This document shows, in pieces, positions 1 to 56,883 of a DNA stretch of 56,883 bases; the first letter of the stretch is position 1; every line of letters begins with the position of its first letter. Both the position numbers and the translations under genes were made by a program. The stretch lies in the NCBI GenBank assembly GCA_024401555.1, contig JAKSKV010000019.1, positions 1 through 56,883 of the forward strand. Reading direction: 5' to 3'. The stretch comes from Paludibacteraceae bacterium (GTDB taxonomy: Bacteria; Bacteroidota; Bacteroidia; Bacteroidales; Paludibacteraceae). The notes beneath the pieces are model-generated. The model did not search any database, was not told where the DNA came from, and saw only the letters and a program-made list of their open reading frames with translations.

Positions 1-54
1 TGCACGTGGGCATAGAGAGGCCTCGCGCTTGACAAAAGGAATGACTTTCTTCAT
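1..54 (-). CDS. Partial reading frame at window edge, 5' end only
   Basis: An ATG at complement 54 opens a frame (starts MKKVIPFVKREA) that stays open to the window edge, 18 codons. It follows the TGA of the preceding small frame directly (TGAATG), which suggests translational coupling. Too short to assign; by position it would be the next gene downstream of the capsid block. Confidence 0.35.
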   Translation of the reverse strand, partial: MKKVIPFVKREASLCPRA

Positions 55-210
55 TCAAATATCGTTAAGACTCCTGTAGGTTTCATTAATGAGGACGTGC
101 CAGGAGAGAAGTTGTTCACACCATCCTTCATATAATGCGCAGTAATAGTAGAAGAGATATACCCCCCCCCTAAACAAAACTATCGCATTGATAGGGAGAT
201 TAATAATCAT
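55..210 (-). CDS. Small hypothetical protein with a G9 tract
   Basis: A 51-residue frame starting at ATG complement 210 (MIINLPINAIVLF). A TTG at 237 would add nine residues. A Bacteroidetes -7 element lies upstream at 267-274. A 9-codon frame (MEKKRFYDY) opens at complement 229 with a better leader and overlaps this start, so that frame may be a leader peptide. The coding strand has nine consecutive G (C9 at 162-170 as given), so slippage would change the product. The stop abuts the next ATG. No family recognised; it could be noncoding. Confidence 0.35.
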   Translation of the reverse strand: MIINLPINAIVLFRGGVYLFYYYCALYEGWCEQLLSWHVLINETYRSLNDI

Positions 211-266
211 AAAAACGTTTCTTTTCCATATTTTCAAGTTTTAGTTGGTTTTGTAATTTGATGATG

Positions 267-274
267 CAAAGATA
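267..274 (-). promoter_or_regulatory. Promoter -7 element (TATCTTTG)
   Basis: Reads TATCTTTG on the minus strand and fits the Bacteroidetes TAnnTTTG consensus. It directly follows the T-run of the terminator hairpin at 278-310, so one transcription unit ends and the next begins within about 40 nt. Confidence 0.6.
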
Positions 275-277
275 GAA

Positions 278-310
278 AAAAGGCTGCAACGGGGTGTTAC
301 AGCCTTTTAG
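278..310 (-). terminator. Rho-independent terminator
   Basis: GGCTG-AAC / GTT-CAGCC hairpin with an A/T run on both sides. On the minus strand it ends in a T6 run, so it should terminate the capsid-region transcript. Close copies occur at 19432-19461, 39131-39162 and 46846-46876. Confidence 0.65.
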
Positions 311-316
311 GTATAG

Positions 317-400
317 CAATATGGCTGAGCCATATTGAACGGGGATAGGAAAGACCGAGGGAGAACCCTCGGGAACAGTGGCGGGGAACGGTGGCTGGGC
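317..400 (+). repeat. Hairpin-module array 1 (two hairpin types)
   Basis: Contains an ATATG-GCTGAGC-CATAT type hairpin, then CCGAGGG-AGAA-CCCTCGG, then GGAACGGTGGCTGG-like linkers. This is the first of about 26 intergenic arrays. Four hairpin types occur: (1) variable arms around GCTGAGC, (2) CCGARGG/CCYTCGG with an AGAA loop, (3) TTGCCGA/TCGGCAA, (4) GGGAAAG/CTTTCCC. Each is followed by GAACGG or a close variant. All copies I found are in this orientation even though the flanking genes here run on the minus strand. Confidence 0.85.
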
Positions 401-410
401 GGAGCGAGGG

Positions 411-977
411 TTACTCGCCTGGCTCAGATGCTTGAACCGCACTTGCGAGCATTGAATCCCAACCCTCTTCCGGCTCCTTCACGAACATGTTAGGATAGAA
501 CACGTTCTTGAGAGTGCCGCTGAGATTAACCTGACGGTCATCCTCTGGTGCCTTACCAGTATCAGCGCTGATACCATCAGCTTCATAGACAAACTTACGG
601 TCTGGGTGATACACAATCTGTGAAACCTCACCATCCTTGACGATGTAGCCGCAGTCGAGGTTGTTGAGAGCACGTGCAACCTTAGAAGAATCCTTGTTTA
701 CTGCCTCAAGGACGAAATCAAGCTGCTGCTTGAAACCACCGCGATAGCCCTGTGAACTACCTACGATACCCTGAGAATCCTCCTTGCACTCGAACTTGTA
801 GAGACCCTTGCCTTCCTGAAACTCAGGTGTTGACCACTCGTTGTCATTGCGTGTGAGAGGGGCTTTAAGGTCGCTCTTCACGAATACATATACGATGGAA
901 CCGAGACCACCGAAATCCTCCATACAATCCGTACCTGCGAGAATGTTCTGGAGAGTAGGACATTTAACTTCTGGCAT
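411..977 (-). CDS. Hypothetical phage protein downstream of capsid, likely virion structural
   Basis: 188 residues, starting MPEVKCPTLQNI. It follows the capsid gene by 28 nt, behind the same A/C-rich leader type (CACTAACACACAAACA) used by other structural genes here. No motif I can name. It is soluble, with no signal peptide or membrane segment. Immediately downstream of a capsid gene one expects head-completion or tail-tube proteins; that is inference from gene order. Confidence 0.75.
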   Translation of the reverse strand: MPEVKCPTLQNILAGTDCMEDFGGLGSIVYVFVKSDLKAPLTRNDNEWSTPEFQEGKGLYKFECKEDSQGIVGSSQGYRGGFKQQLDFVLEAVNKDSSKVARALNNLDCGYIVKDGEVSQIVYHPDRKFVYEADGISADTGKAPEDDRQVNLSGTLKNVFYPNMFVKEPEEGWDSMLASAVQASEPGE

Positions 978-1005
978 ATTTTTATGTGTGTTTGTGTGTT
1001 AGTGA

Positions 1006-2235
1006 TTACTCTACGATAACTGTTGCTACAGTGTAAGCGCCATTCATGACAACCTCAACCTCTGCTGTTGTGAATGTCTTGCCGTCAATAGACCAAGCCT
1101 TGAATGTCTTACCACCTGTTGCTGTAGCCTTGAGAGTTACACGTGTGCCCTCTGCATACTTAGTACCAGCTTCGTATGCCTCGCCATTCACCTGAACTGT
1201 TGCGTTCTGAGCATTAACTACAAGTTCTGTGTCTGTGTAGTCGCCCTGAACATCGTTAGTGTTGATGAAAGAACCAGAAGAGATAGCGAACGCATAAGGG
1301 AGGATATTGCGGACGTTAGCACCCTGGATAGACTGAATCTGGGCAACGTAGTCACGTGTGTCCTGTGAAGGCTCTTCCTTAACGTCGATGAAAGACTGGT
1401 TGTTCTCTGTGTCAACAGCGTACATGAAGTTCTGGTCGATGGTAGCGATAAGGCAGTCACCAGTACCGATAGAATCAAGAGGAACGATCTCTACGCCGCT
1501 GAGCTCAGGGATGGTATAAGACTTACCGATGGTGTAGTCAACCTTATAGTTGCCCTTGAACTTATTAGCATAAGCACGAGCGATATAGACACCACGCTTG
1601 AGGTCGCAGTAGATCTTACACTTCTTGCGAAGACGCTGGTCGAGCTTCATTACCCACTCCTCAAGAGCATCGTATGCGCTTGTGTCATCGGTAGATGTAG
1701 GCTGGTTGATGGCAGACTTAGCAATAAGGTTGCCGTTAGCAGCAGAGATAGTGCCGTTAGCGATCTCTGCGTTGATACGTGTCATCCAACCAGAGTAGAG
1801 GTTCTTCTTAGGGTCAGAAGAGTTCTCGTCACCATACCACTTACAAGCAGCGAGATCCTCTGCATAAGTGAGAAGGAGTGCCTCCATTGTCTCAGTAAGG
1901 AGAGGGAAGTTACCCTGAGCGTCAACACCAAAGATAGTCTCAGCGAACTCATCAGCATTGAAGCGGATGCGGGCAACAGAGAGGTGAGCAGAAAGCTCGC
2001 GCTCCTCGATGTAGCCAATCTTAGACTCCTCGACGTTACCAACCTTCTTGCGGCGAGTGATGCCACCCTTACGAACGAAGAGGTGCTCAACGAGCTTGTA
2101 CTGAACGCCGCTTACCATTTTTACGCCCATACGGTCGTTTTCCTCTGCGTCAACGTAACCTGGGCCAAGCATTACATTTTTTGAGACGAGCTCTGCAACG
2201 TGCTGGAGCTTCTCAAGACCAATAGCATTTGCCAT
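1006..2235 (-). CDS. Major capsid protein (likely), with C-terminal InlB-repeat-like domain
   Basis: 409 residues, starting MANAIGLEKLQHVAEL. The body has the size and position of a tailed-phage major capsid protein: directly downstream of the maturation protease/scaffold and behind a strong A/C-rich leader. Residues about 337-409 look like a divergent InlB B-repeat or Ig-like module (GTRVTLKATATGGKTF, then FKAWSIDG), which would sit on the capsid surface as a decoration. The capsid call rests on gene order and general appearance, because I cannot run a fold comparison. Alternative: another abundant virion protein. Confidence 0.7.
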   Translation of the reverse strand: MANAIGLEKLQHVAELVSKNVMLGPGYVDAEENDRMGVKMVSGVQYKLVEHLFVRKGGITRRKKVGNVEESKIGYIEERELSAHLSVARIRFNADEFAETIFGVDAQGNFPLLTETMEALLLTYAEDLAACKWYGDENSSDPKKNLYSGWMTRINAEIANGTISAANGNLIAKSAINQPTSTDDTSAYDALEEWVMKLDQRLRKKCKIYCDLKRGVYIARAYANKFKGNYKVDYTIGKSYTIPELSGVEIVPLDSIGTGDCLIATIDQNFMYAVDTENNQSFIDVKEEPSQDTRDYVAQIQSIQGANVRNILPYAFAISSGSFINTNDVQGDYTDTELVVNAQNATVQVNGEAYEAGTKYAEGTRVTLKATATGGKTFKAWSIDGKTFTTAEVEVVMNGAYTVATVIVE

Positions 2236-2280
2236 AATTGTAAAGATTTATTTGTGTTAGTGTTGTTGTGAATTTATAGG

Positions 2281-2312
2281 CGATGGGGTGAACCCCATCG
2301 AACAGGGGCGGG
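2281..2312 (+). repeat. Hairpin module 2
   Basis: CGATGGGG-TGAA-CCCCATCG followed by AACAGGGGCGG. A type-1 variant with a shortened loop, between the capsid and protease genes. Confidence 0.7.
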
Positions 2313-2313
2313 A

Positions 2314-2877
2314 TTAGAGACCGTGAGACTTGAGCCAAGCAGCCTTGCGAGCGCGGAACTCAGTCATAGACTCCTTGCCATCCCATGTTGGGTAGTCTGC
2401 ACCTTCCTCTGCTGGAGTCTGAGGCTCTGCGCCGTTGTTAGCAGGTGACTCACCTTCGCCCTCTGCCTTAGCAGGTGCAGATGTGAGCTTTGCAATCTGA
2501 GCATCCTTGTCAGCAAGTGACTGCTCTGCTGTAGCGAGTGCATCCTTTGCGCCTTTAAGGTCAGCTTCCAACTGTGCCTTGGCATCAGCGAGTGCCTTGA
2601 TTTCATCGTCCTTACCAGCAAGAGTCTTGTCTGCCTCTTCCTTGTCATTCATGGCAGTGGCAAGCTGCTCCTCAATTTCCTTGCTGTGTGCCTGTGCATC
2701 AGCAAGTGCCTTCTCAGCATTGGCTACCTTTTCGTTAGCCTCTGTGATTGCTGCATCCTTATCGGCAAGTGCCTTTTCGTTAGCATCGAGAAGAGCGACA
2801 TTAAGGAATGTACCCTCTTCTGTAACGACAAGTTCCTCTACGCCGAGAGCAGCCTGGGTGAGTGGATAATTGTTCAT
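2314..2877 (-). CDS. Internal-start scaffold protein (nested in protease gene)
   Basis: 187 residues in the same frame as the protease gene, starting at an internal ATG (MNNYPLTQAALG). The sequence just before it (CACTAACACCCAAACAACA) matches the leader type before the capsid, the 188-residue gene and the gene at 21854, which is unexpected inside a coding region. The product would be the coiled-coil scaffold without protease, like Nu3 nested in the C gene of lambda. Inference from the leader match. Confidence 0.6.
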   Translation of the reverse strand: MNNYPLTQAALGVEELVVTEEGTFLNVALLDANEKALADKDAAITEANEKVANAEKALADAQAHSKEIEEQLATAMNDKEEADKTLAGKDDEIKALADAKAQLEADLKGAKDALATAEQSLADKDAQIAKLTSAPAKAEGEGESPANNGAEPQTPAEEGADYPTWDGKESMTEFRARKAAWLKSHGL

Positions 2878-3801
2878 ATCTATTGTTGTTTGGGTGTTAG
2901 TGGCTTGGGTGGTGGATGTTGGGTGTTGGGTGGTAGAGTCAAGCAAGGAAGCAATGACCGCATCGAGTGTAGTCTTTCCATCCATGAGGATGCCATCCAC
3001 ATCAACAGCATTGAAGGTAGCGCCGTGAAGATGCTCGTCAGTGGCATTAGGGCAAGCAGCCTTTACGTCTGCCATAAACTGATCTGCAAGGTTATCAAGG
3101 TCAGCAAGGAGGTCTTCATAGTTTCCCTCGCAAGCATCACGATACCATTTGTTCTTTTCGTAAGATTCCTTAGCATAAAGCTCATGGTAGGTCTGGTTGG
3201 TGTATTCGTTCTTCTCACCGTCCTTCAGAGTATAGAAGGCTGCCATGACACCTATAGAACCAATCATATCCTGGTCGTTCATATAGTAACGACCATCACA
3301 GAGGGCAGCGAGATACATTGCTGCCGATGCACACATTCCGTCAACGAAAGCAACACATTCCTTTCCGTGCTCATGAGCATAGTTGATGGCGTATTTGTAG
3401 TCAGCGATAGCAGCGGCAGAACCGCCAGGAGAGTTGATGTAGAAAATGACACCAGAACACTCTTCCTCACTTACTGCCTCTATGACAGCATCGCGGAGAT
3501 CCACAGAACCGTATGAACAAGCATCACCATTGCGTGTGATGGGGCCGCAGACAGGAAGAATGCACACATAGGATTGTACGGATGGTTCGTTTTCATCATG
3601 CTCTACATGAGAACCCGGCATAGCCATACGGAAAGTATCACCCTCCGCACTCATGGCCATACGCCAAGCCTGTTTCTTCTCAAACTGACCAAGTGCCACA
3701 TGACCATTGAGATTATTCTGGATGATATTACGGAAGGTGTGTAGGCTTTCCGGGTGCATCATCCATTTCTTGTTAGTCAATATTTCAAGAAGTCCGTTCA
3801 T
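2314..3801 (-). CDS. Head maturation protease (S49/ClpP-like) fused to scaffold domain
   Basis: 495 residues from the ATG at complement 3801, chosen because it sits about 34 nt past a TACCTTTG -7 element behind an A/C-rich leader; an upstream in-frame ATG would overlap the promoter. Residues about 80-300 are an S49/ClpP-type serine protease domain: oxyanion-loop motif SPGGS (about 124-128) and the putative nucleophile Ser in GMCASAAMYLA (about 159). A Thr/Gln-rich linker follows. Then an Ala/Glu/Lys-rich coiled coil (about 330-440) and a short C-terminal capsid-binding-like tail make a scaffold region. In tailed phages this protein assembles the procapsid and then degrades the scaffold. It lies directly upstream of the capsid gene. 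Confidence 0.88.
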   Translation of the reverse strand: MNGLLEILTNKKWMMHPESLHTFRNIIQNNLNGHVALGQFEKKQAWRMAMSAEGDTFRMAMPGSHVEHDENEPSVQSYVCILPVCGPITRNGDACSYGSVDLRDAVIEAVSEEECSGVIFYINSPGGSAAAIADYKYAINYAHEHGKECVAFVDGMCASAAMYLAALCDGRYYMNDQDMIGSIGVMAAFYTLKDGEKNEYTNQTYHELYAKESYEKNKWYRDACEGNYEDLLADLDNLADQFMADVKAACPNATDEHLHGATFNAVDVDGILMDGKTTLDAVIASLLDSTTQHPTSTTQATNTQTTIDMNNYPLTQAALGVEELVVTEEGTFLNVALLDANEKALADKDAAITEANEKVANAEKALADAQAHSKEIEEQLATAMNDKEEADKTLAGKDDEIKALADAKAQLEADLKGAKDALATAEQSLADKDAQIAKLTSAPAKAEGEGESPANNGAEPQTPAEEGADYPTWDGKESMTEFRARKAAWLKSHGL

Positions 3802-3834
3802 ATTTTTGTTTGGGTTGTTGTAATTTTTCATTGG

Positions 3835-3842
3835 CAAAGGTA
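3835..3842 (-). promoter_or_regulatory. Promoter -7 element for protease-capsid operon
   Basis: TACCTTTG on the minus strand, about 34 nt before the protease ATG. Preceded by the terminator at 3871-3899, so the head operon is a separate transcription unit. Confidence 0.65.
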
Positions 3843-3870
3843 CGGGGTTTTGCTATGGATGATGTAACGA

Positions 3871-3899
3871 AAAAATGCCCACCCTCACGGGCAGGCATT
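3871..3899 (-). terminator. Terminator upstream of head operon
   Basis: On the minus strand AATGCC-GCCC / GGG-GGGCATT followed by T6. Ends the transcript coming from 4120-4602. The rest of 3900-4119 is AT-rich, with a perfect 8-bp inverted repeat AGATATAC/GTATATCT at 3933-3953 and no gene that I can support. Confidence 0.6.
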
Positions 3900-4119
3900 A
3901 CACATAATTTTTGTTTCATTAGTAAAATACTTAGATATACCGCTTGTATATCTTGAAGTTTGTTTCCTAAACTTAACAAACAATTTGTTTTAGAGTTCGT
4001 ACTTATATACTAAGTATAATCTAAAAAGATGATAGATGAAAAACGCCTCACGGCGGACGCTAATAAAGAGAGATTTTTTTTCAACATAAATCAAATCTAC
4101 ATAATCTTATAACACTTAT

Positions 4120-4602
4120 TCACGAAAAAACAGGTGTAGTGAGCAATACCGCCTGATAGTTACTCTTGCATGAGTAATTAACGGTAATGGTATGCTCTGT
4201 GGCATCATTTACCTCCGTGGTGACTTCACTTGCAGAAGGAAGGCTATATAACAGGTAATAATATCCATCTTCGGTTTTATATACTACGTATATATCCTCT
4301 GCCACAGGGTATTCAAGGGCTTTTATAGCCTCTGACACATTATCCTTAATGGTTGCGGTAAGGGTGTGGGAAGTGATCTTTCCCGATTCCTTGCGCGACT
4401 GCACCTGACGGAGTGTAGCAGGTTGGTCGAGAGGTGTAATATCGTCGCCAAGAGCCAAAACGCAGAGCGCGGTCTTGAAACCGCAGTTCTCCATTGTCCT
4501 TACTGGGAAGGTGAGATTGGATGGCATCGGAAGAATACACTCCGATGCGCGGTAGTAGCGAACTTCCACTATGTCGCGGATAAATCTTTCTATTTGTTCC
4601 AT
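4120..4602 (-). CDS. Hypothetical phage protein
   Basis: 160 residues, starting MEQIERFIRDIVEVRYY. The C-terminal half is rich in beta-strand and Thr/Val residues. No motif recognised and no membrane segment. It is separated from the protease gene by a terminator and promoter, so it belongs to the upstream unit. A virion or assembly protein is plausible from position only. Confidence 0.65.
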   Translation of the reverse strand: MEQIERFIRDIVEVRYYRASECILPMPSNLTFPVRTMENCGFKTALCVLALGDDITPLDQPATLRQVQSRKESGKITSHTLTATIKDNVSEAIKALEYPVAEDIYVVYKTEDGYYYLLYSLPSASEVTTEVNDATEHTITVNYSCKSNYQAVLLTTPVFS

Positions 4603-4737
4603 AGTTTAATTATTTATTGTTTCCTTTTTGCTGATTTTTTCGCATTCCCCTAACTGATTATTCTCTCGCAAAACGAAAAATGCTATTATTTGTACTTTTT
4701 TAACAAATATTTTTACATTCGTTAACGAGCGAAGGGG

Positions 4738-4862
4738 TATGGCTGAGCCATATTGGACGGGATAGGAATGACCGAAGGAGAACCTTCGGGAACGGGGGCG
4801 GGGGACGGAAGGAACTTGCCGGAATCGGCAAGGAACGGGGGGCGACCTGCCAAAGATGGCTG
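4738..4862 (+). repeat. Hairpin-module array 3
   Basis: Type 1 (TATGGCTGAGCCATA), type 2 (CCGAAGG-AGAA-CCTTCGG), type 3 (TTGCCGG/TCGGCAA) and a degenerate type 3 at the end. The 4603-4737 stretch before it is AT-rich with nothing further recognised. Confidence 0.8.
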
Positions 4863-4864
4863 GG

Positions 4865-5629
4865 TTACTTCAAGTGTATAATCCTCTCATCCGTGTCTTG
4901 GTAGGTGATGTCCTCGTTATCTACAGTGAGAATATCGGGAAGAGAGAACTCCTGAAGCATACGCCACATCTTGATTCGGAGGGCATTGAACTCGTGGAGA
5001 TCCTTTGATACGCTAATGTCGTAATGAAGGAGAAAACGTTCCAGCATACTGTTGCGCTTGCGTTCAATCTGCCTGTCATCGTTGATGCTTCCGTGAGGAT
5101 ATAGGCAGTGTATCTTTGTCTTGCGGTTCCATTCGCCGAGGGCTATAAGGAAGTCTTCGACAAAGCAGTTGACGAGAGAAGGAACTTCAAGGGACGATAT
5201 GTTCCAACCAGCATTGACATAACGGTACTCACCGTCAAGGAATACCCGTTGGGGTAACTGAATGCACAGGTAGTCGTAGTCCTCTGTATTGCCGTGCCTT
5301 AATTGCCGACAATAGAGCTGTGCAATCTCCTCGTATGTCAGATACTGCTTGGGGTCACGTTTCAGCATTATCTTCTGCGTCACTGGGGAGTAACCACGCA
5401 TTAGTTGTTTCCATTCCTGCTGTGAGAAGCACGGGGGGATGCGACCATCAGAATGCGCGGAAACCATCGGTGACAGATTTTGGGATATGCACCTGTACTG
5501 CGCATCAAATTCGCTAAACACGAGAGGTTCCTCTGGAGGAAGGAATATCTGCTTACCTTGCGCATCCATCATGGAATTACGCGCAAAGTTGGCGAGATAG
5601 GAAGGAAGGCGAAGGTATATGTTTGACAT
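4865..5629 (-). CDS. Hypothetical protein, 254 residues
   Basis: Starts MSNIYLRLPSYLANFARN. Soluble, charged C-terminal half with predicted helices. No catalytic motif recognised. It is followed upstream, 20 nt away, by the thioredoxin-like gene and likely cotranscribed with it. Function unknown. Confidence 0.7.
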   Translation of the reverse strand: MSNIYLRLPSYLANFARNSMMDAQGKQIFLPPEEPLVFSEFDAQYRCISQNLSPMVSAHSDGRIPPCFSQQEWKQLMRGYSPVTQKIMLKRDPKQYLTYEEIAQLYCRQLRHGNTEDYDYLCIQLPQRVFLDGEYRYVNAGWNISSLEVPSLVNCFVEDFLIALGEWNRKTKIHCLYPHGSINDDRQIERKRNSMLERFLLHYDISVSKDLHEFNALRIKMWRMLQEFSLPDILTVDNEDITYQDTDERIIHLK

Positions 5630-5649
5630 AAAAGGAATGATTAAAGATT

Positions 5650-5874
5650 TTAGAGTTTCAGTATATCTGGCAGTTTGGTGAGTGTTGTCACGACGTTTCC
5701 TGCGGGGTCTATCTCTATGACCGTAGGAGTGTGACGGACACCATATTTCTCTGCGAGAGCCATGCCCTCGTCTGTACTGACATCAACAGTGATATGCTCG
5801 ATGCCCTTGCGCTCAAAATATAATGAGACCTGCTTGCAAGGGAAGCATGTGGGAGAGGTGAATTTATACAACAT
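5650..5874 (-). CDS. Thioredoxin/glutaredoxin-like protein
   Basis: 74 residues with an N-terminal redox motif CFPC (residues 10-13) after a beta strand, and a cis-proline-like HTPTVIEI segment (about 48-55) as in thioredoxin-fold proteins. Shorter than a full thioredoxin (about 105 residues) and closer to glutaredoxin size. It would reduce a protein disulfide or serve ribonucleotide reductase. Phages often carry such genes beside nucleotide-metabolism genes, and a dUTPase lies 900 nt upstream in the same direction. Confidence 0.85.
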   Translation of the reverse strand: MLYKFTSPTCFPCKQVSLYFERKGIEHITVDVSTDEGMALAEKYGVRHTPTVIEIDPAGNVVTTLTKLPDILKL

Positions 5875-5909
5875 GTGGTTGATGGGTGATAGGTGATGGA
5901 TGGTAGGGA

Positions 5910-6011
5910 TTCAGGCTGATGCCTGAAGAACGGAGACAGGAAAGACCGAGGGAGAACCCTCGGGGACGGTGGCTGGGAACGGTGGCCTTACCAAATATGG
6001 CAAAGAACGGA
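5910..6011 (+). repeat. Hairpin-module array 4
   Basis: Type-1 variant TTCAGGCTGATGCCTGAA, type 2 CCGAGGG-AGAA-CCCTCGG, linkers GGCTGGGAACGGTGGC and a weak type 3. Confidence 0.8.
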
Positions 6012-6015
6012 GAGG

Positions 6016-6276
6016 TCACCTCGGCAACTGCACTTCCATGCCCGCTTCTATCTGCCTTAGCATTTCCTGACAGATATGAATGATTTTCTTGTAATCAAGG
6101 GCACGGGAGTCAATGGCTGACATACCCGGCTCTTCCTTCGTGCGGAGTATGCGCTTTACGATGTCAGCATCCCAGGGATTAAGATGATACTCTGCCCATA
6201 TATCCCAAGGTTGGATGGTGTGCTGTGCGTAATTGCTATTGCCTACGTTATGAGAACGTACTTCGTTTTCTACCAT
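6016..6276 (-). CDS. DUF3310-like small protein
   Basis: 86 residues from ATG complement 6276 (MVENEVRSHNVGN). That start overlaps the stop of the upstream gene by one base (TAATG), typical of translational coupling; an earlier in-frame start would overlap it by 46 nt. The layout IQPWDIWAEYHLNPW, then DIVKRILRTKE, then DYKKIIHICQEML resembles the DUF3310 (SaV-like) phage family. That family's function is not established; it is often near nucleotide metabolism genes, as here. Confidence 0.7.
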   Translation of the reverse strand: MVENEVRSHNVGNSNYAQHTIQPWDIWAEYHLNPWDADIVKRILRTKEEPGMSAIDSRALDYKKIIHICQEMLRQIEAGMEVQLPR

Positions 6277-6563
6277 TATTTCTTGAGTTTGAGAGGTGAA
6301 ATGAGCAGAGGGTTTTCGCATGACTGCGCCGCCTCGATAGGCTGTACGCCAAACTCACTCAAAGCATCATCCTTACATACCACCTTGCCACCGGCAACGG
6401 TCTTATGCTTGGAGCATTGATAGCAGGAGAAGAGGGAGAATGTCGGTTCGACCTCCATCTTGAAAGTGTCACGGAAAAGAGTTTTTATCTGCTCAGTGAA
6501 CTTGTCAACATCTGACACTGAAGGTGCGCCTTTGACGCGAAGAGAGATTTGGGTTATTTTCAT
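6276..6563 (-). CDS. Small Cys-containing hypothetical protein
   Basis: 95 residues, starting MKITQISLRVKGAPSV. Has a CYQCSKH motif (about 48-54) and further Cys near 63 and 81, possibly a zinc knuckle. Stop overlaps the next start. No family recognised. Confidence 0.7.
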   Translation of the reverse strand: MKITQISLRVKGAPSVSDVDKFTEQIKTLFRDTFKMEVEPTFSLFSCYQCSKHKTVAGGKVVCKDDALSEFGVQPIEAAQSCENPLLISPLKLKK

Positions 6564-6659
6564 AAGGACCCCCTCGTTCCCCCTTAAAGGGGGATGATGC
6601 TACGCGCAGAGGGGAGGGCGCGGCTATTTTGGGATTATTTAGATTGTATTATAGGGGGC

Positions 6660-6749
6660 AATAGGGCTGAGCCCTATCAGGAAGGACCGAGGGAGAACCC
6701 TCGGGAACGGTGGCTGGGAACAGTGGCTGGGAACGGTGGCTGGGAACGA
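6660..6749 (+). repeat. Hairpin-module array 5
   Basis: Type 1 (ATAGGGCTGAGCCCTAT), type 2 (CCGAGGG-AGAA-CCCTCGG), then four GGGAACGGTGGCT-like linker copies in tandem. Ends at the dUTPase stop codon. Confidence 0.8.
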
Positions 6750-7226
6750 TTACTGCCCATTTGCTGCACCGAAACCTTTTTCTCCACGTTCTGTCTTTGA
6801 CAAGCTATCAACAATGAGGAGATCCGTATCAGGAACGGACTGGAACAGCAGTTGGGATATTTCCTGATGCTTCTTCAAATGCAGGGTGTTATAGAAACAG
6901 CGAATATCACGCACGATGAGTATTGCGCCGACCTCACCCCGATAATCGCTATCAATAAGGCCTAACTGCACATCTGCATCTATACGAAATTCCCTGCCAT
7001 CAGCATCATAGGCTTGAATGCCCTTTGCTGCATATCCTGCACGGGTACGGTCATCAAGTTCAATGTCTATTGGCATTTCAAGCTTGAAGCCAAGTGGAAT
7101 GATCTGTCTGCCATAATGGATGTCTATGTCTGCTGGAATATAGGCATCATAGGCGGCAGAGCCTTTCGTAGCCTTCGCTGGCATCTTGAATCCCTCACGT
7201 AGCGGAACTATCTTTATCGGTATCAT
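6750..7226 (-). CDS. dut: dUTP diphosphatase (dUTPase)
   Basis: 158 residues. Hydrolyses dUTP to dUMP and pyrophosphate, keeping uracil out of phage DNA. Trimeric dUTPase motifs are visible in order: motif 1 GSAAYDAYIP (about 22-31), motif 2 with the IPLGFKLEMP segment (about 43-52), motif 3 GLIDSDYRGEVG (about 88-99), motif 4 around ISQLLFQ, and the Gly-rich motif 5 RGEKGFGAANGQ at the C-terminus. Motif 5 differs slightly from the usual RGxxGFGSTG. Lies one base downstream of a membrane protein gene. Confidence 0.93.
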   Translation of the reverse strand: MIPIKIVPLREGFKMPAKATKGSAAYDAYIPADIDIHYGRQIIPLGFKLEMPIDIELDDRTRAGYAAKGIQAYDADGREFRIDADVQLGLIDSDYRGEVGAILIVRDIRCFYNTLHLKKHQEISQLLFQSVPDTDLLIVDSLSKTERGEKGFGAANGQ

Positions 7227-7227
7227 A

Positions 7228-7602
7228 TTATTTTTTGTTTAGAAATTTCATTGCGATACAATCCATAAGAACGAACCAGAACCACATGGCATGGAATCCC
7301 GCGAAGAAGAACACGATACGCCATACCTGTGATATAAGAGTGAAATTCAGACAAAGCAGGAACTGGATGAAGAGCTCAAGACCATTCTCGCGCTTGGATA
7401 GTGAATGTAGCCTATAGGCACGATACGCAGGCTTATGCCACATCATCACATATCCCATCATACGGAACATCATGCACAGCAACATACCATAGATATGTAT
7501 GTGTGTGTGCGCATACGGCGCGAACCATATATACGCAACACACACAAGTGTGGATGATAGGATAATATCGGTTAAGAATAGTATGATGTCTGACGGTTTC
7601 AT
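7228..7602 (-). CDS. Small integral membrane protein
   Basis: 124 residues from ATG complement 7602 (MKPSDIILFLTDIIL), chosen because a TACCTTTG element sits at 7635-7642 just upstream. About four hydrophobic segments, e.g. near 5-25, 30-60 (with a Met-rich LLCMMFRMMGYVMM), 80-100 and 100-118. First gene of its operon, before dUTPase. Function unknown. Confidence 0.75.
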   Translation of the reverse strand: MKPSDIILFLTDIILSSTLVCVAYIWFAPYAHTHIHIYGMLLCMMFRMMGYVMMWHKPAYRAYRLHSLSKRENGLELFIQFLLCLNFTLISQVWRIVFFFAGFHAMWFWFVLMDCIAMKFLNKK

Positions 7603-7634
7603 TATTAATGGATAAAGTGTTTTGGAAACATCGG

Positions 7635-7642
7635 CAAAGGTA
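7635..7642 (-). promoter_or_regulatory. Promoter -7 element (TACCTTTG), minus
   Basis: Drives the membrane protein-dUTPase unit. Divergent from the plus-strand promoter at 7727-7734, so the 7603-7786 gap is a bidirectional control region. Confidence 0.6.
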
Positions 7643-7685
7643 CTAAAGAAATACCTAATACCCAAACATTTCGGGGTATTTAACA

Positions 7686-7734
7686 AAATTTAATTCTTAA
7701 AATTAAATATTGTGGTACTTATTCAGTACCTTTG
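7686..7734 (+). promoter_or_regulatory. Promoter with operator-like repeats (early unit)
   Basis: AATTCTTAA at 7692-7700, then GTACTTATTCAGTACC whose right half runs into the -7 element TACCTTTG (7727-7734). The same arrangement occurs at 40081-40140 (minus) and 48985-49056 (plus), so one regulator probably acts at all three. Confidence 0.65.
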
Positions 7735-7786
7735 CAAACGAATCGAAAATCTTATATTCCACAATAAAAAACTAAAACTTAAATAT

Positions 7787-8887
7787 ATGCAGGACAAGAA
7801 AAAGAAGCAGGAAGAGGCAAGGAAGATAGCACGGACTGAAACATGGACCAAACCCTTTGACCTCTGCGCAATCCATGAGAATGAATGGCCGCACGTTATG
7901 AAAACCATATTCACGTCAGAGAAATGGACTGACCTCGCACAACAGAGGTCGAAGATGTTTCATATCATCGCAAACAAGGCTGATATGATGGCATTCCAGA
8001 AAGTCAAGAAGATAGATCATGAAATGTGTAATCTTCTGTTCTCGCTCGTAGTGACCTATGCGCACGGCTACAGCAAGTCGCACAATGACCAGAGGCGCAT
8101 TTCGCTTCATGACCATTTCCGCGATTTCTGCCGCACGAAGGAGCAGAAGGAGCAATACAAGGATTACTGCAACCGCTTTGATGCCGCCGTAATGCTGACT
8201 GACGTATTAGAGGTGATGGTTGGTGACTGCCATGACCTGCTGCATACCATAGACCCCTCAATCATCGTGGATGAGTACAAGGCGGTGCAAGGGGCACTCA
8301 GTGCAATGAAGGATTTTACCTCTATACACCATAAGACAGAGCATAACGAACTGACTACCCTCTTCTGTGACTTTTGCGATGAGATACAGGACTACCTTCT
8401 GCCGAAGACTCTGATATTCATCAAAGAATACAAGGCACGAATGGCAGAACTTCAGGCGCGAGGTGAGGTTAAGGAGGACAGCAAAATGCGCTCTGACCGT
8501 GACTTCGCAAGAGATACGCTTACAAAGTATTTCTTCTATAACCCTGGAGAGTGCCGTAGGAATCTCGACAAGTCAAAGAAGAAAGCGAACAAGTATCTTA
8601 ATATCCTTGATGACAACAAGCTGAAGACTGCCCTACCCTACATCATTGGCGTAGATAGGGAAACAACGCGCATAGCAATGGCACTCGACCAACTGGAAAC
8701 TTTACGCACCAACCTTACACAGAGCGAGGGCGAAGACAAAGCCTTTCTTCGTGAACTTGCGGAGATCACAAAGGAACCTGAACTACTCGCTATGACCATA
8801 ACTGAACACCGATTAAAATGGCAAGACAAACAACAGACCGAAACTTTTCCATCCAAAGATGCAAAAGACTCTTCATCGTCAAAATGA
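7787..8887 (+). CDS. Hypothetical protein, 366 residues
   Basis: Starts at ATG 7787 (MQDKKKKQEEARK), about 52 nt after the -7 element behind an A-rich leader; an upstream in-frame ATG at 7712 would precede the promoter. Mostly helical, charged and soluble, with a Ser-rich tail (DAKDSSSSK). No motif recognised. First gene of the early plus-strand unit; its stop overlaps the next start (ATGA). Confidence 0.75.
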   Translation: MQDKKKKQEEARKIARTETWTKPFDLCAIHENEWPHVMKTIFTSEKWTDLAQQRSKMFHIIANKADMMAFQKVKKIDHEMCNLLFSLVVTYAHGYSKSHNDQRRISLHDHFRDFCRTKEQKEQYKDYCNRFDAAVMLTDVLEVMVGDCHDLLHTIDPSIIVDEYKAVQGALSAMKDFTSIHHKTEHNELTTLFCDFCDEIQDYLLPKTLIFIKEYKARMAELQARGEVKEDSKMRSDRDFARDTLTKYFFYNPGECRRNLDKSKKKANKYLNILDDNKLKTALPYIIGVDRETTRIAMALDQLETLRTNLTQSEGEDKAFLRELAEITKEPELLAMTITEHRLKWQDKQQTETFPSKDAKDSSSSK

Positions 8888-9024
8888 ATAGTATGAGTGT
8901 GTTTCAGACGCACTCTATCAAGGAAGCGAAACGATTCATAGAGGACAGCAGATACCGCTTTCTGGTATCTCCTAATCCTCAGTCTATATATCCAAGGAAA
9001 TATGGAACACTCTTCACGTTGTGA
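8884..9024 (+). CDS. Small protein bridging two overlapping genes
   Basis: 46 residues (MNSMSVFQTHSIKEAKRF). ATG overlaps the upstream TGA (ATGA) and the 3' end overlaps the primase start by 23 nt in another frame. Tight overlaps on both sides suggest it is translated. Function unknown. Confidence 0.5.
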   Translation: MNSMSVFQTHSIKEAKRFIEDSRYRFLVSPNPQSIYPRKYGTLFTL

Positions 9025-10012
9025 CCTCAATGCCCTATGTTCCGTTTATGCCACGGCATACGACAACGAAGGACGATACCGTGACCCTCAGACAGGGGAA
9101 GCGATAACACAGATGACCATCCATGACTTCCTTATGACTGACCGCTATCGTCCGCAAGTGGAGCGATTGCGGAAAATGATAGAGGAACACGGACCGGCCG
9201 TGAAGAAGACTGAAGAGTATGAGCAGGTGAAGAAGTCACTGCCTACCGCTACCCTATCAGGACTGTTCCGCAAGCAGTGGATATATGTGGAGCATAAGAA
9301 GAGATACCAATGGGTGAGTAGGCGTGCCGATAATCTGATAAGGCACACTGGGTTCATAGTCATTGACATAGACTATGGCGACAACACGCAACTGACCCTA
9401 CCGCGCATCATGCGCACGCTGCGACATCACAAGAGCATTGCCTTCGCTATGAAGTCATGTTCAGGGATGGGGATTATGGCTCTGTGTCTGATAGCCAATC
9501 CTGACCGGCACAAGGAACATTTCTTTGCCTTAGAGCGCGAGTTTGCCACGATGGGAATTAAGATAGACCCTGCATGCAAGGATGTAAGCCGACTGAGATT
9601 CGCCAGTTACGATGCCGACTACTATCTTAACGAGAACGCCCTACCCTACACCGCGCTGATAGAGCAGAAGACACCGAGACCTGCCACCCAACGCCAGTCA
9701 CCCAACACTCAGAAATATCTTGCCGAGACTGCCGACGAAACGGAATCAAAGGTGCGCATCCTCGTGGAAAAGATAGAGCAGCGAGGACTTGACATCACAG
9801 GTGACTACGACCAATGGCTGCATATCGGAATGGCTCTGCGAAGTGTGAGCAACGGACTGGAATACTGGCAGAGGGTGAGTGTTATGCGCAGAGGACACCA
9901 TGCAAACGATGATAAGCATTGTGCATATAAATGGAATACCTTCTCAGGCAAGGATATAAGCATAGGGTATTTCTTTAATCTGTGCAGGGATATGGGAGTG
10001 ATGTTGAAGTAG
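9002..10012 (+). CDS. Primase-like protein (BT4734/VirE_N-like plus PriCT-2-like)
   Basis: 336 residues. The N-terminal 200 residues resemble the BT4734-like/VirE_N domain of Bacteroidetes mobile elements, related to archaeo-eukaryotic primases: acidic pair in GFIVIDIDYGD (about 117-127), SCSGMGIMAL (about 152-161) and DVSRLRFASYDAD (about 195-207). The C-terminal part, with GDYDQWLHIGMALRS and a W-rich end, looks like a PriCT-2 domain. Probably primes or assists DNA replication. No helicase domain is attached; a separate 1219-residue primase-helicase lies at 51180. Confidence 0.82.
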   Translation: MEHSSRCDLNALCSVYATAYDNEGRYRDPQTGEAITQMTIHDFLMTDRYRPQVERLRKMIEEHGPAVKKTEEYEQVKKSLPTATLSGLFRKQWIYVEHKKRYQWVSRRADNLIRHTGFIVIDIDYGDNTQLTLPRIMRTLRHHKSIAFAMKSCSGMGIMALCLIANPDRHKEHFFALEREFATMGIKIDPACKDVSRLRFASYDADYYLNENALPYTALIEQKTPRPATQRQSPNTQKYLAETADETESKVRILVEKIEQRGLDITGDYDQWLHIGMALRSVSNGLEYWQRVSVMRRGHHANDDKHCAYKWNTFSGKDISIGYFFNLCRDMGVMLK

Positions 10013-10076
10013 AATATGATAGCTTTTAAGCAAGATCTTTCGCTCTGCCTTCGTTGATCCTTCGCTATGCCTCCGT

Positions 10077-10138
10077 AGTAAACTCAGTGAAGGTTCGCTT
10101 CAGAAGCAGAGGGAAAGCGAAGGTACACTGAGTTTACT
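10077..10138 (+). ncRNA. Long stem-loop after the primase gene
   Basis: Perfect 13-bp outer stem (AGTAAACTCAGTG with CACTGAGTTTACT) and a 7-bp inner stem (TTCGCTT with AAGCGAA) separated by small bulges, loop of 14 nt. There is no T-run on either side, so it is not a simple terminator. Candidate RNA regulatory structure or DNA cruciform. Preceded at 10040-10066 by CCTTCGCT-like direct repeats. Confidence 0.6.
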
Positions 10139-10319
10139 CCCACTGAAATACAAAAACAGACCGAAACATAAACTACGACTGAGGGGCATGGCGTTGGAAG
10201 CGCAATGGATTAAATGCCTTGGAACGTGTCCCTCAGTTTTCCTACCCCACCCTTCCGAGGGAAGTCCTCGAATTACCGAGTTATCGAAGAGAAAGCAAAA
10301 CAAAAACAAAATAAAAAAT

Positions 10320-10532
10320 ATGGAAAAGAAAAAGGAAACGAACACAAGGACACCTACAAACGGCGCAAAGACAAAGGGTATGCTATGCGCTGAGAGAATG
10401 GTGGCAATGATCCGTGAAGCGGAAGACGAAGGGCAACAGAATGTGCTACGCGATTTCATCACGTCGTATCTTAACATCGGGTTCATGAGTGACAAGGAGG
10501 TTATCCTGCAAGCACTCGCGGAAATTCTGTAG
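10320..10532 (+). CDS. Small hypothetical protein
   Basis: 70 residues from ATG 10320 (MEKKKETNTRTPTNG), chosen for its A-rich leader. That leader (AATTACCGAG, then TTATCGAAG, then AAAGCAAAA) is nearly the same as the one before the methyltransferase at 54960. Charged N-terminus, helical C-terminus (FMSDKEVILQALAEIL). Function unknown. Confidence 0.65.
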   Translation: MEKKKETNTRTPTNGAKTKGMLCAERMVAMIREAEDEGQQNVLRDFITSYLNIGFMSDKEVILQALAEIL

Positions 10533-10554
10533 CAGACAAAAGGGGATTTATTTT

Positions 10555-10562
10555 TATCTTTG
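10555..10562 (+). promoter_or_regulatory. Promoter -7 element (TATCTTTG)
   Basis: TATCTTTG 18 nt before the ATG at 10580; gives the downstream Cys-rich gene its own promoter with a very short leader. Confidence 0.55.
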
Positions 10563-10579
10563 CACAAAACAACGAAGAT

Positions 10580-10867
10580 ATGATAAAATCATCAATCCCC
10601 CTCTTCCGTTCCAAGCAGAAGGCAGAGCAATGGCTTTCGGCTAACTGCAACACATGCAAGAAAGGCAGACATAAAAAAGTGAACAACCCTACGGAAATGA
10701 CACAACCGACATGCAAGCGAGGCGCGGACATATACCGCCACCTGTCAGATGATAGCTTCGCTGTGTCATATCAGACTCAACGGGTGTGCCGTTGCAAGAA
10801 ATGCCCCGACTATCAGGAGATCGGCACGGTAAATGCTCCCTTGCTTTCCTTGTTTGGGGAGCAATGA
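10580..10867 (+). CDS. Cys-rich, possibly zinc-binding small protein
   Basis: 95 residues with clustered cysteines: NCNTCKKG (about 22-29), PTCKRG (about 43-48) and VCRCKKCPD (about 69-77). Pattern suggests one or two zinc sites. The 3' end runs into hairpin array 6. Function unknown. Confidence 0.7.
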   Translation: MIKSSIPLFRSKQKAEQWLSANCNTCKKGRHKKVNNPTEMTQPTCKRGADIYRHLSDDSFAVSYQTQRVCRCKKCPDYQEIGTVNAPLLSLFGEQ

Positions 10868-10954
10868 AGCTGAGCTTCACTGAACTGGGATCGACCGAGG
10901 GAGAACCTTCGGGAACGGTGGCTGGGAACGGCGGCTGGGAACGGTGACTGGGAG
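10863..10954 (+). repeat. Hairpin-module array 6
   Basis: Type 1 (TGAAGCTGAGCTTCA), type 2 with one G-T wobble, then three GGGAACGG linkers. Overlaps the 3' end of the upstream gene. Confidence 0.8.
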
Positions 10955-10984
10955 CCGGACAAAGAGGAAACAAAAGAAAAACGC

Positions 10985-11233
10985 TGTAAGCACCAGTGCA
11001 GTGTGAAACCTGTTAATAATTTTATTTAATCTTAATTTAGCGCGAAAGGACGCGTTGGGGTGAAAGACCCTGCCACTCAACTTTTTTAATTCAATAATGC
11101 GATAGGCGTTGAAGCTGATACGCTGATGAATAAGCGTCAATCTATCTATGTGCCAACTTTCCGATGCTTGGGAAGGATGAGAAATGTGTTCTTAGCTTGG
11201 AGCCTCCCGTGGTGCAGGGAGGACTCCTCTTTT
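10985..11233 (+). ncRNA. Candidate structured noncoding RNA with terminator
   Basis: The 10868-11298 gap has no supportable gene. It holds several short hairpins (e.g. GGGT-GAAAG-ACCC near 11058-11071, GCG/CGC nearby, ACGC/GCGT near 11120) and ends in a strong stem GGAG-CCTCCC / GGGAGG-CTCC at 11199-11227 followed by a short T-run. Could be a stand-alone RNA or the long leader of the next gene. No known family recognised; the 5' end is not defined. Confidence 0.45.
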
Positions 11234-11298
11234 AAGTGAAAAGTGAAAAAATCAAGTTACACTTTTCTTGCGGAATTTAACAACAAAATCATAAAACT

Positions 11299-11742
11299 AT
11301 GAAGTCAATAACATCAAACTGGTTTGAGTGTCAGATTATCTATGACAAGATAATGGATAATGGGACACAAAAGAAGACTACGGAGGTATATACCGTAGAT
11401 GCTCTCACGTTCACAGAGGCTGAGAGCAGAATCATTGAGGAAATGAAGCCGTTTATTTCAGGTGAGTTTAATGTCAAGAACATCAACCCTACACCATACA
11501 AGGAGATTTTCTTCTCTGAGAATGACAAAGATGATCGCTGGTATAAGGTAAAAATCGCATTCATTACCTTTGACGAGAATACTCACAAGGAAAAGGAAAC
11601 GAAAGTTACTTACCTGGTACAAGGAAACAATGCCGAGAAAGCAAGTTCCTATGTCAACGAGATTATGAATAATGCGATGGCCGACTACCGTATCATCGGC
11701 AATATTGAGACAAAAATCCTTGACGTGTCCCAGCATCAATAA
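11299..11742 (+). CDS. DUF4494-like protein
   Basis: 147 residues, starting MKSITSNWFECQIIYDK. The WFE(C)xIxYDK start and the VDALTFTEAESRIIEEM segment (about 34-50) are characteristic of DUF4494, a Bacteroidales family of unknown role seen in phages and mobile elements. A second similar half (WYKVKIAFITFDE, then VTYLVQGNNAEKA) suggests an internal duplication. Confidence 0.8.
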   Translation: MKSITSNWFECQIIYDKIMDNGTQKKTTEVYTVDALTFTEAESRIIEEMKPFISGEFNVKNINPTPYKEIFFSENDKDDRWYKVKIAFITFDENTHKEKETKVTYLVQGNNAEKASSYVNEIMNNAMADYRIIGNIETKILDVSQHQ

Positions 11743-11879
11743 ACTGCTATCCTTTTCCCTGTCCGCTCATTATGGCTCCGCTATCCCCCACCCTGCCGAT
11801 TGAACTTGGAACGGAGGCACAACGGAGGCACAACGGAGGCATAACGGAGGGAAGGACGGCTAAAACGCAAGAAATTCTT

Positions 11880-12263
11880 ATGACAAATAAAGAAATAATT
11901 GAAGTAGTCAAAGCTCATAGTCAGGGTAAAATCATACAGTTTCGTGACAAAAACGTAAATACTGTATGGACTACTTGTGCTAACAATGATCCGTCTTGGG
12001 ATTTTAGTAGGACTGATTTCAGAGTAAAACCTGAGAAATGTATTCGCGCATATAAAGACCGCGACGAGTGCTGGAACGATATGTTGAAGCATGAGCCTTT
12101 CGGATGGGTTAAGCGTAATGATGAAATATTCTGCGTACTGAGTGTAAATGAAGGGTGTATAGAGGTATCAGGTTTCTTTATAGGATTCGATAGAGCCATA
12201 AATAAAGAAGAAATGGTATGTTATATAGATGGTTCGCCATTCGGTATAGTAGAGAAAGAATAG
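11880..12263 (+). CDS. Hypothetical protein, 127 residues
   Basis: ATG 11880 (MTNKEIIEVVKAHSQG), chosen over an upstream in-frame ATG at 11772 that lies among imperfect repeats (ACGGAGGCACA-like, 11811-11850). Contains DFSRTDFRVKPE and Trp-rich segments of a small beta-fold accessory protein. Codons are more AT-rich than the structural genes. Function unknown. Confidence 0.65.
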   Translation: MTNKEIIEVVKAHSQGKIIQFRDKNVNTVWTTCANNDPSWDFSRTDFRVKPEKCIRAYKDRDECWNDMLKHEPFGWVKRNDEIFCVLSVNEGCIEVSGFFIGFDRAINKEEMVCYIDGSPFGIVEKE

Positions 12264-12266
12264 GCT

Positions 12267-12500
12267 ATGGTTGATACGGAAGAATTAATCTTAAAGATCT
12301 TCTGGGTTCTACTCGGAGTGATATTTATCCAGGTAACAATAGAGACATGTTCTGATGAAGCAAAAATCAAGCATATCGGTGATGTTAGTGGCTATGAACT
12401 TGTAGAACTTGAAGACGGGCATCAGTATCTGAGAGTCCACGCATATCATGGTAGAAATCTTGAGCACTATGTCGATTGCCCTAAATGTAAACGCAAATAA
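12267..12500 (+). CDS. Small membrane-anchored protein with CPKC motif
   Basis: 77 residues. One N-terminal membrane segment (about 7-26, LILKIFWVLLGVIFIQVTI) and a C-terminal CPKCKRK motif. Starts 3 nt after the previous stop. Function unknown. Confidence 0.65.
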   Translation: MVDTEELILKIFWVLLGVIFIQVTIETCSDEAKIKHIGDVSGYELVELEDGHQYLRVHAYHGRNLEHYVDCPKCKRK

Positions 12501-12511
12501 CTGGAAAGAAT

Positions 12512-12964
12512 ATGGCAATGAAAGCAGAAAGGTTAATGATTAACGACCTCGTTAGAACCAACAGAGGGGAAGTTATCAAGGTGGAGTCTATAAGCACCAA
12601 GAGACAGCATCGTAAGGTGGGGTTTCATAGAGCTGACGATAAGTATCACATCAAGTATGTGAGGCAGGGACAGATAGAGCCTATATTGCTAACGAAAGAG
12701 ATACTCATCGGGTTTGGATTTACGGACTGTGACAAAGCAGTATTCCAACGAAGGGCTGATACTTTGGCGAACAAGCAGATTTCTCTCTATTTGTATGACG
12801 GCACGCTTATCGTAGGGTTCCCAGGAAAAGATCAGGATATAATTCTTATTCATGAAGTTTTTACCATGCACAGACTACAGCAAGCACTACGTATGTGTGG
12901 TCTTGATGATTTTGCTAATAATATCATAATTGAAGAAAATGGAAGTAGTAAGATTTATGTCTGA
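12512..12964 (+). CDS. Hypothetical protein, 150 residues
   Basis: Starts MAMKAERLMINDLVRTNRGEV. The N-terminal part (DLVRTNRGEVIKVESI) looks like a small beta-barrel. Overlaps the start of the next gene by about 30 nt. Function unknown. Confidence 0.7.
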   Translation: MAMKAERLMINDLVRTNRGEVIKVESISTKRQHRKVGFHRADDKYHIKYVRQGQIEPILLTKEILIGFGFTDCDKAVFQRRADTLANKQISLYLYDGTLIVGFPGKDQDIILIHEVFTMHRLQQALRMCGLDDFANNIIIEENGSSKIYV

Positions 12965-13859
12965 AGTCGAGAAGGAAGCCTATCTCGCCGGAGGCAAACT
13001 GCTGAACTTGACAAATCATCGTAATTCGGGTATGAATAGCACAAGTATAGGTTTCTGCTTTGCAGAACTGACAGCGGAACGTGATGAAGAGAAATGGTTG
13101 CGTAAACTGATGGGGTTCGCCGATTGTGAATACTGTATAGTATTTGATACGGACGACTTCAAGGAGCCGCTTATGGAACGCACTGCCGTATATGCGGATG
13201 ACAAGGACTTCGACAAAGGAAAATGTATCGAGGTGCGCGAATGGAGCACCACGATTTATCAACTTGACACACATCCGTATAAGCGCATAGGTAAGTGTCC
13301 TTCCCTGCTGGAAATTATTATGTATGGAAAGGAGATAGAATGGCTGGATGATAAAGTGAAGAGTGAAGAACCTGCTCTCTCTTTGCAGACCACTACGGAG
13401 CAAAAGGAAGAGGAAGGTTTTGGTCAACCATTTAGTATATCGTCCATATCGTTCAAACAGCGATTTGATTTTAGTGATGAACAAAGAATGGCTATCATAA
13501 CGAACAGTTCAAGGTGTGACACAGTATGGCTTATAGAACTTGGCGTTCGTCGCATGATACATCTTCGCAGACGCAAACAAAAAGCAACCGCAAGAGAACT
13601 TATCAGGTTTCTGAAAGAAAGTATTAAAGAATGGGAAAAAGAGCCATTAGATCTTCCATTCAAAGATGAAGACCCATGCCAACTTGCAGAAGAACGAATA
13701 AAAGTACTTCGTTTCTTTATAAAAGGCAGATGTACGATTCCGGCAGGGAACGATATATTCTATCCAGAAATGGTGTGTTTCGATGCAAAGTTTGGAGGAA
13801 AGAAAGGAATACAAGCGATGAAAAGTTATATAGAAACACATTGGGATATAAAATTTTAG
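12930..13859 (+). CDS. Hypothetical protein, 309 residues
   Basis: Start at 12930, or three codons later at 12939 (MEVVRFMSEVEKEAYL). Residues 10-130 form one unit with ending CPSLLEIIMYGKEIEW. A Glu-rich linker follows, then a helical half with a basic stretch RRMIHLRRRKQKATAREL (about 205-222) that could bind nucleic acid. Function unknown. Confidence 0.7.
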   Translation: MKKMEVVRFMSEVEKEAYLAGGKLLNLTNHRNSGMNSTSIGFCFAELTAERDEEKWLRKLMGFADCEYCIVFDTDDFKEPLMERTAVYADDKDFDKGKCIEVREWSTTIYQLDTHPYKRIGKCPSLLEIIMYGKEIEWLDDKVKSEEPALSLQTTTEQKEEEGFGQPFSISSISFKQRFDFSDEQRMAIITNSSRCDTVWLIELGVRRMIHLRRRKQKATARELIRFLKESIKEWEKEPLDLPFKDEDPCQLAEERIKVLRFFIKGRCTIPAGNDIFYPEMVCFDAKFGGKKGIQAMKSYIETHWDIKF

Positions 13860-13885
13860 GGCTAAGCCCTAATAAACGGAAATGG
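13860..13885 (+). repeat. Hairpin module 7
   Basis: AGGGCTAAGCCCT followed by AATAAACGG; a single type-1 module. Confidence 0.65.
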
Positions 13886-13895
13886 AGGTATAAAT

Positions 13896-14096
13896 ATGCC
13901 TATACCAAGAAAATTTGAGGATCTTTCGCATGAGCAATTAATGTATTTCGCAAAAATTGGCTTTGAAACCTATTGGAATGTGGTTGATAGTGCTTCTCAA
14001 AATAAGTACTTTAATCAAAAAATGCAAGAGGCTGCTCAAGATGTCACACGTATTCAAGAGCTGATAAACAAACAAAATCAAGAAATGTACAAGTAA
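13896..14096 (+). CDS. Small helical hypothetical protein
   Basis: 66 residues (MPIPRKFEDLSHEQLMYF). Unusually for this genome it has a Shine-Dalgarno-like GGAGG 9 nt before the ATG. Helical, ends with ELINKQNQEMYK. Function unknown. Confidence 0.6.
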   Translation: MPIPRKFEDLSHEQLMYFAKIGFETYWNVVDSASQNKYFNQKMQEAAQDVTRIQELINKQNQEMYK

Positions 14097-14169
14097 TGTC
14101 AATACACCATTTTCTCAGCATCGGTAAAATGGTGTCCCCACCCCACCCCGAAACGTGACAAGAAATAGT

Positions 14170-14289
14170 ATGAAGAAATGTAATCGAGTATGTAAATTTA
14201 ATGGGTGCTATGGTTGTACGAACGACGATAAAGATACCTGTCCTATCAGTCAAAATACCCTCCCGAAACGTAACGATAATGAACATTGA
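14170..14289 (+). CDS. Cys-rich micro-protein
   Basis: 39 residues (MKKCNRVCKFNGCYGC, then C in DTCPIS). Five Cys in the first half give a C-x3-C-x4-C-x2-C spacing suggestive of metal binding. The leader contains GAAACGTGACAAGAAA, similar to the leader at 16596-16621. Short, so uncertain. Confidence 0.45.
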   Translation: MKKCNRVCKFNGCYGCTNDDKDTCPISQNTLPKRNDNEH

Positions 14290-14310
14290 TGATATAAAAG
14301 TAGATTAGTT

Positions 14311-14655
14311 ATGACAGAAGACAACAAAACAATCCTCGCCAACCTCGCTATTACTATAGCAGAGAAGGAAGCAAGTATTCAGCGGCTTACTAACCGCATA
14401 AACGAACTCATTGACCAGTGCAACGCTCTCAACAATGAGAGGCACAGGGGTGAAATAGTTGTAACACCACAACAGCGCACCACACTCGGACAGATGGTCA
14501 AGGATGGTATGCTGACGTTCAAGACCTACGAGGAACTGGAAGCGGAACTTCTCGGCGCGCAGGACGAGATAGAGCGACTTGGCAAGATCCTCACGGAGAA
14601 GGATGCAACAATCACCGAACTGCGTATCACAGAATTGCTCTACAACGAGTTATGA
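14311..14655 (+). CDS. Coiled-coil protein
   Basis: 114 residues with two heptad-rich segments (about 12-45 and 80-108) separated by a VVTPQQRTTLGQMVKDG linker. Probably oligomeric. No family assigned. Confidence 0.7.
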   Translation: MTEDNKTILANLAITIAEKEASIQRLTNRINELIDQCNALNNERHRGEIVVTPQQRTTLGQMVKDGMLTFKTYEELEAELLGAQDEIERLGKILTEKDATITELRITELLYNEL

Positions 14656-14702
14656 TAATTCCCGAAAATTCACGTTCAATTCGTGTTCAAAAAACAAACC
14701 TT

Positions 14703-14876
14703 ATGAAAACAATGATTATAATTATATGTATAGTAGTCATAATTGTGCTTCCTATTGTGGTATGTATGATAACAAAGACTCCTCTATCAACCTTACCTTC
14801 TGGAGGTCAGAGACGCAATCGAAATAGGACCGCTAATAACAATCATTCCAATTCAACTATTATGAAATCACAATGA
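14703..14876 (+). CDS. Small membrane protein
   Basis: 57 residues from ATG 14703 (MKTMIIIICIVVIIVLP), one membrane segment (about 4-24) and an Arg/Asn-rich tail. An upstream ATG overlapping the previous stop (14652) is possible, but the A-rich leader favours 14703. Confidence 0.55.
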   Translation: MKTMIIIICIVVIIVLPIVVCMITKTPLSTLPSGGQRRNRNRTANNNHSNSTIMKSQ

Positions 14877-14935
14877 GGCTTGCAAGCGTTTAACAAGAAC
14901 ACGTCAACAACTAACATTATTTTAATTCGTTATTT

Positions 14936-15025
14936 ATGGACGATTTACATTTTTGTATAGTATTCTGCATAGTGCTGATACTTGTTTTATTACTCTGCAT
15001 TTCAAACATTGAAAATAAAAATTAA
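14936..15025 (+). CDS. Membrane micro-protein
   Basis: 29 residues (MDDLHFCIVFCIVLILVLLL), a single hydrophobic helix with acidic N-terminus. Size and composition resemble phage membrane peptides; too short to be sure. Confidence 0.4.
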   Translation: MDDLHFCIVFCIVLILVLLLCISNIENKN

Positions 15026-15047
15026 AGAAGAAGCCGTATAAAACATT

Positions 15048-15257
15048 ATGGCAAAACGATTTAGCAAAACAGCACGCATGGCACAAGAGTTACACATGGA
15101 GCCAGAGATATTGGCAAAGGCTATGCGTGACAAGAGTGTTACGGAGATAGACACACCATTAGGCAAGTGTGCTATACTGAGGGCAGATGACCCTATGAAC
15201 GGCAAACGTGATGGTATGAACGTAAGTAACATTTATGACGATATGTATGTACGATGA
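15048..15257 (+). CDS. Small hypothetical protein
   Basis: 69 residues (MAKRFSKTARMAQELHMEPEI). Basic N-terminus, KAMRDKSVTEIDTPLGKC middle. No family recognised. Confidence 0.6.
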   Translation: MAKRFSKTARMAQELHMEPEILAKAMRDKSVTEIDTPLGKCAILRADDPMNGKRDGMNVSNIYDDMYVR

Positions 15258-15307
15258 GACTTATCCGAGCTCAGTGTGGCAAGCAACTACGCATAAAAGA
15301 ATAATTC

Positions 15308-15604
15308 ATGATAATTTACGTAAAAAACATCATGCTTACACTTCAATGGATAGCAAAAGAGATTGATGCTCTTGAACGGCAGGGTATGCCAAGACCTGCG
15401 GCAGAGCGAAAGTTCTGGGACGTATATCAGCGTGCCAAGCAATATACTGACAACGACACACCCTCATTCGGGCTAATGCTTGACTCAATTCTTCACCCGA
15501 AAGCAACGGACGGCATGGTTGGCAAGGTAGGGTGCGTTGACGAGTTACGCATAAAGCGAATTCTTGCAGCTCGCAAGGCTGGCAAGACACCGAACTGGGA
15601 TTGA
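15308..15604 (+). CDS. Small hypothetical protein
   Basis: 98 residues from 15308, or 90 from ATG 15332 (MLTLQWIAKEIDALERQG). Contains MPRPAAERKFWDVYQRAK and a basic C-terminus RIKRILAARKAGKTPNWD. Possibly nucleic-acid binding. Function unknown. Confidence 0.6.
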   Translation: MIIYVKNIMLTLQWIAKEIDALERQGMPRPAAERKFWDVYQRAKQYTDNDTPSFGLMLDSILHPKATDGMVGKVGCVDELRIKRILAARKAGKTPNWD

Positions 15605-15662
15605 CAATTCGTGTAATTCGTGAAATTCGTGGTAAAAAAAACAAAAATAGATTTATAGAGTT

Positions 15663-15999
15663 ATGAAGAAATTCAAAGTACAGGTTACTCGCATTGACGA
15701 GTATGAGATTGAGATTGATGAGACCATCATCAACGACGAATGGATTAAGCATTTTGAGTCTTACATGTGGTCATGTAGATGAAGACGAGCCGCACCGCGA
15801 ACTTGCTGAACATATAGCACAGATGCGTGCTCGTTTCGGTAGTCGTCAATTCATGGAGGGCTTCGGTTTAATGAATGTAGAGGGCGATTACTTCTCTGAG
15901 GAAGAGAAAAAAGAACTCGCACCAGGTTTCAAGGTCAAGGTCATAGACGAGGATAACACCCTCTTCTTTGATACTATGGAGTGTAAACAAACGGAATAA
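15663..15999 (+). pseudogene. Frameshifted conserved-type protein
   Basis: The frame from ATG 15663 (MKKFKVQVTRIDEYEI) stops at 15780-15782 after 39 residues (ending WIKHFESYMWSCR). The overlapping frame then continues with VDEDEPHRELAEHIAQM to 15999, which reads as the rest of the same protein. The shift falls near 15765-15778. Intact product would be about 112 residues. Could be mutation, sequencing error or programmed frameshift; no obvious slippery heptamer is present. Confidence 0.6.
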
Positions 16000-16033
16000 T
16001 AGGAATAAACAAAAATAGAAATTTACAGAATAT

Positions 16034-16270
16034 ATGGCAAAAGAAATTGTAAAAGGCAGATTTTACAAGGATGTAAACAACGGAGCAGTTTTTATTGCTG
16101 CCGTTGTAGAAAACAACCATTGCATCCTCGTTGATAACTACGGCAACACCTCACGCTTCCCTCTTAACTCCCACCATGTAGGAGATTATACGGAAGCCAC
16201 GGATGCTGATTTGCTTTCACGAATGAGAGCAGACCTACAGTATGAGTATGACCAATTTCAACAAGAGTAA
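16034..16270 (+). CDS. Small hypothetical protein
   Basis: 78 residues (MAKEIVKGRFYKDVNNGAVF). Reads as a small beta-sheet fold with an acidic helical tail. Overlaps the next start by about 29 nt. Function unknown. Confidence 0.65.
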   Translation: MAKEIVKGRFYKDVNNGAVFIAAVVENNHCILVDNYGNTSRFPLNSHHVGDYTEATDADLLSRMRADLQYEYDQFQQE

Positions 16271-16625
16271 GAGTATGGTGGATTTCAAAAACCTCCTCTA
16301 TGGCAAGGACCACAATGTAAAATGCCGTAAATGCGGAAAGGAAATGCTTATTCCTAACCTTATGAGAACAGAGACAAGGAAAAAGGTATTACACCCTTAC
16401 TGCTGTGCCTGGACGTTATTCACGGTGCAATGGCTAATACATCATGGTTGGCACGTTCGCAATTTGGGAGTGACTGACAGCCATCCATACTTCTGCCCCG
16501 ACTGCTGGACGGACGGCACTCCCGAATACGAAGCTACCGATTATGGAAGACAGTGGTGTGAGCAAGCAGAAGAGTGGCAAAAGTCGAATAAGTCCCAAAA
16601 CGTGACAAAAAAAAGAAAGATATGA
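16242..16625 (+). CDS. Zinc-ribbon-like protein
   Basis: 127 residues; an alternative start is ATG 16275 (MVDFKNLLYGK). CRKCGKE (about 28-34) and FCPDCW (about 84-89) form a likely four-Cys zinc ribbon around a Trp-rich core. Function unknown. Confidence 0.65.
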   Translation: MSMTNFNKSKSMVDFKNLLYGKDHNVKCRKCGKEMLIPNLMRTETRKKVLHPYCCAWTLFTVQWLIHHGWHVRNLGVTDSHPYFCPDCWTDGTPEYEATDYGRQWCEQAEEWQKSNKSQNVTKKRKI

Positions 16626-16852
16626 AAATGAATAAACTTCAAAAGTATAAACCTATTAAAATACACCACATCTTATATAGTTATGGATGGTGGTTCGGAA
16701 GCACCTTCTTCTTTTTCAAAAGAGGTCTTGTTATTGTACCAGTATATGCAGAATGCAAAAATGCTATCTATGCAAGTAATGGTGAAATCATAGGGCATGG
16801 TGATACACACTCCTGGAGTGAAAGCAGACAAAAAGAAAACAAACAAATATGA
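16622..16852 (+). CDS. Small hypothetical protein
   Basis: 76 residues (MKMNKLQKYKPIKIHHIL). ATG overlaps the previous stop (ATGA). Aromatic stretch YGWWFGSTFFFFKRG may be weakly membrane-associated. Function unknown. Confidence 0.6.
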   Translation: MKMNKLQKYKPIKIHHILYSYGWWFGSTFFFFKRGLVIVPVYAECKNAIYASNGEIIGHGDTHSWSESRQKENKQI

Positions 16853-17175
16853 TAACAAAAGAATCAGCAAAACAGATTTACAACCTCTATTCTCAGATTG
16901 AGAAGAGCAACGAAGTAATAACCATTCTCGAAAAATGCAAGGAGCAGTACGAGAAAGACAATGAAGGTATTGACATTATACCTAATAACTGGTCTTCCCA
17001 TAAATATATCGAGCTTCATATTCCCGATAGATTTTTACATTCAGATGCTTCCCCATATTCAGGAACGAGTATTTATCACATTTCAGTCACCGAAGCGATT
17101 CTTGTTCTCCAGAACCATATCGTCCGCTTAGAGAAAGCACTTGAGGCAGAAAAGAAAAAGGCAATGGAGGAGTAA
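16849..17175 (+). CDS. Hypothetical coiled-coil-ended protein
   Basis: 108 residues (MITKESAKQIYNLYSQIEK). ATGA overlap with the previous gene. Charged helices at both ends and a Ser/Tyr-rich middle. Last gene of the early block before the broken HNH gene. Confidence 0.65.
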   Translation: MITKESAKQIYNLYSQIEKSNEVITILEKCKEQYEKDNEGIDIIPNNWSSHKYIELHIPDRFLHSDASPYSGTSIYHISVTEAILVLQNHIVRLEKALEAEKKKAMEE

Positions 17176-17176
17176 T

Positions 17177-17227
17177 ATGCCTATCAAGCCCGAAAATAAA
17201 TCTCGCTATCCTAAGAGAATTTATTAA
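17177..17227 (+). pseudogene. HNH endonuclease, 5' fragment
   Basis: MPIKPENKSRYPK, the typical N-terminus of small phage/Bacteroidetes HNH endonucleases, then three codons and a stop created by the tnpB element boundary. The other half is at 18876-19058; about 60-75 middle residues (including the CxxC knuckle) are missing. Confidence 0.75.
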
Positions 17228-17318
17228 AAATGCTATGTTGATGTTGCAGTTTTATTGTTTTGTTGATAAATTCCACAAATATTTCTTTCCTAAATTTGGA
17301 GAATGGGAGATTATTACC

Positions 17319-17326
17319 TACCTTTG
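17319..17326 (+). promoter_or_regulatory. Promoter -7 element of tnpB element, copy 1
   Basis: TACCTTTG, identical in copy 2 (33488-33495) within a nearly identical 100-nt upstream region. The expected transcript start falls at the beginning of the structured RNA. Confidence 0.65.
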
Positions 17327-17330
17327 CATC

Positions 17331-17482
17331 GTTCAATTTTTTATAACGCATAATCAATATAAAGAAATAATGCTATGTTTTAGCATCTAAATATTGTGAT
17401 ACTTGCCCCATATCTGCATAGTAATGATGCAGATGCACCAAGCGTTATGGTGTTGAACAATGGGTAGCGAGTATCACTTTTT
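17331..17482 (+). ncRNA. Predicted pseudoknotted RNA, copy 1
   Basis: Stem A: GTTCAA (17331-17336) with TTGAAC (17453-17458), and ATAACGC (17343-17349) with GCGTTAT (17442-17448). Hairpin D: ATGCTA/TAGCAT (17370-17386). Stem B: GATACTTGC (17398-17406) with GCGAGTATC (17467-17475). Hairpin C: ATCTGCAT/ATGCAGAT (17412-17434). B starts inside A and closes after it, so A and B form a pseudoknot. A T5 run follows B. Every helix is kept in copy 2 although the bases differ. Confidence 0.75.
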
Positions 17483-17504
17483 GTTCAAAAAAAATAACGC
17501 AACT

Positions 17505-17699
17505 ATGGAGAGATCTAACCCAATCACCGCTTCAATCAAAGCGAACTATGACCCTGACGAAATCAAGGGTATGAGAAACGCAGTACAGACATTGCTCACC
17601 TTCTGCTTGAGTGATGACGAAATCCTTCCTTGTCTTGATACTGACACCTGCTATCATGCAAGTACGGTTATCAAGATGTTTGATGATAGCATGGCATAA
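17505..17699 (+). CDS. Small passenger protein of tnpB element, copy 1
   Basis: 64 residues (MERSNPITASIKANYDPDEI), ending with VQTLLTFCLSDDEILPCLDT. Its last 45 residues closely match the copy 2 homologue, whereas the first 20 differ strongly. Lies between the structured RNA and tnpB, 17 nt before tnpB. No family recognised. Not a TnpA. A role with the upstream RNA or in tnpB control is inference. Confidence 0.7.
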   Translation: MERSNPITASIKANYDPDEIKGMRNAVQTLLTFCLSDDEILPCLDTDTCYHASTVIKMFDDSMA

Positions 17700-17716
17700 A
17701 CATTCCATTTCGCGTC

Positions 17717-18820
17717 ATGATTGCATACAAGTACAAGCTATATCGGACCGATAAGACGAAACATCTGGATAAGATGCTTCGCGAGGCTTCATTTGTATGG
17801 AATCATGCCCTTGCCTTGCAGAAACGCTACTACCGTCTATACAAGAAGTATATCAGCTGTAAAAGAATGCAGGGACACTTTGCCAAACGAATAAATAGAT
17901 TCCTTTTGCATTCCCAGACGGTTCAGGAAATCCTTCAACGTCTCGATGAAGCGTACATGCGTTTCTTCAAGCATCTTGCTGTCCGTCCTCCGAAGTTCAA
18001 GAAGGCAAAGCACTTCTCTTCCTTTCTCTTCAAACAGGGAGGTTTCAAGCTGGACGGCAACAAGATCCGCATCAACAAGATTTCAAAGACCTACAAGTTC
18101 TCACTATCTCGGGAGTACCAGGGAAAGGTGAAGACGGTCATGTTCAAGCGCAGTCCTCTCGGTGAATACTACATCATCGTCACAACCGATGCTGTTGCCA
18201 ATGCCTACGGAAAGTCACATAATGGTGCATCCGTCGGTATTGACTTCGGTCTGAAGACCTATATGACAATGAGTGATGGTACCATCGTCGAGAGCCCTCG
18301 TTTCCTGAAGACCGACCTTCCTTCACTCCAGAAGAATGGTCGCAAACTCTCCATGTGCAAGCAGCACTCCCACCATAGAGAGCAGCGACGCAAGGATATG
18401 AACCGACAGTATGAGCGCATTGTCAACAAGCGTAATGATTGGCAATGGAAACTTGCTCACGTTCTTTGCCGTAAGTACGACCGAATCTTCATTGAGGATC
18501 TTCGCCTCACAGGTATGACAAAGCTCTGGGGAAGGAAGATGTCGGACTTGGCACATGCCGAGTTTGTCAACAAACTGAAGCATGTTGCCGGGAAGTATGG
18601 TGTCACCGTCCATAAAATTGACAGATTCTTCCCTTCAAGCAAGACCTGCACTTGTGGGTATGTCAACAAAGAATTAACCCTCAGAGACCGTCACTGGACG
18701 TGTCCTGAGTGCGGTACCCGTCACCACCGTGACGAGCTTGCCGCATCCAATATACTTCGGCAGGGCATTGCCGAATTGGAGAGTGGTTGTAAGACTACAT
18801 GCCGTCCTAAGACGGTGTAG
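17717..18820 (+). CDS. tnpB: TnpB RNA-guided nuclease, copy 1
   Basis: 367 residues. TnpB proteins of IS200/IS605 elements are RuvC nucleases guided by omega RNA made from the element's right end; they cut empty target sites and help keep the element. RuvC residues are visible: Asp in GIDFGLK (about 176), Glu in IFIEDLRL (about 260), Asp in HHRDELAASNIL (about 339). The zinc ribbon has CPEC (329-332), but the first knuckle is C-T-C rather than the usual CxxC. Differs from copy 2 in only three residues, all near the C-terminus (AELESGC here, VELESDR there). Confidence 0.93.
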   Translation: MIAYKYKLYRTDKTKHLDKMLREASFVWNHALALQKRYYRLYKKYISCKRMQGHFAKRINRFLLHSQTVQEILQRLDEAYMRFFKHLAVRPPKFKKAKHFSSFLFKQGGFKLDGNKIRINKISKTYKFSLSREYQGKVKTVMFKRSPLGEYYIIVTTDAVANAYGKSHNGASVGIDFGLKTYMTMSDGTIVESPRFLKTDLPSLQKNGRKLSMCKQHSHHREQRRKDMNRQYERIVNKRNDWQWKLAHVLCRKYDRIFIEDLRLTGMTKLWGRKMSDLAHAEFVNKLKHVAGKYGVTVHKIDRFFPSSKTCTCGYVNKELTLRDRHWTCPECGTRHHRDELAASNILRQGIAELESGCKTTCRPKTV

Positions 18821-18874
18821 CAGACACGTTTGTATCCAAGAATCTCATTCCCTTTAGGGGTGAGAGTATGTCAA
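18795..18874 (+). ncRNA. Right end / omega-RNA scaffold, copy 1
   Basis: Two hairpins: CTACATGCCGTC/GACGGTGTAG overlapping the tnpB stop (18795-18820) and CTCA-CCC/GGG-TGAG (18844-18864), ending in GTATGTCAA at 18874. By the known TnpB rule the next bases (from 18875, CATTGCACACCTCGACCACA) would be the guide. That stretch encodes the HNH IAHLDH region. The 5' limit of the RNA inside tnpB is not defined. Confidence 0.65.
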
Positions 18875-18875
18875 C

Positions 18876-19058
18876 ATTGCACACCTCGACCACACTCCTG
18901 AGAATTGTGAGCCAGACAACCTTAGAGCCCTGTGCCAACGCTGCCATAATCGCTATGATGCGGAGCATAGGAAAATAACAAGGAGAAGGAGCAGGGAGCA
19001 AGGAGGCCAAGCCTCATTGAACGGGGGCTTTGCCAAAGATGACAAGGGAAAGATATAG
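18876..19058 (+). pseudogene. HNH endonuclease, 3' fragment
   Basis: Frame reads IAHLDHTPENCEPDNL, then RALCQRCHNRYDAEHRK: the HNH catalytic half with its CxxCH knuckle. The last 15 or so codons run through hairpin array 8 to a TAG. In frame continuity with 17177-17227 is lost. Confidence 0.75.
19001..19050 (+). repeat. Hairpin-module array 8
   Basis: Type 1 variant (GAGGCCAAGCCTC) plus a degenerate type 3 (TTTGCCAAAGATGACAAG). Overlaps the broken HNH 3' end. Confidence 0.7.
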
Positions 19059-19071
19059 GAGGGATGCAAAA

Positions 19072-19105
19072 AAGGGCTTCCCCGATTCACATCGAGGAAG
19101 CCGCC
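19072..19105 (-). terminator. Rho-independent terminator (minus strand)
   Basis: GGCTTCC / GGAAGCC stem with CG extension; on the minus strand it is followed by T6. Ends the transcript of the small membrane gene at 19223-19393. The 19106-19222 gap is AT-rich with nothing recognised. Confidence 0.6.
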
Positions 19106-19222
19106 AAATCTTTGTTTAACCTCGGTTTGAATATATCAAACCTAAATTCTAACTAAAACTTAAATTTTTCTTTCAGGAATATCAATTTTTTTATTTAACA
19201 ATATAAATACATTATGCTCTGA

Positions 19223-19393
19223 TTACTCATCATTGAACACGTGCCACACATACCACGCGCCGATGATAGTGGAGAGGACGATGCCTACTCCTTCTCGCCA
19301 TGTGAAAGGATCGTGACACACACAGTAGCCGAATAACACAAGGGCTATGACTGCAATAAGGAACTTGATGATGTTCTTCTGATTTCTGCTCAT
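19223..19393 (-). CDS. Small membrane protein
   Basis: 56 residues (MSRNQKNIIKFLIAVIALVL). Two hydrophobic segments (about 9-26 and 36-52). It has its own TACCTTTG promoter 26 nt upstream and its own terminator, so it is a single-gene unit. Function unknown. Confidence 0.65.
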   Translation of the reverse strand: MSRNQKNIIKFLIAVIALVLFGYCVCHDPFTWREGVGIVLSTIIGAWYVWHVFNDE

Positions 19394-19419
19394 GATGGTT
19401 TTTGTTTTTTTTGATGATG

Positions 19420-19427
19420 CAAAGGTA
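19420..19427 (-). promoter_or_regulatory. Promoter -7 element (TACCTTTG)
   Basis: Directly follows the T-run of terminator 19432-19461 on the minus strand; drives the 56-residue membrane protein. Confidence 0.6.
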
Positions 19428-19431
19428 TAAA

Positions 19432-19461
19432 AAAGGCTGCAACATGATGTTACAGCCTTTT
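19432..19461 (-). terminator. Terminator (GGCTGTAAC/GTTGCAGCC type)
   Basis: Same hairpin as at 278-310 and 46846-46876, flanked by A and T runs, so it can act in both directions. Confidence 0.6.
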
Positions 19462-19481
19462 TCTTAAAGTTCAGAGTTCAT

Positions 19482-19550
19482 AGGGCAGATGGCAGGAATG
19501 ACCGAAGGAGAACCTTCGGGAACGGTGGCTAAAAACGAGAACGGTGGCGA
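19482..19550 (+). repeat. Hairpin-module array 9
   Basis: Type 2 (CCGAAGG-AGAA-CCTTCGG) and two GAACGGTGGC linkers. Confidence 0.75.
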
Positions 19551-19552
19551 GG

Positions 19553-20032
19553 CTATGCGCAGTTTGACATAGCGTTGATGTAACGCCATACCTTACCCGA
19601 TGGGGCATCCTCGTCAGCAAAGAAATAAAGATATGCCATATCAAGGATCTCGGCATCAGAGTATATCTTGTGCATATCATGCCACATGGAGTTATAACCT
19701 ACATAAAGGTCGTGCTTGGTACTGCCTTTCGGGAATGTCTTACCAGCAGTGGCAGTCTCAATCTCGCTTATAGTCCAGTGAGCACCGCTATACTGCTTGC
19801 CTTCCTTGTCTGTGGAGTGCATCTGCGACACATCCCACATAGCAAACTCTTCGTCGTAGTGAGGACCGTATAGGTCTTCATGCGTGGCACGCATAAACTT
19901 CCAGTACTCCTGCGGATGCTCTTTTTCAAGTGTTGACAGAAGGGTATCTACACGGGAGATACCGGCATACATTGCTTTCTCGTTTGCCACGCCGTTTGCA
20001 CGCGCGTTGGCGATCATCTTTTTATAGTTCAT
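19553..20032 (-). CDS. Hypothetical phage protein, 159 residues
   Basis: Starts MNYKKMIANARANGVANEKAM. Helical, rich in Tyr, His and Trp. Ends the minus-strand virion block at its 3' side. The pattern of a short protein with HEDLYGPHYDEEFA and AHWTISEIE segments is unfamiliar to me. Possibly a virion component. Confidence 0.7.
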   Translation of the reverse strand: MNYKKMIANARANGVANEKAMYAGISRVDTLLSTLEKEHPQEYWKFMRATHEDLYGPHYDEEFAMWDVSQMHSTDKEGKQYSGAHWTISEIETATAGKTFPKGSTKHDLYVGYNSMWHDMHKIYSDAEILDMAYLYFFADEDAPSGKVWRYINAMSNCA

Positions 20033-20068
20033 AGTTCATAATTCATAGTGCATAGTTGGGGGAATATA

Positions 20069-20105
20069 GAGAGCAATAGGGCTGAGCCCTATTGAACGAG
20101 GGCGG
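20069..20105 (+). repeat. Hairpin module 10
   Basis: AATAGGGCTGAGCCCTATT followed by GAACGAGGGCGG; a single type-1 module. Confidence 0.75.
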
Positions 20106-20567
20106 TCAGTTGAATTTATCCATGAATTTCTGGAACATCTGCTTCATGTCAGTCATAGATGTTTCGAGCTTGTTCATTCTGTCATCAAGCTGTTTCTTTT
20201 CCTTGATTTCGGGATTCAGTGTGTCTCTGAGATCGGAACATTTCGTGCGTATCTCTTCCCACTTAGGCATAGCAGAGATAGCGGCATCCGCTTGGTTGGA
20301 TAGTTGGTCTATCTCATTAAGGATAGGAGGAAGTTCGGTGGATATGCACACATCACCATAGTACGTAGTGCTTAGAGTCTCTGGAATTGAATATGTTTTT
20401 GTGTCAGAACCTATGGTAATGGCAACATCGACAACCATTGTTGGCTGTGCGCTCTGATAATGTGGCAGAGAAGGGTCGGATGCAATAATTCCTTGCTCGT
20501 AAGAAGCCGTCTTACGATTGAAGAAATGCACTGAATGCCCCATTTTCAAGTCTTTGAACAAAAGCAT
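20106..20567 (-). CDS. Hypothetical phage protein with C-terminal coiled coil
   Basis: 153 residues (MLLFKDLKMGHSVHFFNRKT). N-terminal beta-rich half, C-terminal coiled coil (about 95-150). Probably a virion-associated protein from its position among tail genes. Function unknown. Confidence 0.7.
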   Translation of the reverse strand: MLLFKDLKMGHSVHFFNRKTASYEQGIIASDPSLPHYQSAQPTMVVDVAITIGSDTKTYSIPETLSTTYYGDVCISTELPPILNEIDQLSNQADAAISAMPKWEEIRTKCSDLRDTLNPEIKEKKQLDDRMNKLETSMTDMKQMFQKFMDKFN

Positions 20568-20597
20568 AGAATTGTTGTTTTAGTCTCGTGAGAAAAT

Positions 20598-20623
20598 TCC
20601 CTGCACCCAGTTTGGGTGCAGGG
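20598..20623. terminator. Hairpin between two minus-strand genes
   Basis: CTGCACCCA-GTT-TGGGTGCAG, a 9-bp stem with 3-nt loop and no clear T-run; attenuator or mRNA-processing hairpin between 20638-21030 and 20106-20567. Confidence 0.5.
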
Positions 20624-20637
20624 CTTGCAATGGAATT

Positions 20638-21030
20638 TCAGGCGATAGTCGCCGTGAGTGTTGTAACAATCTTCACGCCACGTGCCTTGCAGCACTTGAC
20701 GTATGCCGGATCGACGATGACAGACGCACCAGGTACGAGGGTAACGGTGTTAGTGCCAGTAGCCTCGAAGGCGATGTCAAACTGTTCGGTCAGGACTTGT
20801 GTGGTAGCACAGCCACACTCTTTCGTGTAAGGTGTGACAATGGTTACTTTTGCCGTGACTGGTACGATAGCCGAACCGTTTATGATTCGGGAAACACCAG
20901 TGCTGAACTCAACTGTAGCTGCTGGGAGATTAGAACCTACGCAATAAGGCTTGCACACGTTCTCAGTAATCTCTATGAGCATTTCCTGCTGAGTGGCAGT
21001 AGGTACGGGAATGATTCGGGTCTGTATCAT
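20638..21030 (-). CDS. Hypothetical phage protein, beta-rich
   Basis: 130 residues from ATG complement 21030 (MIQTRIIPVPTATQQEM), chosen because a GGGAGG Shine-Dalgarno-like site lies just before it and it clears the upstream stop at 21045. Many Thr/Val strands and paired Cys (ECGC, KCCKARG). Likely small virion protein. Confidence 0.7.
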   Translation of the reverse strand: MIQTRIIPVPTATQQEMLIEITENVCKPYCVGSNLPAATVEFSTGVSRIINGSAIVPVTAKVTIVTPYTKECGCATTQVLTEQFDIAFEATGTNTVTLVPGASVIVDPAYVKCCKARGVKIVTTLTATIA

Positions 21031-21044
21031 AGCGAATCCCTCCC

Positions 21045-21854
21045 CTATCTGTTCAAACCGCATCCGCAACCATCGCCTTTCTCGATGAGGTCACGCATGT
21101 AGATGTTCTGACGAAGCTGTGAGTTCTCGAACTTCTGATCCTGAAGAGCCTGTGACTGCTCCCAGTTCCAGTGATCCTTGAGAGTATCAACGATACGCTG
21201 ACCGACAGCATCCTGACGGCTAAGAATTTCACCCTTGTTCTGTGCAAGGATATAACCGATGTCGCTGAAACCTTTCTGAAGACCGTTGGCGATACCTGTC
21301 AGTCGGTCATTAATCTGATAGGTCTGGTCCTTGATTGCAAGGCGGTTCTCATAACCCTGCTGAGTGGTGAGGAGCTTGTTCTCACAGCAGCAATGGTCGA
21401 ATGCAGACTGCATATCCTTAACACCCATAAGGTTGGCATTGATGACGCGCTCGCCAGTGAAGCGGATGTCGCCCTGCACTCCCTGGAATCCAGCGCGGAC
21501 ATCGCCCGACAAGCCCTGAATGCCAGAGCGGACATCGCAGATACCAGACTGGATAGCGCGGAGATCCACGTTGAGGTTAGAAGCAAGCTCGCCAAGGCGT
21601 GCGCTGTTGCCCTTGACTGCTTCGTTGATAATGTCAGTGTTGTGGTTGTCTGACATCTGATTGCTGAGCTGATTGAAGCGGCTCTGAATCTCTGGATTGT
21701 TGGCATACTGGTTCTGCCAGTCATTGCCATACATCCAACGCATCATGCCCATAATTATCATATAGGCAAAAGGATTGTTCTGCCACTGGTTAGCCATAAG
21801 AGCCCAGTCATTACAACCGTTGTTGCGGTCGTAACAGATTACTTTTTCATCCAT
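21045..21854 (-). CDS. Putative virion protein with repeated Gln/Asp helices and Cys-rich tail
   Basis: 269 residues (MDEKVICYDRNNGCND). N-terminal Trp/Met-rich part, then short repeats (IQSGICDVRSGIQGL, GVQGDIR), CCCENKLL, and a C-terminal GDGCGCGLNR. Such a repeat/coiled-coil protein with CGCG end is common in gut phages as a structural or accessory fibre protein; I cannot name the family. Promoter at 21901-21908, leader ACACACAAACACACACAACT. Confidence 0.7.
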   Translation of the reverse strand: MDEKVICYDRNNGCNDWALMANQWQNNPFAYMIIMGMMRWMYGNDWQNQYANNPEIQSRFNQLSNQMSDNHNTDIINEAVKGNSARLGELASNLNVDLRAIQSGICDVRSGIQGLSGDVRAGFQGVQGDIRFTGERVINANLMGVKDMQSAFDHCCCENKLLTTQQGYENRLAIKDQTYQINDRLTGIANGLQKGFSDIGYILAQNKGEILSRQDAVGQRIVDTLKDHWNWEQSQALQDQKFENSQLRQNIYMRDLIEKGDGCGCGLNR

Positions 21855-21900
21855 AGTTGTGTGTGTTTGTGTGTTACGAAGACATTATTATCTTCGGGTG

Positions 21901-21908
21901 CAAAGATA
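21901..21908 (-). promoter_or_regulatory. Promoter -7 element (TATCTTTG)
   Basis: About 47 nt before the ATG at 21854; starts the 21854-19553 transcription unit. Confidence 0.6.
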
Positions 21909-22002
21909 CAAACAAAAAGGGGGTGATGAAAGGAAAATCCATTAAGAGTCTTAATGGTGTAATTAAGGATTAATTTGCCTTATGAGAGGATAAAAAAAAC
22001 CT

Positions 22003-22098
22003 TGCCGAAATCGGCAAGGAACAAGGGGCAGGAACAGGAATGACCGAAGGAGAACCTTCGGGAACGGGGGCCTTGCCAAGGACGGCAAGAGGGAGGGA
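22003..22098 (+). repeat. Hairpin-module array 11
   Basis: Type 3 (CTTGCCGAAATCGGCAAG), type 2 (CCGAAGG-AGAA-CCTTCGG) and a second type 3 (CTTGCCAAGGACGGCAAG). Confidence 0.8.
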
Positions 22099-22106
22099 AG
22101 GGATGA

Positions 22107-23012
22107 TTAAAGGCGGGCTTGGAGGGCGGTAATGTAAGGCACTGCTTCTTCCTTTACAATGTCAAGGAATAACTGGGCAGAACGCTTCATCGGAACATCT
22201 TGCATCCAGTGGGCGTTGCTCATTAGTTTGTGTTCCATGCCAGCAATAGGGCGTGCCACGATGTCGGGATAGTTTTTTACATATATCTTTGGAAGAAATG
22301 TAAGGAGATTGCTATCACGAACCACCGCAAGTGCTTCGTCCGCACTATTTACTATTGACTTTACATTTAGTTTCGCAAGGTCGCGATTGATGTATTTCTG
22401 CAATGTGTTGAATACACGCTCACCTACATCTGGCATGATGATATTGTGCTTCATAAGATCATCAAATGTCACTTTCTCACGTTTCGTGAGCGGGTGGGTA
22501 TCTGACATTATCACAGATATATTAAAGGGGATGCAAGGCTCTGAGTCTATACCCTCGCCATCATAGGCGGCGTTCATGGTAAATGCCATATCAATCTTAT
22601 GCTCACGAAGCATCTGGTTAAGACGGCATGCTTTGCCGAACTCTACATTAAGGCGCACATTAGGGTATCTCCCCATGAATGTCATGGCGGCTTTACGGAT
22701 ATACGGCGCGATGAATGAACCGATACCAAGACACAATTCGCCTGTCATGCAGTTGTTGATAGCGTTGATGTGCTCCTTGCAGTCCTCTACGAGTTTCAGG
22801 ATTTCCTTTGCACGGGCAAGCAATGCTTTGCCACTCTCTGTGAGAGTGATAGAATGGGAACTACGGATAAGGAGCCTACAGTTAAGCTCATCTTCGAGAG
22901 CCTTGATATGCTGACTGACGGCAGACTGGGTGACATAACAACGAGTGGCGGCTATGCTGAAAGATGATGTTTCTGCTACGAAAATGAATGAGCGGAGGTT
23001 CTTTAGATCCAT
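22107..23012 (-). CDS. LysR-type transcriptional regulator
   Basis: 301 residues, full length for the family. N-terminal winged helix-turn-helix (residues 1-60: SSFSIAATRCYVTQSAVSQH, then LEDELNCRLL), linker helix, then an effector-binding domain of two Rossmann-like lobes (about 90-295). LysR proteins usually respond to a small metabolite and regulate a divergent gene, but here the upstream neighbour is not divergent. Own promoter (TACCTTTG, 23086-23093). Unusual cargo for a phage; could regulate host genes in the lysogen. The function and ligand cannot be read from the sequence. Confidence 0.92.
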   Translation of the reverse strand: MDLKNLRSFIFVAETSSFSIAATRCYVTQSAVSQHIKALEDELNCRLLIRSSHSITLTESGKALLARAKEILKLVEDCKEHINAINNCMTGELCLGIGSFIAPYIRKAAMTFMGRYPNVRLNVEFGKACRLNQMLREHKIDMAFTMNAAYDGEGIDSEPCIPFNISVIMSDTHPLTKREKVTFDDLMKHNIIMPDVGERVFNTLQKYINRDLAKLNVKSIVNSADEALAVVRDSNLLTFLPKIYVKNYPDIVARPIAGMEHKLMSNAHWMQDVPMKRSAQLFLDIVKEEAVPYITALQARL

Positions 23013-23039
23013 TATTTACTATTTACTGTTTTAGTTAGA

Positions 23040-23062
23040 ACTTGCCAATGACGGCAAGGGAA
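23040..23062 (+). repeat. Hairpin module 12
   Basis: CTTGCCAATGACGGCAAG, a single type-3 module in the LysR leader region. Confidence 0.7.
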
Positions 23063-23085
23063 GATATATATTAGGCTTTCGGATG

Positions 23086-23093
23086 CAAAGGTA
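23086..23093 (-). promoter_or_regulatory. Promoter -7 element for LysR gene
   Basis: TACCTTTG on the minus strand, 74 nt before the ATG. The transcribed leader would contain hairpin module 12. Confidence 0.6.
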
Positions 23094-23198
23094 ATGGTAT
23101 TTTCCTAATAATACTAAGGTTTGGTATTAAAATTTCTAATAGGAGGATAAGTGAACCCCCTCCTTCTCATAAAAAGGGGGAAGGAGGGGGGATGGCTA

Positions 23199-23420
23199 CT
23201 ACACGATGCCTATTACCAAAAGGCGTATGCTATATCCTGCAAGACAACCGAGAGCATCAAAGAATAGATCTACCCAGCACCAGTGACCGTAACTCTGCTT
23301 ATCGTACCACTCCTTAGTAAGTGAAGCTCCGATTGCTGCCGCTACTCCATACAATCCCAAGAGGGAAAGGAGGAAACAAACACCAAAGTGTTTGAGAGAA
23401 TTTTTATCTACGTGTTTCAT
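23199..23420 (-). CDS. DUF2279-like small membrane protein
   Basis: 73 residues. N-terminal hydrophobic segment (FGVCFLLSLLGLYGVAAAIG), then SLTKEWYDKQSYGHWCWVDL, then LGCLAGYSIRLL. The K-E-Y-D ... D-L ... D-LG pattern resembles YfiM/DUF2279-type envelope proteins seen in Bacteroidetes phages. Last gene of the DGR operon. Function unknown. Confidence 0.65.
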   Translation of the reverse strand: MKHVDKNSLKHFGVCFLLSLLGLYGVAAAIGASLTKEWYDKQSYGHWCWVDLFFDALGCLAGYSIRLLVIGIV

Positions 23421-23441
23421 ATTTGTATTGTTTGTGTGTTG

Positions 23442-23786
23442 TTACTTTTTCTTAACTTCAAGAATGAGGTGCGGATATTCCAATGATTCCACCAAGACAA
23501 AGGAGTCCTTATAGTAGGAACTGAGCCTTCCAAGAACTGAAGATAGGGAGGATATAGGGAAGCCAAGAAGGGTGTAAGTTGTTTCGGAAACCGAACTCGG
23601 TTCCCGATCCGGATTCTGAGGTTCATAAGGTGTGGTGATGGTTACTTTCCTTACCTTGTAACCCATTATATTGTGCAAGAGCTCTGCCCCCTCATTGTAA
23701 GCATGATAGAACGAGCCTTGCACAAGTAAGTATATCTTATCTTCAGGATGAAGATGCTGCAAACGGATGATTTCCTGTATAGACAT
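23442..23786 (-). CDS. MutS domain-I-like DGR accessory protein
   Basis: 114 residues from ATG complement 23786 (MSIQEIIRLQHLHPED), one base after the previous stop. KIYLLVQGSFYHAYNEGA, then LGFPISSLSSVLGRL, then FVLVES match the layout of the MutS mismatch-recognition domain I (DxFYExF ... GFP ... L ... V). The mismatch-reading Phe-x-Glu is changed to GSFYHAY. MutS-like small proteins are known accessory genes in some DGR cassettes. This one is in the same operon as the reverse transcriptase, so a role in retrohoming is likely. Assignment by pattern only. Confidence 0.65.
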   Translation of the reverse strand: MSIQEIIRLQHLHPEDKIYLLVQGSFYHAYNEGAELLHNIMGYKVRKVTITTPYEPQNPDREPSSVSETTYTLLGFPISSLSSVLGRLSSYYKDSFVLVESLEYPHLILEVKKK

Positions 23787-23787
23787 T

Positions 23788-24399
23788 CTAACCGAATACA
23801 AGTTTCTGAGGATAACCTGCGGTGTAGTCATAAGAGAGTACCGCTTCAATAGTGTCGAGATTAGAAGCCTCGGAGATATGACGTGCCGTGACATTATAGC
23901 AGTCGAGAGCATAAATCTCGAGGGCTGACAACATCTGGATTACGTTATCAACAGGAAGGGTGATGTTAATATCACCAAACCATAGAGTCGTGGTTTCCTG
24001 TCCTGCCGACTTGAGGATTGTGGTACTGTTCATCAGTCCGACGCGTGTTGCCTTATCGAGCCACAAATCCATGCCGTTATATACGAAAGAATTGACGGCA
24101 GGAGAGGAATCGTAGGCTGTGATAACATCTATCAGAGGAGCAACGAGTGCTTCCTGTGGGGATGCGAGTGTGTTTTCCTTTACCACCACAATCTCCTCTT
24201 CCGACAGAAGAATACCGTTTTGAAGGACTACTGACACCACATTAGCGATAGATGGATTCTTGAGGGAGAAAGACAAACACTCCCACTGCTTGTTACCTTC
24301 TGCATCGGGAGCAATTTCACGGATTGAGAAGTTGAAGGTCTTGTAGTCATTAAGACCAGCCTCGCAGATACAAGGCTTTGACAAAGTTATTGATTTCAT
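23788..24399 (-). CDS. DUF4376-like phage protein in the DGR operon
   Basis: 203 residues (MKSITLSKPCICEAGLND). C-terminal segment (about 148-203) with ALEIYALDCYNVTARH and DYTAGYPQKL resembles DUF4376-like ends of phage tail proteins. Its ATG overlaps the stop of the reverse transcriptase (ATGA) and its stop abuts the next gene. Likely tail accessory or assembly protein for the variable tip. Confidence 0.65.
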   Translation of the reverse strand: MKSITLSKPCICEAGLNDYKTFNFSIREIAPDAEGNKQWECLSFSLKNPSIANVVSVVLQNGILLSEEEIVVVKENTLASPQEALVAPLIDVITAYDSSPAVNSFVYNGMDLWLDKATRVGLMNSTTILKSAGQETTTLWFGDINITLPVDNVIQMLSALEIYALDCYNVTARHISEASNLDTIEAVLSYDYTAGYPQKLVFG

Positions 24400-25817
24400 G
24401 CGGATATGTAGTTTTTAGTTATTTTCTTTTTGATGTGAATGCTCTGATAGTGTCCTTTGACATAGAAATACTTCCAGAATGACGGAACAAACATACAGAT
24501 ATACTTTCTTCGTTTACGATACGTGCGATGACGGACACAAAAGCCGAGATAGGAATTAACCACACATTCTATTCTCGTCAGGTCGAATATCGTAACAACA
24601 TCCTTATCTAATATGCGATTGAAGCCTACAATACGTTCCTTGAACCGCGCCAAAGTACGCGAAGACAAGTATGTGCGACCATTCTTGATGAATGCCCCAA
24701 CGTATGAGACTCCATGCGACACGGGCTGACAATATTTCTTATCCTTGTGTACCTTGAGGTGCAATTCCTTTTCGATGTAATCCTCAAGGGTTCTGACCCT
24801 CTGGAGCATTTGCTTCTTGTCGTCACAGATTATGACAAAATCGTCCACGAAACGCACATAATGATAGTTGAGCCCAGAGAACAGTTCCTTTGCTTTCTCG
24901 TCCATCTGTGCCATATAGAAATTCGCAAAGAGCTGCGTGGTGAGATTACCGATTGGAATACCCTTGTCATCATCGGTGCGGAACAAAGATTTTGACGGTT
25001 TCAGATTCCTCCACATATCGGGAGGAGAATTGAGAATGCAATTCTTCTCGGGAGAATGGAATACCACCATCCTTGTGAGCCACAAGAGCAAATCCTTATC
25101 GTGGAAGTCATACTTCGCGTTAATGAATGCTTCAAGTCGCTGCCATAACAGAGGCTTGGGTATTCGCATATAGAACGAATCCATATCACCCTTGTACACC
25201 CATGCCTCCTTGCGATAGTTGCAACTGATCCTTCGCATCGCATTAGCGACCTCACGGATAGAGTATATACTTCCAAAACCCTTACGGCAGTTATGACTGA
25301 CATTCCCGAGTCGGGCATGCTCGAACTCGAACAAAGGATTAAGGCGCATACATATCCAATGGTGAACAATGCGATCACGGAACGATGCCGCAAACACCTC
25401 GCGGTACTTAGGGTATTTCACCATGAAGCACGTTGACACCCCGATGGTATAGGTACGGTCATAAATTTCCTTTGCCAGGACATTTAAATCAACATAGGCT
25501 ATTGACATGTATTCGACGGCTTGCTTTGACGTGCGCTTATGGTGCAGACAATCAAGATAGGCATCAATGACGGAATCTCTCAGATATGGAAAATCTGCAC
25601 ATGCTGCCACTGGGCGCACGGAATTGCTGTTGTACTTGTTGTTGTTGTTGACGTTGCTGCTGTTGAAGTTGACATTCCAAGCATTCAACGCGTTGTTCTC
25701 TGAACTGCTCCAGTGATTCGAAGCTGATTCCTGCGTTTCTGCATCATCGTAGCGAGCGGAAGAATGACTTCTCCCACCTGCAAAACGCCCATATACAAGA
25801 TTCTCACGATGTCTCAT
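24396..25817 (-). CDS. DGR reverse transcriptase, template repeat inside frame
   Basis: Frame of 473 codons. Residues about 78-440 form the reverse transcriptase: KGDMDSFY (about 209-216, first catalytic Asp), GIPIGNLTTQ (286-295, close to the DGR signature IPIGNLTSQ) and YVRFVDDFVII (320-330, FVDD catalytic box). It makes mutagenised cDNA from the template repeat. Residues 31-73 are the translated template repeat itself. There is no ATG between the repeat and the enzyme, so translation starts upstream of the repeat at 25817 or at a GTG within it (VAACADFPYL). Overlaps the next gene by 4 nt. Confidence 0.93.
   Translation of the reverse strand: MRHRENLVYGRFAGGRSHSSARYDDAETQESASNHWSSSENNALNAWNVNFNSSNVNNNNKYNSNSVRPVAACADFPYLRDSVIDAYLDCLHHKRTSKQAVEYMSIAYVDLNVLAKEIYDRTYTIGVSTCFMVKYPKYREVFAASFRDRIVHHWICMRLNPLFEFEHARLGNVSHNCRKGFGSIYSIREVANAMRRISCNYRKEAWVYKGDMDSFYMRIPKPLLWQRLEAFINAKYDFHDKDLLLWLTRMVVFHSPEKNCILNSPPDMWRNLKPSKSLFRTDDDKGIPIGNLTTQLFANFYMAQMDEKAKELFSGLNYHYVRFVDDFVIICDDKKQMLQRVRTLEDYIEKELHLKVHKDKKYCQPVSHGVSYVGAFIKNGRTYLSSRTLARFKERIVGFNRILDKDVVTIFDLTRIECVVNSYLGFCVRHRTYRKRRKYICMFVPSFWKYFYVKGHYQSIHIKKKITKNYISA
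25601..25727 (-). repeat. DGR template repeat (TR)
   Basis: 127 bp matching the VR at 26361-26487. I count 16 differences, all at positions that are A in the TR on the coding strand, the hallmark of adenine mutagenesis. The 3' 21 bases on the coding strand, including GTGCGCCCAGTGGCAGC, are identical (initiation of mutagenic homing). Very rich in AAC/AAT codons. Confidence 0.95.
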
Positions 25818-25845
25818 GTCTCTGTTTTTCTATGTTCGTACAACA

Positions 25846-26274
25846 TTAAGAAACATGACCCGACCGTAATGTAGAATCACGCCAGCCATAAAGTTGCGCC
25901 ACTGTATTGTCACATATCTTCTTGGCTTTGTTATGCACATCTTTTGACATCAATCCTCTGCCATAATACAATCCAAGGTGTGCCTTGAGTGTAAAAGTAC
26001 AGACTACTGCATCGGTAATGTACAAAATGCGTTCTTCTCCCCTATTTTCGTTTGCAAGACCTATCGTCTTCAGCAGAGAGTTAGCTATATCTATGCTGGA
26101 ATCCGTAAAACGTCTTGTATTACGTGGTGTCCTCGCTGCAAGATCAACAACAAATCCAAGCAGCGTCACCCCATTGCGAAAAACGGGTAACTGAGCTATA
26201 GTTCTCGTCTTCTTTTGCTTATTTTCGTCAGACTGTGCCACTTCCTGCGCAGTCAAAACAATGCCATCGGTCAT
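25846..26274 (-). CDS. avd: Avd-like DGR accessory protein
   Basis: 142 residues. Predicted four-helix bundle: LPVFRNGVTLLGFVVDLAAR, then PRNTRRFTDSSIDIANSLL, then ERILYITDAVVCTF, then SKDVHNKAKKICDN. Layout fits Avd, the basic pentameric protein that binds the reverse transcriptase and template RNA. An N-terminal extension of about 28 residues is added. Lies between the target gene and the reverse transcriptase, the classical DGR order. Confidence 0.85.
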   Translation of the reverse strand: MTDGIVLTAQEVAQSDENKQKKTRTIAQLPVFRNGVTLLGFVVDLAARTPRNTRRFTDSSIDIANSLLKTIGLANENRGEERILYITDAVVCTFTLKAHLGLYYGRGLMSKDVHNKAKKICDNTVAQLYGWRDSTLRSGHVS

Positions 26275-26309
26275 GTCAATACCTATGTTTTTTAGTTCTG
26301 TTTATAATG

Positions 26310-26336
26310 GGCGTGCGCCTTGAAATGGCGCACGCC
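26310..26336. promoter_or_regulatory. Hairpin 3' of the DGR variable repeat
   Basis: Perfect 10-bp stem GGCGTGCGCC/GGCGCACGCC with loop TTGAAAT, 24 bp beyond the 3' end of VR. In the Bordetella phage DGR a hairpin just after VR is needed for efficient homing; this is in the equivalent place. It could also act as a transcription attenuator. Confidence 0.7.
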
Positions 26337-26343
26337 GTTAAGG

Positions 26344-29300
26344 TTAAAGGCTAAATATATATGCTGCCACTGGGCGCACGGAACCGCTGTAGCACTTGTA
26401 GCTGTTGTAGACGTTGCTGCTGTTGAAGCCGACACCCCAAGCAAGCAACGCGTTGTACTCTGAACTGCTCCAGTGAGACGAAGCTGACAAATTCGCAAAT
26501 ATTCCCTGATTGCCTCCTGCCTCTGCTATACGTTCGTACATTTTAGCAAAAATAGGATTCCATGCGTCAACCCCCTCAAAGCCCTGCTCCTTGTCATAGT
26601 CGGCATAATCCTTGTTAGGAGTATTGCTATTAGTCGCAGTGTTGGTGGTAGTCATCGGATTGTTACGGCTGATGTTGTAATGGTGGTACAGTCGTATCAA
26701 TTCGCCCGCAGACGGCAGATACCATCTACCTTGCTTTAGCTGTTCGTCAACCTCGCCTCTGTTCACAGTAGGCTGGTAGAGGTGGCAGGCATAGGCGGCT
26801 GGATAAGCAAACTGATAATACTTTGCCTTAGTACCATCACCTGCTTGCTTGTACAGAACATCATACATATAGTCGGCAAGTTCCTGAAGGTTGCGAGGAG
26901 GATCCATAGCTATACCTAACCCACCACCGCCATCTGCTTTTTTAGGTTCATTCACCCATGTCTGGATGATAGTGTCTGCCCATCTTACCAGAGCCTCTGT
27001 ATGCTCACGTCCGTTCCAGTCACCTATGGCAGTATTGACAGCAGCGACACCAGGGGTGTACTGCTTCTTATATCCTCCATACTCAGAATCCTCTCCAGTA
27101 GTCATGAGAGCCTGAATGTAGTCAGCATAAGCATAGTTGGTAGGTAGTCCGTGACCCGTAAACTGAGTGATGTCAGCAACATCAAACATACTTGTGTAGC
27201 TCTTGCCAGTGCGCTCGTTAATGAGATCAAGCACCTCCTGCATTTCTGCCGCAGTAAATCCGTTTGCACCGCCAGTGGTATCATTATACAATCCCCATGA
27301 CATTGATGTGGTTACAGGGGTGGCAGTATCGCTCATCTGACGCATGTACTCCTTAGACACGATAAGGAGCTTCATGAATTTAGCCTTCGGGTCGATGACA
27401 TAATCATTGTTCACCTTCTCATATTTCAGAACAGGGTTGTTTCGTGTCACCTCGTCAGGATTGAACTCGTACCAAAGGCGTGCAAATACGATACCTGCAA
27501 GATCCTTCGTGTTGTCGTAAATATCATCGAAAGTTCCGTCCATATAGCAGAAGTCACCGAGACGTGGAATACGACGATAGAAACCGATAACACGGTCAAC
27601 AGACACCGAAGAACCATTTATGAGAGTCAGATTAGCACTCACCACATAGTTTACATACTGGTCTGAGAAAGATGTAATGTGAACTACACCGCTCTCTGCG
27701 TTGATAGTAGCATGTGGGTTGGAAGACAGAGCCCAGTCGATAGCAAGGCGGTTGCCTATGATACGAACATCATTAGCATTAATATTGAGAGGCTGAACAT
27801 ACAAGCCACGATAGTAATAGTTGCCAGCAGTTCCATCACATATCTCTTCGTGGATATACTTGTCACCATAGATACCAATATCGCTCACAGACACCCTACG
27901 GTAGCGAAGATACAGGTCATTCTCAGGGCTGTCAATATCACCGAACTTCTCTGCCAGCTTACGTTTATCGTCAAAACCGTAAGTACCAGATGCTGATGCG
28001 GAATTGATTTCACCCGTGAATCTACCGTTGTTATCAACGAACCACATCACCATACCAGGCGCAGGAAGGTTGACACCACCATTACCCCAGTTGACACCAA
28101 GGAACTGAACATTGCGCAAACCAGTAGGCTTGGCGTTGTAGATGCTCTGCGCGAAGACAAGGGAATCAAGTTTATCATTACCAGAACCCACATACACATC
28201 CTGAAGGTAGGCATATCCCTCAAGTGTAAGGGCTGAAAGATTAGGTACACCTGCAATACGCACACCGCTCATCTTCTCTCCAAAGCGTATCTCCTCAAGA
28301 GTCTGTGTCTCTGGAATATCACACGTATTGATTGAAGTCTTGCGAAGGTCGATGCTCTTCAGTCGCGTGAGTGCCGACATATTGAGGTGAGAGCCTACGT
28401 CAGCACAATTAATCTGTATGCTCTCAACAAGTTTTGCGGTAATGTCAATAGCAGCTGGACGGAACTCGCCTTTACCACTCAGAGGAACAGCTTCAATCTT
28501 AGTAAGACGCTTGCCACCAATTCTGAGGGTTTGTGTTGGATCTACTACGACTTCACCTAAGTTGCCTATTTCTCTGTAATAATCCAAACCGAAGAGTGAA
28601 ATGGTTGTATCACTCCTACAATCATCACTTATAAGAATCTCATAACTGTCACGAGGAGATAATCTTACATGTGGATTGATGAGCGTTTCACCAAATGCTC
28701 CAACAGGATAGAGATACTGATGCGGTTTTACTGTAAATGCAATACGCGCTCCAGTACCATCACGTTTAGACCAACCTCTGAAACCGAAAGAACCTTCCTT
28801 ACCATCCTTGGAGAATATGCCAGAAGCAGAATACGACATAAAATACGCCAATCTCCTATCCATATACTGCAACTCACTTTCAAGCTGAGAACCAAGTTGC
28901 TGAGTTATAGGGTTTACAGTATCAATAGATATGATATTCTCATTCACCTGAATCTGACGTTTCTCATATCTGACACGTGCCTGTTCAATATACGCAATAC
29001 AAGGGATAGAACGCTGAATGCCGAAGAAATACTTCTCCATGAATCCATTTATAGAACCACTCAGATATGCCATCTTTGTAAAGATTGCATTCATCATTTC
29101 CTGCTTCTCACTCTCGTAGGCGCGGTCGAATGTATTAAAGAACATATTATGAGTGCCAGAATAGCATTCTGTTCCTTCATCATCAATATGATACACTCTG
29201 TCAACATAGTAAGGCTTTGTCTGCCAACCTACATTATTCGTCTTAAAGATTGTATCAAGGTCATCCGCGTGAAAGTTGATGATATGCTTAACAGGGTCAA

Positions 29301-32300
29301 CGACGTAGTATGTATTCTTGGCGCAGTTGTCAGAGCCAGCAAGAAGATTCTCCACAAAGCAGGAATGGAACAACTTGGAACGCACATTGTAGTAATTCTT
29401 TCCACTTGCCTTGAAGCGTGTGATGATACTCTTTATCAAGGACTCATTGGTAGCTGCATAGTCAGCAGAGAACTCGACTGATGGATTCTCATCAAAGATA
29501 TTACGGCTTTCCTTATTGATACCTGCACGTACCCAAGCACGATCTACGGGCGACCAAGAGAACAAATCACCAATCTCAGCAATATCATCAGGTGAGGTAA
29601 TCCAGTACTGGGAGTGAATATCTGCTGAGTCTGCCGCATTGATAAGCGAAGTAGCAGTACCACCATTGTTAGTCCAAGGCAGAAGGTCTGTACAATGGAG
29701 ATAGCCAAAGTTGATGAAGTTCTTCATCACATCGACTGCGATACCAGTAGGAATGTCTTTGTCGTTTGCATCCTTGATGGTAGCACCTGCATCAAAATCA
29801 ATGTTTCCCTTGCCATTATACTCAAAGTATTCCTCGGCAGGATTGTAAGTAACCTCATCAGTCCAAGGTCTCTCAAAGTTAGTAACAGGCTGGTCGTTGT
29901 CAGAACCCTCAAACATAGCGAAGTCAGGATATACTTCATCATCATATCCCCATGTCTTCTTATCCATCTTACCAGAACCAAAAGTCATGATGCCTTCAAA
30001 ACGTGGAGTTAAAGATTCTGGTTCCTGAACAAAGAAAAAGAACATATCTTCCTTACACGTACAACGAGTCTTGGAATCCTCTGCCATGATGGTGTCAAGG
30101 CTGTTATAGTCAGTCATGATTGCACGATAGAGGTCATTGTAAGCGTTTGTTGCTCCCATCTTATGACTCTGCATAGATGAAGCATAATTTATCTTACCGA
30201 CGAGCTTGTTGGACTTGGCATCCTTTGTGTTGAGATAGTAATAAGCACCTTTATATTTGCCGTTGCCATCTATCCAGCCATCAATGACTTCTTCTCCATC
30301 GACGATAATCTTACCCGTTGCTTTCTTTGCATCGTACTGTTGGTTCCAGTCGCAATAGTGCTTGGCTGTAGAACCCTGCCCCTTCACAGGGAGGGATGCA
30401 GTGTCGTGACAAATATCACCAGATGTGTCAGGGTCATATCGACCATTCACGAAATGGTCGATATGCAGCCAGCAGGTTGTTGAGTCTGGGTGCTGAATGC
30501 TTGTAGGTACTCCGTGATGAACGATACACGAATATTTCTCACGTGCAAGTTCGTAGGAGATAGTACCATCAGCACCTATGATGTCGTTGGCATCAGCAAA
30601 GGTAAGTTTCTGTGCGCTTGTAGGAAGTGAGGACTTGTAGTTTTGCATGACATTCTGCGAAGACAGAGCCTTGCGGTACACCTTGATGGAGTAGATGTCA
30701 ATATCAGCACCAGACTGTCCTATCTCAATAGAGTAAGGGTCACGTCCCCACTCATTCTGCTTGAGAGCAAACATAAACTCACGATAAGGATTAGCATTGA
30801 CAAACACGCGGACAAGAGGAACGGTATTACGGCTATCAGGGTCTGCGTATATGGCAGAGCATATATTAATGGCTATATGTGTGCGCACATCCTCACGGAA
30901 ACCGAAGTTCTGCTCACCCTCGGTAGTCTTTGATGATGTCATTACCAGGCCCTCAATAGGATAGATTCGTGCTCCTGTGAACTTTCCGCTTGCAAGGACG
31001 AAATTAGCTATATCAATGATAGGGTCAGTCTCGTTCGTGACATTTGAGATCTTAACGTCAAGCTCGATAGTGACATTAGCGGCATAGTTGGTCTGAAACT
31101 CGGCGAATGGATCATAGTCGATATGCACGTGCTGTCCTGCGAGAACGCGAAGCACTCGTCTGCCATCAGCAGCCTGAATCCATCCGTCGTTATTATCGAA
31201 TGAAAATCCCTCGAATGTTGCACCGACAGGATTATTCTTCTTTGCCGCATTAAGTATCTGGGCAGGGTTTGCTTCACCATTGTTACGGTTGGAAGGGTTG
31301 ATGTAGAGGTCAGCACCGCTTACTGGAGAGAAATCGTAATTATTGTCAACAGTGATGATGATAGAGTCTGTTCCGTTGAGCATATTGAATCCATCGGCAT
31401 CCTTGGCACGGAAATACGCATAGCTTGACACACCGAGACTTGCGCCCTCAATCTCAATAGTGCCAGGCACAGAGTACTTAGTTCCGTTCTTCGCCATGCT
31501 CTCAGTATTCATATACGACTGCTCCTGATTATAGTCGGTTATCAGGAACGACACCTTTGTGCCTTCCTCTGGATTAAGAGGATTATAGACGGCAAACTGA
31601 AAGAGCGGATCTTCCTGCACATAGTTGTTCACCTCAGTGTTCAACTGCTGAAGCATAAGGTAGGCATTGCGGGAAGAAGGGTCTGCCACAACCATGACCT
31701 GATTACGCACATGGTCACTTGAATAAGTGTTATCATCACTGGTACAAGTCACCCACGCCTCGATGGTATGCACACCATGACTCATAATCTTAACAGGATC
31801 AGTCGGAGAATCATTAGGATTACTGCGAGGTCGCCAAGGAGTTGTACGAGGGTAGGTATTCGTGCCTATCACCTCTTCAAAATCACGATATTGCTTGCCA
31901 TCATTGGAATAGATACGGAGGTGCATAGTCTTATATACGTCCGTACCGCCTATCGCATAAGCGACTGGGATTCCGTCGTCAAGGTCTGTAATGGCGCGTT
32001 CCCAAGCAAAAACAGGGGTAACGCCAAGAGTAGCCTTGACTACACTCTGGAATATCAAACGACCTACCGCGCCAGTCGTCTCATCCTTGGCGACAATACG
32101 AATCTGAGAGCTTCCATCAGGGATAACATCAGTAATGTCAATCTCCTCAAAGGCAGTAGATGTCATAGGCATTGATGGGAGCGGCAATGTCAGGATTGTG
32201 GTGTAGTTACCGTTGGCAAAACGCTGCACCTCAACCTCCATGATAGAACCCGTGTCTGCACCGCCCTCAGTACTGACGATACGCACATGAAGGGCTACCT

Positions 32301-32592
32301 TACCTCCAGTTTCCACATAGGACGTGGTACTCTCAAGTGCAACGATGCTGACACTTGCTTCTTCACTTGGCAGTACTATAGTTCCGTCCTCTGGAACGTA
32401 TGTCTGGGAACCACGGACAATCTTCTTGACTGCCTTTACAGACTCGTTCTGCAATTCAAGGATAGGTTTTACTATCTTTTCGACAAACTCACTCGCAGGG
32501 AGCGTCTCTTCCTGCGGAATACCGTTTTCCTCAACATAGGTCTGTTGTTCTACGTTGTCGGTTTTGTTTAGTAGGTCTTTAATATCAATCAT
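26344..32592 (-). CDS. Giant tail protein, DGR target with C-type-lectin-like end
   Basis: 2082 residues, probably the receptor-binding tail or baseplate protein. The N-terminal 450 residues look like Ig/FN3-type beta modules. Residues about 455-660 resemble a LamG/concanavalin-like domain (GWIQAADGRRVLRVLAG, then NVTIELDVKI, then IDIYSIKVYRKALS). The middle is large and unassigned. The C-terminal 150 residues look like a DUF1566/Lcl or formylglycine-enzyme-like C-type lectin fold: RWYLPSAGELIRLYHHYN, then SHWSSSEYNALLAWGVGF, then VRPVAA. The last 45 residues are the variable repeat. Adenine-targeted changes in 11 codons would alter the receptor-contact surface. Confidence 0.9.
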   Translation of the reverse strand: MIDIKDLLNKTDNVEQQTYVEENGIPQEETLPASEFVEKIVKPILELQNESVKAVKKIVRGSQTYVPEDGTIVLPSEEASVSIVALESTTSYVETGGKVALHVRIVSTEGGADTGSIMEVEVQRFANGNYTTILTLPLPSMPMTSTAFEEIDITDVIPDGSSQIRIVAKDETTGAVGRLIFQSVVKATLGVTPVFAWERAITDLDDGIPVAYAIGGTDVYKTMHLRIYSNDGKQYRDFEEVIGTNTYPRTTPWRPRSNPNDSPTDPVKIMSHGVHTIEAWVTCTSDDNTYSSDHVRNQVMVVADPSSRNAYLMLQQLNTEVNNYVQEDPLFQFAVYNPLNPEEGTKVSFLITDYNQEQSYMNTESMAKNGTKYSVPGTIEIEGASLGVSSYAYFRAKDADGFNMLNGTDSIIITVDNNYDFSPVSGADLYINPSNRNNGEANPAQILNAAKKNNPVGATFEGFSFDNNDGWIQAADGRRVLRVLAGQHVHIDYDPFAEFQTNYAANVTIELDVKISNVTNETDPIIDIANFVLASGKFTGARIYPIEGLVMTSSKTTEGEQNFGFREDVRTHIAINICSAIYADPDSRNTVPLVRVFVNANPYREFMFALKQNEWGRDPYSIEIGQSGADIDIYSIKVYRKALSSQNVMQNYKSSLPTSAQKLTFADANDIIGADGTISYELAREKYSCIVHHGVPTSIQHPDSTTCWLHIDHFVNGRYDPDTSGDICHDTASLPVKGQGSTAKHYCDWNQQYDAKKATGKIIVDGEEVIDGWIDGNGKYKGAYYYLNTKDAKSNKLVGKINYASSMQSHKMGATNAYNDLYRAIMTDYNSLDTIMAEDSKTRCTCKEDMFFFFVQEPESLTPRFEGIMTFGSGKMDKKTWGYDDEVYPDFAMFEGSDNDQPVTNFERPWTDEVTYNPAEEYFEYNGKGNIDFDAGATIKDANDKDIPTGIAVDVMKNFINFGYLHCTDLLPWTNNGGTATSLINAADSADIHSQYWITSPDDIAEIGDLFSWSPVDRAWVRAGINKESRNIFDENPSVEFSADYAATNESLIKSIITRFKASGKNYYNVRSKLFHSCFVENLLAGSDNCAKNTYYVVDPVKHIINFHADDLDTIFKTNNVGWQTKPYYVDRVYHIDDEGTECYSGTHNMFFNTFDRAYESEKQEMMNAIFTKMAYLSGSINGFMEKYFFGIQRSIPCIAYIEQARVRYEKRQIQVNENIISIDTVNPITQQLGSQLESELQYMDRRLAYFMSYSASGIFSKDGKEGSFGFRGWSKRDGTGARIAFTVKPHQYLYPVGAFGETLINPHVRLSPRDSYEILISDDCRSDTTISLFGLDYYREIGNLGEVVVDPTQTLRIGGKRLTKIEAVPLSGKGEFRPAAIDITAKLVESIQINCADVGSHLNMSALTRLKSIDLRKTSINTCDIPETQTLEEIRFGEKMSGVRIAGVPNLSALTLEGYAYLQDVYVGSGNDKLDSLVFAQSIYNAKPTGLRNVQFLGVNWGNGGVNLPAPGMVMWFVDNNGRFTGEINSASASGTYGFDDKRKLAEKFGDIDSPENDLYLRYRRVSVSDIGIYGDKYIHEEICDGTAGNYYYRGLYVQPLNINANDVRIIGNRLAIDWALSSNPHATINAESGVVHITSFSDQYVNYVVSANLTLINGSSVSVDRVIGFYRRIPRLGDFCYMDGTFDDIYDNTKDLAGIVFARLWYEFNPDEVTRNNPVLKYEKVNNDYVIDPKAKFMKLLIVSKEYMRQMSDTATPVTTSMSWGLYNDTTGGANGFTAAEMQEVLDLINERTGKSYTSMFDVADITQFTGHGLPTNYAYADYIQALMTTGEDSEYGGYKKQYTPGVAAVNTAIGDWNGREHTEALVRWADTIIQTWVNEPKKADGGGGLGIAMDPPRNLQELADYMYDVLYKQAGDGTKAKYYQFAYPAAYACHLYQPTVNRGEVDEQLKQGRWYLPSAGELIRLYHHYNISRNNPMTTTNTATNSNTPNKDYADYDKEQGFEGVDAWNPIFAKMYERIAEAGGNQGIFANLSASSHWSSSEYNALLAWGVGFNSSNVYNSYKCYSGSVRPVAAYIFSL
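26361..26487 (-). repeat. DGR variable repeat (VR)
   Basis: Ends 17 bases before the stop of the tail gene. Compared with TR, 11 amino acids differ (Asn to Ser, Tyr, Leu or Gly, and one Tyr to Cys), all through adenine positions. Non-adenine positions are unchanged across the 127 bp. Confidence 0.95.
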
Positions 32593-32628
32593 TGCGATAT
32601 ACTATTAATTTTCGATAATTCGAGATTA

Positions 32629-32665
32629 AGAGGCTTTGGGCTGATGCCCAAAGGACGGGGGCTAT
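32629..32665 (+). repeat. Hairpin module 13
   Basis: CTTTGGGCTGATGCCCAAAG followed by GACGGGGGC; a long-armed type-1 module. Confidence 0.75.
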
Positions 32666-33060
32666 GGGAATATAATCGGGAACACAAGAGGGAACACGCC
32701 GCCTACAGTCTGCTTTTCTCCAGTTTCAGCTTTGCGCATAATAAGAGTATTGCCAAGATAAAGACGATACAAGGTATCATTCTTGTACACAGAATAGAAG
32801 CAGTTCTTCAGTTCACCTTTCTTTCGCATATCAAGATATTCAGCAAGGGTGTATCTGTTCAATACGGACAAACCGAACAACTGTAGAATGTTAGTAGTGT
32901 TGTTGCTGATTTGGGTTGTATTGTCATTGAGCTGTTTCTTTTCTGCCGAAGACATACCAGATGGTCTTGCAGCAAGTTCGTTTACTGCTTTGTTAGTCTT
33001 ATTCCACATCGACGCAAAGATCTTCTCTGCATCGGTATAGTCGGTTTTCAGAGGTTCCAT
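32662..33060 (-). CDS. Hypothetical tail-associated protein with coiled coil
   Basis: 132 residues from ATG complement 33060 (MEPLKTDYTDAEKIFASM), 22 nt after the -7 element. Central coiled coil (SSAEKKQLNDNTTQISNN), then GLSVLNRYTLAEYLDMRKK. Small protein upstream of the giant tail gene; may be a tail-fibre chaperone or connector. Function unknown. Confidence 0.7.
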   Translation of the reverse strand: MEPLKTDYTDAEKIFASMWNKTNKAVNELAARPSGMSSAEKKQLNDNTTQISNNTTNILQLFGLSVLNRYTLAEYLDMRKKGELKNCFYSVYKNDTLYRLYLGNTLIMRKAETGEKQTVGGVFPLVFPIIFP

Positions 33061-33081
33061 ATTCTTATTCTTTATTTTTGA

Positions 33082-33089
33082 CAAAGATA
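33082..33089 (-). promoter_or_regulatory. Promoter -7 element for tail/DGR operon
   Basis: TATCTTTG directly downstream (minus direction) of terminator 33093-33128. Starts the unit 33060 to 23199. Confidence 0.6.
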
Positions 33090-33092
33090 CAA

Positions 33093-33128
33093 AAAAAACT
33101 CCTCCCCTCTGTAACTGAGGGAAGGAGG
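33093..33128 (-). terminator. Terminator between element and tail operon
   Basis: CTCCT-CCCTC / GAGGG-AGGAG stem with A8 before and T-rich after, so T8 on the minus strand. Separates the tail/DGR unit from the giant-protein unit, now further split by the tnpB element. Confidence 0.6.
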
Positions 33129-33234
33129 TATTTTGTCAAAAGACTCGTAATTTCCTGCACGAATAACCATCCCCTCATGGGTGGGATGATAGTAGGTTGC
33201 CATCGTGAAATGGCGATTTAAGTTACACTTTCTT

Positions 33235-33384
33235 TTAATCCTCAATATACCTCACGATAGTATCTTCGGATATGTGGCCAATAGTCTCACAGTAGTAAGT
33301 TCGAGTCCAGAGGGTTGGAATACGACTCTTGAGCTTGGCGAACTCTCGACGTAGAACAACAGAGGGGTAACCATTCCGTCGATA
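33235..33384 (-). pseudogene. tnpA (Y1 transposase), C-terminal remnant
   Basis: Minus-strand frame reads YRRNGYPSVVLRREFAKLKS, then PTLWTRTYYCETIGHISEDT, then IVRYIED and stop. This matches the C-terminus of IS200/IS605 TnpA (LWTRSYFV ... GxVSxxxIxxYIExQ). The catalytic N-terminal part (HUH and Tyr) is missing; the frame breaks where similarity between the two elements starts. Divergent from tnpB, as in IS605. Confidence 0.75.
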
Positions 33385-33487
33385 AGAATTTAATCAAAAT
33401 GCTATGTTGATGTTGCAGTTTTATTGTTTTGTTGATAAATTCCGCAAATATTTCTTTCCTAAATTTGGAGAATGGGAGATTATTACC

Positions 33488-33495
33488 TACCTTTG
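33488..33495 (+). promoter_or_regulatory. Promoter -7 element of tnpB element, copy 2
   Basis: TACCTTTG, as in copy 1; predicted transcript start falls at stem A of the structured RNA. Confidence 0.65.
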
Positions 33496-33498
33496 CAG

Positions 33499-33643
33499 CG
33501 AACAAAAAATTACACGGCATTTTCAAAATGCGGAAGATAGATTAAAAATATACTCTTGGCATTCGCCCCGTATCTGCATTATAATGATGTGGATGCACTT
33601 CGTGTAAAAGTGTTGTTCGACGGGTAGCGAATGTCATTTTTTT
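33499..33643 (+). ncRNA. Predicted pseudoknotted RNA, copy 2
   Basis: Same architecture as 17331-17482 with different bases. Stem A: CGAACAA (33499-33505) with TTGTTCG (33613-33619), and TTACACG (33510-33516) with CGTGTAA (33601-33607). Hairpin D: GCATT/AATGC (33517-33531). Stem B: GGCATTCGC (33558-33566) with GCGAATGTC (33627-33635). Hairpin C: ATCTGCAT/ATGTGGAT with two G-T pairs (33572-33594). T7 run follows. Best-conserved unpaired parts are GCCCC-TATCTGCAT and TAATGATG. Confidence 0.75.
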
Positions 33644-33676
33644 ATGGCTCTGAACAAGCTTTTTTATTACACAATT

Positions 33677-33874
33677 ATGGTACAACCAGAAAAAGAGATC
33701 TCCTTGGCATTCAAGAAGAACATGGATCCCGAAGACATTGAAAGTATGAGGGACGCAGTGCAGACATTACTCACATTTTGCCTGAGTGATGATGAAATCC
33801 TTCCTTGTCTTGACACAGACACTTGCTTTCACGCAAGCAACGTAATCAAGATTTTGAATGACAGTATGGCATAA
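33677..33874 (+). CDS. Small passenger protein of tnpB element, copy 2
   Basis: 65 residues (MVQPEKEISLAFKKNMDPED). The C-terminal 45 residues, with VQTLLTFCLSDDEILPCLDT, match copy 1 almost fully; the N-terminus does not. 17 nt before tnpB. No recognised family. Confidence 0.7.
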   Translation: MVQPEKEISLAFKKNMDPEDIESMRDAVQTLLTFCLSDDEILPCLDTDTCFHASNVIKILNDSMA

Positions 33875-33891
33875 ACATTCCATTTCGCGTC

Positions 33892-34995
33892 ATGATTGCA
33901 TACAAGTACAAGCTATATCGGACCGATAAGACGAAACATCTGGATAAGATGCTTCGCGAGGCTTCATTTGTATGGAATCATGCCCTTGCCTTGCAGAAAC
34001 GCTACTACCGTCTATACAAGAAGTATATCAGCTGTAAAAGAATGCAGGGACACTTTGCCAAACGAATAAATAGATTCCTTTTGCATTCCCAGACGGTTCA
34101 GGAAATCCTTCAACGTCTCGATGAAGCGTACATGCGTTTCTTCAAGCATCTTGCTGTCCGTCCTCCGAAGTTCAAGAAGGCAAAGCACTTCTCTTCCTTT
34201 CTCTTCAAACAGGGAGGTTTCAAGCTGGACGGCAACAAGATCCGCATCAACAAGATTTCAAAGACCTACAAGTTCTCACTATCTCGGGAGTACCAGGGAA
34301 AGGTGAAGACGGTCATGTTCAAGCGCAGTCCTCTCGGTGAATACTACATCATCGTCACAACCGATGCTGTTGCCAATGCCTACGGAAAGTCACATAATGG
34401 TGCATCCGTCGGTATTGACTTCGGTCTGAAGACCTATATGACAATGAGTGATGGTACCATCGTCGAGAGCCCTCGTTTCCTGAAGACCGACCTTCCTTCA
34501 CTCCAGAAGAATGGTCGCAAACTCTCCATGTGCAAGCAGCACTCCCACCATAGAGAGCAGCGACGCAAGGATATGAACCGACAGTATGAGCGCATTGTCA
34601 ACAAGCGTAATGATTGGCAATGGAAACTTGCTCACGTTCTTTGCCGTAAGTACGACCGAATCTTCATTGAGGATCTTCGCCTCACAGGTATGACAAAGCT
34701 CTGGGGAAGGAAGATGTCGGACTTGGCACATGCCGAGTTTGTCAACAAACTGAAGCATGTTGCCGGGAAGTATGGTGTCACCGTCCATAAAATTGACAGA
34801 TTCTTCCCTTCAAGCAAGACCTGCACTTGTGGGTATGTCAACAAAGAATTAACCCTCAGAGACCGTCACTGGACGTGTCCTGAGTGCGGTACCCGTCACC
34901 ATCGTGACGAGCTTGCCGCATCCAATATACTTCGACAGGGCATTGTCGAGTTGGAGAGTGACCGTAAGACTACATGCCGTCCTAAGACGGTGTAG
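33892..34995 (+). CDS. tnpB: TnpB RNA-guided nuclease, copy 2
   Basis: 367 residues, same RuvC triad and zinc ribbon as copy 1 (GIDFG, IFIEDL, RDELAASN). Nearly identical to copy 1 at the DNA level along the whole gene, implying recent duplication or gene conversion. C-terminal GIVELESDRK differs from GIAELESGCK. Confidence 0.93.
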   Translation: MIAYKYKLYRTDKTKHLDKMLREASFVWNHALALQKRYYRLYKKYISCKRMQGHFAKRINRFLLHSQTVQEILQRLDEAYMRFFKHLAVRPPKFKKAKHFSSFLFKQGGFKLDGNKIRINKISKTYKFSLSREYQGKVKTVMFKRSPLGEYYIIVTTDAVANAYGKSHNGASVGIDFGLKTYMTMSDGTIVESPRFLKTDLPSLQKNGRKLSMCKQHSHHREQRRKDMNRQYERIVNKRNDWQWKLAHVLCRKYDRIFIEDLRLTGMTKLWGRKMSDLAHAEFVNKLKHVAGKYGVTVHKIDRFFPSSKTCTCGYVNKELTLRDRHWTCPECGTRHHRDELAASNILRQGIVELESDRKTTCRPKTV

Positions 34996-35049
34996 CAGCC
35001 ACGTTTGTATCCAAGAATCTCACTTCCTTTAGGGGTGAGAGTATGTCAA
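34970..35049 (+). ncRNA. Right end / omega-RNA scaffold, copy 2
   Basis: The same two hairpins as copy 1. The second differs by an exchange in the arm (CTCACTTCC versus CTCATTCCC) that keeps most pairing. Predicted guide starts at 35050 (GTCAAATATCCCAATACCAA), i.e. the end of the giant tail gene. Confidence 0.65.
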
Positions 35050-35050
35050 G

Positions 35051-38000
35051 TCAAATATCCCAATACCAAGAAGGCATATTGGAGCCCCTGCCGATTGCCA
35101 ACTGTGGCAAGCCATCATCAAACGGATCTTCTGGGTTGAGTATTGCAGGGTTTATCTTATGGCTACCTACAATAATATCCTGCCATCGGTCAACATTTTC
35201 GGCAAAGGAAGGATTCATATTGTTCACTTCACCATTAAAAGCGAAAGACTCAATTCTTCCCATTGGCATGTCGGTACTTGCAATACAAGTCAAAGGTTCA
35301 AAATCGAAAGCATTCTGAACATACCAAGTTAAACAATTTGCTCCTTGATATTCTTCTACGGTGCTTATAAGATGTAAGGTCTGCCCTGGCATTAGGAATA
35401 TAAACCTTGAACTTGCTCCGTTGAATGAAAATCTACCATGGAAATAGCTCGCATCGGATGTTCCATAGTAATATTCACCTGTAAGGATTCGTCCTTCATC
35501 CTGTAGCATCAACGGGTCTGCGCACACAAGCACTCCCATATTATACAGATTCCTCAGATGTTCAAGATTGCCGTAGCCATCATGGAAATACTGCTTCAGT
35601 TGAGAATCCTTGATACAAGACCACAACGCGAACTGAATAGGAGGCGGTGCGACAGAAATCGTTAAATGAGTACCACTTACCTCATGCTTAGGTATTCTAA
35701 AAGAATACTCCGTTTCTCCAGCTGCCATAAAGGTTAAGTCAGTGTCTATATATCGAGGCAATAGCAGAGTCTTGTTTCTATGAAGGATTGGTGAATTGCC
35801 GCTTCTGTCATATATAGGGATATAGACAGAGCCGTGCTCTTTCACGTTGATAGCCTGAAAAGAGACATCAGATGCATCATATCCATAGTCGCCATCACTG
35901 ATAATGTCAACACACATGGCTTGCGTTGCCTCGTCCAATGCTTCTTGTGTACTAAGCATTTCCTCGCTAAGAGTTCCCTTGATTGTACAGTTAGTGACAT
36001 CAAGATTCTCTATCTTACCACGACCGACAAACAGCACTTTGCTTGCCGTAAACTCACGGTACTCCGTCATCGTCCAAGGATGATCTTCGTCCCACGACTC
36101 ATTCTTGGAAGAAGTGGCAGGATTCTTCCCCTTGTTCGTAACCTTACACAGAAACATTTCTGAAGGCTTGTCGCCAAGGTACACTATATCCTGGAAGTCC
36201 TCATTTCCTGCACCACAAGTATAAGTTGTTTCAGCATTCCATTGTGACGGGCCACGGAGAGGTTTACCTGATGCTCCTGGGATTCCTTGCGGACCTTGTG
36301 GACCTTGCGGTCCTATAGCTCCTTGCGGTCCCTTCTCGCCAGTCAGACGCACATATTTGTAACCACCCCATGCAGGGTCATTCTTGTGCATCATCTTTTC
36401 GGCATCCCATATCTTACGCATCTGACGCATCCATTGATATGGTTTGTTTGTGGTGGTTGGCGAAGGCGCATCAGTCCATACAGTCACATCGGTAGGATTT
36501 GTCAATGATGCAGATATACCGAAATCACATGCAACGTAATCAGCACCATCACCTTTCTCACCAACAACACGGAAAGGATCACCCCATTCTGCATCACCCC
36601 TATTCTTGGTGCGCATCCAGAGAGCACCTTCATAAAAGACATCAAACCAATCTATGCAATCTGCGGAATACTGCGCGATTACACCATTACCTTCAGCATA
36701 TACGGTGGTTTTCTTGTAGTCTTCTGTCTCAGCATCCCACTCATACCAATAGCCGTCAGAACCAATATAAGGAGAATGACCCTCATCACCAACGGAGGTG
36801 TACTCTGTCACAACACCATTGATTACCCAGTTCTTTGTGTCTGGGTCAATAGTAGGAGTAATGCCGTTGCTACCACGTTCATAGATAGGCACTGATACCA
36901 TACCTGTAAGATAGGCAAAGATTGCATCGCCGAACTCTGCTTCGCCAAGTTCGCTACCGGCATTGAGCATATAGAACTCAACACTTATATCAGAAGGCTC
37001 AATAGTTACCGTGCGACTACTCTCCGCCACTGGCATCTGCTGGTTCTTGCCGATATATATATGCACCTCATCCTCATACACATAACGAGGCTCGTCACCA
37101 CCGTCATCCACCACTACATCACAATGTATGGTATCATCATCGAGATTGGTGCTGCCATCAGGTTCACGAAGTATCTGCTGTGCACTTGGTATAATACGAT
37201 AATTCGGAGATAGTGTGTCATATAGTTTTATCCAATCGGGATTACCGACAGAAGGTGGCTGAGTACTGGCCTGCGGTACTGCACACTGCCACTTAATGTT
37301 GTTGTAATAGCATGTGTCGTATGTCGAACTATTGACTACGTATGGATCATTCTCGGCTACCTCCTGCTTCCATACACCACGATTACGCTCCTGACGGACA
37401 GGATTGCCTTGATAGTCGATATAATGAATGTCCTGAAGAAATGCTCCACGCACATAGAGGTATGGTTGCAATGGATTCATTACATGTCCCTTGAACGTAT
37501 TCTCTACGAAATTGAATGGCAAACCGAAGAAAGCGGTGTAGTTCTCATTGTTAATCTTCGGATGATTTACGCCATCAAGCATGGCAATACGCTTCTCTAT
37601 GCTCGAAATATACCAACAAGACTGACGTATGTTACGATATGTGCCATCCTCGTTCTGCACAATAAATGCCTTATAATCGGGATTCTGATATGCGTCTTCG
37701 GAAGGCTCTACGTTATTGCCCCAACGCTGTAGGCGCATGAGTTTTGCAGGGAGATAGTTTTGGCCTGATGGAACATCAGCATCATTGTAGATGTTTACTG
37801 TTATAGAATTAGGTTCTCCTGTATCTATATCAGACACCCACATCCATGCAGTGAAGTACTCACCCCCTCCAAGACTATCAAGGTTGTTGACTATACCACG
37901 AAGAACGTCACCCTGCTTGAAAGCATGGAAATCTGTGTCGTTACGACGCTCTATTTTGCAGGTGTAAGTACCATCCTCATTTGGAGTTATCTCTTCGATT

Positions 38001-39055
38001 GTACCAGACTCAGTAAAGACAAACTCAGACTCCTGCGCTGAAAGACGGTTGTAGATAAGTTCAAGAACCTTGAGGGAAGAACGGATCTCAAGTGATTCGA
38101 GCTGCATACGACCTGACGGAAACAATCCCCATGACTTACCAGTAGTCATGCTGTCCGAAAAATCCTTGTTCTGGAGAATACCATTAAGCTCAGACAGTTC
38201 ATCGACGGTAAGTTTCTTCACAACCTCAAGGAACTGCATTTTGAGTTTGTAATCGGTCTCATCATCCTGATCCTTACGAAGGTATTTCTTCTCAATCTCT
38301 TCCTCGCGGTCAGCAAGGTATTTTGTAGTGACAACAGCACCTGTGTCACTATCAGAGATTGTGCCGAAATCGGCTACCGATGTAAGGGTTCCTTTGTCCT
38401 GAGTGCCATTGCCGACAAACTGCACACTGGATGTGCGAAGATTGGAGAACCACGAAGCGGCATCCATGACTATCCTCTTGAGGAAACTGACCGACTGACT
38501 GAGTGCATTCCATCGGTACCAAGGTATATCTGGTCCTTCGCTATATGCCTCTTCCGTGGCAAGAGTGCCAGATACTATGTCCTGTTGCCATGTGCGATTA
38601 CCGCCTTCGACGGATGCCGAAATGATGCCTTGGATATACAGATAATAATATTGGTCAGTGCCTATATGCACACCTTCCTCCGTATATCCCAGATAGTCGA
38701 TAATGCAAGGAGCAAAGCCTACAAGTGCGGTGCTTCCAGACTGCGCATTGCGCGGAATGAGGATATACACATACTTTTCTCCTATGGCAGGATATATGGT
38801 GTCTGTCGGTTCGCCTTCGGCATCCGTGGTCGTTACGACGGCATCCTTGAGAACTGAGGCATATCCGCTTACAGGCCAACGGCGGTAAGAATGGGCGTTG
38901 TCGAAGCCCAATCCTTCTACGCCTGGCATATATGCCATAACCATTGCGCCGGAGGAAACGCTTACTGCGACCTTCTGCGGATCACCGAGAGCATTGAGTG
39001 TGAATGTCAATGCCTGTGGCGCAAGCCAATATTGGGATGTTAAGAATTGAGTCAT
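35051..39055 (-). CDS. Giant phage tail protein with short collagen-like stretch
   Basis: 1334 residues (MTQFLTSQYWLAPQALTF). N-terminal 250 residues look like a baseplate/tail attachment region, with long beta-rich modules after. A short Gly-X-Y collagen-like run (GPQGPQGPQGIPGASG) begins near residue 915, followed by more beta modules and a coiled coil (SEEMLSTQEALDEATQAM). Likely a trimeric tail spike or host-specificity protein. The tnpB element lies one base after its stop; homologues would show whether the original C-terminus was longer. Confidence 0.82.
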   Translation of the reverse strand: MTQFLTSQYWLAPQALTFTLNALGDPQKVAVSVSSGAMVMAYMPGVEGLGFDNAHSYRRWPVSGYASVLKDAVVTTTDAEGEPTDTIYPAIGEKYVYILIPRNAQSGSTALVGFAPCIIDYLGYTEEGVHIGTDQYYYLYIQGIISASVEGGNRTWQQDIVSGTLATEEAYSEGPDIPWYRWNALSQSVSFLKRIVMDAASWFSNLRTSSVQFVGNGTQDKGTLTSVADFGTISDSDTGAVVTTKYLADREEEIEKKYLRKDQDDETDYKLKMQFLEVVKKLTVDELSELNGILQNKDFSDSMTTGKSWGLFPSGRMQLESLEIRSSLKVLELIYNRLSAQESEFVFTESGTIEEITPNEDGTYTCKIERRNDTDFHAFKQGDVLRGIVNNLDSLGGGEYFTAWMWVSDIDTGEPNSITVNIYNDADVPSGQNYLPAKLMRLQRWGNNVEPSEDAYQNPDYKAFIVQNEDGTYRNIRQSCWYISSIEKRIAMLDGVNHPKINNENYTAFFGLPFNFVENTFKGHVMNPLQPYLYVRGAFLQDIHYIDYQGNPVRQERNRGVWKQEVAENDPYVVNSSTYDTCYYNNIKWQCAVPQASTQPPSVGNPDWIKLYDTLSPNYRIIPSAQQILREPDGSTNLDDDTIHCDVVVDDGGDEPRYVYEDEVHIYIGKNQQMPVAESSRTVTIEPSDISVEFYMLNAGSELGEAEFGDAIFAYLTGMVSVPIYERGSNGITPTIDPDTKNWVINGVVTEYTSVGDEGHSPYIGSDGYWYEWDAETEDYKKTTVYAEGNGVIAQYSADCIDWFDVFYEGALWMRTKNRGDAEWGDPFRVVGEKGDGADYVACDFGISASLTNPTDVTVWTDAPSPTTTNKPYQWMRQMRKIWDAEKMMHKNDPAWGGYKYVRLTGEKGPQGAIGPQGPQGPQGIPGASGKPLRGPSQWNAETTYTCGAGNEDFQDIVYLGDKPSEMFLCKVTNKGKNPATSSKNESWDEDHPWTMTEYREFTASKVLFVGRGKIENLDVTNCTIKGTLSEEMLSTQEALDEATQAMCVDIISDGDYGYDASDVSFQAINVKEHGSVYIPIYDRSGNSPILHRNKTLLLPRYIDTDLTFMAAGETEYSFRIPKHEVSGTHLTISVAPPPIQFALWSCIKDSQLKQYFHDGYGNLEHLRNLYNMGVLVCADPLMLQDEGRILTGEYYYGTSDASYFHGRFSFNGASSRFIFLMPGQTLHLISTVEEYQGANCLTWYVQNAFDFEPLTCIASTDMPMGRIESFAFNGEVNNMNPSFAENVDRWQDIIVGSHKINPAILNPEDPFDDGLPQLAIGRGSNMPSWYWDI

Positions 39056-39120
39056 AATAGATGCCCCACCCTACTCCCTCCCGATGGAGGGCGGTGGGTA
39101 TGTGCTGTGATTATTTATTG

Positions 39121-39128
39121 CAAAGATA
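39121..39128 (-). promoter_or_regulatory. Promoter -7 element for giant tail gene
   Basis: TATCTTTG, 66 nt before the ATG, directly following the terminator at 39131-39162. Confidence 0.6.
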
Positions 39129-39130
39129 CA

Positions 39131-39162
39131 AAAAAGGCAGTAACGGGATGTTACTGCCTTTT
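39131..39162 (-). terminator. Terminator (GGCAGTAAC/GTTACTGCC)
   Basis: Perfect 9-bp stem with A/T runs on both sides; ends the 39780-39273 unit on the minus strand and is coupled to the next promoter. Confidence 0.7.
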
Positions 39163-39168
39163 CTTTTT

Positions 39169-39294
39169 GCAATGAAGCTGAGCTTCATTGGACGGAAACG
39201 AGAGGGGCTTGCCGAAATCGGCAAGGAACGGGGACAACCTGCCAAGGACGATAAGGAACGGGAACGGGAAAGTTATCTTTCCCGAACGGGGGTG
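39169..39294 (+). repeat. Hairpin-module array 14
   Basis: Type 1 (AATGAAGCTGAGCTTCATT), type 3 (CTTGCCGAAATCGGCAAG), degenerate type 3 and type 4 (GGGAAAGTTATCTTTCCC). Confidence 0.8.
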
Positions 39295-39584
39295 ATGAAG
39301 AATGCCTTCTTCATTTCTTCCTTCAGAACATGGGATTCTAAAAGCGATGCGGCATTGGACGGATCTATGTAAGGAGCGAAATACTGGTAATAATGTGCGC
39401 ATAACCGGCGTTCACGAGAAAGGCGATTGATGATATATCCTTTCATCTTATGCTTCTTGGCAAATGTGTCTGCATCAGAACGGGTTTCTAACTGCCGGAA
39501 CTCAGTGCATAAGGTATCACAACTATAAATATGGTCAATGGCTTCTATCCATTCATCCAGACCGCGTTTACTATTCTTTGTCAT
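39273..39584 (-). CDS. Hypothetical protein, 103 residues
   Basis: Starts MTKNSKRGLDEWIEAIDHIY. Overlaps the upstream gene by 14 nt. Helical and charged; its 3' end runs into hairpin array 14 (ends FFITPVRER), so the repeat appears to have replaced the original end. Function unknown. Confidence 0.65.
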   Translation of the reverse strand: MTKNSKRGLDEWIEAIDHIYSCDTLCTEFRQLETRSDADTFAKKHKMKGYIINRLSRERRLCAHYYQYFAPYIDPSNAASLLESHVLKEEMKKAFFITPVRER

Positions 39585-39780
39585 ACTGCTTTATTTCTTC
39601 GTTAATAAGATTATACATTTTCTTGCACCATTCATCAGCAGACAAGCCATTAAGAGACTGGGCATAGGCACGGATCTTGACGAGGGTCATATAAGAACCT
39701 ATTTCGGCAGAGTTAGTGTTGCTCTCTTGGATTTCCTTTAATGTGAATCCTCCAAGAAGATGGATTAGAATTTTTCGCAT
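39571..39780 (-). CDS. Small hypothetical protein
   Basis: 69 residues (MRKILIHLLGGFTLKEIQES). Helical; paired with the overlapping downstream gene. Function unknown. Confidence 0.65.
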   Translation of the reverse strand: MRKILIHLLGGFTLKEIQESNTNSAEIGSYMTLVKIRAYAQSLNGLSADEWCKKMYNLINEEIKQYDKE

Positions 39781-39807
39781 AGTCGATATTCTGTGTTAAG
39801 TTTTAGC

Positions 39808-39836
39808 AGAGAAAGAAACCTCCTCAACCCGTGGGG
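39808..39836. terminator. Hairpin with T-run upstream of small genes
   Basis: ACCTCC-CAACCCG-GGGGAGGT stem at about 39819-39841 followed by T6, oriented for plus-strand transcription, though a related hairpin lies at 39882-39906. Part of the long noncoding region 39781-40864. Confidence 0.4.
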
Positions 39837-39951
39837 AGGTCTGTTTTTTGAATTGTATATTAGTAAGAAAATCTAAGTGCTTTTAAGACCTCCCCCAGCA
39901 CGTGAGGAGGCCAAGGAGTAAAGGTATAATGTGAAAAGTCTGATGCTTTAG

Positions 39952-39992
39952 AAAAAGTGCGCTTGATCAATGCAACAGACTTCAGCGCACTT
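39952..39992 (-). terminator. Terminator of short minus-strand transcript
   Basis: AAGTGCGC / GCGCACTT 8-bp stem, followed by T5 on the minus strand. About 90 nt downstream of the promoter at 40081-40088. Confidence 0.65.
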
Positions 39993-40000
39993 CGCCATCC

Positions 40001-40069
40001 TTACGAATGACTAAGGTATAAAGGTGCCCACGCTTCATTATCAGAACACACCTTCATGATTTCCGGCAT
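40001..40069 (-). CDS. Possible 22-residue peptide
   Basis: MPEIMKVCSDNEAWAPLYLS and two more residues, then stop. It is the only frame in the roughly 120-nt transcript between promoter 40081-40088 and terminator 39952-39992. A +1 shift near the end would give LVIRKDGEVR. May equally be a small RNA. Confidence 0.3.
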   Translation of the reverse strand: MPEIMKVCSDNEAWAPLYLSHS

Positions 40070-40080
40070 TTAATTCGGCA

Positions 40081-40140
40081 CAAAGGTACGAATTATGTAC
40101 CAAATAAACAAATTTTTTATCCATTTTTAAGAATTAAATT
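40081..40140 (-). promoter_or_regulatory. Promoter with operator-like repeats, minus
   Basis: On the minus strand: AATTCTTAA, then GGTACATAATTCGTACC running into the -7 element TACCTTTG (40081-40088). Same design as 7686-7734 and 48985-49056. Confidence 0.65.
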
Positions 40141-40159
40141 CGGCGGTAGGCAGGAAGTG

Positions 40160-40232
40160 CAATAGGGCTGAGCTCTATTGGATAGGGGCGAAGCGACGGG
40201 GAACTGGAGGGCCTTACCAAAGACAACAAGGG
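40160..40232 (+). repeat. Hairpin-module array 15
   Basis: Type 1 with one mismatch (AATAGGGCTGAGCTCTATT) and degenerate linker and type-3 sequence. Confidence 0.65.
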
Positions 40233-40260
40233 ATAGGGAATTGAAAAAGGAGAGGATTTT

Positions 40261-40711
40261 TTCCACTTGGCAAAAATGGATTTCCACTTTTGCATGAAAT
40301 TTCCACTTTTGAAGATGATCCGAAAGAGAGGAAAGTGGAAGAAATAGCATTAGGGGAAAAAATCTAAATGCGATTTTTCATATTTCCACTTTTGTAACTC
40401 GTTGATAATCAGTGGTGCGATACCCTAAAAGTGGAATTTTTTTATTTTTTTTATATTAATACGTATGTGTGAGAAAAAAAATACTTGGGAAAAATATAAG
40501 AGAAAGCAACAGGAAACCATATCAAAATGCGCTTTTCGACTTGTTTTCAAAAACCTCCAACAATTTGAAAGATAAAGTGTTAAGTGGAATACACTGACGT
40601 GTTGCTATCATTCTGTTTTCAGGGTACGGGACTTCAAGAAAAGGGGAAGAAAGAAAACCCGAAAAATTTTTTCGTAGCAATTTATTTATATTTGCCCCTA
40701 AAATTCCACTT
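40261..40711. repeat. TTCCACTT repeat region, candidate origin or protein-binding array
   Basis: Eight copies of TTCCACTT, mostly extended to TTTCCACTTTTG: direct at 40261, 40282, 40301, 40384 and 40704; inverted at 40333, 40429 and 40582. An AT-rich stretch at 40436-40470 lies in the middle. No gene in 39781-40864 otherwise. The arrangement is like iterons around a DNA-unwinding element. Confidence 0.6.
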
Positions 40712-40749
40712 CTGCAAGTTTAGGGTGAAAAGGATGAGAATACATAAAA

Positions 40750-40786
40750 AAAAATCCTGCATACGCAAGGAGGCATGCAGGATAAA
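40750..40786. terminator. Terminator hairpin ATCCTGCAT/ATGCAGGAT
   Basis: 9-bp perfect stem preceded by A9; acts as a terminator for minus-strand transcripts (the endolysin unit). Confidence 0.65.
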
Positions 40787-40787
40787 G

Positions 40788-40820
40788 ATGCCCGAAGGCG
40801 AACCTTCGGGAACGGTGGTC
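40788..40820 (+). repeat. Hairpin module 16
   Basis: CCCGAAGG-CGAA-CCTTCGGG plus AACGGTGG; a type-2 module with loop CGAA instead of AGAA. Confidence 0.75.
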
Positions 40821-40864
40821 ATGGACTATGGACTGGACTATGGACTGCTCACCCCTACCCTACC

Positions 40865-41500
40865 CTACTTGATTACGAGCTTGGCACGGTTGTAGTATAT
40901 CTTGTACCTTTGGACGAGTGCGGCATTAGGGAGAGCGCCATTTATCACCTTACGGATGGCACGGATAACATCGTCACCACTGCCACGGTCTGCGAGGGTG
41001 TTGCACTTGTGTGACGAGAAATAATGGCAGGCAGAACGGACAGCGCCTTTAGGTTTCGCAAGGAGTTCTGGCTCCTTCTCCACATCATAGCCGCACCACT
41101 TAGAGTAGTCACGATAGTTGGCGCGGAAGGTATATTGGATAAGACCACGACCACGGAAACGCCATCCGTCACCACTTGCCTCGTCACCATTCAGATAGCG
41201 GTTGGCATAGACGCGGTTGGCAATCTGCTGAGGGTGATATTCATAAGAACGTGCGAGCGCGAGCGTAGGGAAATACTTTGGGAAAGTAGTCATCAATCCC
41301 TTGGCACTGTAGTTGAGGTTCTCTTCCACTTGTGTAAGTTCGTCACTTTCTATTGCTACGTTAGCAAGGAAATGGCAGATTCGCTCACGGGTAGTGATAC
41401 CGCACTCCTGCATGTGAGTGTTGATGTAAGACAGGTAGCGATCCACGTATTTAATGCCACGAGGCATAATGTCAAGGATTTGTTTTCGTGTCAGTTGCAT
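40865..41500 (-). CDS. Endolysin, GH19 chitinase/lysozyme-like
   Basis: 211 residues. Cleaves peptidoglycan at the end of infection. GH19 features: HFLANVAIESDELTQVEENL (about 43-62, with the catalytic Glu in AIES), NYSAKGLMTTFPKYF, ANRYLNGDEASGDGWRF, then RGRGLIQYTFRANYRDYS (the conserved RGRGxxQxTxxxNY segment). No signal peptide, so it depends on the holin encoded upstream in the same direction (42855-43307). Confidence 0.93.
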   Translation of the reverse strand: MQLTRKQILDIMPRGIKYVDRYLSYINTHMQECGITTRERICHFLANVAIESDELTQVEENLNYSAKGLMTTFPKYFPTLALARSYEYHPQQIANRVYANRYLNGDEASGDGWRFRGRGLIQYTFRANYRDYSKWCGYDVEKEPELLAKPKGAVRSACHYFSSHKCNTLADRGSGDDVIRAIRKVINGALPNAALVQRYKIYYNRAKLVIK

Positions 41501-41558
41501 AATTTATTATTTTAGTGGTTTTAGTTAATTTATTACTTGTAATAATATAAGACAATGA

Positions 41559-41681
41559 AGCAATATGGCTGAGTCATATTGAACAGAGACAGCCATATTG
41601 AACAGAGACGGGAACGGGAACGACAACAGAGGCGGCGAGGGGGACCTGCCGAAATCGGCAAGGAACGGAGGCAATGGGAGG
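41559..41681 (+). repeat. Hairpin-module array 17
   Basis: Type 1 (CAATATGGCTGAGTCATATTG, one wobble), a half copy, and type 3 (TGCCGAAATCGGCA). Confidence 0.75.
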
Positions 41682-42200
41682 CTACGCTTTCTTAGTGCGC
41701 AGACGGGCAGTAGGGATGTGAACCATTTCGTTCCAGATGTCATCTTTGTAGTCGCCTGAAGGCTGGAACAAGAGAGTGTGATTGACGAGCTGGTAAGGTT
41801 TGCCACTATCAACAGGAGAAACGACAGGATGATAGCCAGTAAGGCAGATACGACCTTTCTCACCTTCGAGGATGAGCATCTGGGATGACTCTGTGATGGC
41901 AACAGAGATTACCTCCTGTACCGAAGGTATTTCCGATACGGATTTAGAGCAGGAACCAGCAAGGAGTCTGACAGAGCCATACCAATTCCGCTTGCACCCG
42001 TAGGATATATATGATGCAATGGGAGTATTGATGACAGGGGCAATGACCGTCACGTCAGACTTGCCTACAAGACAAGACACGGAACGGAATACATTCTCAA
42101 GGGTAACGTCGCCATTGGTATGATAAGGCACTACCCTACCCTTGTTCTTGGCGACTAATTCAGGAAACTGCTTATGACAGCAGCAATTTTCGATGATCAT
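41682..42200 (-). CDS. Hypothetical protein, 172 residues
   Basis: From ATG complement 42200 (MIIENCCCHKQFPELVAK). Beta-rich; contains GKSDVTVIAPVINTPIASYI and ESSQMLILEGEKGRICLTGY. Lies between endolysin and holin blocks, so it may belong to the lysis or late unit. No family recognised. Confidence 0.65.
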   Translation of the reverse strand: MIIENCCCHKQFPELVAKNKGRVVPYHTNGDVTLENVFRSVSCLVGKSDVTVIAPVINTPIASYISYGCKRNWYGSVRLLAGSCSKSVSEIPSVQEVISVAITESSQMLILEGEKGRICLTGYHPVVSPVDSGKPYQLVNHTLLFQPSGDYKDDIWNEMVHIPTARLRTKKA

Positions 42201-42224
42201 AGATGACGATGTTTTAGGAGAAGG

Positions 42225-42305
42225 CAAAGAAGCTGAGCTTCTTTGAACATGAGAATCTTGCCAAACTCGGCAGGAACGGGAAAGTGACCTTTCCCGAGCG
42301 AGGGC
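42225..42305 (+). repeat. Hairpin-module array 18
   Basis: Type 1 (AAGAAGCTGAGCTTCTT), type 3 variant (TTGCCAAACTCGGCA) and type 4 (GGGAAAGTGACCTTTCCC). Confidence 0.75.
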
Positions 42306-42319
42306 ACAAGACAGCCCCC

Positions 42320-42862
42320 CTACTCTTCGATAGGCTTTAGGGTCTCAGGGTCAACAGGACGGAAATTGCCACGATTAAGACAACCTACTGGAAGAATCTG
42401 AGGTACGGAGAAACACACACCATGCCAACCGTTGAAACGCTCTTCCATGCCAACGATTGTCGCTTCATCAAGGAGAAGATCACGGAGCACATTTTTTTCA
42501 CGGCGCTGAGTTCGCAACCAGTCGCGAAACTCCAGGGCATAGACACGAAGCTGACGGCGAAGTTCCACTATCTGCTCATCATCCTGCTTCTGTGTCTTGT
42601 TCATATTGCCGTTGACCTTGCCGATGAAGTAAATGTCACGCATGCCAATCAGTTTGTTGTCGCGTTCAAATGTCTCGACCATATCACGGACGACGACGGC
42701 AGGAGAATGTGCAGTGTTGTAATTACGAACGAACTCATTGTCTTTCTCGAAATAAGCGACAGCATAGTATGCCTTTTCTGAGGATTTCTTTGCCTCTACA
42801 TCATGACAGAAGTCCTTATGAGCCACTGCAAAGTATTGTGTATAGTATTCAAGCTTATCCAT
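42320..42862 (-). CDS. Hypothetical protein, 180 residues
   Basis: Starts MDKLEYYTQYFAVAHKDFCH. Helical with an Arg/Gln-rich segment (VELRRQLRVYALEFRDWL) and a C-terminal VDPETLKPIEE. Its start overlaps the holin gene end by 8 nt, so it is in the lysis operon. Function unknown. Confidence 0.7.
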   Translation of the reverse strand: MDKLEYYTQYFAVAHKDFCHDVEAKKSSEKAYYAVAYFEKDNEFVRNYNTAHSPAVVVRDMVETFERDNKLIGMRDIYFIGKVNGNMNKTQKQDDEQIVELRRQLRVYALEFRDWLRTQRREKNVLRDLLLDEATIVGMEERFNGWHGVCFSVPQILPVGCLNRGNFRPVDPETLKPIEE

Positions 42863-43307
42863 TACCTTCCTCCTTGTTTACATATTCGCCGTTCTCTCCG
42901 AAATCCTTGAAGCGCTTTATCAGCTTGGTAGGAAGTATCGGATAGATGGCATTACTGTTTTCTACGATGGATATGGCTTCACGCACAATCATAAATACGC
43001 ATAGATACTGACTCATCCACTCTGTAGAACCGACAGGACGACCGCCTATAGTGTAGTTGGAAAGTACATTGCTAAGAATCATCAGTACAAGATACACGGT
43101 TATCTTTTTGGCAAAACCAGTCCAGAAATCTTCAGACGAGGCATCTTTGTACACGAAGTGCTTCACAAAGCCAAGGAAGGTGTCAACTACGATGAGCACC
43201 GCTATCCACTTAGCAAACTCCCAGTCGGAAATAAGATACTGCATGCAGTCTGTGACAATAGTTAATGGTACAGATGCCAACGCTGCTACGAATACGCTTT
43301 TAATCAT
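42855..43307 (-). CDS. Holin, phage_holin_4/toxin-secretion type
   Basis: 150 residues. Three to four membrane segments: about 4-24, 33-52 (AKWIAVLIVVDTFLGFVKHF), 68-88 (ITVYLVLMILSNVLSNY) and 98-115. The WxxVLIVVDTFLGFVKHFVYKD and late FKDFGEN pattern fit the Cp-1/Bacteroidetes holin 4 family. Forms membrane lesions that let the endolysin act. First gene of the lysis unit with a promoter at 43348-43355. Confidence 0.88.
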   Translation of the reverse strand: MIKSVFVAALASVPLTIVTDCMQYLISDWEFAKWIAVLIVVDTFLGFVKHFVYKDASSEDFWTGFAKKITVYLVLMILSNVLSNYTIGGRPVGSTEWMSQYLCVFMIVREAISIVENSNAIYPILPTKLIKRFKDFGENGEYVNKEEGNG

Positions 43308-43347
43308 GATTCATAAAAAGATAATAAAGGGTGAAACAATTTGATGG

Positions 43348-43355
43348 CAAAGGTA
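43348..43355 (-). promoter_or_regulatory. Promoter -7 element for lysis operon
   Basis: TACCTTTG, 41 nt before the holin ATG. Confidence 0.6.
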
Positions 43356-43408
43356 GGAAAAAGGGATGAGGACGGTGTAACAGAGGGAGGGTAAGGAAAC
43401 GATAGGCA

Positions 43409-43484
43409 AGCAATATGGCTGAACCATATTGAACGGAGGGGGCGGAGAAAAGCCTTGCCGAAATCGGCAAGGAACAAGGGCGAT
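43409..43484 (+). repeat. Hairpin-module array 19
   Basis: Type 1 (CAATATGGCTGAACCATATTG) and type 3 (CTTGCCGAAATCGGCAAG). Lies between the divergent lysis and partition units. Confidence 0.75.
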
Positions 43485-43495
43485 AGGATTTTCAT

Positions 43496-43620
43496 AAATT
43501 AGTTAATTTAATAATTTACTAATTTATTAATTTATTAATTTATTAAAAGTAAAAATTAGTTAAATTGTTAAAGTTTTTAACTTAATAATTTTGCTAATTG
43601 AAATATATTATTTAATTTTG
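43496..43620. promoter_or_regulatory. AT-rich repeats and promoter upstream of parA (candidate centromere)
   Basis: Tandem ATTTATTA and TTAGTTAA-type repeats at 43499-43570. A promoter has -33 TTTG (43590-43593) and -7 TAATTTTG (43613-43620), 19 nt apart, matching Bacteroidetes spacing. Similar AT-rich repeats (TAGTTAATTTA, CTAATTGAAATAT) recur at 44470-44600 between the two partition genes. Probable binding sites for the RHH partition protein. Confidence 0.55.
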
Positions 43621-43687
43621 CACCCGAAAGAGTAAATGATAATAAACATCTGAAATCAGAAGAATATACGAGAAAGTGACAGAATGA

Positions 43688-43722
43688 TGCAAGCTGATGC
43701 TTGCAGAACTGTGGCTGATAGA
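43688..43722 (+). repeat. Hairpin module 20
   Basis: GCAAGCTGATGCTTGC followed by AGAACTGTGGCTG in the parA leader; a type-1 module. Confidence 0.65.
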
Positions 43723-43816
43723 GTAAATAATTTATTTCTTTTGCTAAAGTAATAAATTAACTAATTAGCTACAGATAATAATATATGAATCTTAATAAAT
43801 TAACAAAATTACTATT

Positions 43817-44446
43817 ATGGGAAAAATCATCGTCTTTAGCAATCTGAAGGGCGGTTGCGGCAAGAGTACGCTATGCTGCCACTTCGCACATTATCTCGTG
43901 AAGAAGAACCAGCAGGTTTGCGTGTTGGATGCCGACACTTCACAGAACATCTATAATATGCGCCAGCGTGAGATTAGCGCAGAGCCGGACACGGAAGAAC
44001 CTTGGAAGGTATGGCAGCTTGCAGGCACAGGTAATATCAAGGCAATCATGGAGAGAGCAAAGGAAATGGATGGGTATGTGCTGATAGACTGTCCTGGTAC
44101 ACTCAGCGACAAGAACCTCCTTACAGTGTTCCAGTATGCCGATGTAGCGGTTGTGCCATTCCGATATGATGACCTTGTGGTGGATAGTACGATAAGCTTC
44201 TCCAAGGTGCTGAAGAACGAGGTTCCAGAGATTAAGATCATCTATGTACCGAATATCATCCGTCTGGCAGTGAAATATCCATTGGAGGCTCAGGCTACGG
44301 ATATGTTCTCACATGTGGGGATTGTAACCTATCGTATCACCGATGCAGTGGCAGTGCAACGCATATCATCGCTTCATGGGCAGGATGAGCAGCAGGAGAA
44401 TGCGACTGGTGGAGCGTTTAACAGTATATACGAGGTGGTGAGGTGA
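43817..44446 (+). CDS. parA: ParA-type partition ATPase
   Basis: 209 residues. Deviant Walker A KGGCGKST (11-18), Walker B-like YVLIDCPGT (about 88-96), and the DADTSQN switch (about 39-45). Short ParA without N-terminal DNA-binding domain, typical of type Ib plasmid partition. Drives segregation of the plasmid prophage with the RHH protein encoded next. Leader is AT-rich and contains the probable centromere. Confidence 0.92.
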   Translation: MGKIIVFSNLKGGCGKSTLCCHFAHYLVKKNQQVCVLDADTSQNIYNMRQREISAEPDTEEPWKVWQLAGTGNIKAIMERAKEMDGYVLIDCPGTLSDKNLLTVFQYADVAVVPFRYDDLVVDSTISFSKVLKNEVPEIKIIYVPNIIRLAVKYPLEAQATDMFSHVGIVTYRITDAVAVQRISSLHGQDEQQENATGGAFNSIYEVVR

Positions 44447-44599
44447 GTACGAACACGGGAAATAATGGGACAGAAATAACTAAAATAATAAAATAGCTAA
44501 AATAATAAAATATTAAATTAGCGAATTTACTAAATAAATAAATTAGTTAATTTAAGTATTTATTCATTTTAATAATTTAAGGATTTAACTAATTGAAAT

Positions 44600-44932
44600 A
44601 TGGGAAAGAAAACGACATTTACGGGATTTGATGATCTCATGAACAACCCGAAGGATAGTGCAGCACTCTCTACGGATGCACTCAAGGGCAATGAACCAGC
44701 TAAACAGCAGAAAGCAACGAAGGGTGCTGCTGCCGGATGCAAGATAGGGCATACACGCCACACCTACGTGATGCCAGAGACGATGATAAGCAAACTGAAG
44801 GCTATAAGTGGCTATCTTGGCAAGTCTGAGGTGAACATCGTACTTGAAATGCTGGAAGAGGGCATCGAGAAGTACGAAAAGAAATACGGCAAGCAAATTT
44901 CTGACATCACGCGAGGCAGGGTAGGGGAGTGA
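44600..44932 (+). CDS. Ribbon-helix-helix partition protein (ParB-like role)
   Basis: 110 residues. Disordered basic N-terminal half, then a C-terminal RHH fold: RHTYVMPETMISKLKAISGY, LGKSEVNIVLEMLEEGIEKY. Size and position after parA match ParG/ParB-type centromere-binding proteins of type Ib systems. Likely binds the AT-rich repeats on either side of parA and represses the operon. Confidence 0.8.
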   Translation: MGKKTTFTGFDDLMNNPKDSAALSTDALKGNEPAKQQKATKGAAAGCKIGHTRHTYVMPETMISKLKAISGYLGKSEVNIVLEMLEEGIEKYEKKYGKQISDITRGRVGE

Positions 44933-44939
44933 CCAAGCA

Positions 44940-45012
44940 AACAATATGGCTGACCATATTGAACTGGGAACAGAAAGGACCGAAGGAGAACCTTCGGGAA
45001 CGGTGGCTGAGA
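44940..45012 (+). repeat. Hairpin-module array 21
   Basis: Type 1 (CAATATGGCTGACCATATTG, loop shortened), type 2 (CCGAAGG-AGAA-CCTTCGG) and a linker, just before the origin. Confidence 0.75.
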
Positions 45013-45040
45013 ACTTACTACCGTATAAGGCAAGATTAGT

Positions 45041-45450
45041 AAGTACGCGGATTTCTTCCCATAGACCCTAAAAAAAAGAGGAAAAATACGCGGATTTCTT
45101 CCCCTCAATGAACAGACAAGCGAGGTAAGTACGCGGATTTCTTCCCCTTAAAAAATGATAAAGCACTGACATATAGAAAGATAACACGATAAATAAATTT
45201 GCTAAATAATAAAACAAACAAACATTATATATATAATATTATTCTTAATATAAGAAAATTAATGATAATTTGTTTTATTTATATATATATTTAGTGTTTT
45301 ATAGAAGTGTTATGTATCAATGAGTTACGAGTTTTGAGGGGAAGAAATACGCGCACTTTTCCCTTAAAAAAAAGATACTTAGGGGAAGAAAACCACGTAC
45401 TTTCCCCTTAAAAAATGACACCCAGGGGAAGAAAACCACGTATATTCCCC
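45041..45450 (+). other. Theta-type replication origin with iterons
   Basis: Three direct iterons (TACGCGGATTTCTTCCCC type) start at 45041, 45084 and 45127, exactly 43 nt apart. Three in opposite orientation (GGGGAAGAAA-(A/T)(A/C)CGCG/CACG type) start at 45338, 45382 and 45425, 44 and 43 nt apart. Between them, 45185-45300 is very AT-rich (TATATATAATATTATT), a likely unwinding element. The inverted set reaches the rep start region and may autoregulate rep. Spacing equals about four DNA turns, so Rep dimers would sit on one face. Confidence 0.88.
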
Positions 45451-45467
45451 TATAAACAATATATATT

Positions 45468-46655
45468 ATGGAAGATAACAACGAAAAGAATGCTATAAGA
45501 TGGATAAATACACCATTCTCTTATGCAATGCAGGGCAACAGGTATAACCTTTCGCAGCAGGCTCTTCTTCTGAAGGTTTCAAATGCTATACAGGAATACT
45601 TTCCATCGTTCTTTAGCTCGGAGCATAGCAGGAGCAAGCAAGACCCTCTATCTCTGCTTACTGATGAACAGATAGAGGCTGGCATACCACCTATAGAGGT
45701 GACGATGGCCGAACTGGGAATATACTCAGATACTGCAACAGCAAGGGAGGTTCTGAACAAGGCTTTGTCGCTCAAGGTATATAGGCAGGAGGTAGTCAAT
45801 GGAAAACTGACATATAAGGCATACAATGTTTTTTCCGAAAGCGAAATAGCAGAGGGTAGTACCACGGCATACATCAAAATAAATATGAATGTAGTAAAGG
45901 AAACATTCAAAATGAATAACGGATATATCACGCATCCTGATGACATCGCCCTACTTGCCAAGAACGAGAAAATGCCTATCCTTTACTTCATCCTTAAAAA
46001 GAAGATGAAGAACTGGGAGTTTAACAAGGTGAAGATAACACCGAAAGAATTGCGCAAAGACCTTGGCACTACGATTACTGATCAGGACACAGGAGAAGTG
46101 ACTGTACATTACCCACGATTCTCCAAACTCCGCAAATATGTGATAGATCCTACTCTCAAAGACCTTGAGCGCATGAAGAATGAAGGTAATATAGAATGCT
46201 GCTTTACCGTAGAGTATGATTACATGGGGAGGCGTGAAGTAGGCGACCCTACATACATCGTATTCCGAATAAAGACAGACGAGGCAGAAGAACTATCCTC
46301 TGTGGCCAAGACTACAGAGAGCAAGACTGCCGACGTCAATATGGGAACTACCGAAGCTCCAAAGGTAAAGCGTGGACGTTCATGGAGTCAACAGACCATA
46401 GACAATGCGTGGAGTTCTTTCCTTCTTCATTACACAGGTAGGGCAAAGGAGGCTTTTGAAAAGGTTACGAAATGCAACGGATATGACCGCTATCACCATA
46501 AGATACGTATAGAATACACTCAGGAGGTGCAGGGAATATTCTCCAGTCTTGGACTCACGGAAGAAGAAAAGCGCGATATATACGCACAACTCACCAAGCA
46601 TTTTAAGAGTGAGGTCGTGGGATTGCTAAGAGACCAACCTTCAATGTTTGCATAA
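45468..46655 (+). CDS. Plasmid replication initiator, Rep_3-like
   Basis: 395 residues. Two winged-helix-like halves of a Rep_3/RepB initiator: NLSQQALLLKVSNAIQEYFP (about 27-46), TMAELGIYSDTATAREVLNK, then ALLAKNEKMPILYFILKKKM (about 162-181) and ITPKELRKDLGT with RFSKLRKYVIDPTLKDLERM (about 221-240). Binds the iterons upstream to open the origin. A C-terminal extension of about 110 residues (KRGRSWSQQTIDNAWSSF onward) is not typical of Rep_3 and is unassigned. Directly follows the origin. Confidence 0.87.
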   Translation: MEDNNEKNAIRWINTPFSYAMQGNRYNLSQQALLLKVSNAIQEYFPSFFSSEHSRSKQDPLSLLTDEQIEAGIPPIEVTMAELGIYSDTATAREVLNKALSLKVYRQEVVNGKLTYKAYNVFSESEIAEGSTTAYIKINMNVVKETFKMNNGYITHPDDIALLAKNEKMPILYFILKKKMKNWEFNKVKITPKELRKDLGTTITDQDTGEVTVHYPRFSKLRKYVIDPTLKDLERMKNEGNIECCFTVEYDYMGRREVGDPTYIVFRIKTDEAEELSSVAKTTESKTADVNMGTTEAPKVKRGRSWSQQTIDNAWSSFLLHYTGRAKEAFEKVTKCNGYDRYHHKIRIEYTQEVQGIFSSLGLTEEEKRDIYAQLTKHFKSEVVGLLRDQPSMFA

Positions 46656-46667
46656 GACTCGCCAATA

Positions 46668-46815
46668 ATGGGAAAGTAACCTTTCCCAAACGGTGGCGAG
46701 AAGGTGACGGAAGGAACTTGCCGAAATCGGCAAGGAACGGAGGCAGGAAAAGGAACGACTGAAGGAGAACCTTCGGGAACGGTGGCTGGAAACCTTGCCA
46801 AGGACGATAAGGAAC
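46668..46815 (+). repeat. Hairpin-module array 22 (all of types 2, 3, 4)
   Basis: Type 4 (GGGAAAGTAACCTTTCCC), type 3 (CTTGCCGAAATCGGCAAG), type 2 variant (CTGAAGG-AGAA-CCTTCGG) and a degenerate type 3. The longest array. Confidence 0.85.
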
Positions 46816-46845
46816 AAGTATAGAGAGGGGGGAGCTCAAAAAAAA

Positions 46846-46876
46846 AAGGCTGTAACATAGGTTGCAGCCTTTTTTC
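46846..46876 (+). terminator. Terminator coupled to promoter
   Basis: GGCTGTAAC/GTTGCAGCC with A10 before and T6 after; the T-run leads straight into the promoter at 46878-46885. Confidence 0.7.
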
Positions 46877-46877
46877 G

Positions 46878-46885
46878 TACCTTTG
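46878..46885 (+). promoter_or_regulatory. Promoter -7 element (TACCTTTG)
   Basis: 40 nt before ATG 46925; drives the hypothetical protein at 46925-47446 and probably the spanin-like gene. Confidence 0.65.
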
Positions 46886-46924
46886 CCGCAGAAACTTAAA
46901 TACTATTTATCAAATATAACCACT

Positions 46925-47446
46925 ATGAAAGAAAGTAAATTCAATTACAGTTGTCCTGCGGACTCAAAAATAGGCGTTGCGCTCCAGGGCATCCTCACAC
47001 AGTGCAATGAGGCAAACAAGGCAGCAGAGGAATGGGCAAAGAAACACTTTGCGACCGAATACCTCGAATCAGGTATGCACATTGCGGGAGGTGTAGTATT
47101 CCTGTCATTCAACCATACTCCTGATGGCAGACTCTGGAAAAGTGTCACTGACCTTGGAGAGGGGGAATGGAATGAACCTAACGTGCCGGACGATTTCGAC
47201 CTCAAGGAGGCAAAAGAGCGACAGAAGAACGGCAAGCCACTGAGCGATGCCGAGAAACTCGAACTTGAACGACTGGCACTACCTACCGTTGATGGTGCGG
47301 TACTGCTTGGATTACTCAATGCTCAGACTCTGAGGACACGAAGGGTGCCTGCGTTCTTCCTTAAAGACGGGAAGTGGTGGATTAAGAGCTCATACCCACT
47401 GAATGCGGAGGGACTGACAGAAGAAAGCATTATGGCTGAGCCATAA
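46925..47446 (+). CDS. Hypothetical protein, 173 residues
   Basis: Starts at ATG 46925 (MKESKFNYSCPADSKIGV). N-terminal helix, HIAGGVVFLSFNHTPDGRLW core, Lys/Glu-rich linker, then a KDGKWWIKSSYPL segment. The last codons (SIMAEP, stop) are supplied by a type-1 hairpin module, so the original 3' end may have been altered. Function unknown. Confidence 0.72.
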   Translation: MKESKFNYSCPADSKIGVALQGILTQCNEANKAAEEWAKKHFATEYLESGMHIAGGVVFLSFNHTPDGRLWKSVTDLGEGEWNEPNVPDDFDLKEAKERQKNGKPLSDAEKLELERLALPTVDGAVLLGLLNAQTLRTRRVPAFFLKDGKWWIKSSYPLNAEGLTEESIMAEP

Positions 47447-47540
47447 TGAACGAGGACGGGAAGGACCGAGGGAGAACCCTCGGGAACAGTGGCTGGGAAC
47501 GGTGGCTGGGGATATGCTTTGCCGAACTCGGCAGGGGAAT
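47429..47540 (+). repeat. Hairpin-module array 23
   Basis: Type 1 (ATTATGGCTGAGCCATAAT) overlapping the gene end, type 2 (CCGAGGG-AGAA-CCCTCGG), two linkers and type 3 (TTTGCCGAACTCGGCA). Same orientation as copies among minus-strand genes. Confidence 0.8.
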
Positions 47541-47564
47541 GACAACCTTAAAAAAAGAAAAAAA

Positions 47565-48065
47565 ATGAGAAAGGTATTATTTTTACTTATAATGGGACTA
47601 TGCCTATGTTCCTGCCGAACGACAAAGACGGCAACCATAGACACACAGACAGAAACACACACGAGGGATTCCGTTGTGTGTGACAGTACATACGTTATTG
47701 TGCAGCATCAACAATCGGTGACTGACTCAGTAACCGTTGAGACCGTCATCGAGAAGACAACAGTAATCACGGTGGATCTTGACGGCAAGGAGATATACCG
47801 CGAGACCAACTGCAACACTACCACCAACCGTGACCGCTACCGAGGTGAGAAGCAGTCAGACAACAAGGAAACGACAAGCAACCACAAGGAAATCGTCAAT
47901 TCCACAGATAGCCTATATAAAGGTCACTGGGAGGAAACAGTGGTGTCAGAGAAGCCGAATATCTTCCAGCGCATCAAGAATGATATTGCTTACTTGGTGG
48001 CTTTTGTCGTAATTGTATTGATACTAAAAGCATGTATTGAGTATGGCAAGAAAAAAAGAAAATGA
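47565..48065 (+). CDS. Lipoprotein with C-terminal membrane helix, putative unimolecular spanin
   Basis: 166 residues from ATG 47565. N-terminal signal MRKVLFLLIMGLCLCSC with lipobox LCSC and lipidation Cys at 17. Central Thr/Val-rich periplasmic part with coiled-coil-poor beta character. C-terminal membrane helix (about 143-160, DIAYLVAFVVIVLILKAC) with a Lys-rich cytoplasmic end. An outer-membrane lipid anchor plus inner-membrane helix is the layout of a u-spanin that fuses the two membranes in lysis. It lies away from holin and endolysin, so a different envelope role is possible. Confidence 0.65.
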   Translation: MRKVLFLLIMGLCLCSCRTTKTATIDTQTETHTRDSVVCDSTYVIVQHQQSVTDSVTVETVIEKTTVITVDLDGKEIYRETNCNTTTNRDRYRGEKQSDNKETTSNHKEIVNSTDSLYKGHWEETVVSEKPNIFQRIKNDIAYLVAFVVIVLILKACIEYGKKKRK

Positions 48066-48351
48066 AATGATGGTGACTGATGGCACTGCGGCGAGTGCCG
48101 CTGCTACCACTCTTTTAGACTTCGTGGTTCCTCAGAAAGTGGATGCCTTCTACCGTGCCTATACCCCATGTGACTATGAGGATGAGACAACGGAGATCTT
48201 TACGGACTCCAGACTGAGGGAGTTCTTCAAGGCGTGGCCTTGCTCTCTCGGTGATCCGCTTGCGGAATATGTGTCGCTTCTTGCGGAGAGAGGGTTCGAG
48301 ATGAACGTGAGCGTGACGGGGGAAGTGGCGATTTTCGCGAGGGCACGATAA
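48043..48351 (+). CDS. Hypothetical protein, 102 residues
   Basis: From ATG 48043 (MARKKENEMMVTDGTAAS), overlapping the end of the previous gene by 23 nt. FVVPQKVDAFYRAYTPCD, then LREFFKAWPCSLGDPLAE. Ends at hairpin array 24. Function unknown. Confidence 0.65.
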   Translation: MARKKENEMMVTDGTAASAAATTLLDFVVPQKVDAFYRAYTPCDYEDETTEIFTDSRLREFFKAWPCSLGDPLAEYVSLLAERGFEMNVSVTGEVAIFARAR

Positions 48352-48412
48352 AGAGGCCTTGCCGAAATCGACAAGGAACGGGGGCTTTGCTGAACTCGGC
48401 AAGGGTGGGGTC
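48351..48412 (+). repeat. Hairpin-module array 24
   Basis: Two type-3 modules (CTTGCCGAAATCGACAAG with one wobble, TTTGCTGAACTCGGCAAG). It sits between convergent gene ends. Confidence 0.75.
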
Positions 48413-48932
48413 ATTCCTCCACTTCATAGAGGGCCATGCGCAGCTCTGCTATCTGCTGGGTAAGCATGGCGATGGATTGCATATACTCCTTGCGCATTAG
48501 TTCCATGCGCTGCTCATAATCCTTGCGAATGGCATCAAGGCGGTTCAGATACTGAAGCTCCGTGATGTCATTCTCTGTTTTGTGTTCCTTCTCTTTCTTC
48601 GTCACTGGCATGACGGATGGAATGCAGTCTTCGGCAACAAGACCGGCAATACCGCTGGTTGGTTCGGTCTGATCGTTGATGGAAGAATGATACAGACGAA
48701 GAACAGATTCCTCGTCATTGTCGAAGAACCATTTTTCTAGCGGAATGTCAAAGGTGTTGCACAAGCGAAGCAGAGACTCTATGGGCAAAGGATTATCACC
48801 ACGCTTCCATGATGCAAAACTACTCTTGTTGTGATTGCCCAGGGCATCAAGAATTTGGTCACGAGAGATAATGCCCCTGTTTGCCCTCTGCCATGCAGCG
48901 AGAAAACTATAATTAAAACGGTAATTCTTCAT
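48411..48932 (-). CDS. HTH regulator with C-terminal coiled coil, putative repressor
   Basis: 173 residues. N-terminal XRE-type helix-turn-helix (about 20-70: ISRDQILDALGNHNKSSFAS, then LPIESLLRLCNTFDIPLEKW). C-terminal long coiled coil (about 120-170) for oligomerisation. Divergent from 49083 with operator-like repeats between, the usual layout of a phage lysogeny switch. The only clear XRE-type regulator in the window. Confidence 0.82.
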   Translation of the reverse strand: MKNYRFNYSFLAAWQRANRGIISRDQILDALGNHNKSSFASWKRGDNPLPIESLLRLCNTFDIPLEKWFFDNDEESVLRLYHSSINDQTEPTSGIAGLVAEDCIPSVMPVTKKEKEHKTENDITELQYLNRLDAIRKDYEQRMELMRKEYMQSIAMLTQQIAELRMALYEVEE

Positions 48933-48984
48933 CTTTCATCCTCCTTTTGTATTAATTTTACTAATGATAGGTACATTTTTCGTA

Positions 48985-49056
48985 ATATCCAATTCTTAAA
49001 AATGGTTAAGAATTGTGGTTTCTTGTACCATTTTAGGAATTAAATACGTACCTTTG
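48985..49056 (+). promoter_or_regulatory. Divergent operator/promoter of the putative lysogeny switch
   Basis: Perfect inverted repeat AATTCTTAA (48991-48999) and TTAAGAATT (49006-49014), then GTACC and GTACCTTTG containing the -7 element (49049-49056). The AATTCTTAA and GTAC elements are shared with 7686-7734 and 40081-40140. Confidence 0.7.
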
Positions 49057-49082
49057 CCACAAAATTAGGAAAAAATAATCAA

Positions 49083-49598
49083 ATGACCAAAACATTAAGA
49101 GACAAGTTTAACCACTTGCTCGACGGTCGTACACTACATTTCCAGACATCAGACCTGTCACCCGAAACTAAAACTAAACTTTTAGACTACTTAAAGCCAA
49201 TGGGATTCACGCAATCCACATTTTACTTACGCTTTTTCGACAAAGGATTTGATCAATGGGAAATACACGGCATTGAGCAGGTGCGTCGCACATTCGCGGC
49301 AAACCATAAGAAGGAACTCCTTACTAACAAAGCAGATGAGACGGTATCAGAGTCGGAAGAAAAGGGCTATGCTGCCGTATTGATGCTGAATATGGACGAT
49401 AATGACGGCAGTTTTTATACTGCGCTTCGTCACGCATCGCTCATAGGCGTATTCCAGGAATACATGAAGGAGCTGGGTATGGGACGAAATACTGTGCTTA
49501 CCCGCTTTACTGCTGAGAACTGGAAGCTATGGGAATTGCGAGGACTGAAGAATATCCTAAAGGACTTTATCGACCAATACGGAGAACAGAGTGAGTAG
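49083..49598 (+). CDS. Protein with internal duplication, possible DNA-binding switch protein
   Basis: 171 residues with two similar units. Unit 1 (about 35-78): YLKPMGFTQSTFYLRFFDKG, then WEIHGIEQVRRTF. Unit 2 (about 120-163): YMKELGMGRNTVLTRFTAEN, then WELRGLKNILKDF. Each looks like a helix-turn-helix-type helical unit. Divergent from the repressor-like gene; a Cro-like or early activator role is plausible but unproven. Confidence 0.75.
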   Translation: MTKTLRDKFNHLLDGRTLHFQTSDLSPETKTKLLDYLKPMGFTQSTFYLRFFDKGFDQWEIHGIEQVRRTFAANHKKELLTNKADETVSESEEKGYAAVLMLNMDDNDGSFYTALRHASLIGVFQEYMKELGMGRNTVLTRFTAENWKLWELRGLKNILKDFIDQYGEQSE

Positions 49599-49656
49599 TT
49601 ATTCGCAAGCTCATCAAGCTGCGCAAGTCATAGTGCATAGTGCATAGTTTATAGTT

Positions 49657-50061
49657 ATGCGTAAGAAAGATTTTCATCCTGAAGACTATCCCCGACTGAC
49701 CACCAAGCCACATAACCGCAAGTACTCACAGCATAGTGAGGTCAGATATTCCGTGATTGAAGAGGAAGACCATAGTAAGGTCACTCTGATAGTCATAGGA
49801 GCATGTACGAAACTCGTTCATGACATCGTGCGATGGATGTGGGGTAGGGGAGTGGGGCTTTTCCGCAAAGCTTCAGTCCGCACACACATTCCTATTCATT
49901 TCCTGAATCGGCACCATAGAAGGGAGATTTGGGTAGATATAGTTCCTGACTATCAGAAGTGCGGTTTGGATGATCTATGTCTTATCTTTGAGTCGCAGTT
50001 TCGGACAAAGACAGACTGCACGATAAAGAAGGTAAAGATGGAGACGTTGATAAACCAATAA
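49657..50061 (+). CDS. Hypothetical protein, 134 residues
   Basis: Starts MRKKDFHPEDYPRLTTKPHN. Basic N-terminus, a hydrophobic helix TLIVIGACTKLVHDIVRWMW (about 44-63), and a C-terminal half with CGLDDLCLIFESQF. Function unknown. Confidence 0.65.
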   Translation: MRKKDFHPEDYPRLTTKPHNRKYSQHSEVRYSVIEEEDHSKVTLIVIGACTKLVHDIVRWMWGRGVGLFRKASVRTHIPIHFLNRHHRREIWVDIVPDYQKCGLDDLCLIFESQFRTKTDCTIKKVKMETLINQ

Positions 50062-50073
50062 GCAAGCGAAGCA

Positions 50074-50140
50074 ATGAGGCTGAGCCTCTTTGAACAGGGA
50101 CAGGGGACCGAGGGAGAACCCTCGGGAACGGTGGCGGTAA
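50074..50140 (+). repeat. Hairpin-module array 25
   Basis: Type 1 (AATGAGGCTGAGCCTCTTT) and type 2 (CCGAGGG-AGAA-CCCTCGG). A GGTGGGG-type inverted repeat follows at 50167-50218, related to the sequences at 54840 and 56813. Confidence 0.75.
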
Positions 50141-50247
50141 CGAAAAGCGTACTTTTCCATAACTTTCACCTCCCCCACCTTTACCACCTATCCTCCTATG
50201 GGAGGGTAGGGGTGGGGTTTACTTAATTTTTAATTCATATAGAAAAC

Positions 50248-50907
50248 ATGAAAAATCTTGACATTACATTTGATATAGAGACGACAAGCCTTGATGTTAC
50301 TGCTGCTATCATGCAGTTGGGAGCAGTAGCATGGAATCGTCAGGCTGAGACCAGCGACGGCATCTTCATTCTCGATAATGAGAACGGAGCACCACAGGCA
50401 GTAGCACAGGAGTACTTCAATATGGGTGTGGATCTGCGCTCATCATTCATTGCAGGGCTTGATTTCGACAAGGGAACCGCTTTATGGTGGGATAAGATGG
50501 ATGCTGCCGTGAAGGACGAAATGCTGTCGCCTTCGCCTATACCAGTGGAAAGTGTTCTGTCACAATTCACCTCGTGGGTGAAGAATATCCAGGAGAGGGT
50601 AGGGGCAGAATCAGTGACGGTATGGTCGCAGGGTGCAGACTTCGACTGCGCGATACTTCGCCATATATCCAGTGTGTTCAAGGTGGCACTGCCGGTCAAG
50701 TACCAGAACTTCCGTTGTGCGCGTACCTATGCACAGGAGGTAGGTGCCACATTACTCGATGACCCTCTGGATGCGGCACGAGACCCATACAAGGTGTATT
50801 CCGCCATCCCTGAATATCCGGGCAAGAAGACTGTGCATGACGCGCTCTTCGACTCACGAAGAACGGCATGGAACACATGGCATTTTATGCACGGAGTGAG
50901 GAAGTGA
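50248..50907 (+). CDS. 3'-5' exonuclease, DEDDh (Rv2179c-like)
   Basis: 219 residues. ITFDIETTSLDVTAAIMQLG (about 6-25) holds the first DxE; WSQGADFDCAILRH (about 127-140) the second Asp region; KKTVHDALFDSRRTAW (about 192-207) the HxxxxxD motif. This domain layout fits the Rv2179c-like/DUF5051 exonuclease group. Degrades single-stranded nucleic acid 3' to 5', probably in phage replication or recombination. Next to the primase-helicase. Confidence 0.88.
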   Translation: MKNLDITFDIETTSLDVTAAIMQLGAVAWNRQAETSDGIFILDNENGAPQAVAQEYFNMGVDLRSSFIAGLDFDKGTALWWDKMDAAVKDEMLSPSPIPVESVLSQFTSWVKNIQERVGAESVTVWSQGADFDCAILRHISSVFKVALPVKYQNFRCARTYAQEVGATLLDDPLDAARDPYKVYSAIPEYPGKKTVHDALFDSRRTAWNTWHFMHGVRK

Positions 50908-50909
50908 TA

Positions 50910-51015
50910 AGGCGATGAAGCCGAGCTGGGACCGAAGGAGAACCTTCGGGAACGGTGGCTGGGAACGCCTTGGCGAAATCGGCAAGATGCTGAAAGCTGA
51001 AATCGGCAAGATACT
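50910..51015 (+). repeat. Hairpin-module array 26
   Basis: Truncated type 1 (GAAGCCGAGCTGGG), type 2 (CCGAAGG-AGAA-CCTTCGG), linker and half copies of type 3 repeated (GAAATCGGCAAGAT twice). Confidence 0.75.
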
Positions 51016-51127
51016 GAGAATAGAAAAGACAATACATGGAAATAAATGTAAAATAAAAAATTTCTCTCTCTCACACTACACCTATCAAGGTGTTTATTAT
51101 CAAAAAACAAAATAACCAATGCCTTTG

Positions 51128-51156
51128 ACTCGTCGTGAGACGGGTCAAGGGATTTT
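51128..51156 (+). promoter_or_regulatory. Hairpin in primase-helicase leader
   Basis: TTGACTCGTC-GTGA-GACGGGTCAA, 10-bp stem with one wobble and a GTGA tetraloop, 30 nt before the ATG. Candidate translational control element. 51016-51127 is AT-rich with nothing else seen. Confidence 0.5.
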
Positions 51157-51179
51157 CAGAGAATACAAACTAAAACAAA

Positions 51180-54100
51180 ATGATATATAGCCCTATCATA
51201 GACTTCTGCGCCAAGCTACCCCTTCTGACCCTCGTCCGCAAGGCCGAGAGTCAGGACACCATAGGGCAGACTGCTTGCTGGTGCCCTTTCTGCAAGCAGG
51301 AACGTGTCGCTGTCGGCAGTAAGACGATGAAGCAGAATGCAGGAGGCAGTCACACACCGCATTTCATCATCTATGATGAGGAATTTGGTGGATTGTATAG
51401 TGGCAAGGGCGCACAGAGGTGGGCTTGTACGAGAACGCGCACTTCGGGGTACGGGGCTCTTGAACTGTATGCCGCCATCCATCATATAAGTCTTGAGGGC
51501 GTGAACCTTCGCCGTGCCGTGCTGGGCTTGCTTGCGCAATATGGCTACACCGAGGAGCAGATAAGGGAGCAATTCCCTACCGAGCATCCTTACACCCATG
51601 ACCTCAGAGGCATTGCAGACCAGCCACAGGAGGAGTTCTCATTCCTCGATAAGACAGACTTTACACCACAGGAACTGCTATCCATAGGCTGTGAGGTGGT
51701 AACGTCAAAGGGCATACACCACTATTCCTTCGGCGACGATTTCAGTACCGATATGCTCATTGACGACTTCCGCACATACGCATTGGTATCAGCGACTCTT
51801 CCTGCCGTGAACCGTCAGGGAAAAGCGGTTTCGGAAATAGTCTATGGTACACCATACTCACCACTCTTTATTACCTTCCTGACACCAGAAGAAGACTGCG
51901 GAATGATATGGCGACCTGCCACGGACGGTGATCCGTGGGTGTTCTCCAACAATGAAGAACACACTGTGGCAAAGGTATCGAAATGGCTTGCAGGAGATAA
52001 GGTGTTCACCTATGCCACAGAGCACCGCGACTCATCCACAAACGCCTTTCACGCGGCTATACAGAAATTCGAGCCCGAAGAGCACTACCGCGCCACCACT
52101 ATGGAGTGGATTGAGCAGAAAGACAGGAGGACAGGAGAGCCTAACGGCAAGTTCGAGCAGGAGGAGGTAGGAATACCTACCGAGAAACTGAAGGCAAAGG
52201 AGATCATCTTCTGCAATACCCCACAGGATGCCATCTGCACCTACTACACCCTTCGCCGCCATCGTATGGTGCATCCGAACAACGACAGCGTGCAGGAGAA
52301 CTGTTGGCATCATGTGGCATTCCTTGCCGGCAAGAGCGGGTTTGTGTATAGAGAGCATGGGGAATGGAAGAAGCGCGAGGTACGCTTCAACCACATGCAG
52401 AGAAATAAGATGTCAAGGTTTGCCGACAAGGTTACGATACTATATCCTAACACCCGAAAGGCACTGCGAGAGGTGTATCAGATATGCCAGCGATACCACG
52501 ACATTGCCCTTGCGCAACTGCCTGACACCTTCCGCAAGCCATATTTCAGAAAGCAGCAGTATATCTTCTGCCATCAGCCTTCAAGCGTTCGCGACTTCAT
52601 CCTTACCTACGTCATGGGGGCAGAATCATACAAATACGATGATGACCTTGGCACACGCTTCTACGATGTAGTGAAGAATGCCATTGACACCAACCCGATA
52701 GAGCGTCAGGAGAAGCGCAACAAGAACAATGTGCTGAAGGAGGTGTACTACACCGTCAATTCGGCAAAGCTGTGGAAGTTCATGGCAACGGAGGGATTCT
52801 TCCGTGCGGTTGATCCACTGAGCTCCAACACCATCGGCGAGTACATCATCCGTCAGGGCAACTTCATCCGCTCCATCGACGAGCGCAGCGTGGTGAAAGA
52901 GACATTCCAGAGGCTCAAGGACTATGCGAGCATTATATCCACGGACTCACGGACCACGGAGCTTATGATTATCGGCATAGACCGCTCCACGAAGGAGATA
53001 AACCTGAACACTATCACCTCACTGCCAGAGACGGAACTGAACTACCATTTCGCTTCACTGAAACACTCATACTTCTTCTTCCTGAACACCGCAGTGCTCG
53101 TCACTGCCGACAATATACAATGTGTGTCATACGAGGATATTGACATTGATGTGCCTTATGAGAAGGTGAGACCCTTCAACTTCAAAATTCCTCAAATAAA
53201 TATGCCTCGTATAATAGACAATCCTGAAGTGGATGAGCGAAAGGCATTCATCAAGGCAAGGAAGGAAGAGAAGGATGAGAACGGCAATCCAAGATATAAC
53301 ACCCGTGAGACCTCACAAATGGAACGGGAGTTCCGTGAATGGTGCAAACTGCATCAGTATGTCATAGAATGGCCTACTGAGCGAGAGTCAGAGCTTGACC
53401 CTGCCATTCGTCTGATACGCTGTTTTGCCAACAAGAACTGGGAGATAGAGGAAGACAGGATGCGCTACGGCAAATCGCTGAACCATGAGGAGCAGCTTGA
53501 CCTCAATGCCCGATTCCTCAACTTCCTCTTCTCCATCGGTACCACATGCTGGGGCTTCCACGGCACAATGGCGAATGTCTTCCCATACATCATGGAGAAT
53601 ACCGTGAGGGACGAGCGCCATGCCACGGGCGGTTCGGGAAAGTCTGCCATCGTGAACACATTTATTGCGGCAGCGAGAAACGTTCTGGCTGTAGATTGCA
53701 AGAAATGGGAGCGTCCTGGCGATGACAAGTTCTCGCTTGCGGAATACAAGGTGCATGTGCATGATGTGGTGCATATAGAAGACCTTCCAAACAAATGGTC
53801 GCTGAAGTTCATCTATAACTGGATAACATCAGGTGTCACCAAGGAGCGCAAGCATGAGGATCAGGAGAAATACGGCATCAGCGATAGCCCATGCTTCATC
53901 GTATCGAGCAACTACCCACCCTCAGACACAGACGACTCTACACTTGGCCGTATGTGCCGCACTCCTATCTCAGACAGATTCTGCCGTGAGAACGATGATA
54001 AGGGCATAGCAGCGCGACTCATCACGGATGTAATGCCGGACTATGCAAGCACGGGCATACAGGACATACCCAACCGCACGCAGATACGTATGGCATACTT

Positions 54101-54839
54101 CTGCATGTTCGCCACGCAGTTTGTCATCAACCATCCATATCCGTGCAATGCACCAAACAAGGACACGCTGTACCGCCAGATAGTCAACGACACCTCACAA
54201 GCGTTCGTGGATTGGGCAGAGTGGTATTTTGCCAACGACGGCATCTATGGTCATGTGGAAGACCTCGCATCCTGCTTTATGACATATATGCGTGATTTCG
54301 AGTGCCCTTCAAGGGAACTGGAGAACAAGTTCTCGCTGTCAAAGTTCTACGCTAACTGTCAGGCATACTGCCAGAACAATGGCATACTGATGAACCCAGA
54401 CCACCTCTTCCGCACAGGGTCAAAGGCTGCCAAGGCGAAGCGCTTGAAATGGTTTAAGCTGACGATGTGGTGCAAGCAGGAGTTCTTCACATGGCGACAG
54501 AACCGAGGGTGGGAGAACCACATGTACGTGGGACCGAAGTACTGCCGTGTGCGTGAGTCGCAGAAGAACACGGGAGTCATATTCTTCCGCACAGGCAAGG
54601 ATCATGTCTTTGCCGACTATGAGGAGCTGAAGGTGCACCAGGTGCAGTATATGTCTGCCGATGACCCTATGCCTGAGACAGACGAGAGCGACAACCCAGT
54701 CACTTGGAATGAAATGGAAGACTTCTACCGTCAGAACCAGAACCCTCACGCTGTGCCTCCTGCCGAGATACTTGAGCGATGGAAGGCAGGACAGACCATA
54801 ACGATGGAGGAACCAAGCGAGGAGGATATGCCGTTCTAA
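51180..54839 (+). CDS. Primase-helicase with SSB-like C-terminal tail
   Basis: 1219 residues, the central replication protein. N-terminal zinc-finger-like region (CWCPFCK at 33-39, RWACTRTRTSGYGALEL near 80-96) resembles the CHC2 finger of DnaG primases. The middle (about 330-450) may contain a divergent TOPRIM-type domain (KEIIFCNTPQDAICTYYT), not certain. The C-terminal ATPase has Walker A TGGSGKSAIVNTF (about 815-827), IEDLPNKWS and SSNYPPSDTDDS, like SF3 phage helicases. It ends EEPSEEDMPF, an acidic tail with PF like bacterial SSB, shared with the protein at 56189. Confidence 0.85.
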   Translation: MIYSPIIDFCAKLPLLTLVRKAESQDTIGQTACWCPFCKQERVAVGSKTMKQNAGGSHTPHFIIYDEEFGGLYSGKGAQRWACTRTRTSGYGALELYAAIHHISLEGVNLRRAVLGLLAQYGYTEEQIREQFPTEHPYTHDLRGIADQPQEEFSFLDKTDFTPQELLSIGCEVVTSKGIHHYSFGDDFSTDMLIDDFRTYALVSATLPAVNRQGKAVSEIVYGTPYSPLFITFLTPEEDCGMIWRPATDGDPWVFSNNEEHTVAKVSKWLAGDKVFTYATEHRDSSTNAFHAAIQKFEPEEHYRATTMEWIEQKDRRTGEPNGKFEQEEVGIPTEKLKAKEIIFCNTPQDAICTYYTLRRHRMVHPNNDSVQENCWHHVAFLAGKSGFVYREHGEWKKREVRFNHMQRNKMSRFADKVTILYPNTRKALREVYQICQRYHDIALAQLPDTFRKPYFRKQQYIFCHQPSSVRDFILTYVMGAESYKYDDDLGTRFYDVVKNAIDTNPIERQEKRNKNNVLKEVYYTVNSAKLWKFMATEGFFRAVDPLSSNTIGEYIIRQGNFIRSIDERSVVKETFQRLKDYASIISTDSRTTELMIIGIDRSTKEINLNTITSLPETELNYHFASLKHSYFFFLNTAVLVTADNIQCVSYEDIDIDVPYEKVRPFNFKIPQINMPRIIDNPEVDERKAFIKARKEEKDENGNPRYNTRETSQMEREFREWCKLHQYVIEWPTERESELDPAIRLIRCFANKNWEIEEDRMRYGKSLNHEEQLDLNARFLNFLFSIGTTCWGFHGTMANVFPYIMENTVRDERHATGGSGKSAIVNTFIAAARNVLAVDCKKWERPGDDKFSLAEYKVHVHDVVHIEDLPNKWSLKFIYNWITSGVTKERKHEDQEKYGISDSPCFIVSSNYPPSDTDDSTLGRMCRTPISDRFCRENDDKGIAARLITDVMPDYASTGIQDIPNRTQIRMAYFCMFATQFVINHPYPCNAPNKDTLYRQIVNDTSQAFVDWAEWYFANDGIYGHVEDLASCFMTYMRDFECPSRELENKFSLSKFYANCQAYCQNNGILMNPDHLFRTGSKAAKAKRLKWFKLTMWCKQEFFTWRQNRGWENHMYVGPKYCRVRESQKNTGVIFFRTGKDHVFADYEELKVHQVQYMSADDPMPETDESDNPVTWNEMEDFYRQNQNPHAVPPAEILERWKAGQTITMEEPSEEDMPF

Positions 54840-54959
54840 AGCCCCACCCCGACCCTCCCGAGGGAGGGAGGTTTTAGTCACCTTTTTCTTGCGGAGGGGT
54901 GGCTATAATTACCGAATTATTGAATTATCGAGTTATCGAAGAAAAAGCAAAAAAAATAA
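54840..54959 (+). repeat. Intergenic repeat and leader shared with other gaps
   Basis: CCCTCCC-GAGGGAGGG hairpin, AGTCACCTTTTTCTTGCGGAGG, and the leader TTATCGAAG-AAAAGCAAAA. The first two recur at 56820-56883, the leader at 10270-10319; a shortened TACACTTTTCTTGCGGA recurs at 11262. Probable shared regulatory unit. Confidence 0.65.
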
Positions 54960-56091
54960 ATGAAATACGGCTTACCATACAAAGGAAGTAAGAATAAGCT
55001 TGCCACGCGCATAGTGGGAATACTGCCACAGAGAAAGCATCTATATGACCTGTTCTGCGGTGGATGCGCCGTCACTCATGCAGCGATGATGACAAAGAAG
55101 TTTCAGTACTTCCATATAAACGACATCAACTGGATGTGCCCCACTCTCTTCCGTGATGTTCTTAATGGGAAATACAACAATGAGACTCGCTGGATAAGCA
55201 GGGAGGATTTCTTCCGACTGAAAGAGACAGACCCCTATGTCGCTTTCGTATGGTCATTCGGTAATAACCTCCGTGATTATATCTATGGCAAGGACATAGA
55301 ACCGATAAAGAAGGCAATACACTATGCTATGTTCTACTCAGACTATTCCCTTGCTGCTGACATGGGGCATGACCTCACCTTCATTGACGATATTGAGGAT
55401 ATGCAGAGCAGATACCTCGCCATAAAGCATTACTTCGAGGCATACGGAGACACTCGTATGCAGTCATTTGAGGGGGGGGGCAGATTATGCAGCTCGAACA
55501 TTACAACAGGAACCTTCGCCTTGCAGTCATGGGGGGGCAAAACGCCTCCAGATTGGAAACTCACGAGAGACAGCGACATTTCCTGTCAAGCGACCTTACG
55601 AAATGCAGAGTCACGAATCATCCCGACAGTGTGCGAGGATGTCAAAAAAAAAACTGCATTCAGGAGGGTGGGAGAGACGGCACACTGGGAACGTCAACAT
55701 CACGTCTGCAATACAGGGAACGTCACCACAGCCTGCCACAAGGGGGGGGCAAGAAGCACTCATCACTTCTCATGGCGACTATCAGGATGTAGAGATACTG
55801 CCTGACAGCGTGATATACTGCGACATACCCTACCGCAACACCAATGTTTATGACACAGAGAACGCCTTCGACTATGAGCGTTTCTACGATTGGGCATGCA
55901 GGCAGAAAGAGCCGGTCTTCATAAGTGAATACTCGATGCCAGAGGATAGATTTGAAGTTGTGGCTGAGTTCTGCCACAGAAGCATTCTCAGTGCGGATGC
56001 AAACAATCAGGTGATAGAAAGATTGTTTATCCCGAAAGGACAGAAGGTAATGGGGACTGTGCAGTTAAGGCTGTTCCAAGAAAATCCGTGA
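54960..56091 (+). CDS. DNA adenine methyltransferase (D12-like) split by frameshift at homopolymer tracts
   Basis: Residues 1-170 (MKYGLPYKGSKNKLATRI) carry motif I DLFCGGCAVTHA and the N-terminal D12 domain. The catalytic motif (YCDIPYRNTNV, a DPPY variant) and the C-terminus are in the +1 frame, open from 55468 to 56091. The first frame ends at 55805. Between lie G9 (55472-55480), G7 (55531-55537), A10 (55644-55653) and G8 (55742-55749). Losing one G at the first tract would join both halves into about 376 residues. Would methylate adenine, protecting phage DNA or altering expression. Probably phase-variable; sequencing error not excluded. Confidence 0.8.
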
Positions 56092-56188
56092 TTAATTTCT
56101 CATTCTATATAATAACCCATTTTTCCGCGCATACCCACCGCGCGTTAGCTATCCCCTCCCTCGGGAGGGGTTAGGGGTGGGGCTAACT

Positions 56189-56809
56189 ATGGCATCATAC
56201 ACAACCAATTCCGCGAACCTCCTTGAGTTCGCTCAGGCTCGCCTTGCAACTGGCATAGACCAGAAGAATCCAGGAAGAGTCTATGTCTGCATCCCTGCCG
56301 ATGTAAACGAAATCAAGTTGACAACCGACCAAAGCGGTAAGAGCCGTGCCGACGCACGAATAGCCATTTGGCCAATGCGCAACCGCGAGGCGTATCTACA
56401 GAGCGTGAATACGAAGAGGATAGCAGCGGGGGACCAGCCGCGCACCCTCGACGAGATTCCTACACACAATATGCAGATTAACCATAGCAACGATTTCGTG
56501 CTTGCCAACATCAAGAAATTCGGCAAGGCGCTGATCGACAAGGCACTGTCACGCCAGACAGAGGCATACGCTGCACAGATTAAGGATGACAATGCCGAAG
56601 ATACGAACAGCAAGTTGTTCAAGTGCATACGCTCGCTGATGAACCCTACTCTGTCAAACCTCTATCAGCACGTGTCAGAGCGAACATCGGCACCAGTGCA
56701 GGCACAGATAGCGCAGGGAGTACAGGGATATACCGCCCCAGTGGAGCAAGATCCTCTCGCATACCTTGCACAGCAGAGCAGCGAGAACGAGGATGAACTG
56801 CCGTTCTAA
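56189..56809 (+). CDS. SSB-like protein with acidic PF tail
   Basis: 206 residues from ATG 56189 (MASYTTNSANLLEFAQAR). Central region has beta strands (GRVYVCIPADVNEIKL, DARIAIWPM) then helices; it ends SENEDELPF. That end matches the SSB tail that recruits replication and repair proteins. The core has no OB-fold motif that I can be sure of. Possibly a phage single-strand binding or recombination (annealing) protein. Same tail type as the primase-helicase. Confidence 0.65.
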   Translation: MASYTTNSANLLEFAQARLATGIDQKNPGRVYVCIPADVNEIKLTTDQSGKSRADARIAIWPMRNREAYLQSVNTKRIAAGDQPRTLDEIPTHNMQINHSNDFVLANIKKFGKALIDKALSRQTEAYAAQIKDDNAEDTNSKLFKCIRSLMNPTLSNLYQHVSERTSAPVQAQIAQGVQGYTAPVEQDPLAYLAQQSSENEDELPF

Positions 56810-56812
56810 AGG

Positions 56813-56883
56813 CGGCCCCCTCCCAGCCTCCCCGAGGGGAGGAGAAGAAAGTCACCTTTTTCTTGCGGAGGAGTTCCTCTAAT
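56813..56883 (+). repeat. Intergenic repeat at window end
   Basis: CCTCCC-GAGGGGAGG hairpin plus AGTCACCTTTTTCTTGCGGAGG as at 54840. At 54840 this unit precedes a gene leader, so another plus-strand gene is likely just outside the window. Confidence 0.6.

Follow-up and report, generated by a model that had tools for sequence, protein, structure and literature searches.

The closest described counterpart of the RNA analysed here is C4 of P1 and P7 (RF01695, clan CL00128; targets c4-a1b1, RF03163). The P1 record annotates a1, b1, the C4 RNA, a2, b2, icd and ant1 in that order, and in the Rfam C4 consensus a closing stem encloses one hairpin, another whose loop measures 12 nt, and a junction strand of 7 nt. 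In the CI RNA of P4, an antisense segment has complementary words up- and downstream within the same leader. SymR is a cis-antisense RNA that overlaps its target, and in type III toxin-antitoxin systems the RNA is repeated in tandem ahead of a ToxN-like gene. According to an Acinetobacter study, C4 has three stem-loops and is released from a longer transcript by RNase P; its segments a' and b' bind target mRNAs, b' partly over the ribosome-binding sites (PMC5320573). C4 is listed for Proteobacteria and phages in a table of a 2010 survey (PMC2864571). The literature searched, which included few subscription journals, held no report of a C4-type RNA from Bacteroidota, although the tables of a human-microbiome catalogue of structured RNAs could contain the motif (PMC8040213). 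Among publications on TnpB with antirepressors, phage-plasmids, toxin-antitoxin systems, antisense RNA or IS605, none was about such a linkage by its title.

The two tnpB elements and their RNA

The window, by which we mean the whole stretch of 56,883 nucleotides that was analysed, holds two tnpB elements, copy A and copy B. In each, a Bacteroidota-type promoter element comes first, then an RNA some 145-155 nt long, a small gene encoding 64-65 aa, and tnpB (Table 1). The -7 element TACCTTTG follows the Bacteroidota promoter consensus; a strict regular expression for the TAnnTTTG motif matched upstream of the first word in 14 of the 35 RNAs assembled below. The tnpB of copy B starts 17 nt past the small gene, a gap in which a separate promoter would hardly fit.

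Table 1. Positions of the features of copies A and B in the window, with the evidence for each; duplex energies were computed
Feature	Position	Strand	Evidence or remark
Copy A promoter element TACCTTTG	17319..17326	+	read directly
Copy A a1 GTTCAA (17331-17336) and b1 ATAACGC (17343-17349)	17331..17349	+	cognate duplex -17.9 kcal/mol
Copy A C4-like core	17397..17476	+	fold, pair conservation, R2 covariance model 89.0 bits
Copy A long stem	17397-17411/17460-17476	+	fold, pair conservation
Copy A hairpin D	17412-17434	+	fold
Copy A hairpin C, with b' GCGTTAT at 17442-17448	17435-17453	+	fold
Copy A a' TTGAACA	17453-17459	+	junction strand
Copy A T-run, five T	17478..17482	+	sequence
Copy A a2 TGTTCAA (17482-17488) and b2 ATAACGC (17494-17500)	17482..17500	+	before ATG 17505; duplex -16.4 kcal/mol
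Copy A small gene, 64 aa	17505..17699	+	dN/dS comparison with copy B
Copy A tnpB	17717..18820	+	1033/1034 bases identical to copy B over 17717-18750
Copy B promoter, Bacteroidota-type -7 element TACCTTTG	33488..33495	+	read directly
Copy B a1 CGAACAA (33499-33505) and b1 TTACACG (33510-33516)	33499..33516	+	exact complements of antisense segment; duplex with own segment -16.2 kcal/mol, best among RNAs tested
Copy B C4-like core	33557..33636	+	fold, pair conservation, R2 covariance model 85.9 bits
Copy B long stem	33557-33571/33620-33636	+	TA bulge 33625-33626; encloses hairpins D and C
Copy B b' CGTGTAA	33601-33607	+	loop of hairpin C
Copy B a' TTGTTCG	33613-33619	+	junction strand
Copy B T-run, seven T, intrinsic-terminator-like (predicted)	33637..33643	+	sequence, behind stem
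Copy B a2 GAACAA (33652-33657) and b2 TTACAC (33667-33672)	33652..33672	+	5' of small-gene ATG; duplex -13.4 kcal/mol
Copy B small gene, 65 aa, icd-like position	33677..33874	+	dN/dS 0.14 vs copy A
Copy B tnpB	33892..34995	+	NF040570 guided_TnpB 237 bits; Pfam OrfB_IS605, Cas12f1-like_TNB

In each RNA, a long stem interrupted by a TA bulge surrounds two hairpins, with the T-run behind it, and the fold is better than that of shuffled versions (copy A, z -4.66; copy B, z -2.80). The 5' words a1 and b1 are complementary to the loop of the second hairpin (b') and the strand after it (a'); since the words lie outside the long stem and their partners inside it, the topology is that of a pseudoknot. 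Most of the a1b1 words recur as a2b2 directly 5' of the ATG of the small gene in both copies, which the preliminary description of this DNA had not noticed. That description had otherwise correctly placed a structured, pseudoknotted RNA of about 150 nt, with its stems and a following run of five to seven T, between the promoter and the small gene of both elements. Its statement that most paired bases differ between the copies is true of the pseudoknot words but not of the long stem: between the copies, all 29 nested pairs were kept, five of them by two-sided and four by one-sided changes. Close to the 3' end, at least four T were found in 34/35 RNAs, a count favoured by search patterns and a model that had selected for the T-run. 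A simple terminator scan, whose loop limit was 8, did not report the T-run of copy B.

The identity between the copies changes along the element, from 97.2% in the promoter part to 63.0% in the RNA and 72.8% in the small gene, then 99.9% over most of tnpB and 92.7% over the end of tnpB and the right end of the element. To judge from a dN/dS of 0.14 at a dS of about 1.6, the small gene is under purifying selection. Given this mosaic and these rates, the RNA and the small gene look like old, selected paralogues within recently homogenised flanks.

On the minus strand, a 3' remnant of an IS200-type tnpA (33238-33387; Y1_Tnp, E 5e-8) ends just left of the region shared by copy B, and no such remnant was seen at copy A in the MAFFT alignment of the two. 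Copy A apparently interrupts an HNH endonuclease gene (17178-18980), whose middle looks absent; the C-terminal part lies right of the element (HNH E 0.0014, below the cut-off), and the N-terminal part was recognised by eye.

Elsewhere in the window, a set resembling a diversity-generating retroelement, with a reverse transcriptase gene (RVT_1), occupies 24396-26487. A 127-nt repeat at 25601-25727, overlapping the start of the reverse transcriptase ORF, shares 87% identity with a stretch (26361-26487) that forms the end of a large ORF (26344-32592), like a template and variable repeat pair, of which the former would be the template side. A ParA-like ATPase and 43-nt direct repeats (45358-45486) lie within 43817-46655, before a 395-aa ORF without a Pfam match. 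This region may be a replication or partition locus of plasmid type, and the phage in the window may therefore, like P1, be a phage-plasmid. A 45-nt repeat of the CCGAAGGAGAACCTTCGGGAACGGTGGC type occurs 15 times across the phage (e.g. 338-382, 22027-22071 and 46742-46786).

Relatives of the RNA and pairing with cognate leaders

A first covariance model (R1), built from the two copies of the window, added a single genome (52.1 bits) when 358 of the family were searched; R1 also matched copy A weakly on its minus strand, which was taken for a mirror of copy A. Two narrow DNA patterns of the RNA core had no match in viral contigs. A broader core pattern gave nine stretches there, seven real and two due to chance (L019, L023), and a similar one gave 12 in named-genome contigs, 4 real and 8 chance, some pattern-found loci being the same sequence twice. 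When three RNA regions were compared by blastn with phage records, a single match was obtained (L083). With a second covariance model (R2), built from 11 sequences, matches were found in 14/393 genomes of the order (E up to 0.01) and in 4/395 of the phylum (E up to 0.001), the genome of the window being included in both counts; in the phylum sample, two loci belong to a single genome from another order of the class, and a further genome lies outside the class. The RNA set thus comprised 24 places from the order search, 3 new ones from the phylum search, 8 pattern-found loci and 1 phage record, that is 36 RNAs, of which 35 are distinct (33 and the two of the window). L018 and L027, the latter from Porphyromonadaceae bacterium H1 (both with the sequence of L016), and L020 (that of L031) were omitted from the alignment (A7), and L021, whose core is that of L017, was removed from the 35.

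In these 35 RNAs, 91.9% of pair cells hold standard pairs, compared with 67.0% after shuffling (0/500 shuffles as high) and 34-43% with slid partners, and 26/29 pairs show changes on both sides. By these counts the covariation is strong, with the reservation that the alignment follows the structure of the model and that its rows were found by that model or by a pattern, which favours such counts. Hairpin C is the least conserved helix, paired in 69.3% of cells. Chance pairing was rejected as an explanation.

Each antisense segment was then paired computationally with the leader of every RNA. The cognate a1b1 leader was the best partner in 31/35 RNAs (32/36 before duplicate removal), with a mean of -28.5 kcal/mol against -14.0 for non-cognate leaders, which shows complementarity to the cognate leader. 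The four exceptions are L066:3077 and L067:3906, which stand at array starts and have no cognate leader words, L077:5315 and, by a narrow margin, L079. At the start codon, cognate complementarity is more weakly shown, and across the RNAs the a1b1 signal is the stronger of the two. In a fixed 68-nt window, the cognate mean was -15.2 vs -9.7 kcal/mol (p 6e-9), with rank 1 in 15/35 RNAs and rank 5 or better in 28/35; copy A ranked 1 and copy B 4, and L075, L076 and L077:5315 had no cognate start-side pairing. Automatically chosen start codons, wrong for some loci including copy B, gave rank 1 in 17/35 (p 4e-7), and a wider window in 6/36.

Within the window, the segment of copy A reaches -10.1 kcal/mol on the leader and -6.8 on the start region of copy B, and the segment of copy B -8.3 and -12.0 on those of copy A. 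As their seeds differ and each pairs best with its own targets (Table 1), the two copies should act largely independently; since -12.0 on the start of copy A comes near the cognate -13.4 kcal/mol, such independence is likely rather than certain.

Genes behind the RNA and competing explanations

Antirepressor-type genes (KilA-N, Bro-N, ANT or pRha) are among the first genes after 11/35 RNAs (L025, L034, L037, L068, L069, L070, L071, L073, L074, L079 and L082), a link that, like the order of genes, is shown by computation. In 2/35, a SymE-type toxin gene follows the RNA directly (L080, 4961-5353; L081, 3515-3889); the two come from separate contigs of a single genome, which belongs to another order, and by eye the unit of L081 sits among apparent chromosomal housekeeping genes. 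A tnpB match on the locus is confined to the two RNAs of the window, the loci of the other 33 RNAs having none (E up to 1e-3). The RNA model had no match in L002-L008, seven viral loci whose tnpB genes are related to those of the window; in one of them, L002, a TATCTTTG element stands right at the tnpB start. That the RNA is specific to tnpB elements is not supported.

For the small protein of the window, Pfam and NCBIfam matches were weak and below the cut-off, and PHROGs gave none. No relatives beyond the two copies were found in 16 genomes of the genus or 358 of the family, among phages, plasmids and viral contigs, or, with two peptide patterns only, in named-genome contigs. The small proteins tested from other RNA loci, some of the downstream genes, had no family match either.

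Repeated units of a C4-like RNA with paralogous ORFs of about 95-130 aa and different seeds occur at L065 (2745-3226 and 12209), L066 (3077-3775) and L067 (3906-4195). The RNA at the array start of L066 (3077), which has no leader words of its own, forms a duplex of -30.2 kcal/mol with the L065:12209 leader, from another genome of the same genus, as if it conferred immunity against a relative.

We consider it probable, at roughly 0.8, that the window RNA belongs to the C4 type of antisense RNAs and has a promoter and targets of its own. Transcription would start at or just before a1b1, and the RNA would fold as a three-way junction whose antisense seed is made up of the b' loop and the a' strand. 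Most transcripts would end at the T-run that follows the closing stem; in those that read through, or in later ones, b'a' could pair with a2b2 near the start codon of the small gene and block its translation, and the gene behind it, tnpB in the window, would be silenced directly or by polarity. The RNA would be processed and act in trans, and the stronger a1b1 pairing may serve either to mask the seed while it is part of the precursor or to reach another target. Several observations speak against a C4-type RNA: the Rfam C4 models and these RNAs miss each other in both directions (R2 does not find P1), the window copies lack a leader element found in many relatives, the cognate segment is best at the start codon in under half of the RNAs and fails at a1b1 in four, the segment of copy B is nearly as good on the start of copy A, hairpin C is often unpaired, and the next large gene in the window is tnpB, not an antirepressor.

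The same words could also serve a purely cis-acting attenuator or riboswitch, in which a1b1 and a2b2 compete for the inner segment of one transcript. The start codon would be free when the segment holds the 5' words and closed when it holds the 3' words, and a ligand or protein might act as the signal. Both pairings do recur, the stronger one lies at the predicted transcript start, and a T-run follows the stem. We nevertheless regard this as improbable: the order of parts is that of C4 in the P1 record, which the Acinetobacter study treats as an antisense RNA (PMC5320573); the array-start RNAs L066:3077 and L067:3906 keep the core without cognate 5' words; the former pairs strongly with the leader of another unit; and the seeds have diverged between copies as antisense specificity would predict. 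The preliminary description had left the choice between a separate small regulatory RNA and an attenuator between promoter and T-run, and sequence, covariation and conservation fit that proposal; its overall interpretation is partly supported.

A module resembling a type I toxin-antitoxin system, with the small gene as a toxin held off by the RNA so that the tnpB element is retained, is possible, though we doubt it; it is compatible with a C4-type antisense RNA, from which it differs in purpose, and our confidences in the two overlap. The SymE-type toxin genes behind two relatives, one of them in an apparently chromosomal setting, argue for such a module, as do the purifying selection on the small gene, the different seeds of the copies and the inhibition of host cell division by Icd of P1 (PMC8198154), while the lack of relatives and of family matches above the cut-off for the small protein of the window argues against it. 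A ToxI-like RNA of a type III system, suggested by the succession of pseudoknot, T-run and gene, is very improbable and was rejected: by eye the RNA is a single unit rather than a tandem repeat, the small protein has no ToxN-like match, and relatives precede antirepressor-type genes. Equally improbable is an RNA proper to the transposon, such as a guide, an omega-type RNA or an end structure. Its place inside both tnpB elements would suit this, but the seven viral tnpB loci gave no match to the RNA model and the loci of the other 33 RNAs no tnpB match, on which grounds it was rejected as well; the distinction from the omega RNA, made in the preliminary description, is upheld.

If the window RNA is a C4-type antisense RNA, antisense immunity of this kind would be extended to Bacteroidota and their phages, with the gene targets and the specificity-setting pairing words named and the same RNA design present before SymE toxins. 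The seeds would predict which prophages silence each other's antirepressors. In the window, a C4-type operon with an RNA-guided nuclease would exist in two copies, with different seeds, before a selected small gene and a near-identical tnpB, suggesting how the tnpB nuclease of a prophage could be kept silent. More tentatively, and with somewhat less than even confidence, we propose that a mobile tnpB element captured a C4-type antisense cassette that silences its RNA-guided nuclease, that the 65-aa gene is a toxin or regulator, that the copies, with their unlike seeds, share one phage because each has to answer to its own RNA, and that C4-type RNAs of Bacteroidota are a general switch placed before antirepressors, SymE toxins and a nuclease gene.

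Comparison with C4 and other known systems

The preliminary description knew of no described family with this layout, a claim that is not supported: the parts of the P1 record from a1 to ant1 stand in the same order, and the Rfam C4 consensus is also a three-way junction, whose second hairpin loop and junction strand match b' and a'. By model matches, the correspondence is not seen. The Rfam C4 clan models did not match the window copies (gathering cut-off; E up to 5), nor did the Rfam C4 models match the RNAs of relatives (7 loci by gathering cut-off, 24 by E-value). RF01695 had 0 matches in 395 genomes of the class, where the control genomes were equally silent, although the Rfam C4 model does find P1; R2, in turn, had no match to C4 of P1. 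Since each model misses the RNAs of the other, those described here are not members of RF01695 by this test. The c4-2 RNA (RF02944), of the same Rfam clan, did not match them either; at L034, a weak c4-2 match (2822-2896, minus strand; 30 bits, cut-off 41) lies about 1.3 kb downstream of the C4-like RNA and on the opposite strand.

Several traits set the present RNAs apart from C4 of P1 and P7: the T-run behind the stem, another conserved core (CCCGT/ACGGG with a 2-nt bulge), their occurrence in Bacteroidota, an a1b1 pairing far stronger than that of a2b2 and, in the window, tnpB where the antirepressor would be. With SymE/SymR they share the SymE-type toxin genes that follow two relatives; in contrast to the overlapping SymR, the RNA here lies upstream, in the C4 layout. 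The complementary words on both sides of the antisense segment, within the same leader, recall the CI RNA of P4.

The likeness to C4 of P1 and P7 extends over the order of promoter, a1b1, RNA, a2b2, start codon and small gene, with an antirepressor-type gene among the first genes of 11/35 RNAs. The three-way junction, seen in the folds and in the 35-RNA alignment beside the Rfam consensus, is of similar size, and its seed again consists of the second hairpin loop and the junction strand. The b'a' segment is complementary to an upstream a1b1 in both window copies and in 31/35 RNAs and, where the next gene starts, to a2b2 in both window copies, though not in some relatives. The leader stretch from b1 to the RNA contains an element TTTTT(A/G)TG(T/C)C in 20/35 RNAs, and P1 has it at the corresponding place; it occurred in 7/7000 mononucleotide shuffles and is absent from both window copies. 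C4 is cut from its precursor by RNase P at a GG; TATGG at the 5' end of the core, as in P1, is present in 7/35 RNAs and not in the window copies. On these features, the RNAs described here are a C4-like branch that Rfam 15 fails to recognise, and we take the resemblance to mean that they share an ancestor with C4 or have converged on it very closely.
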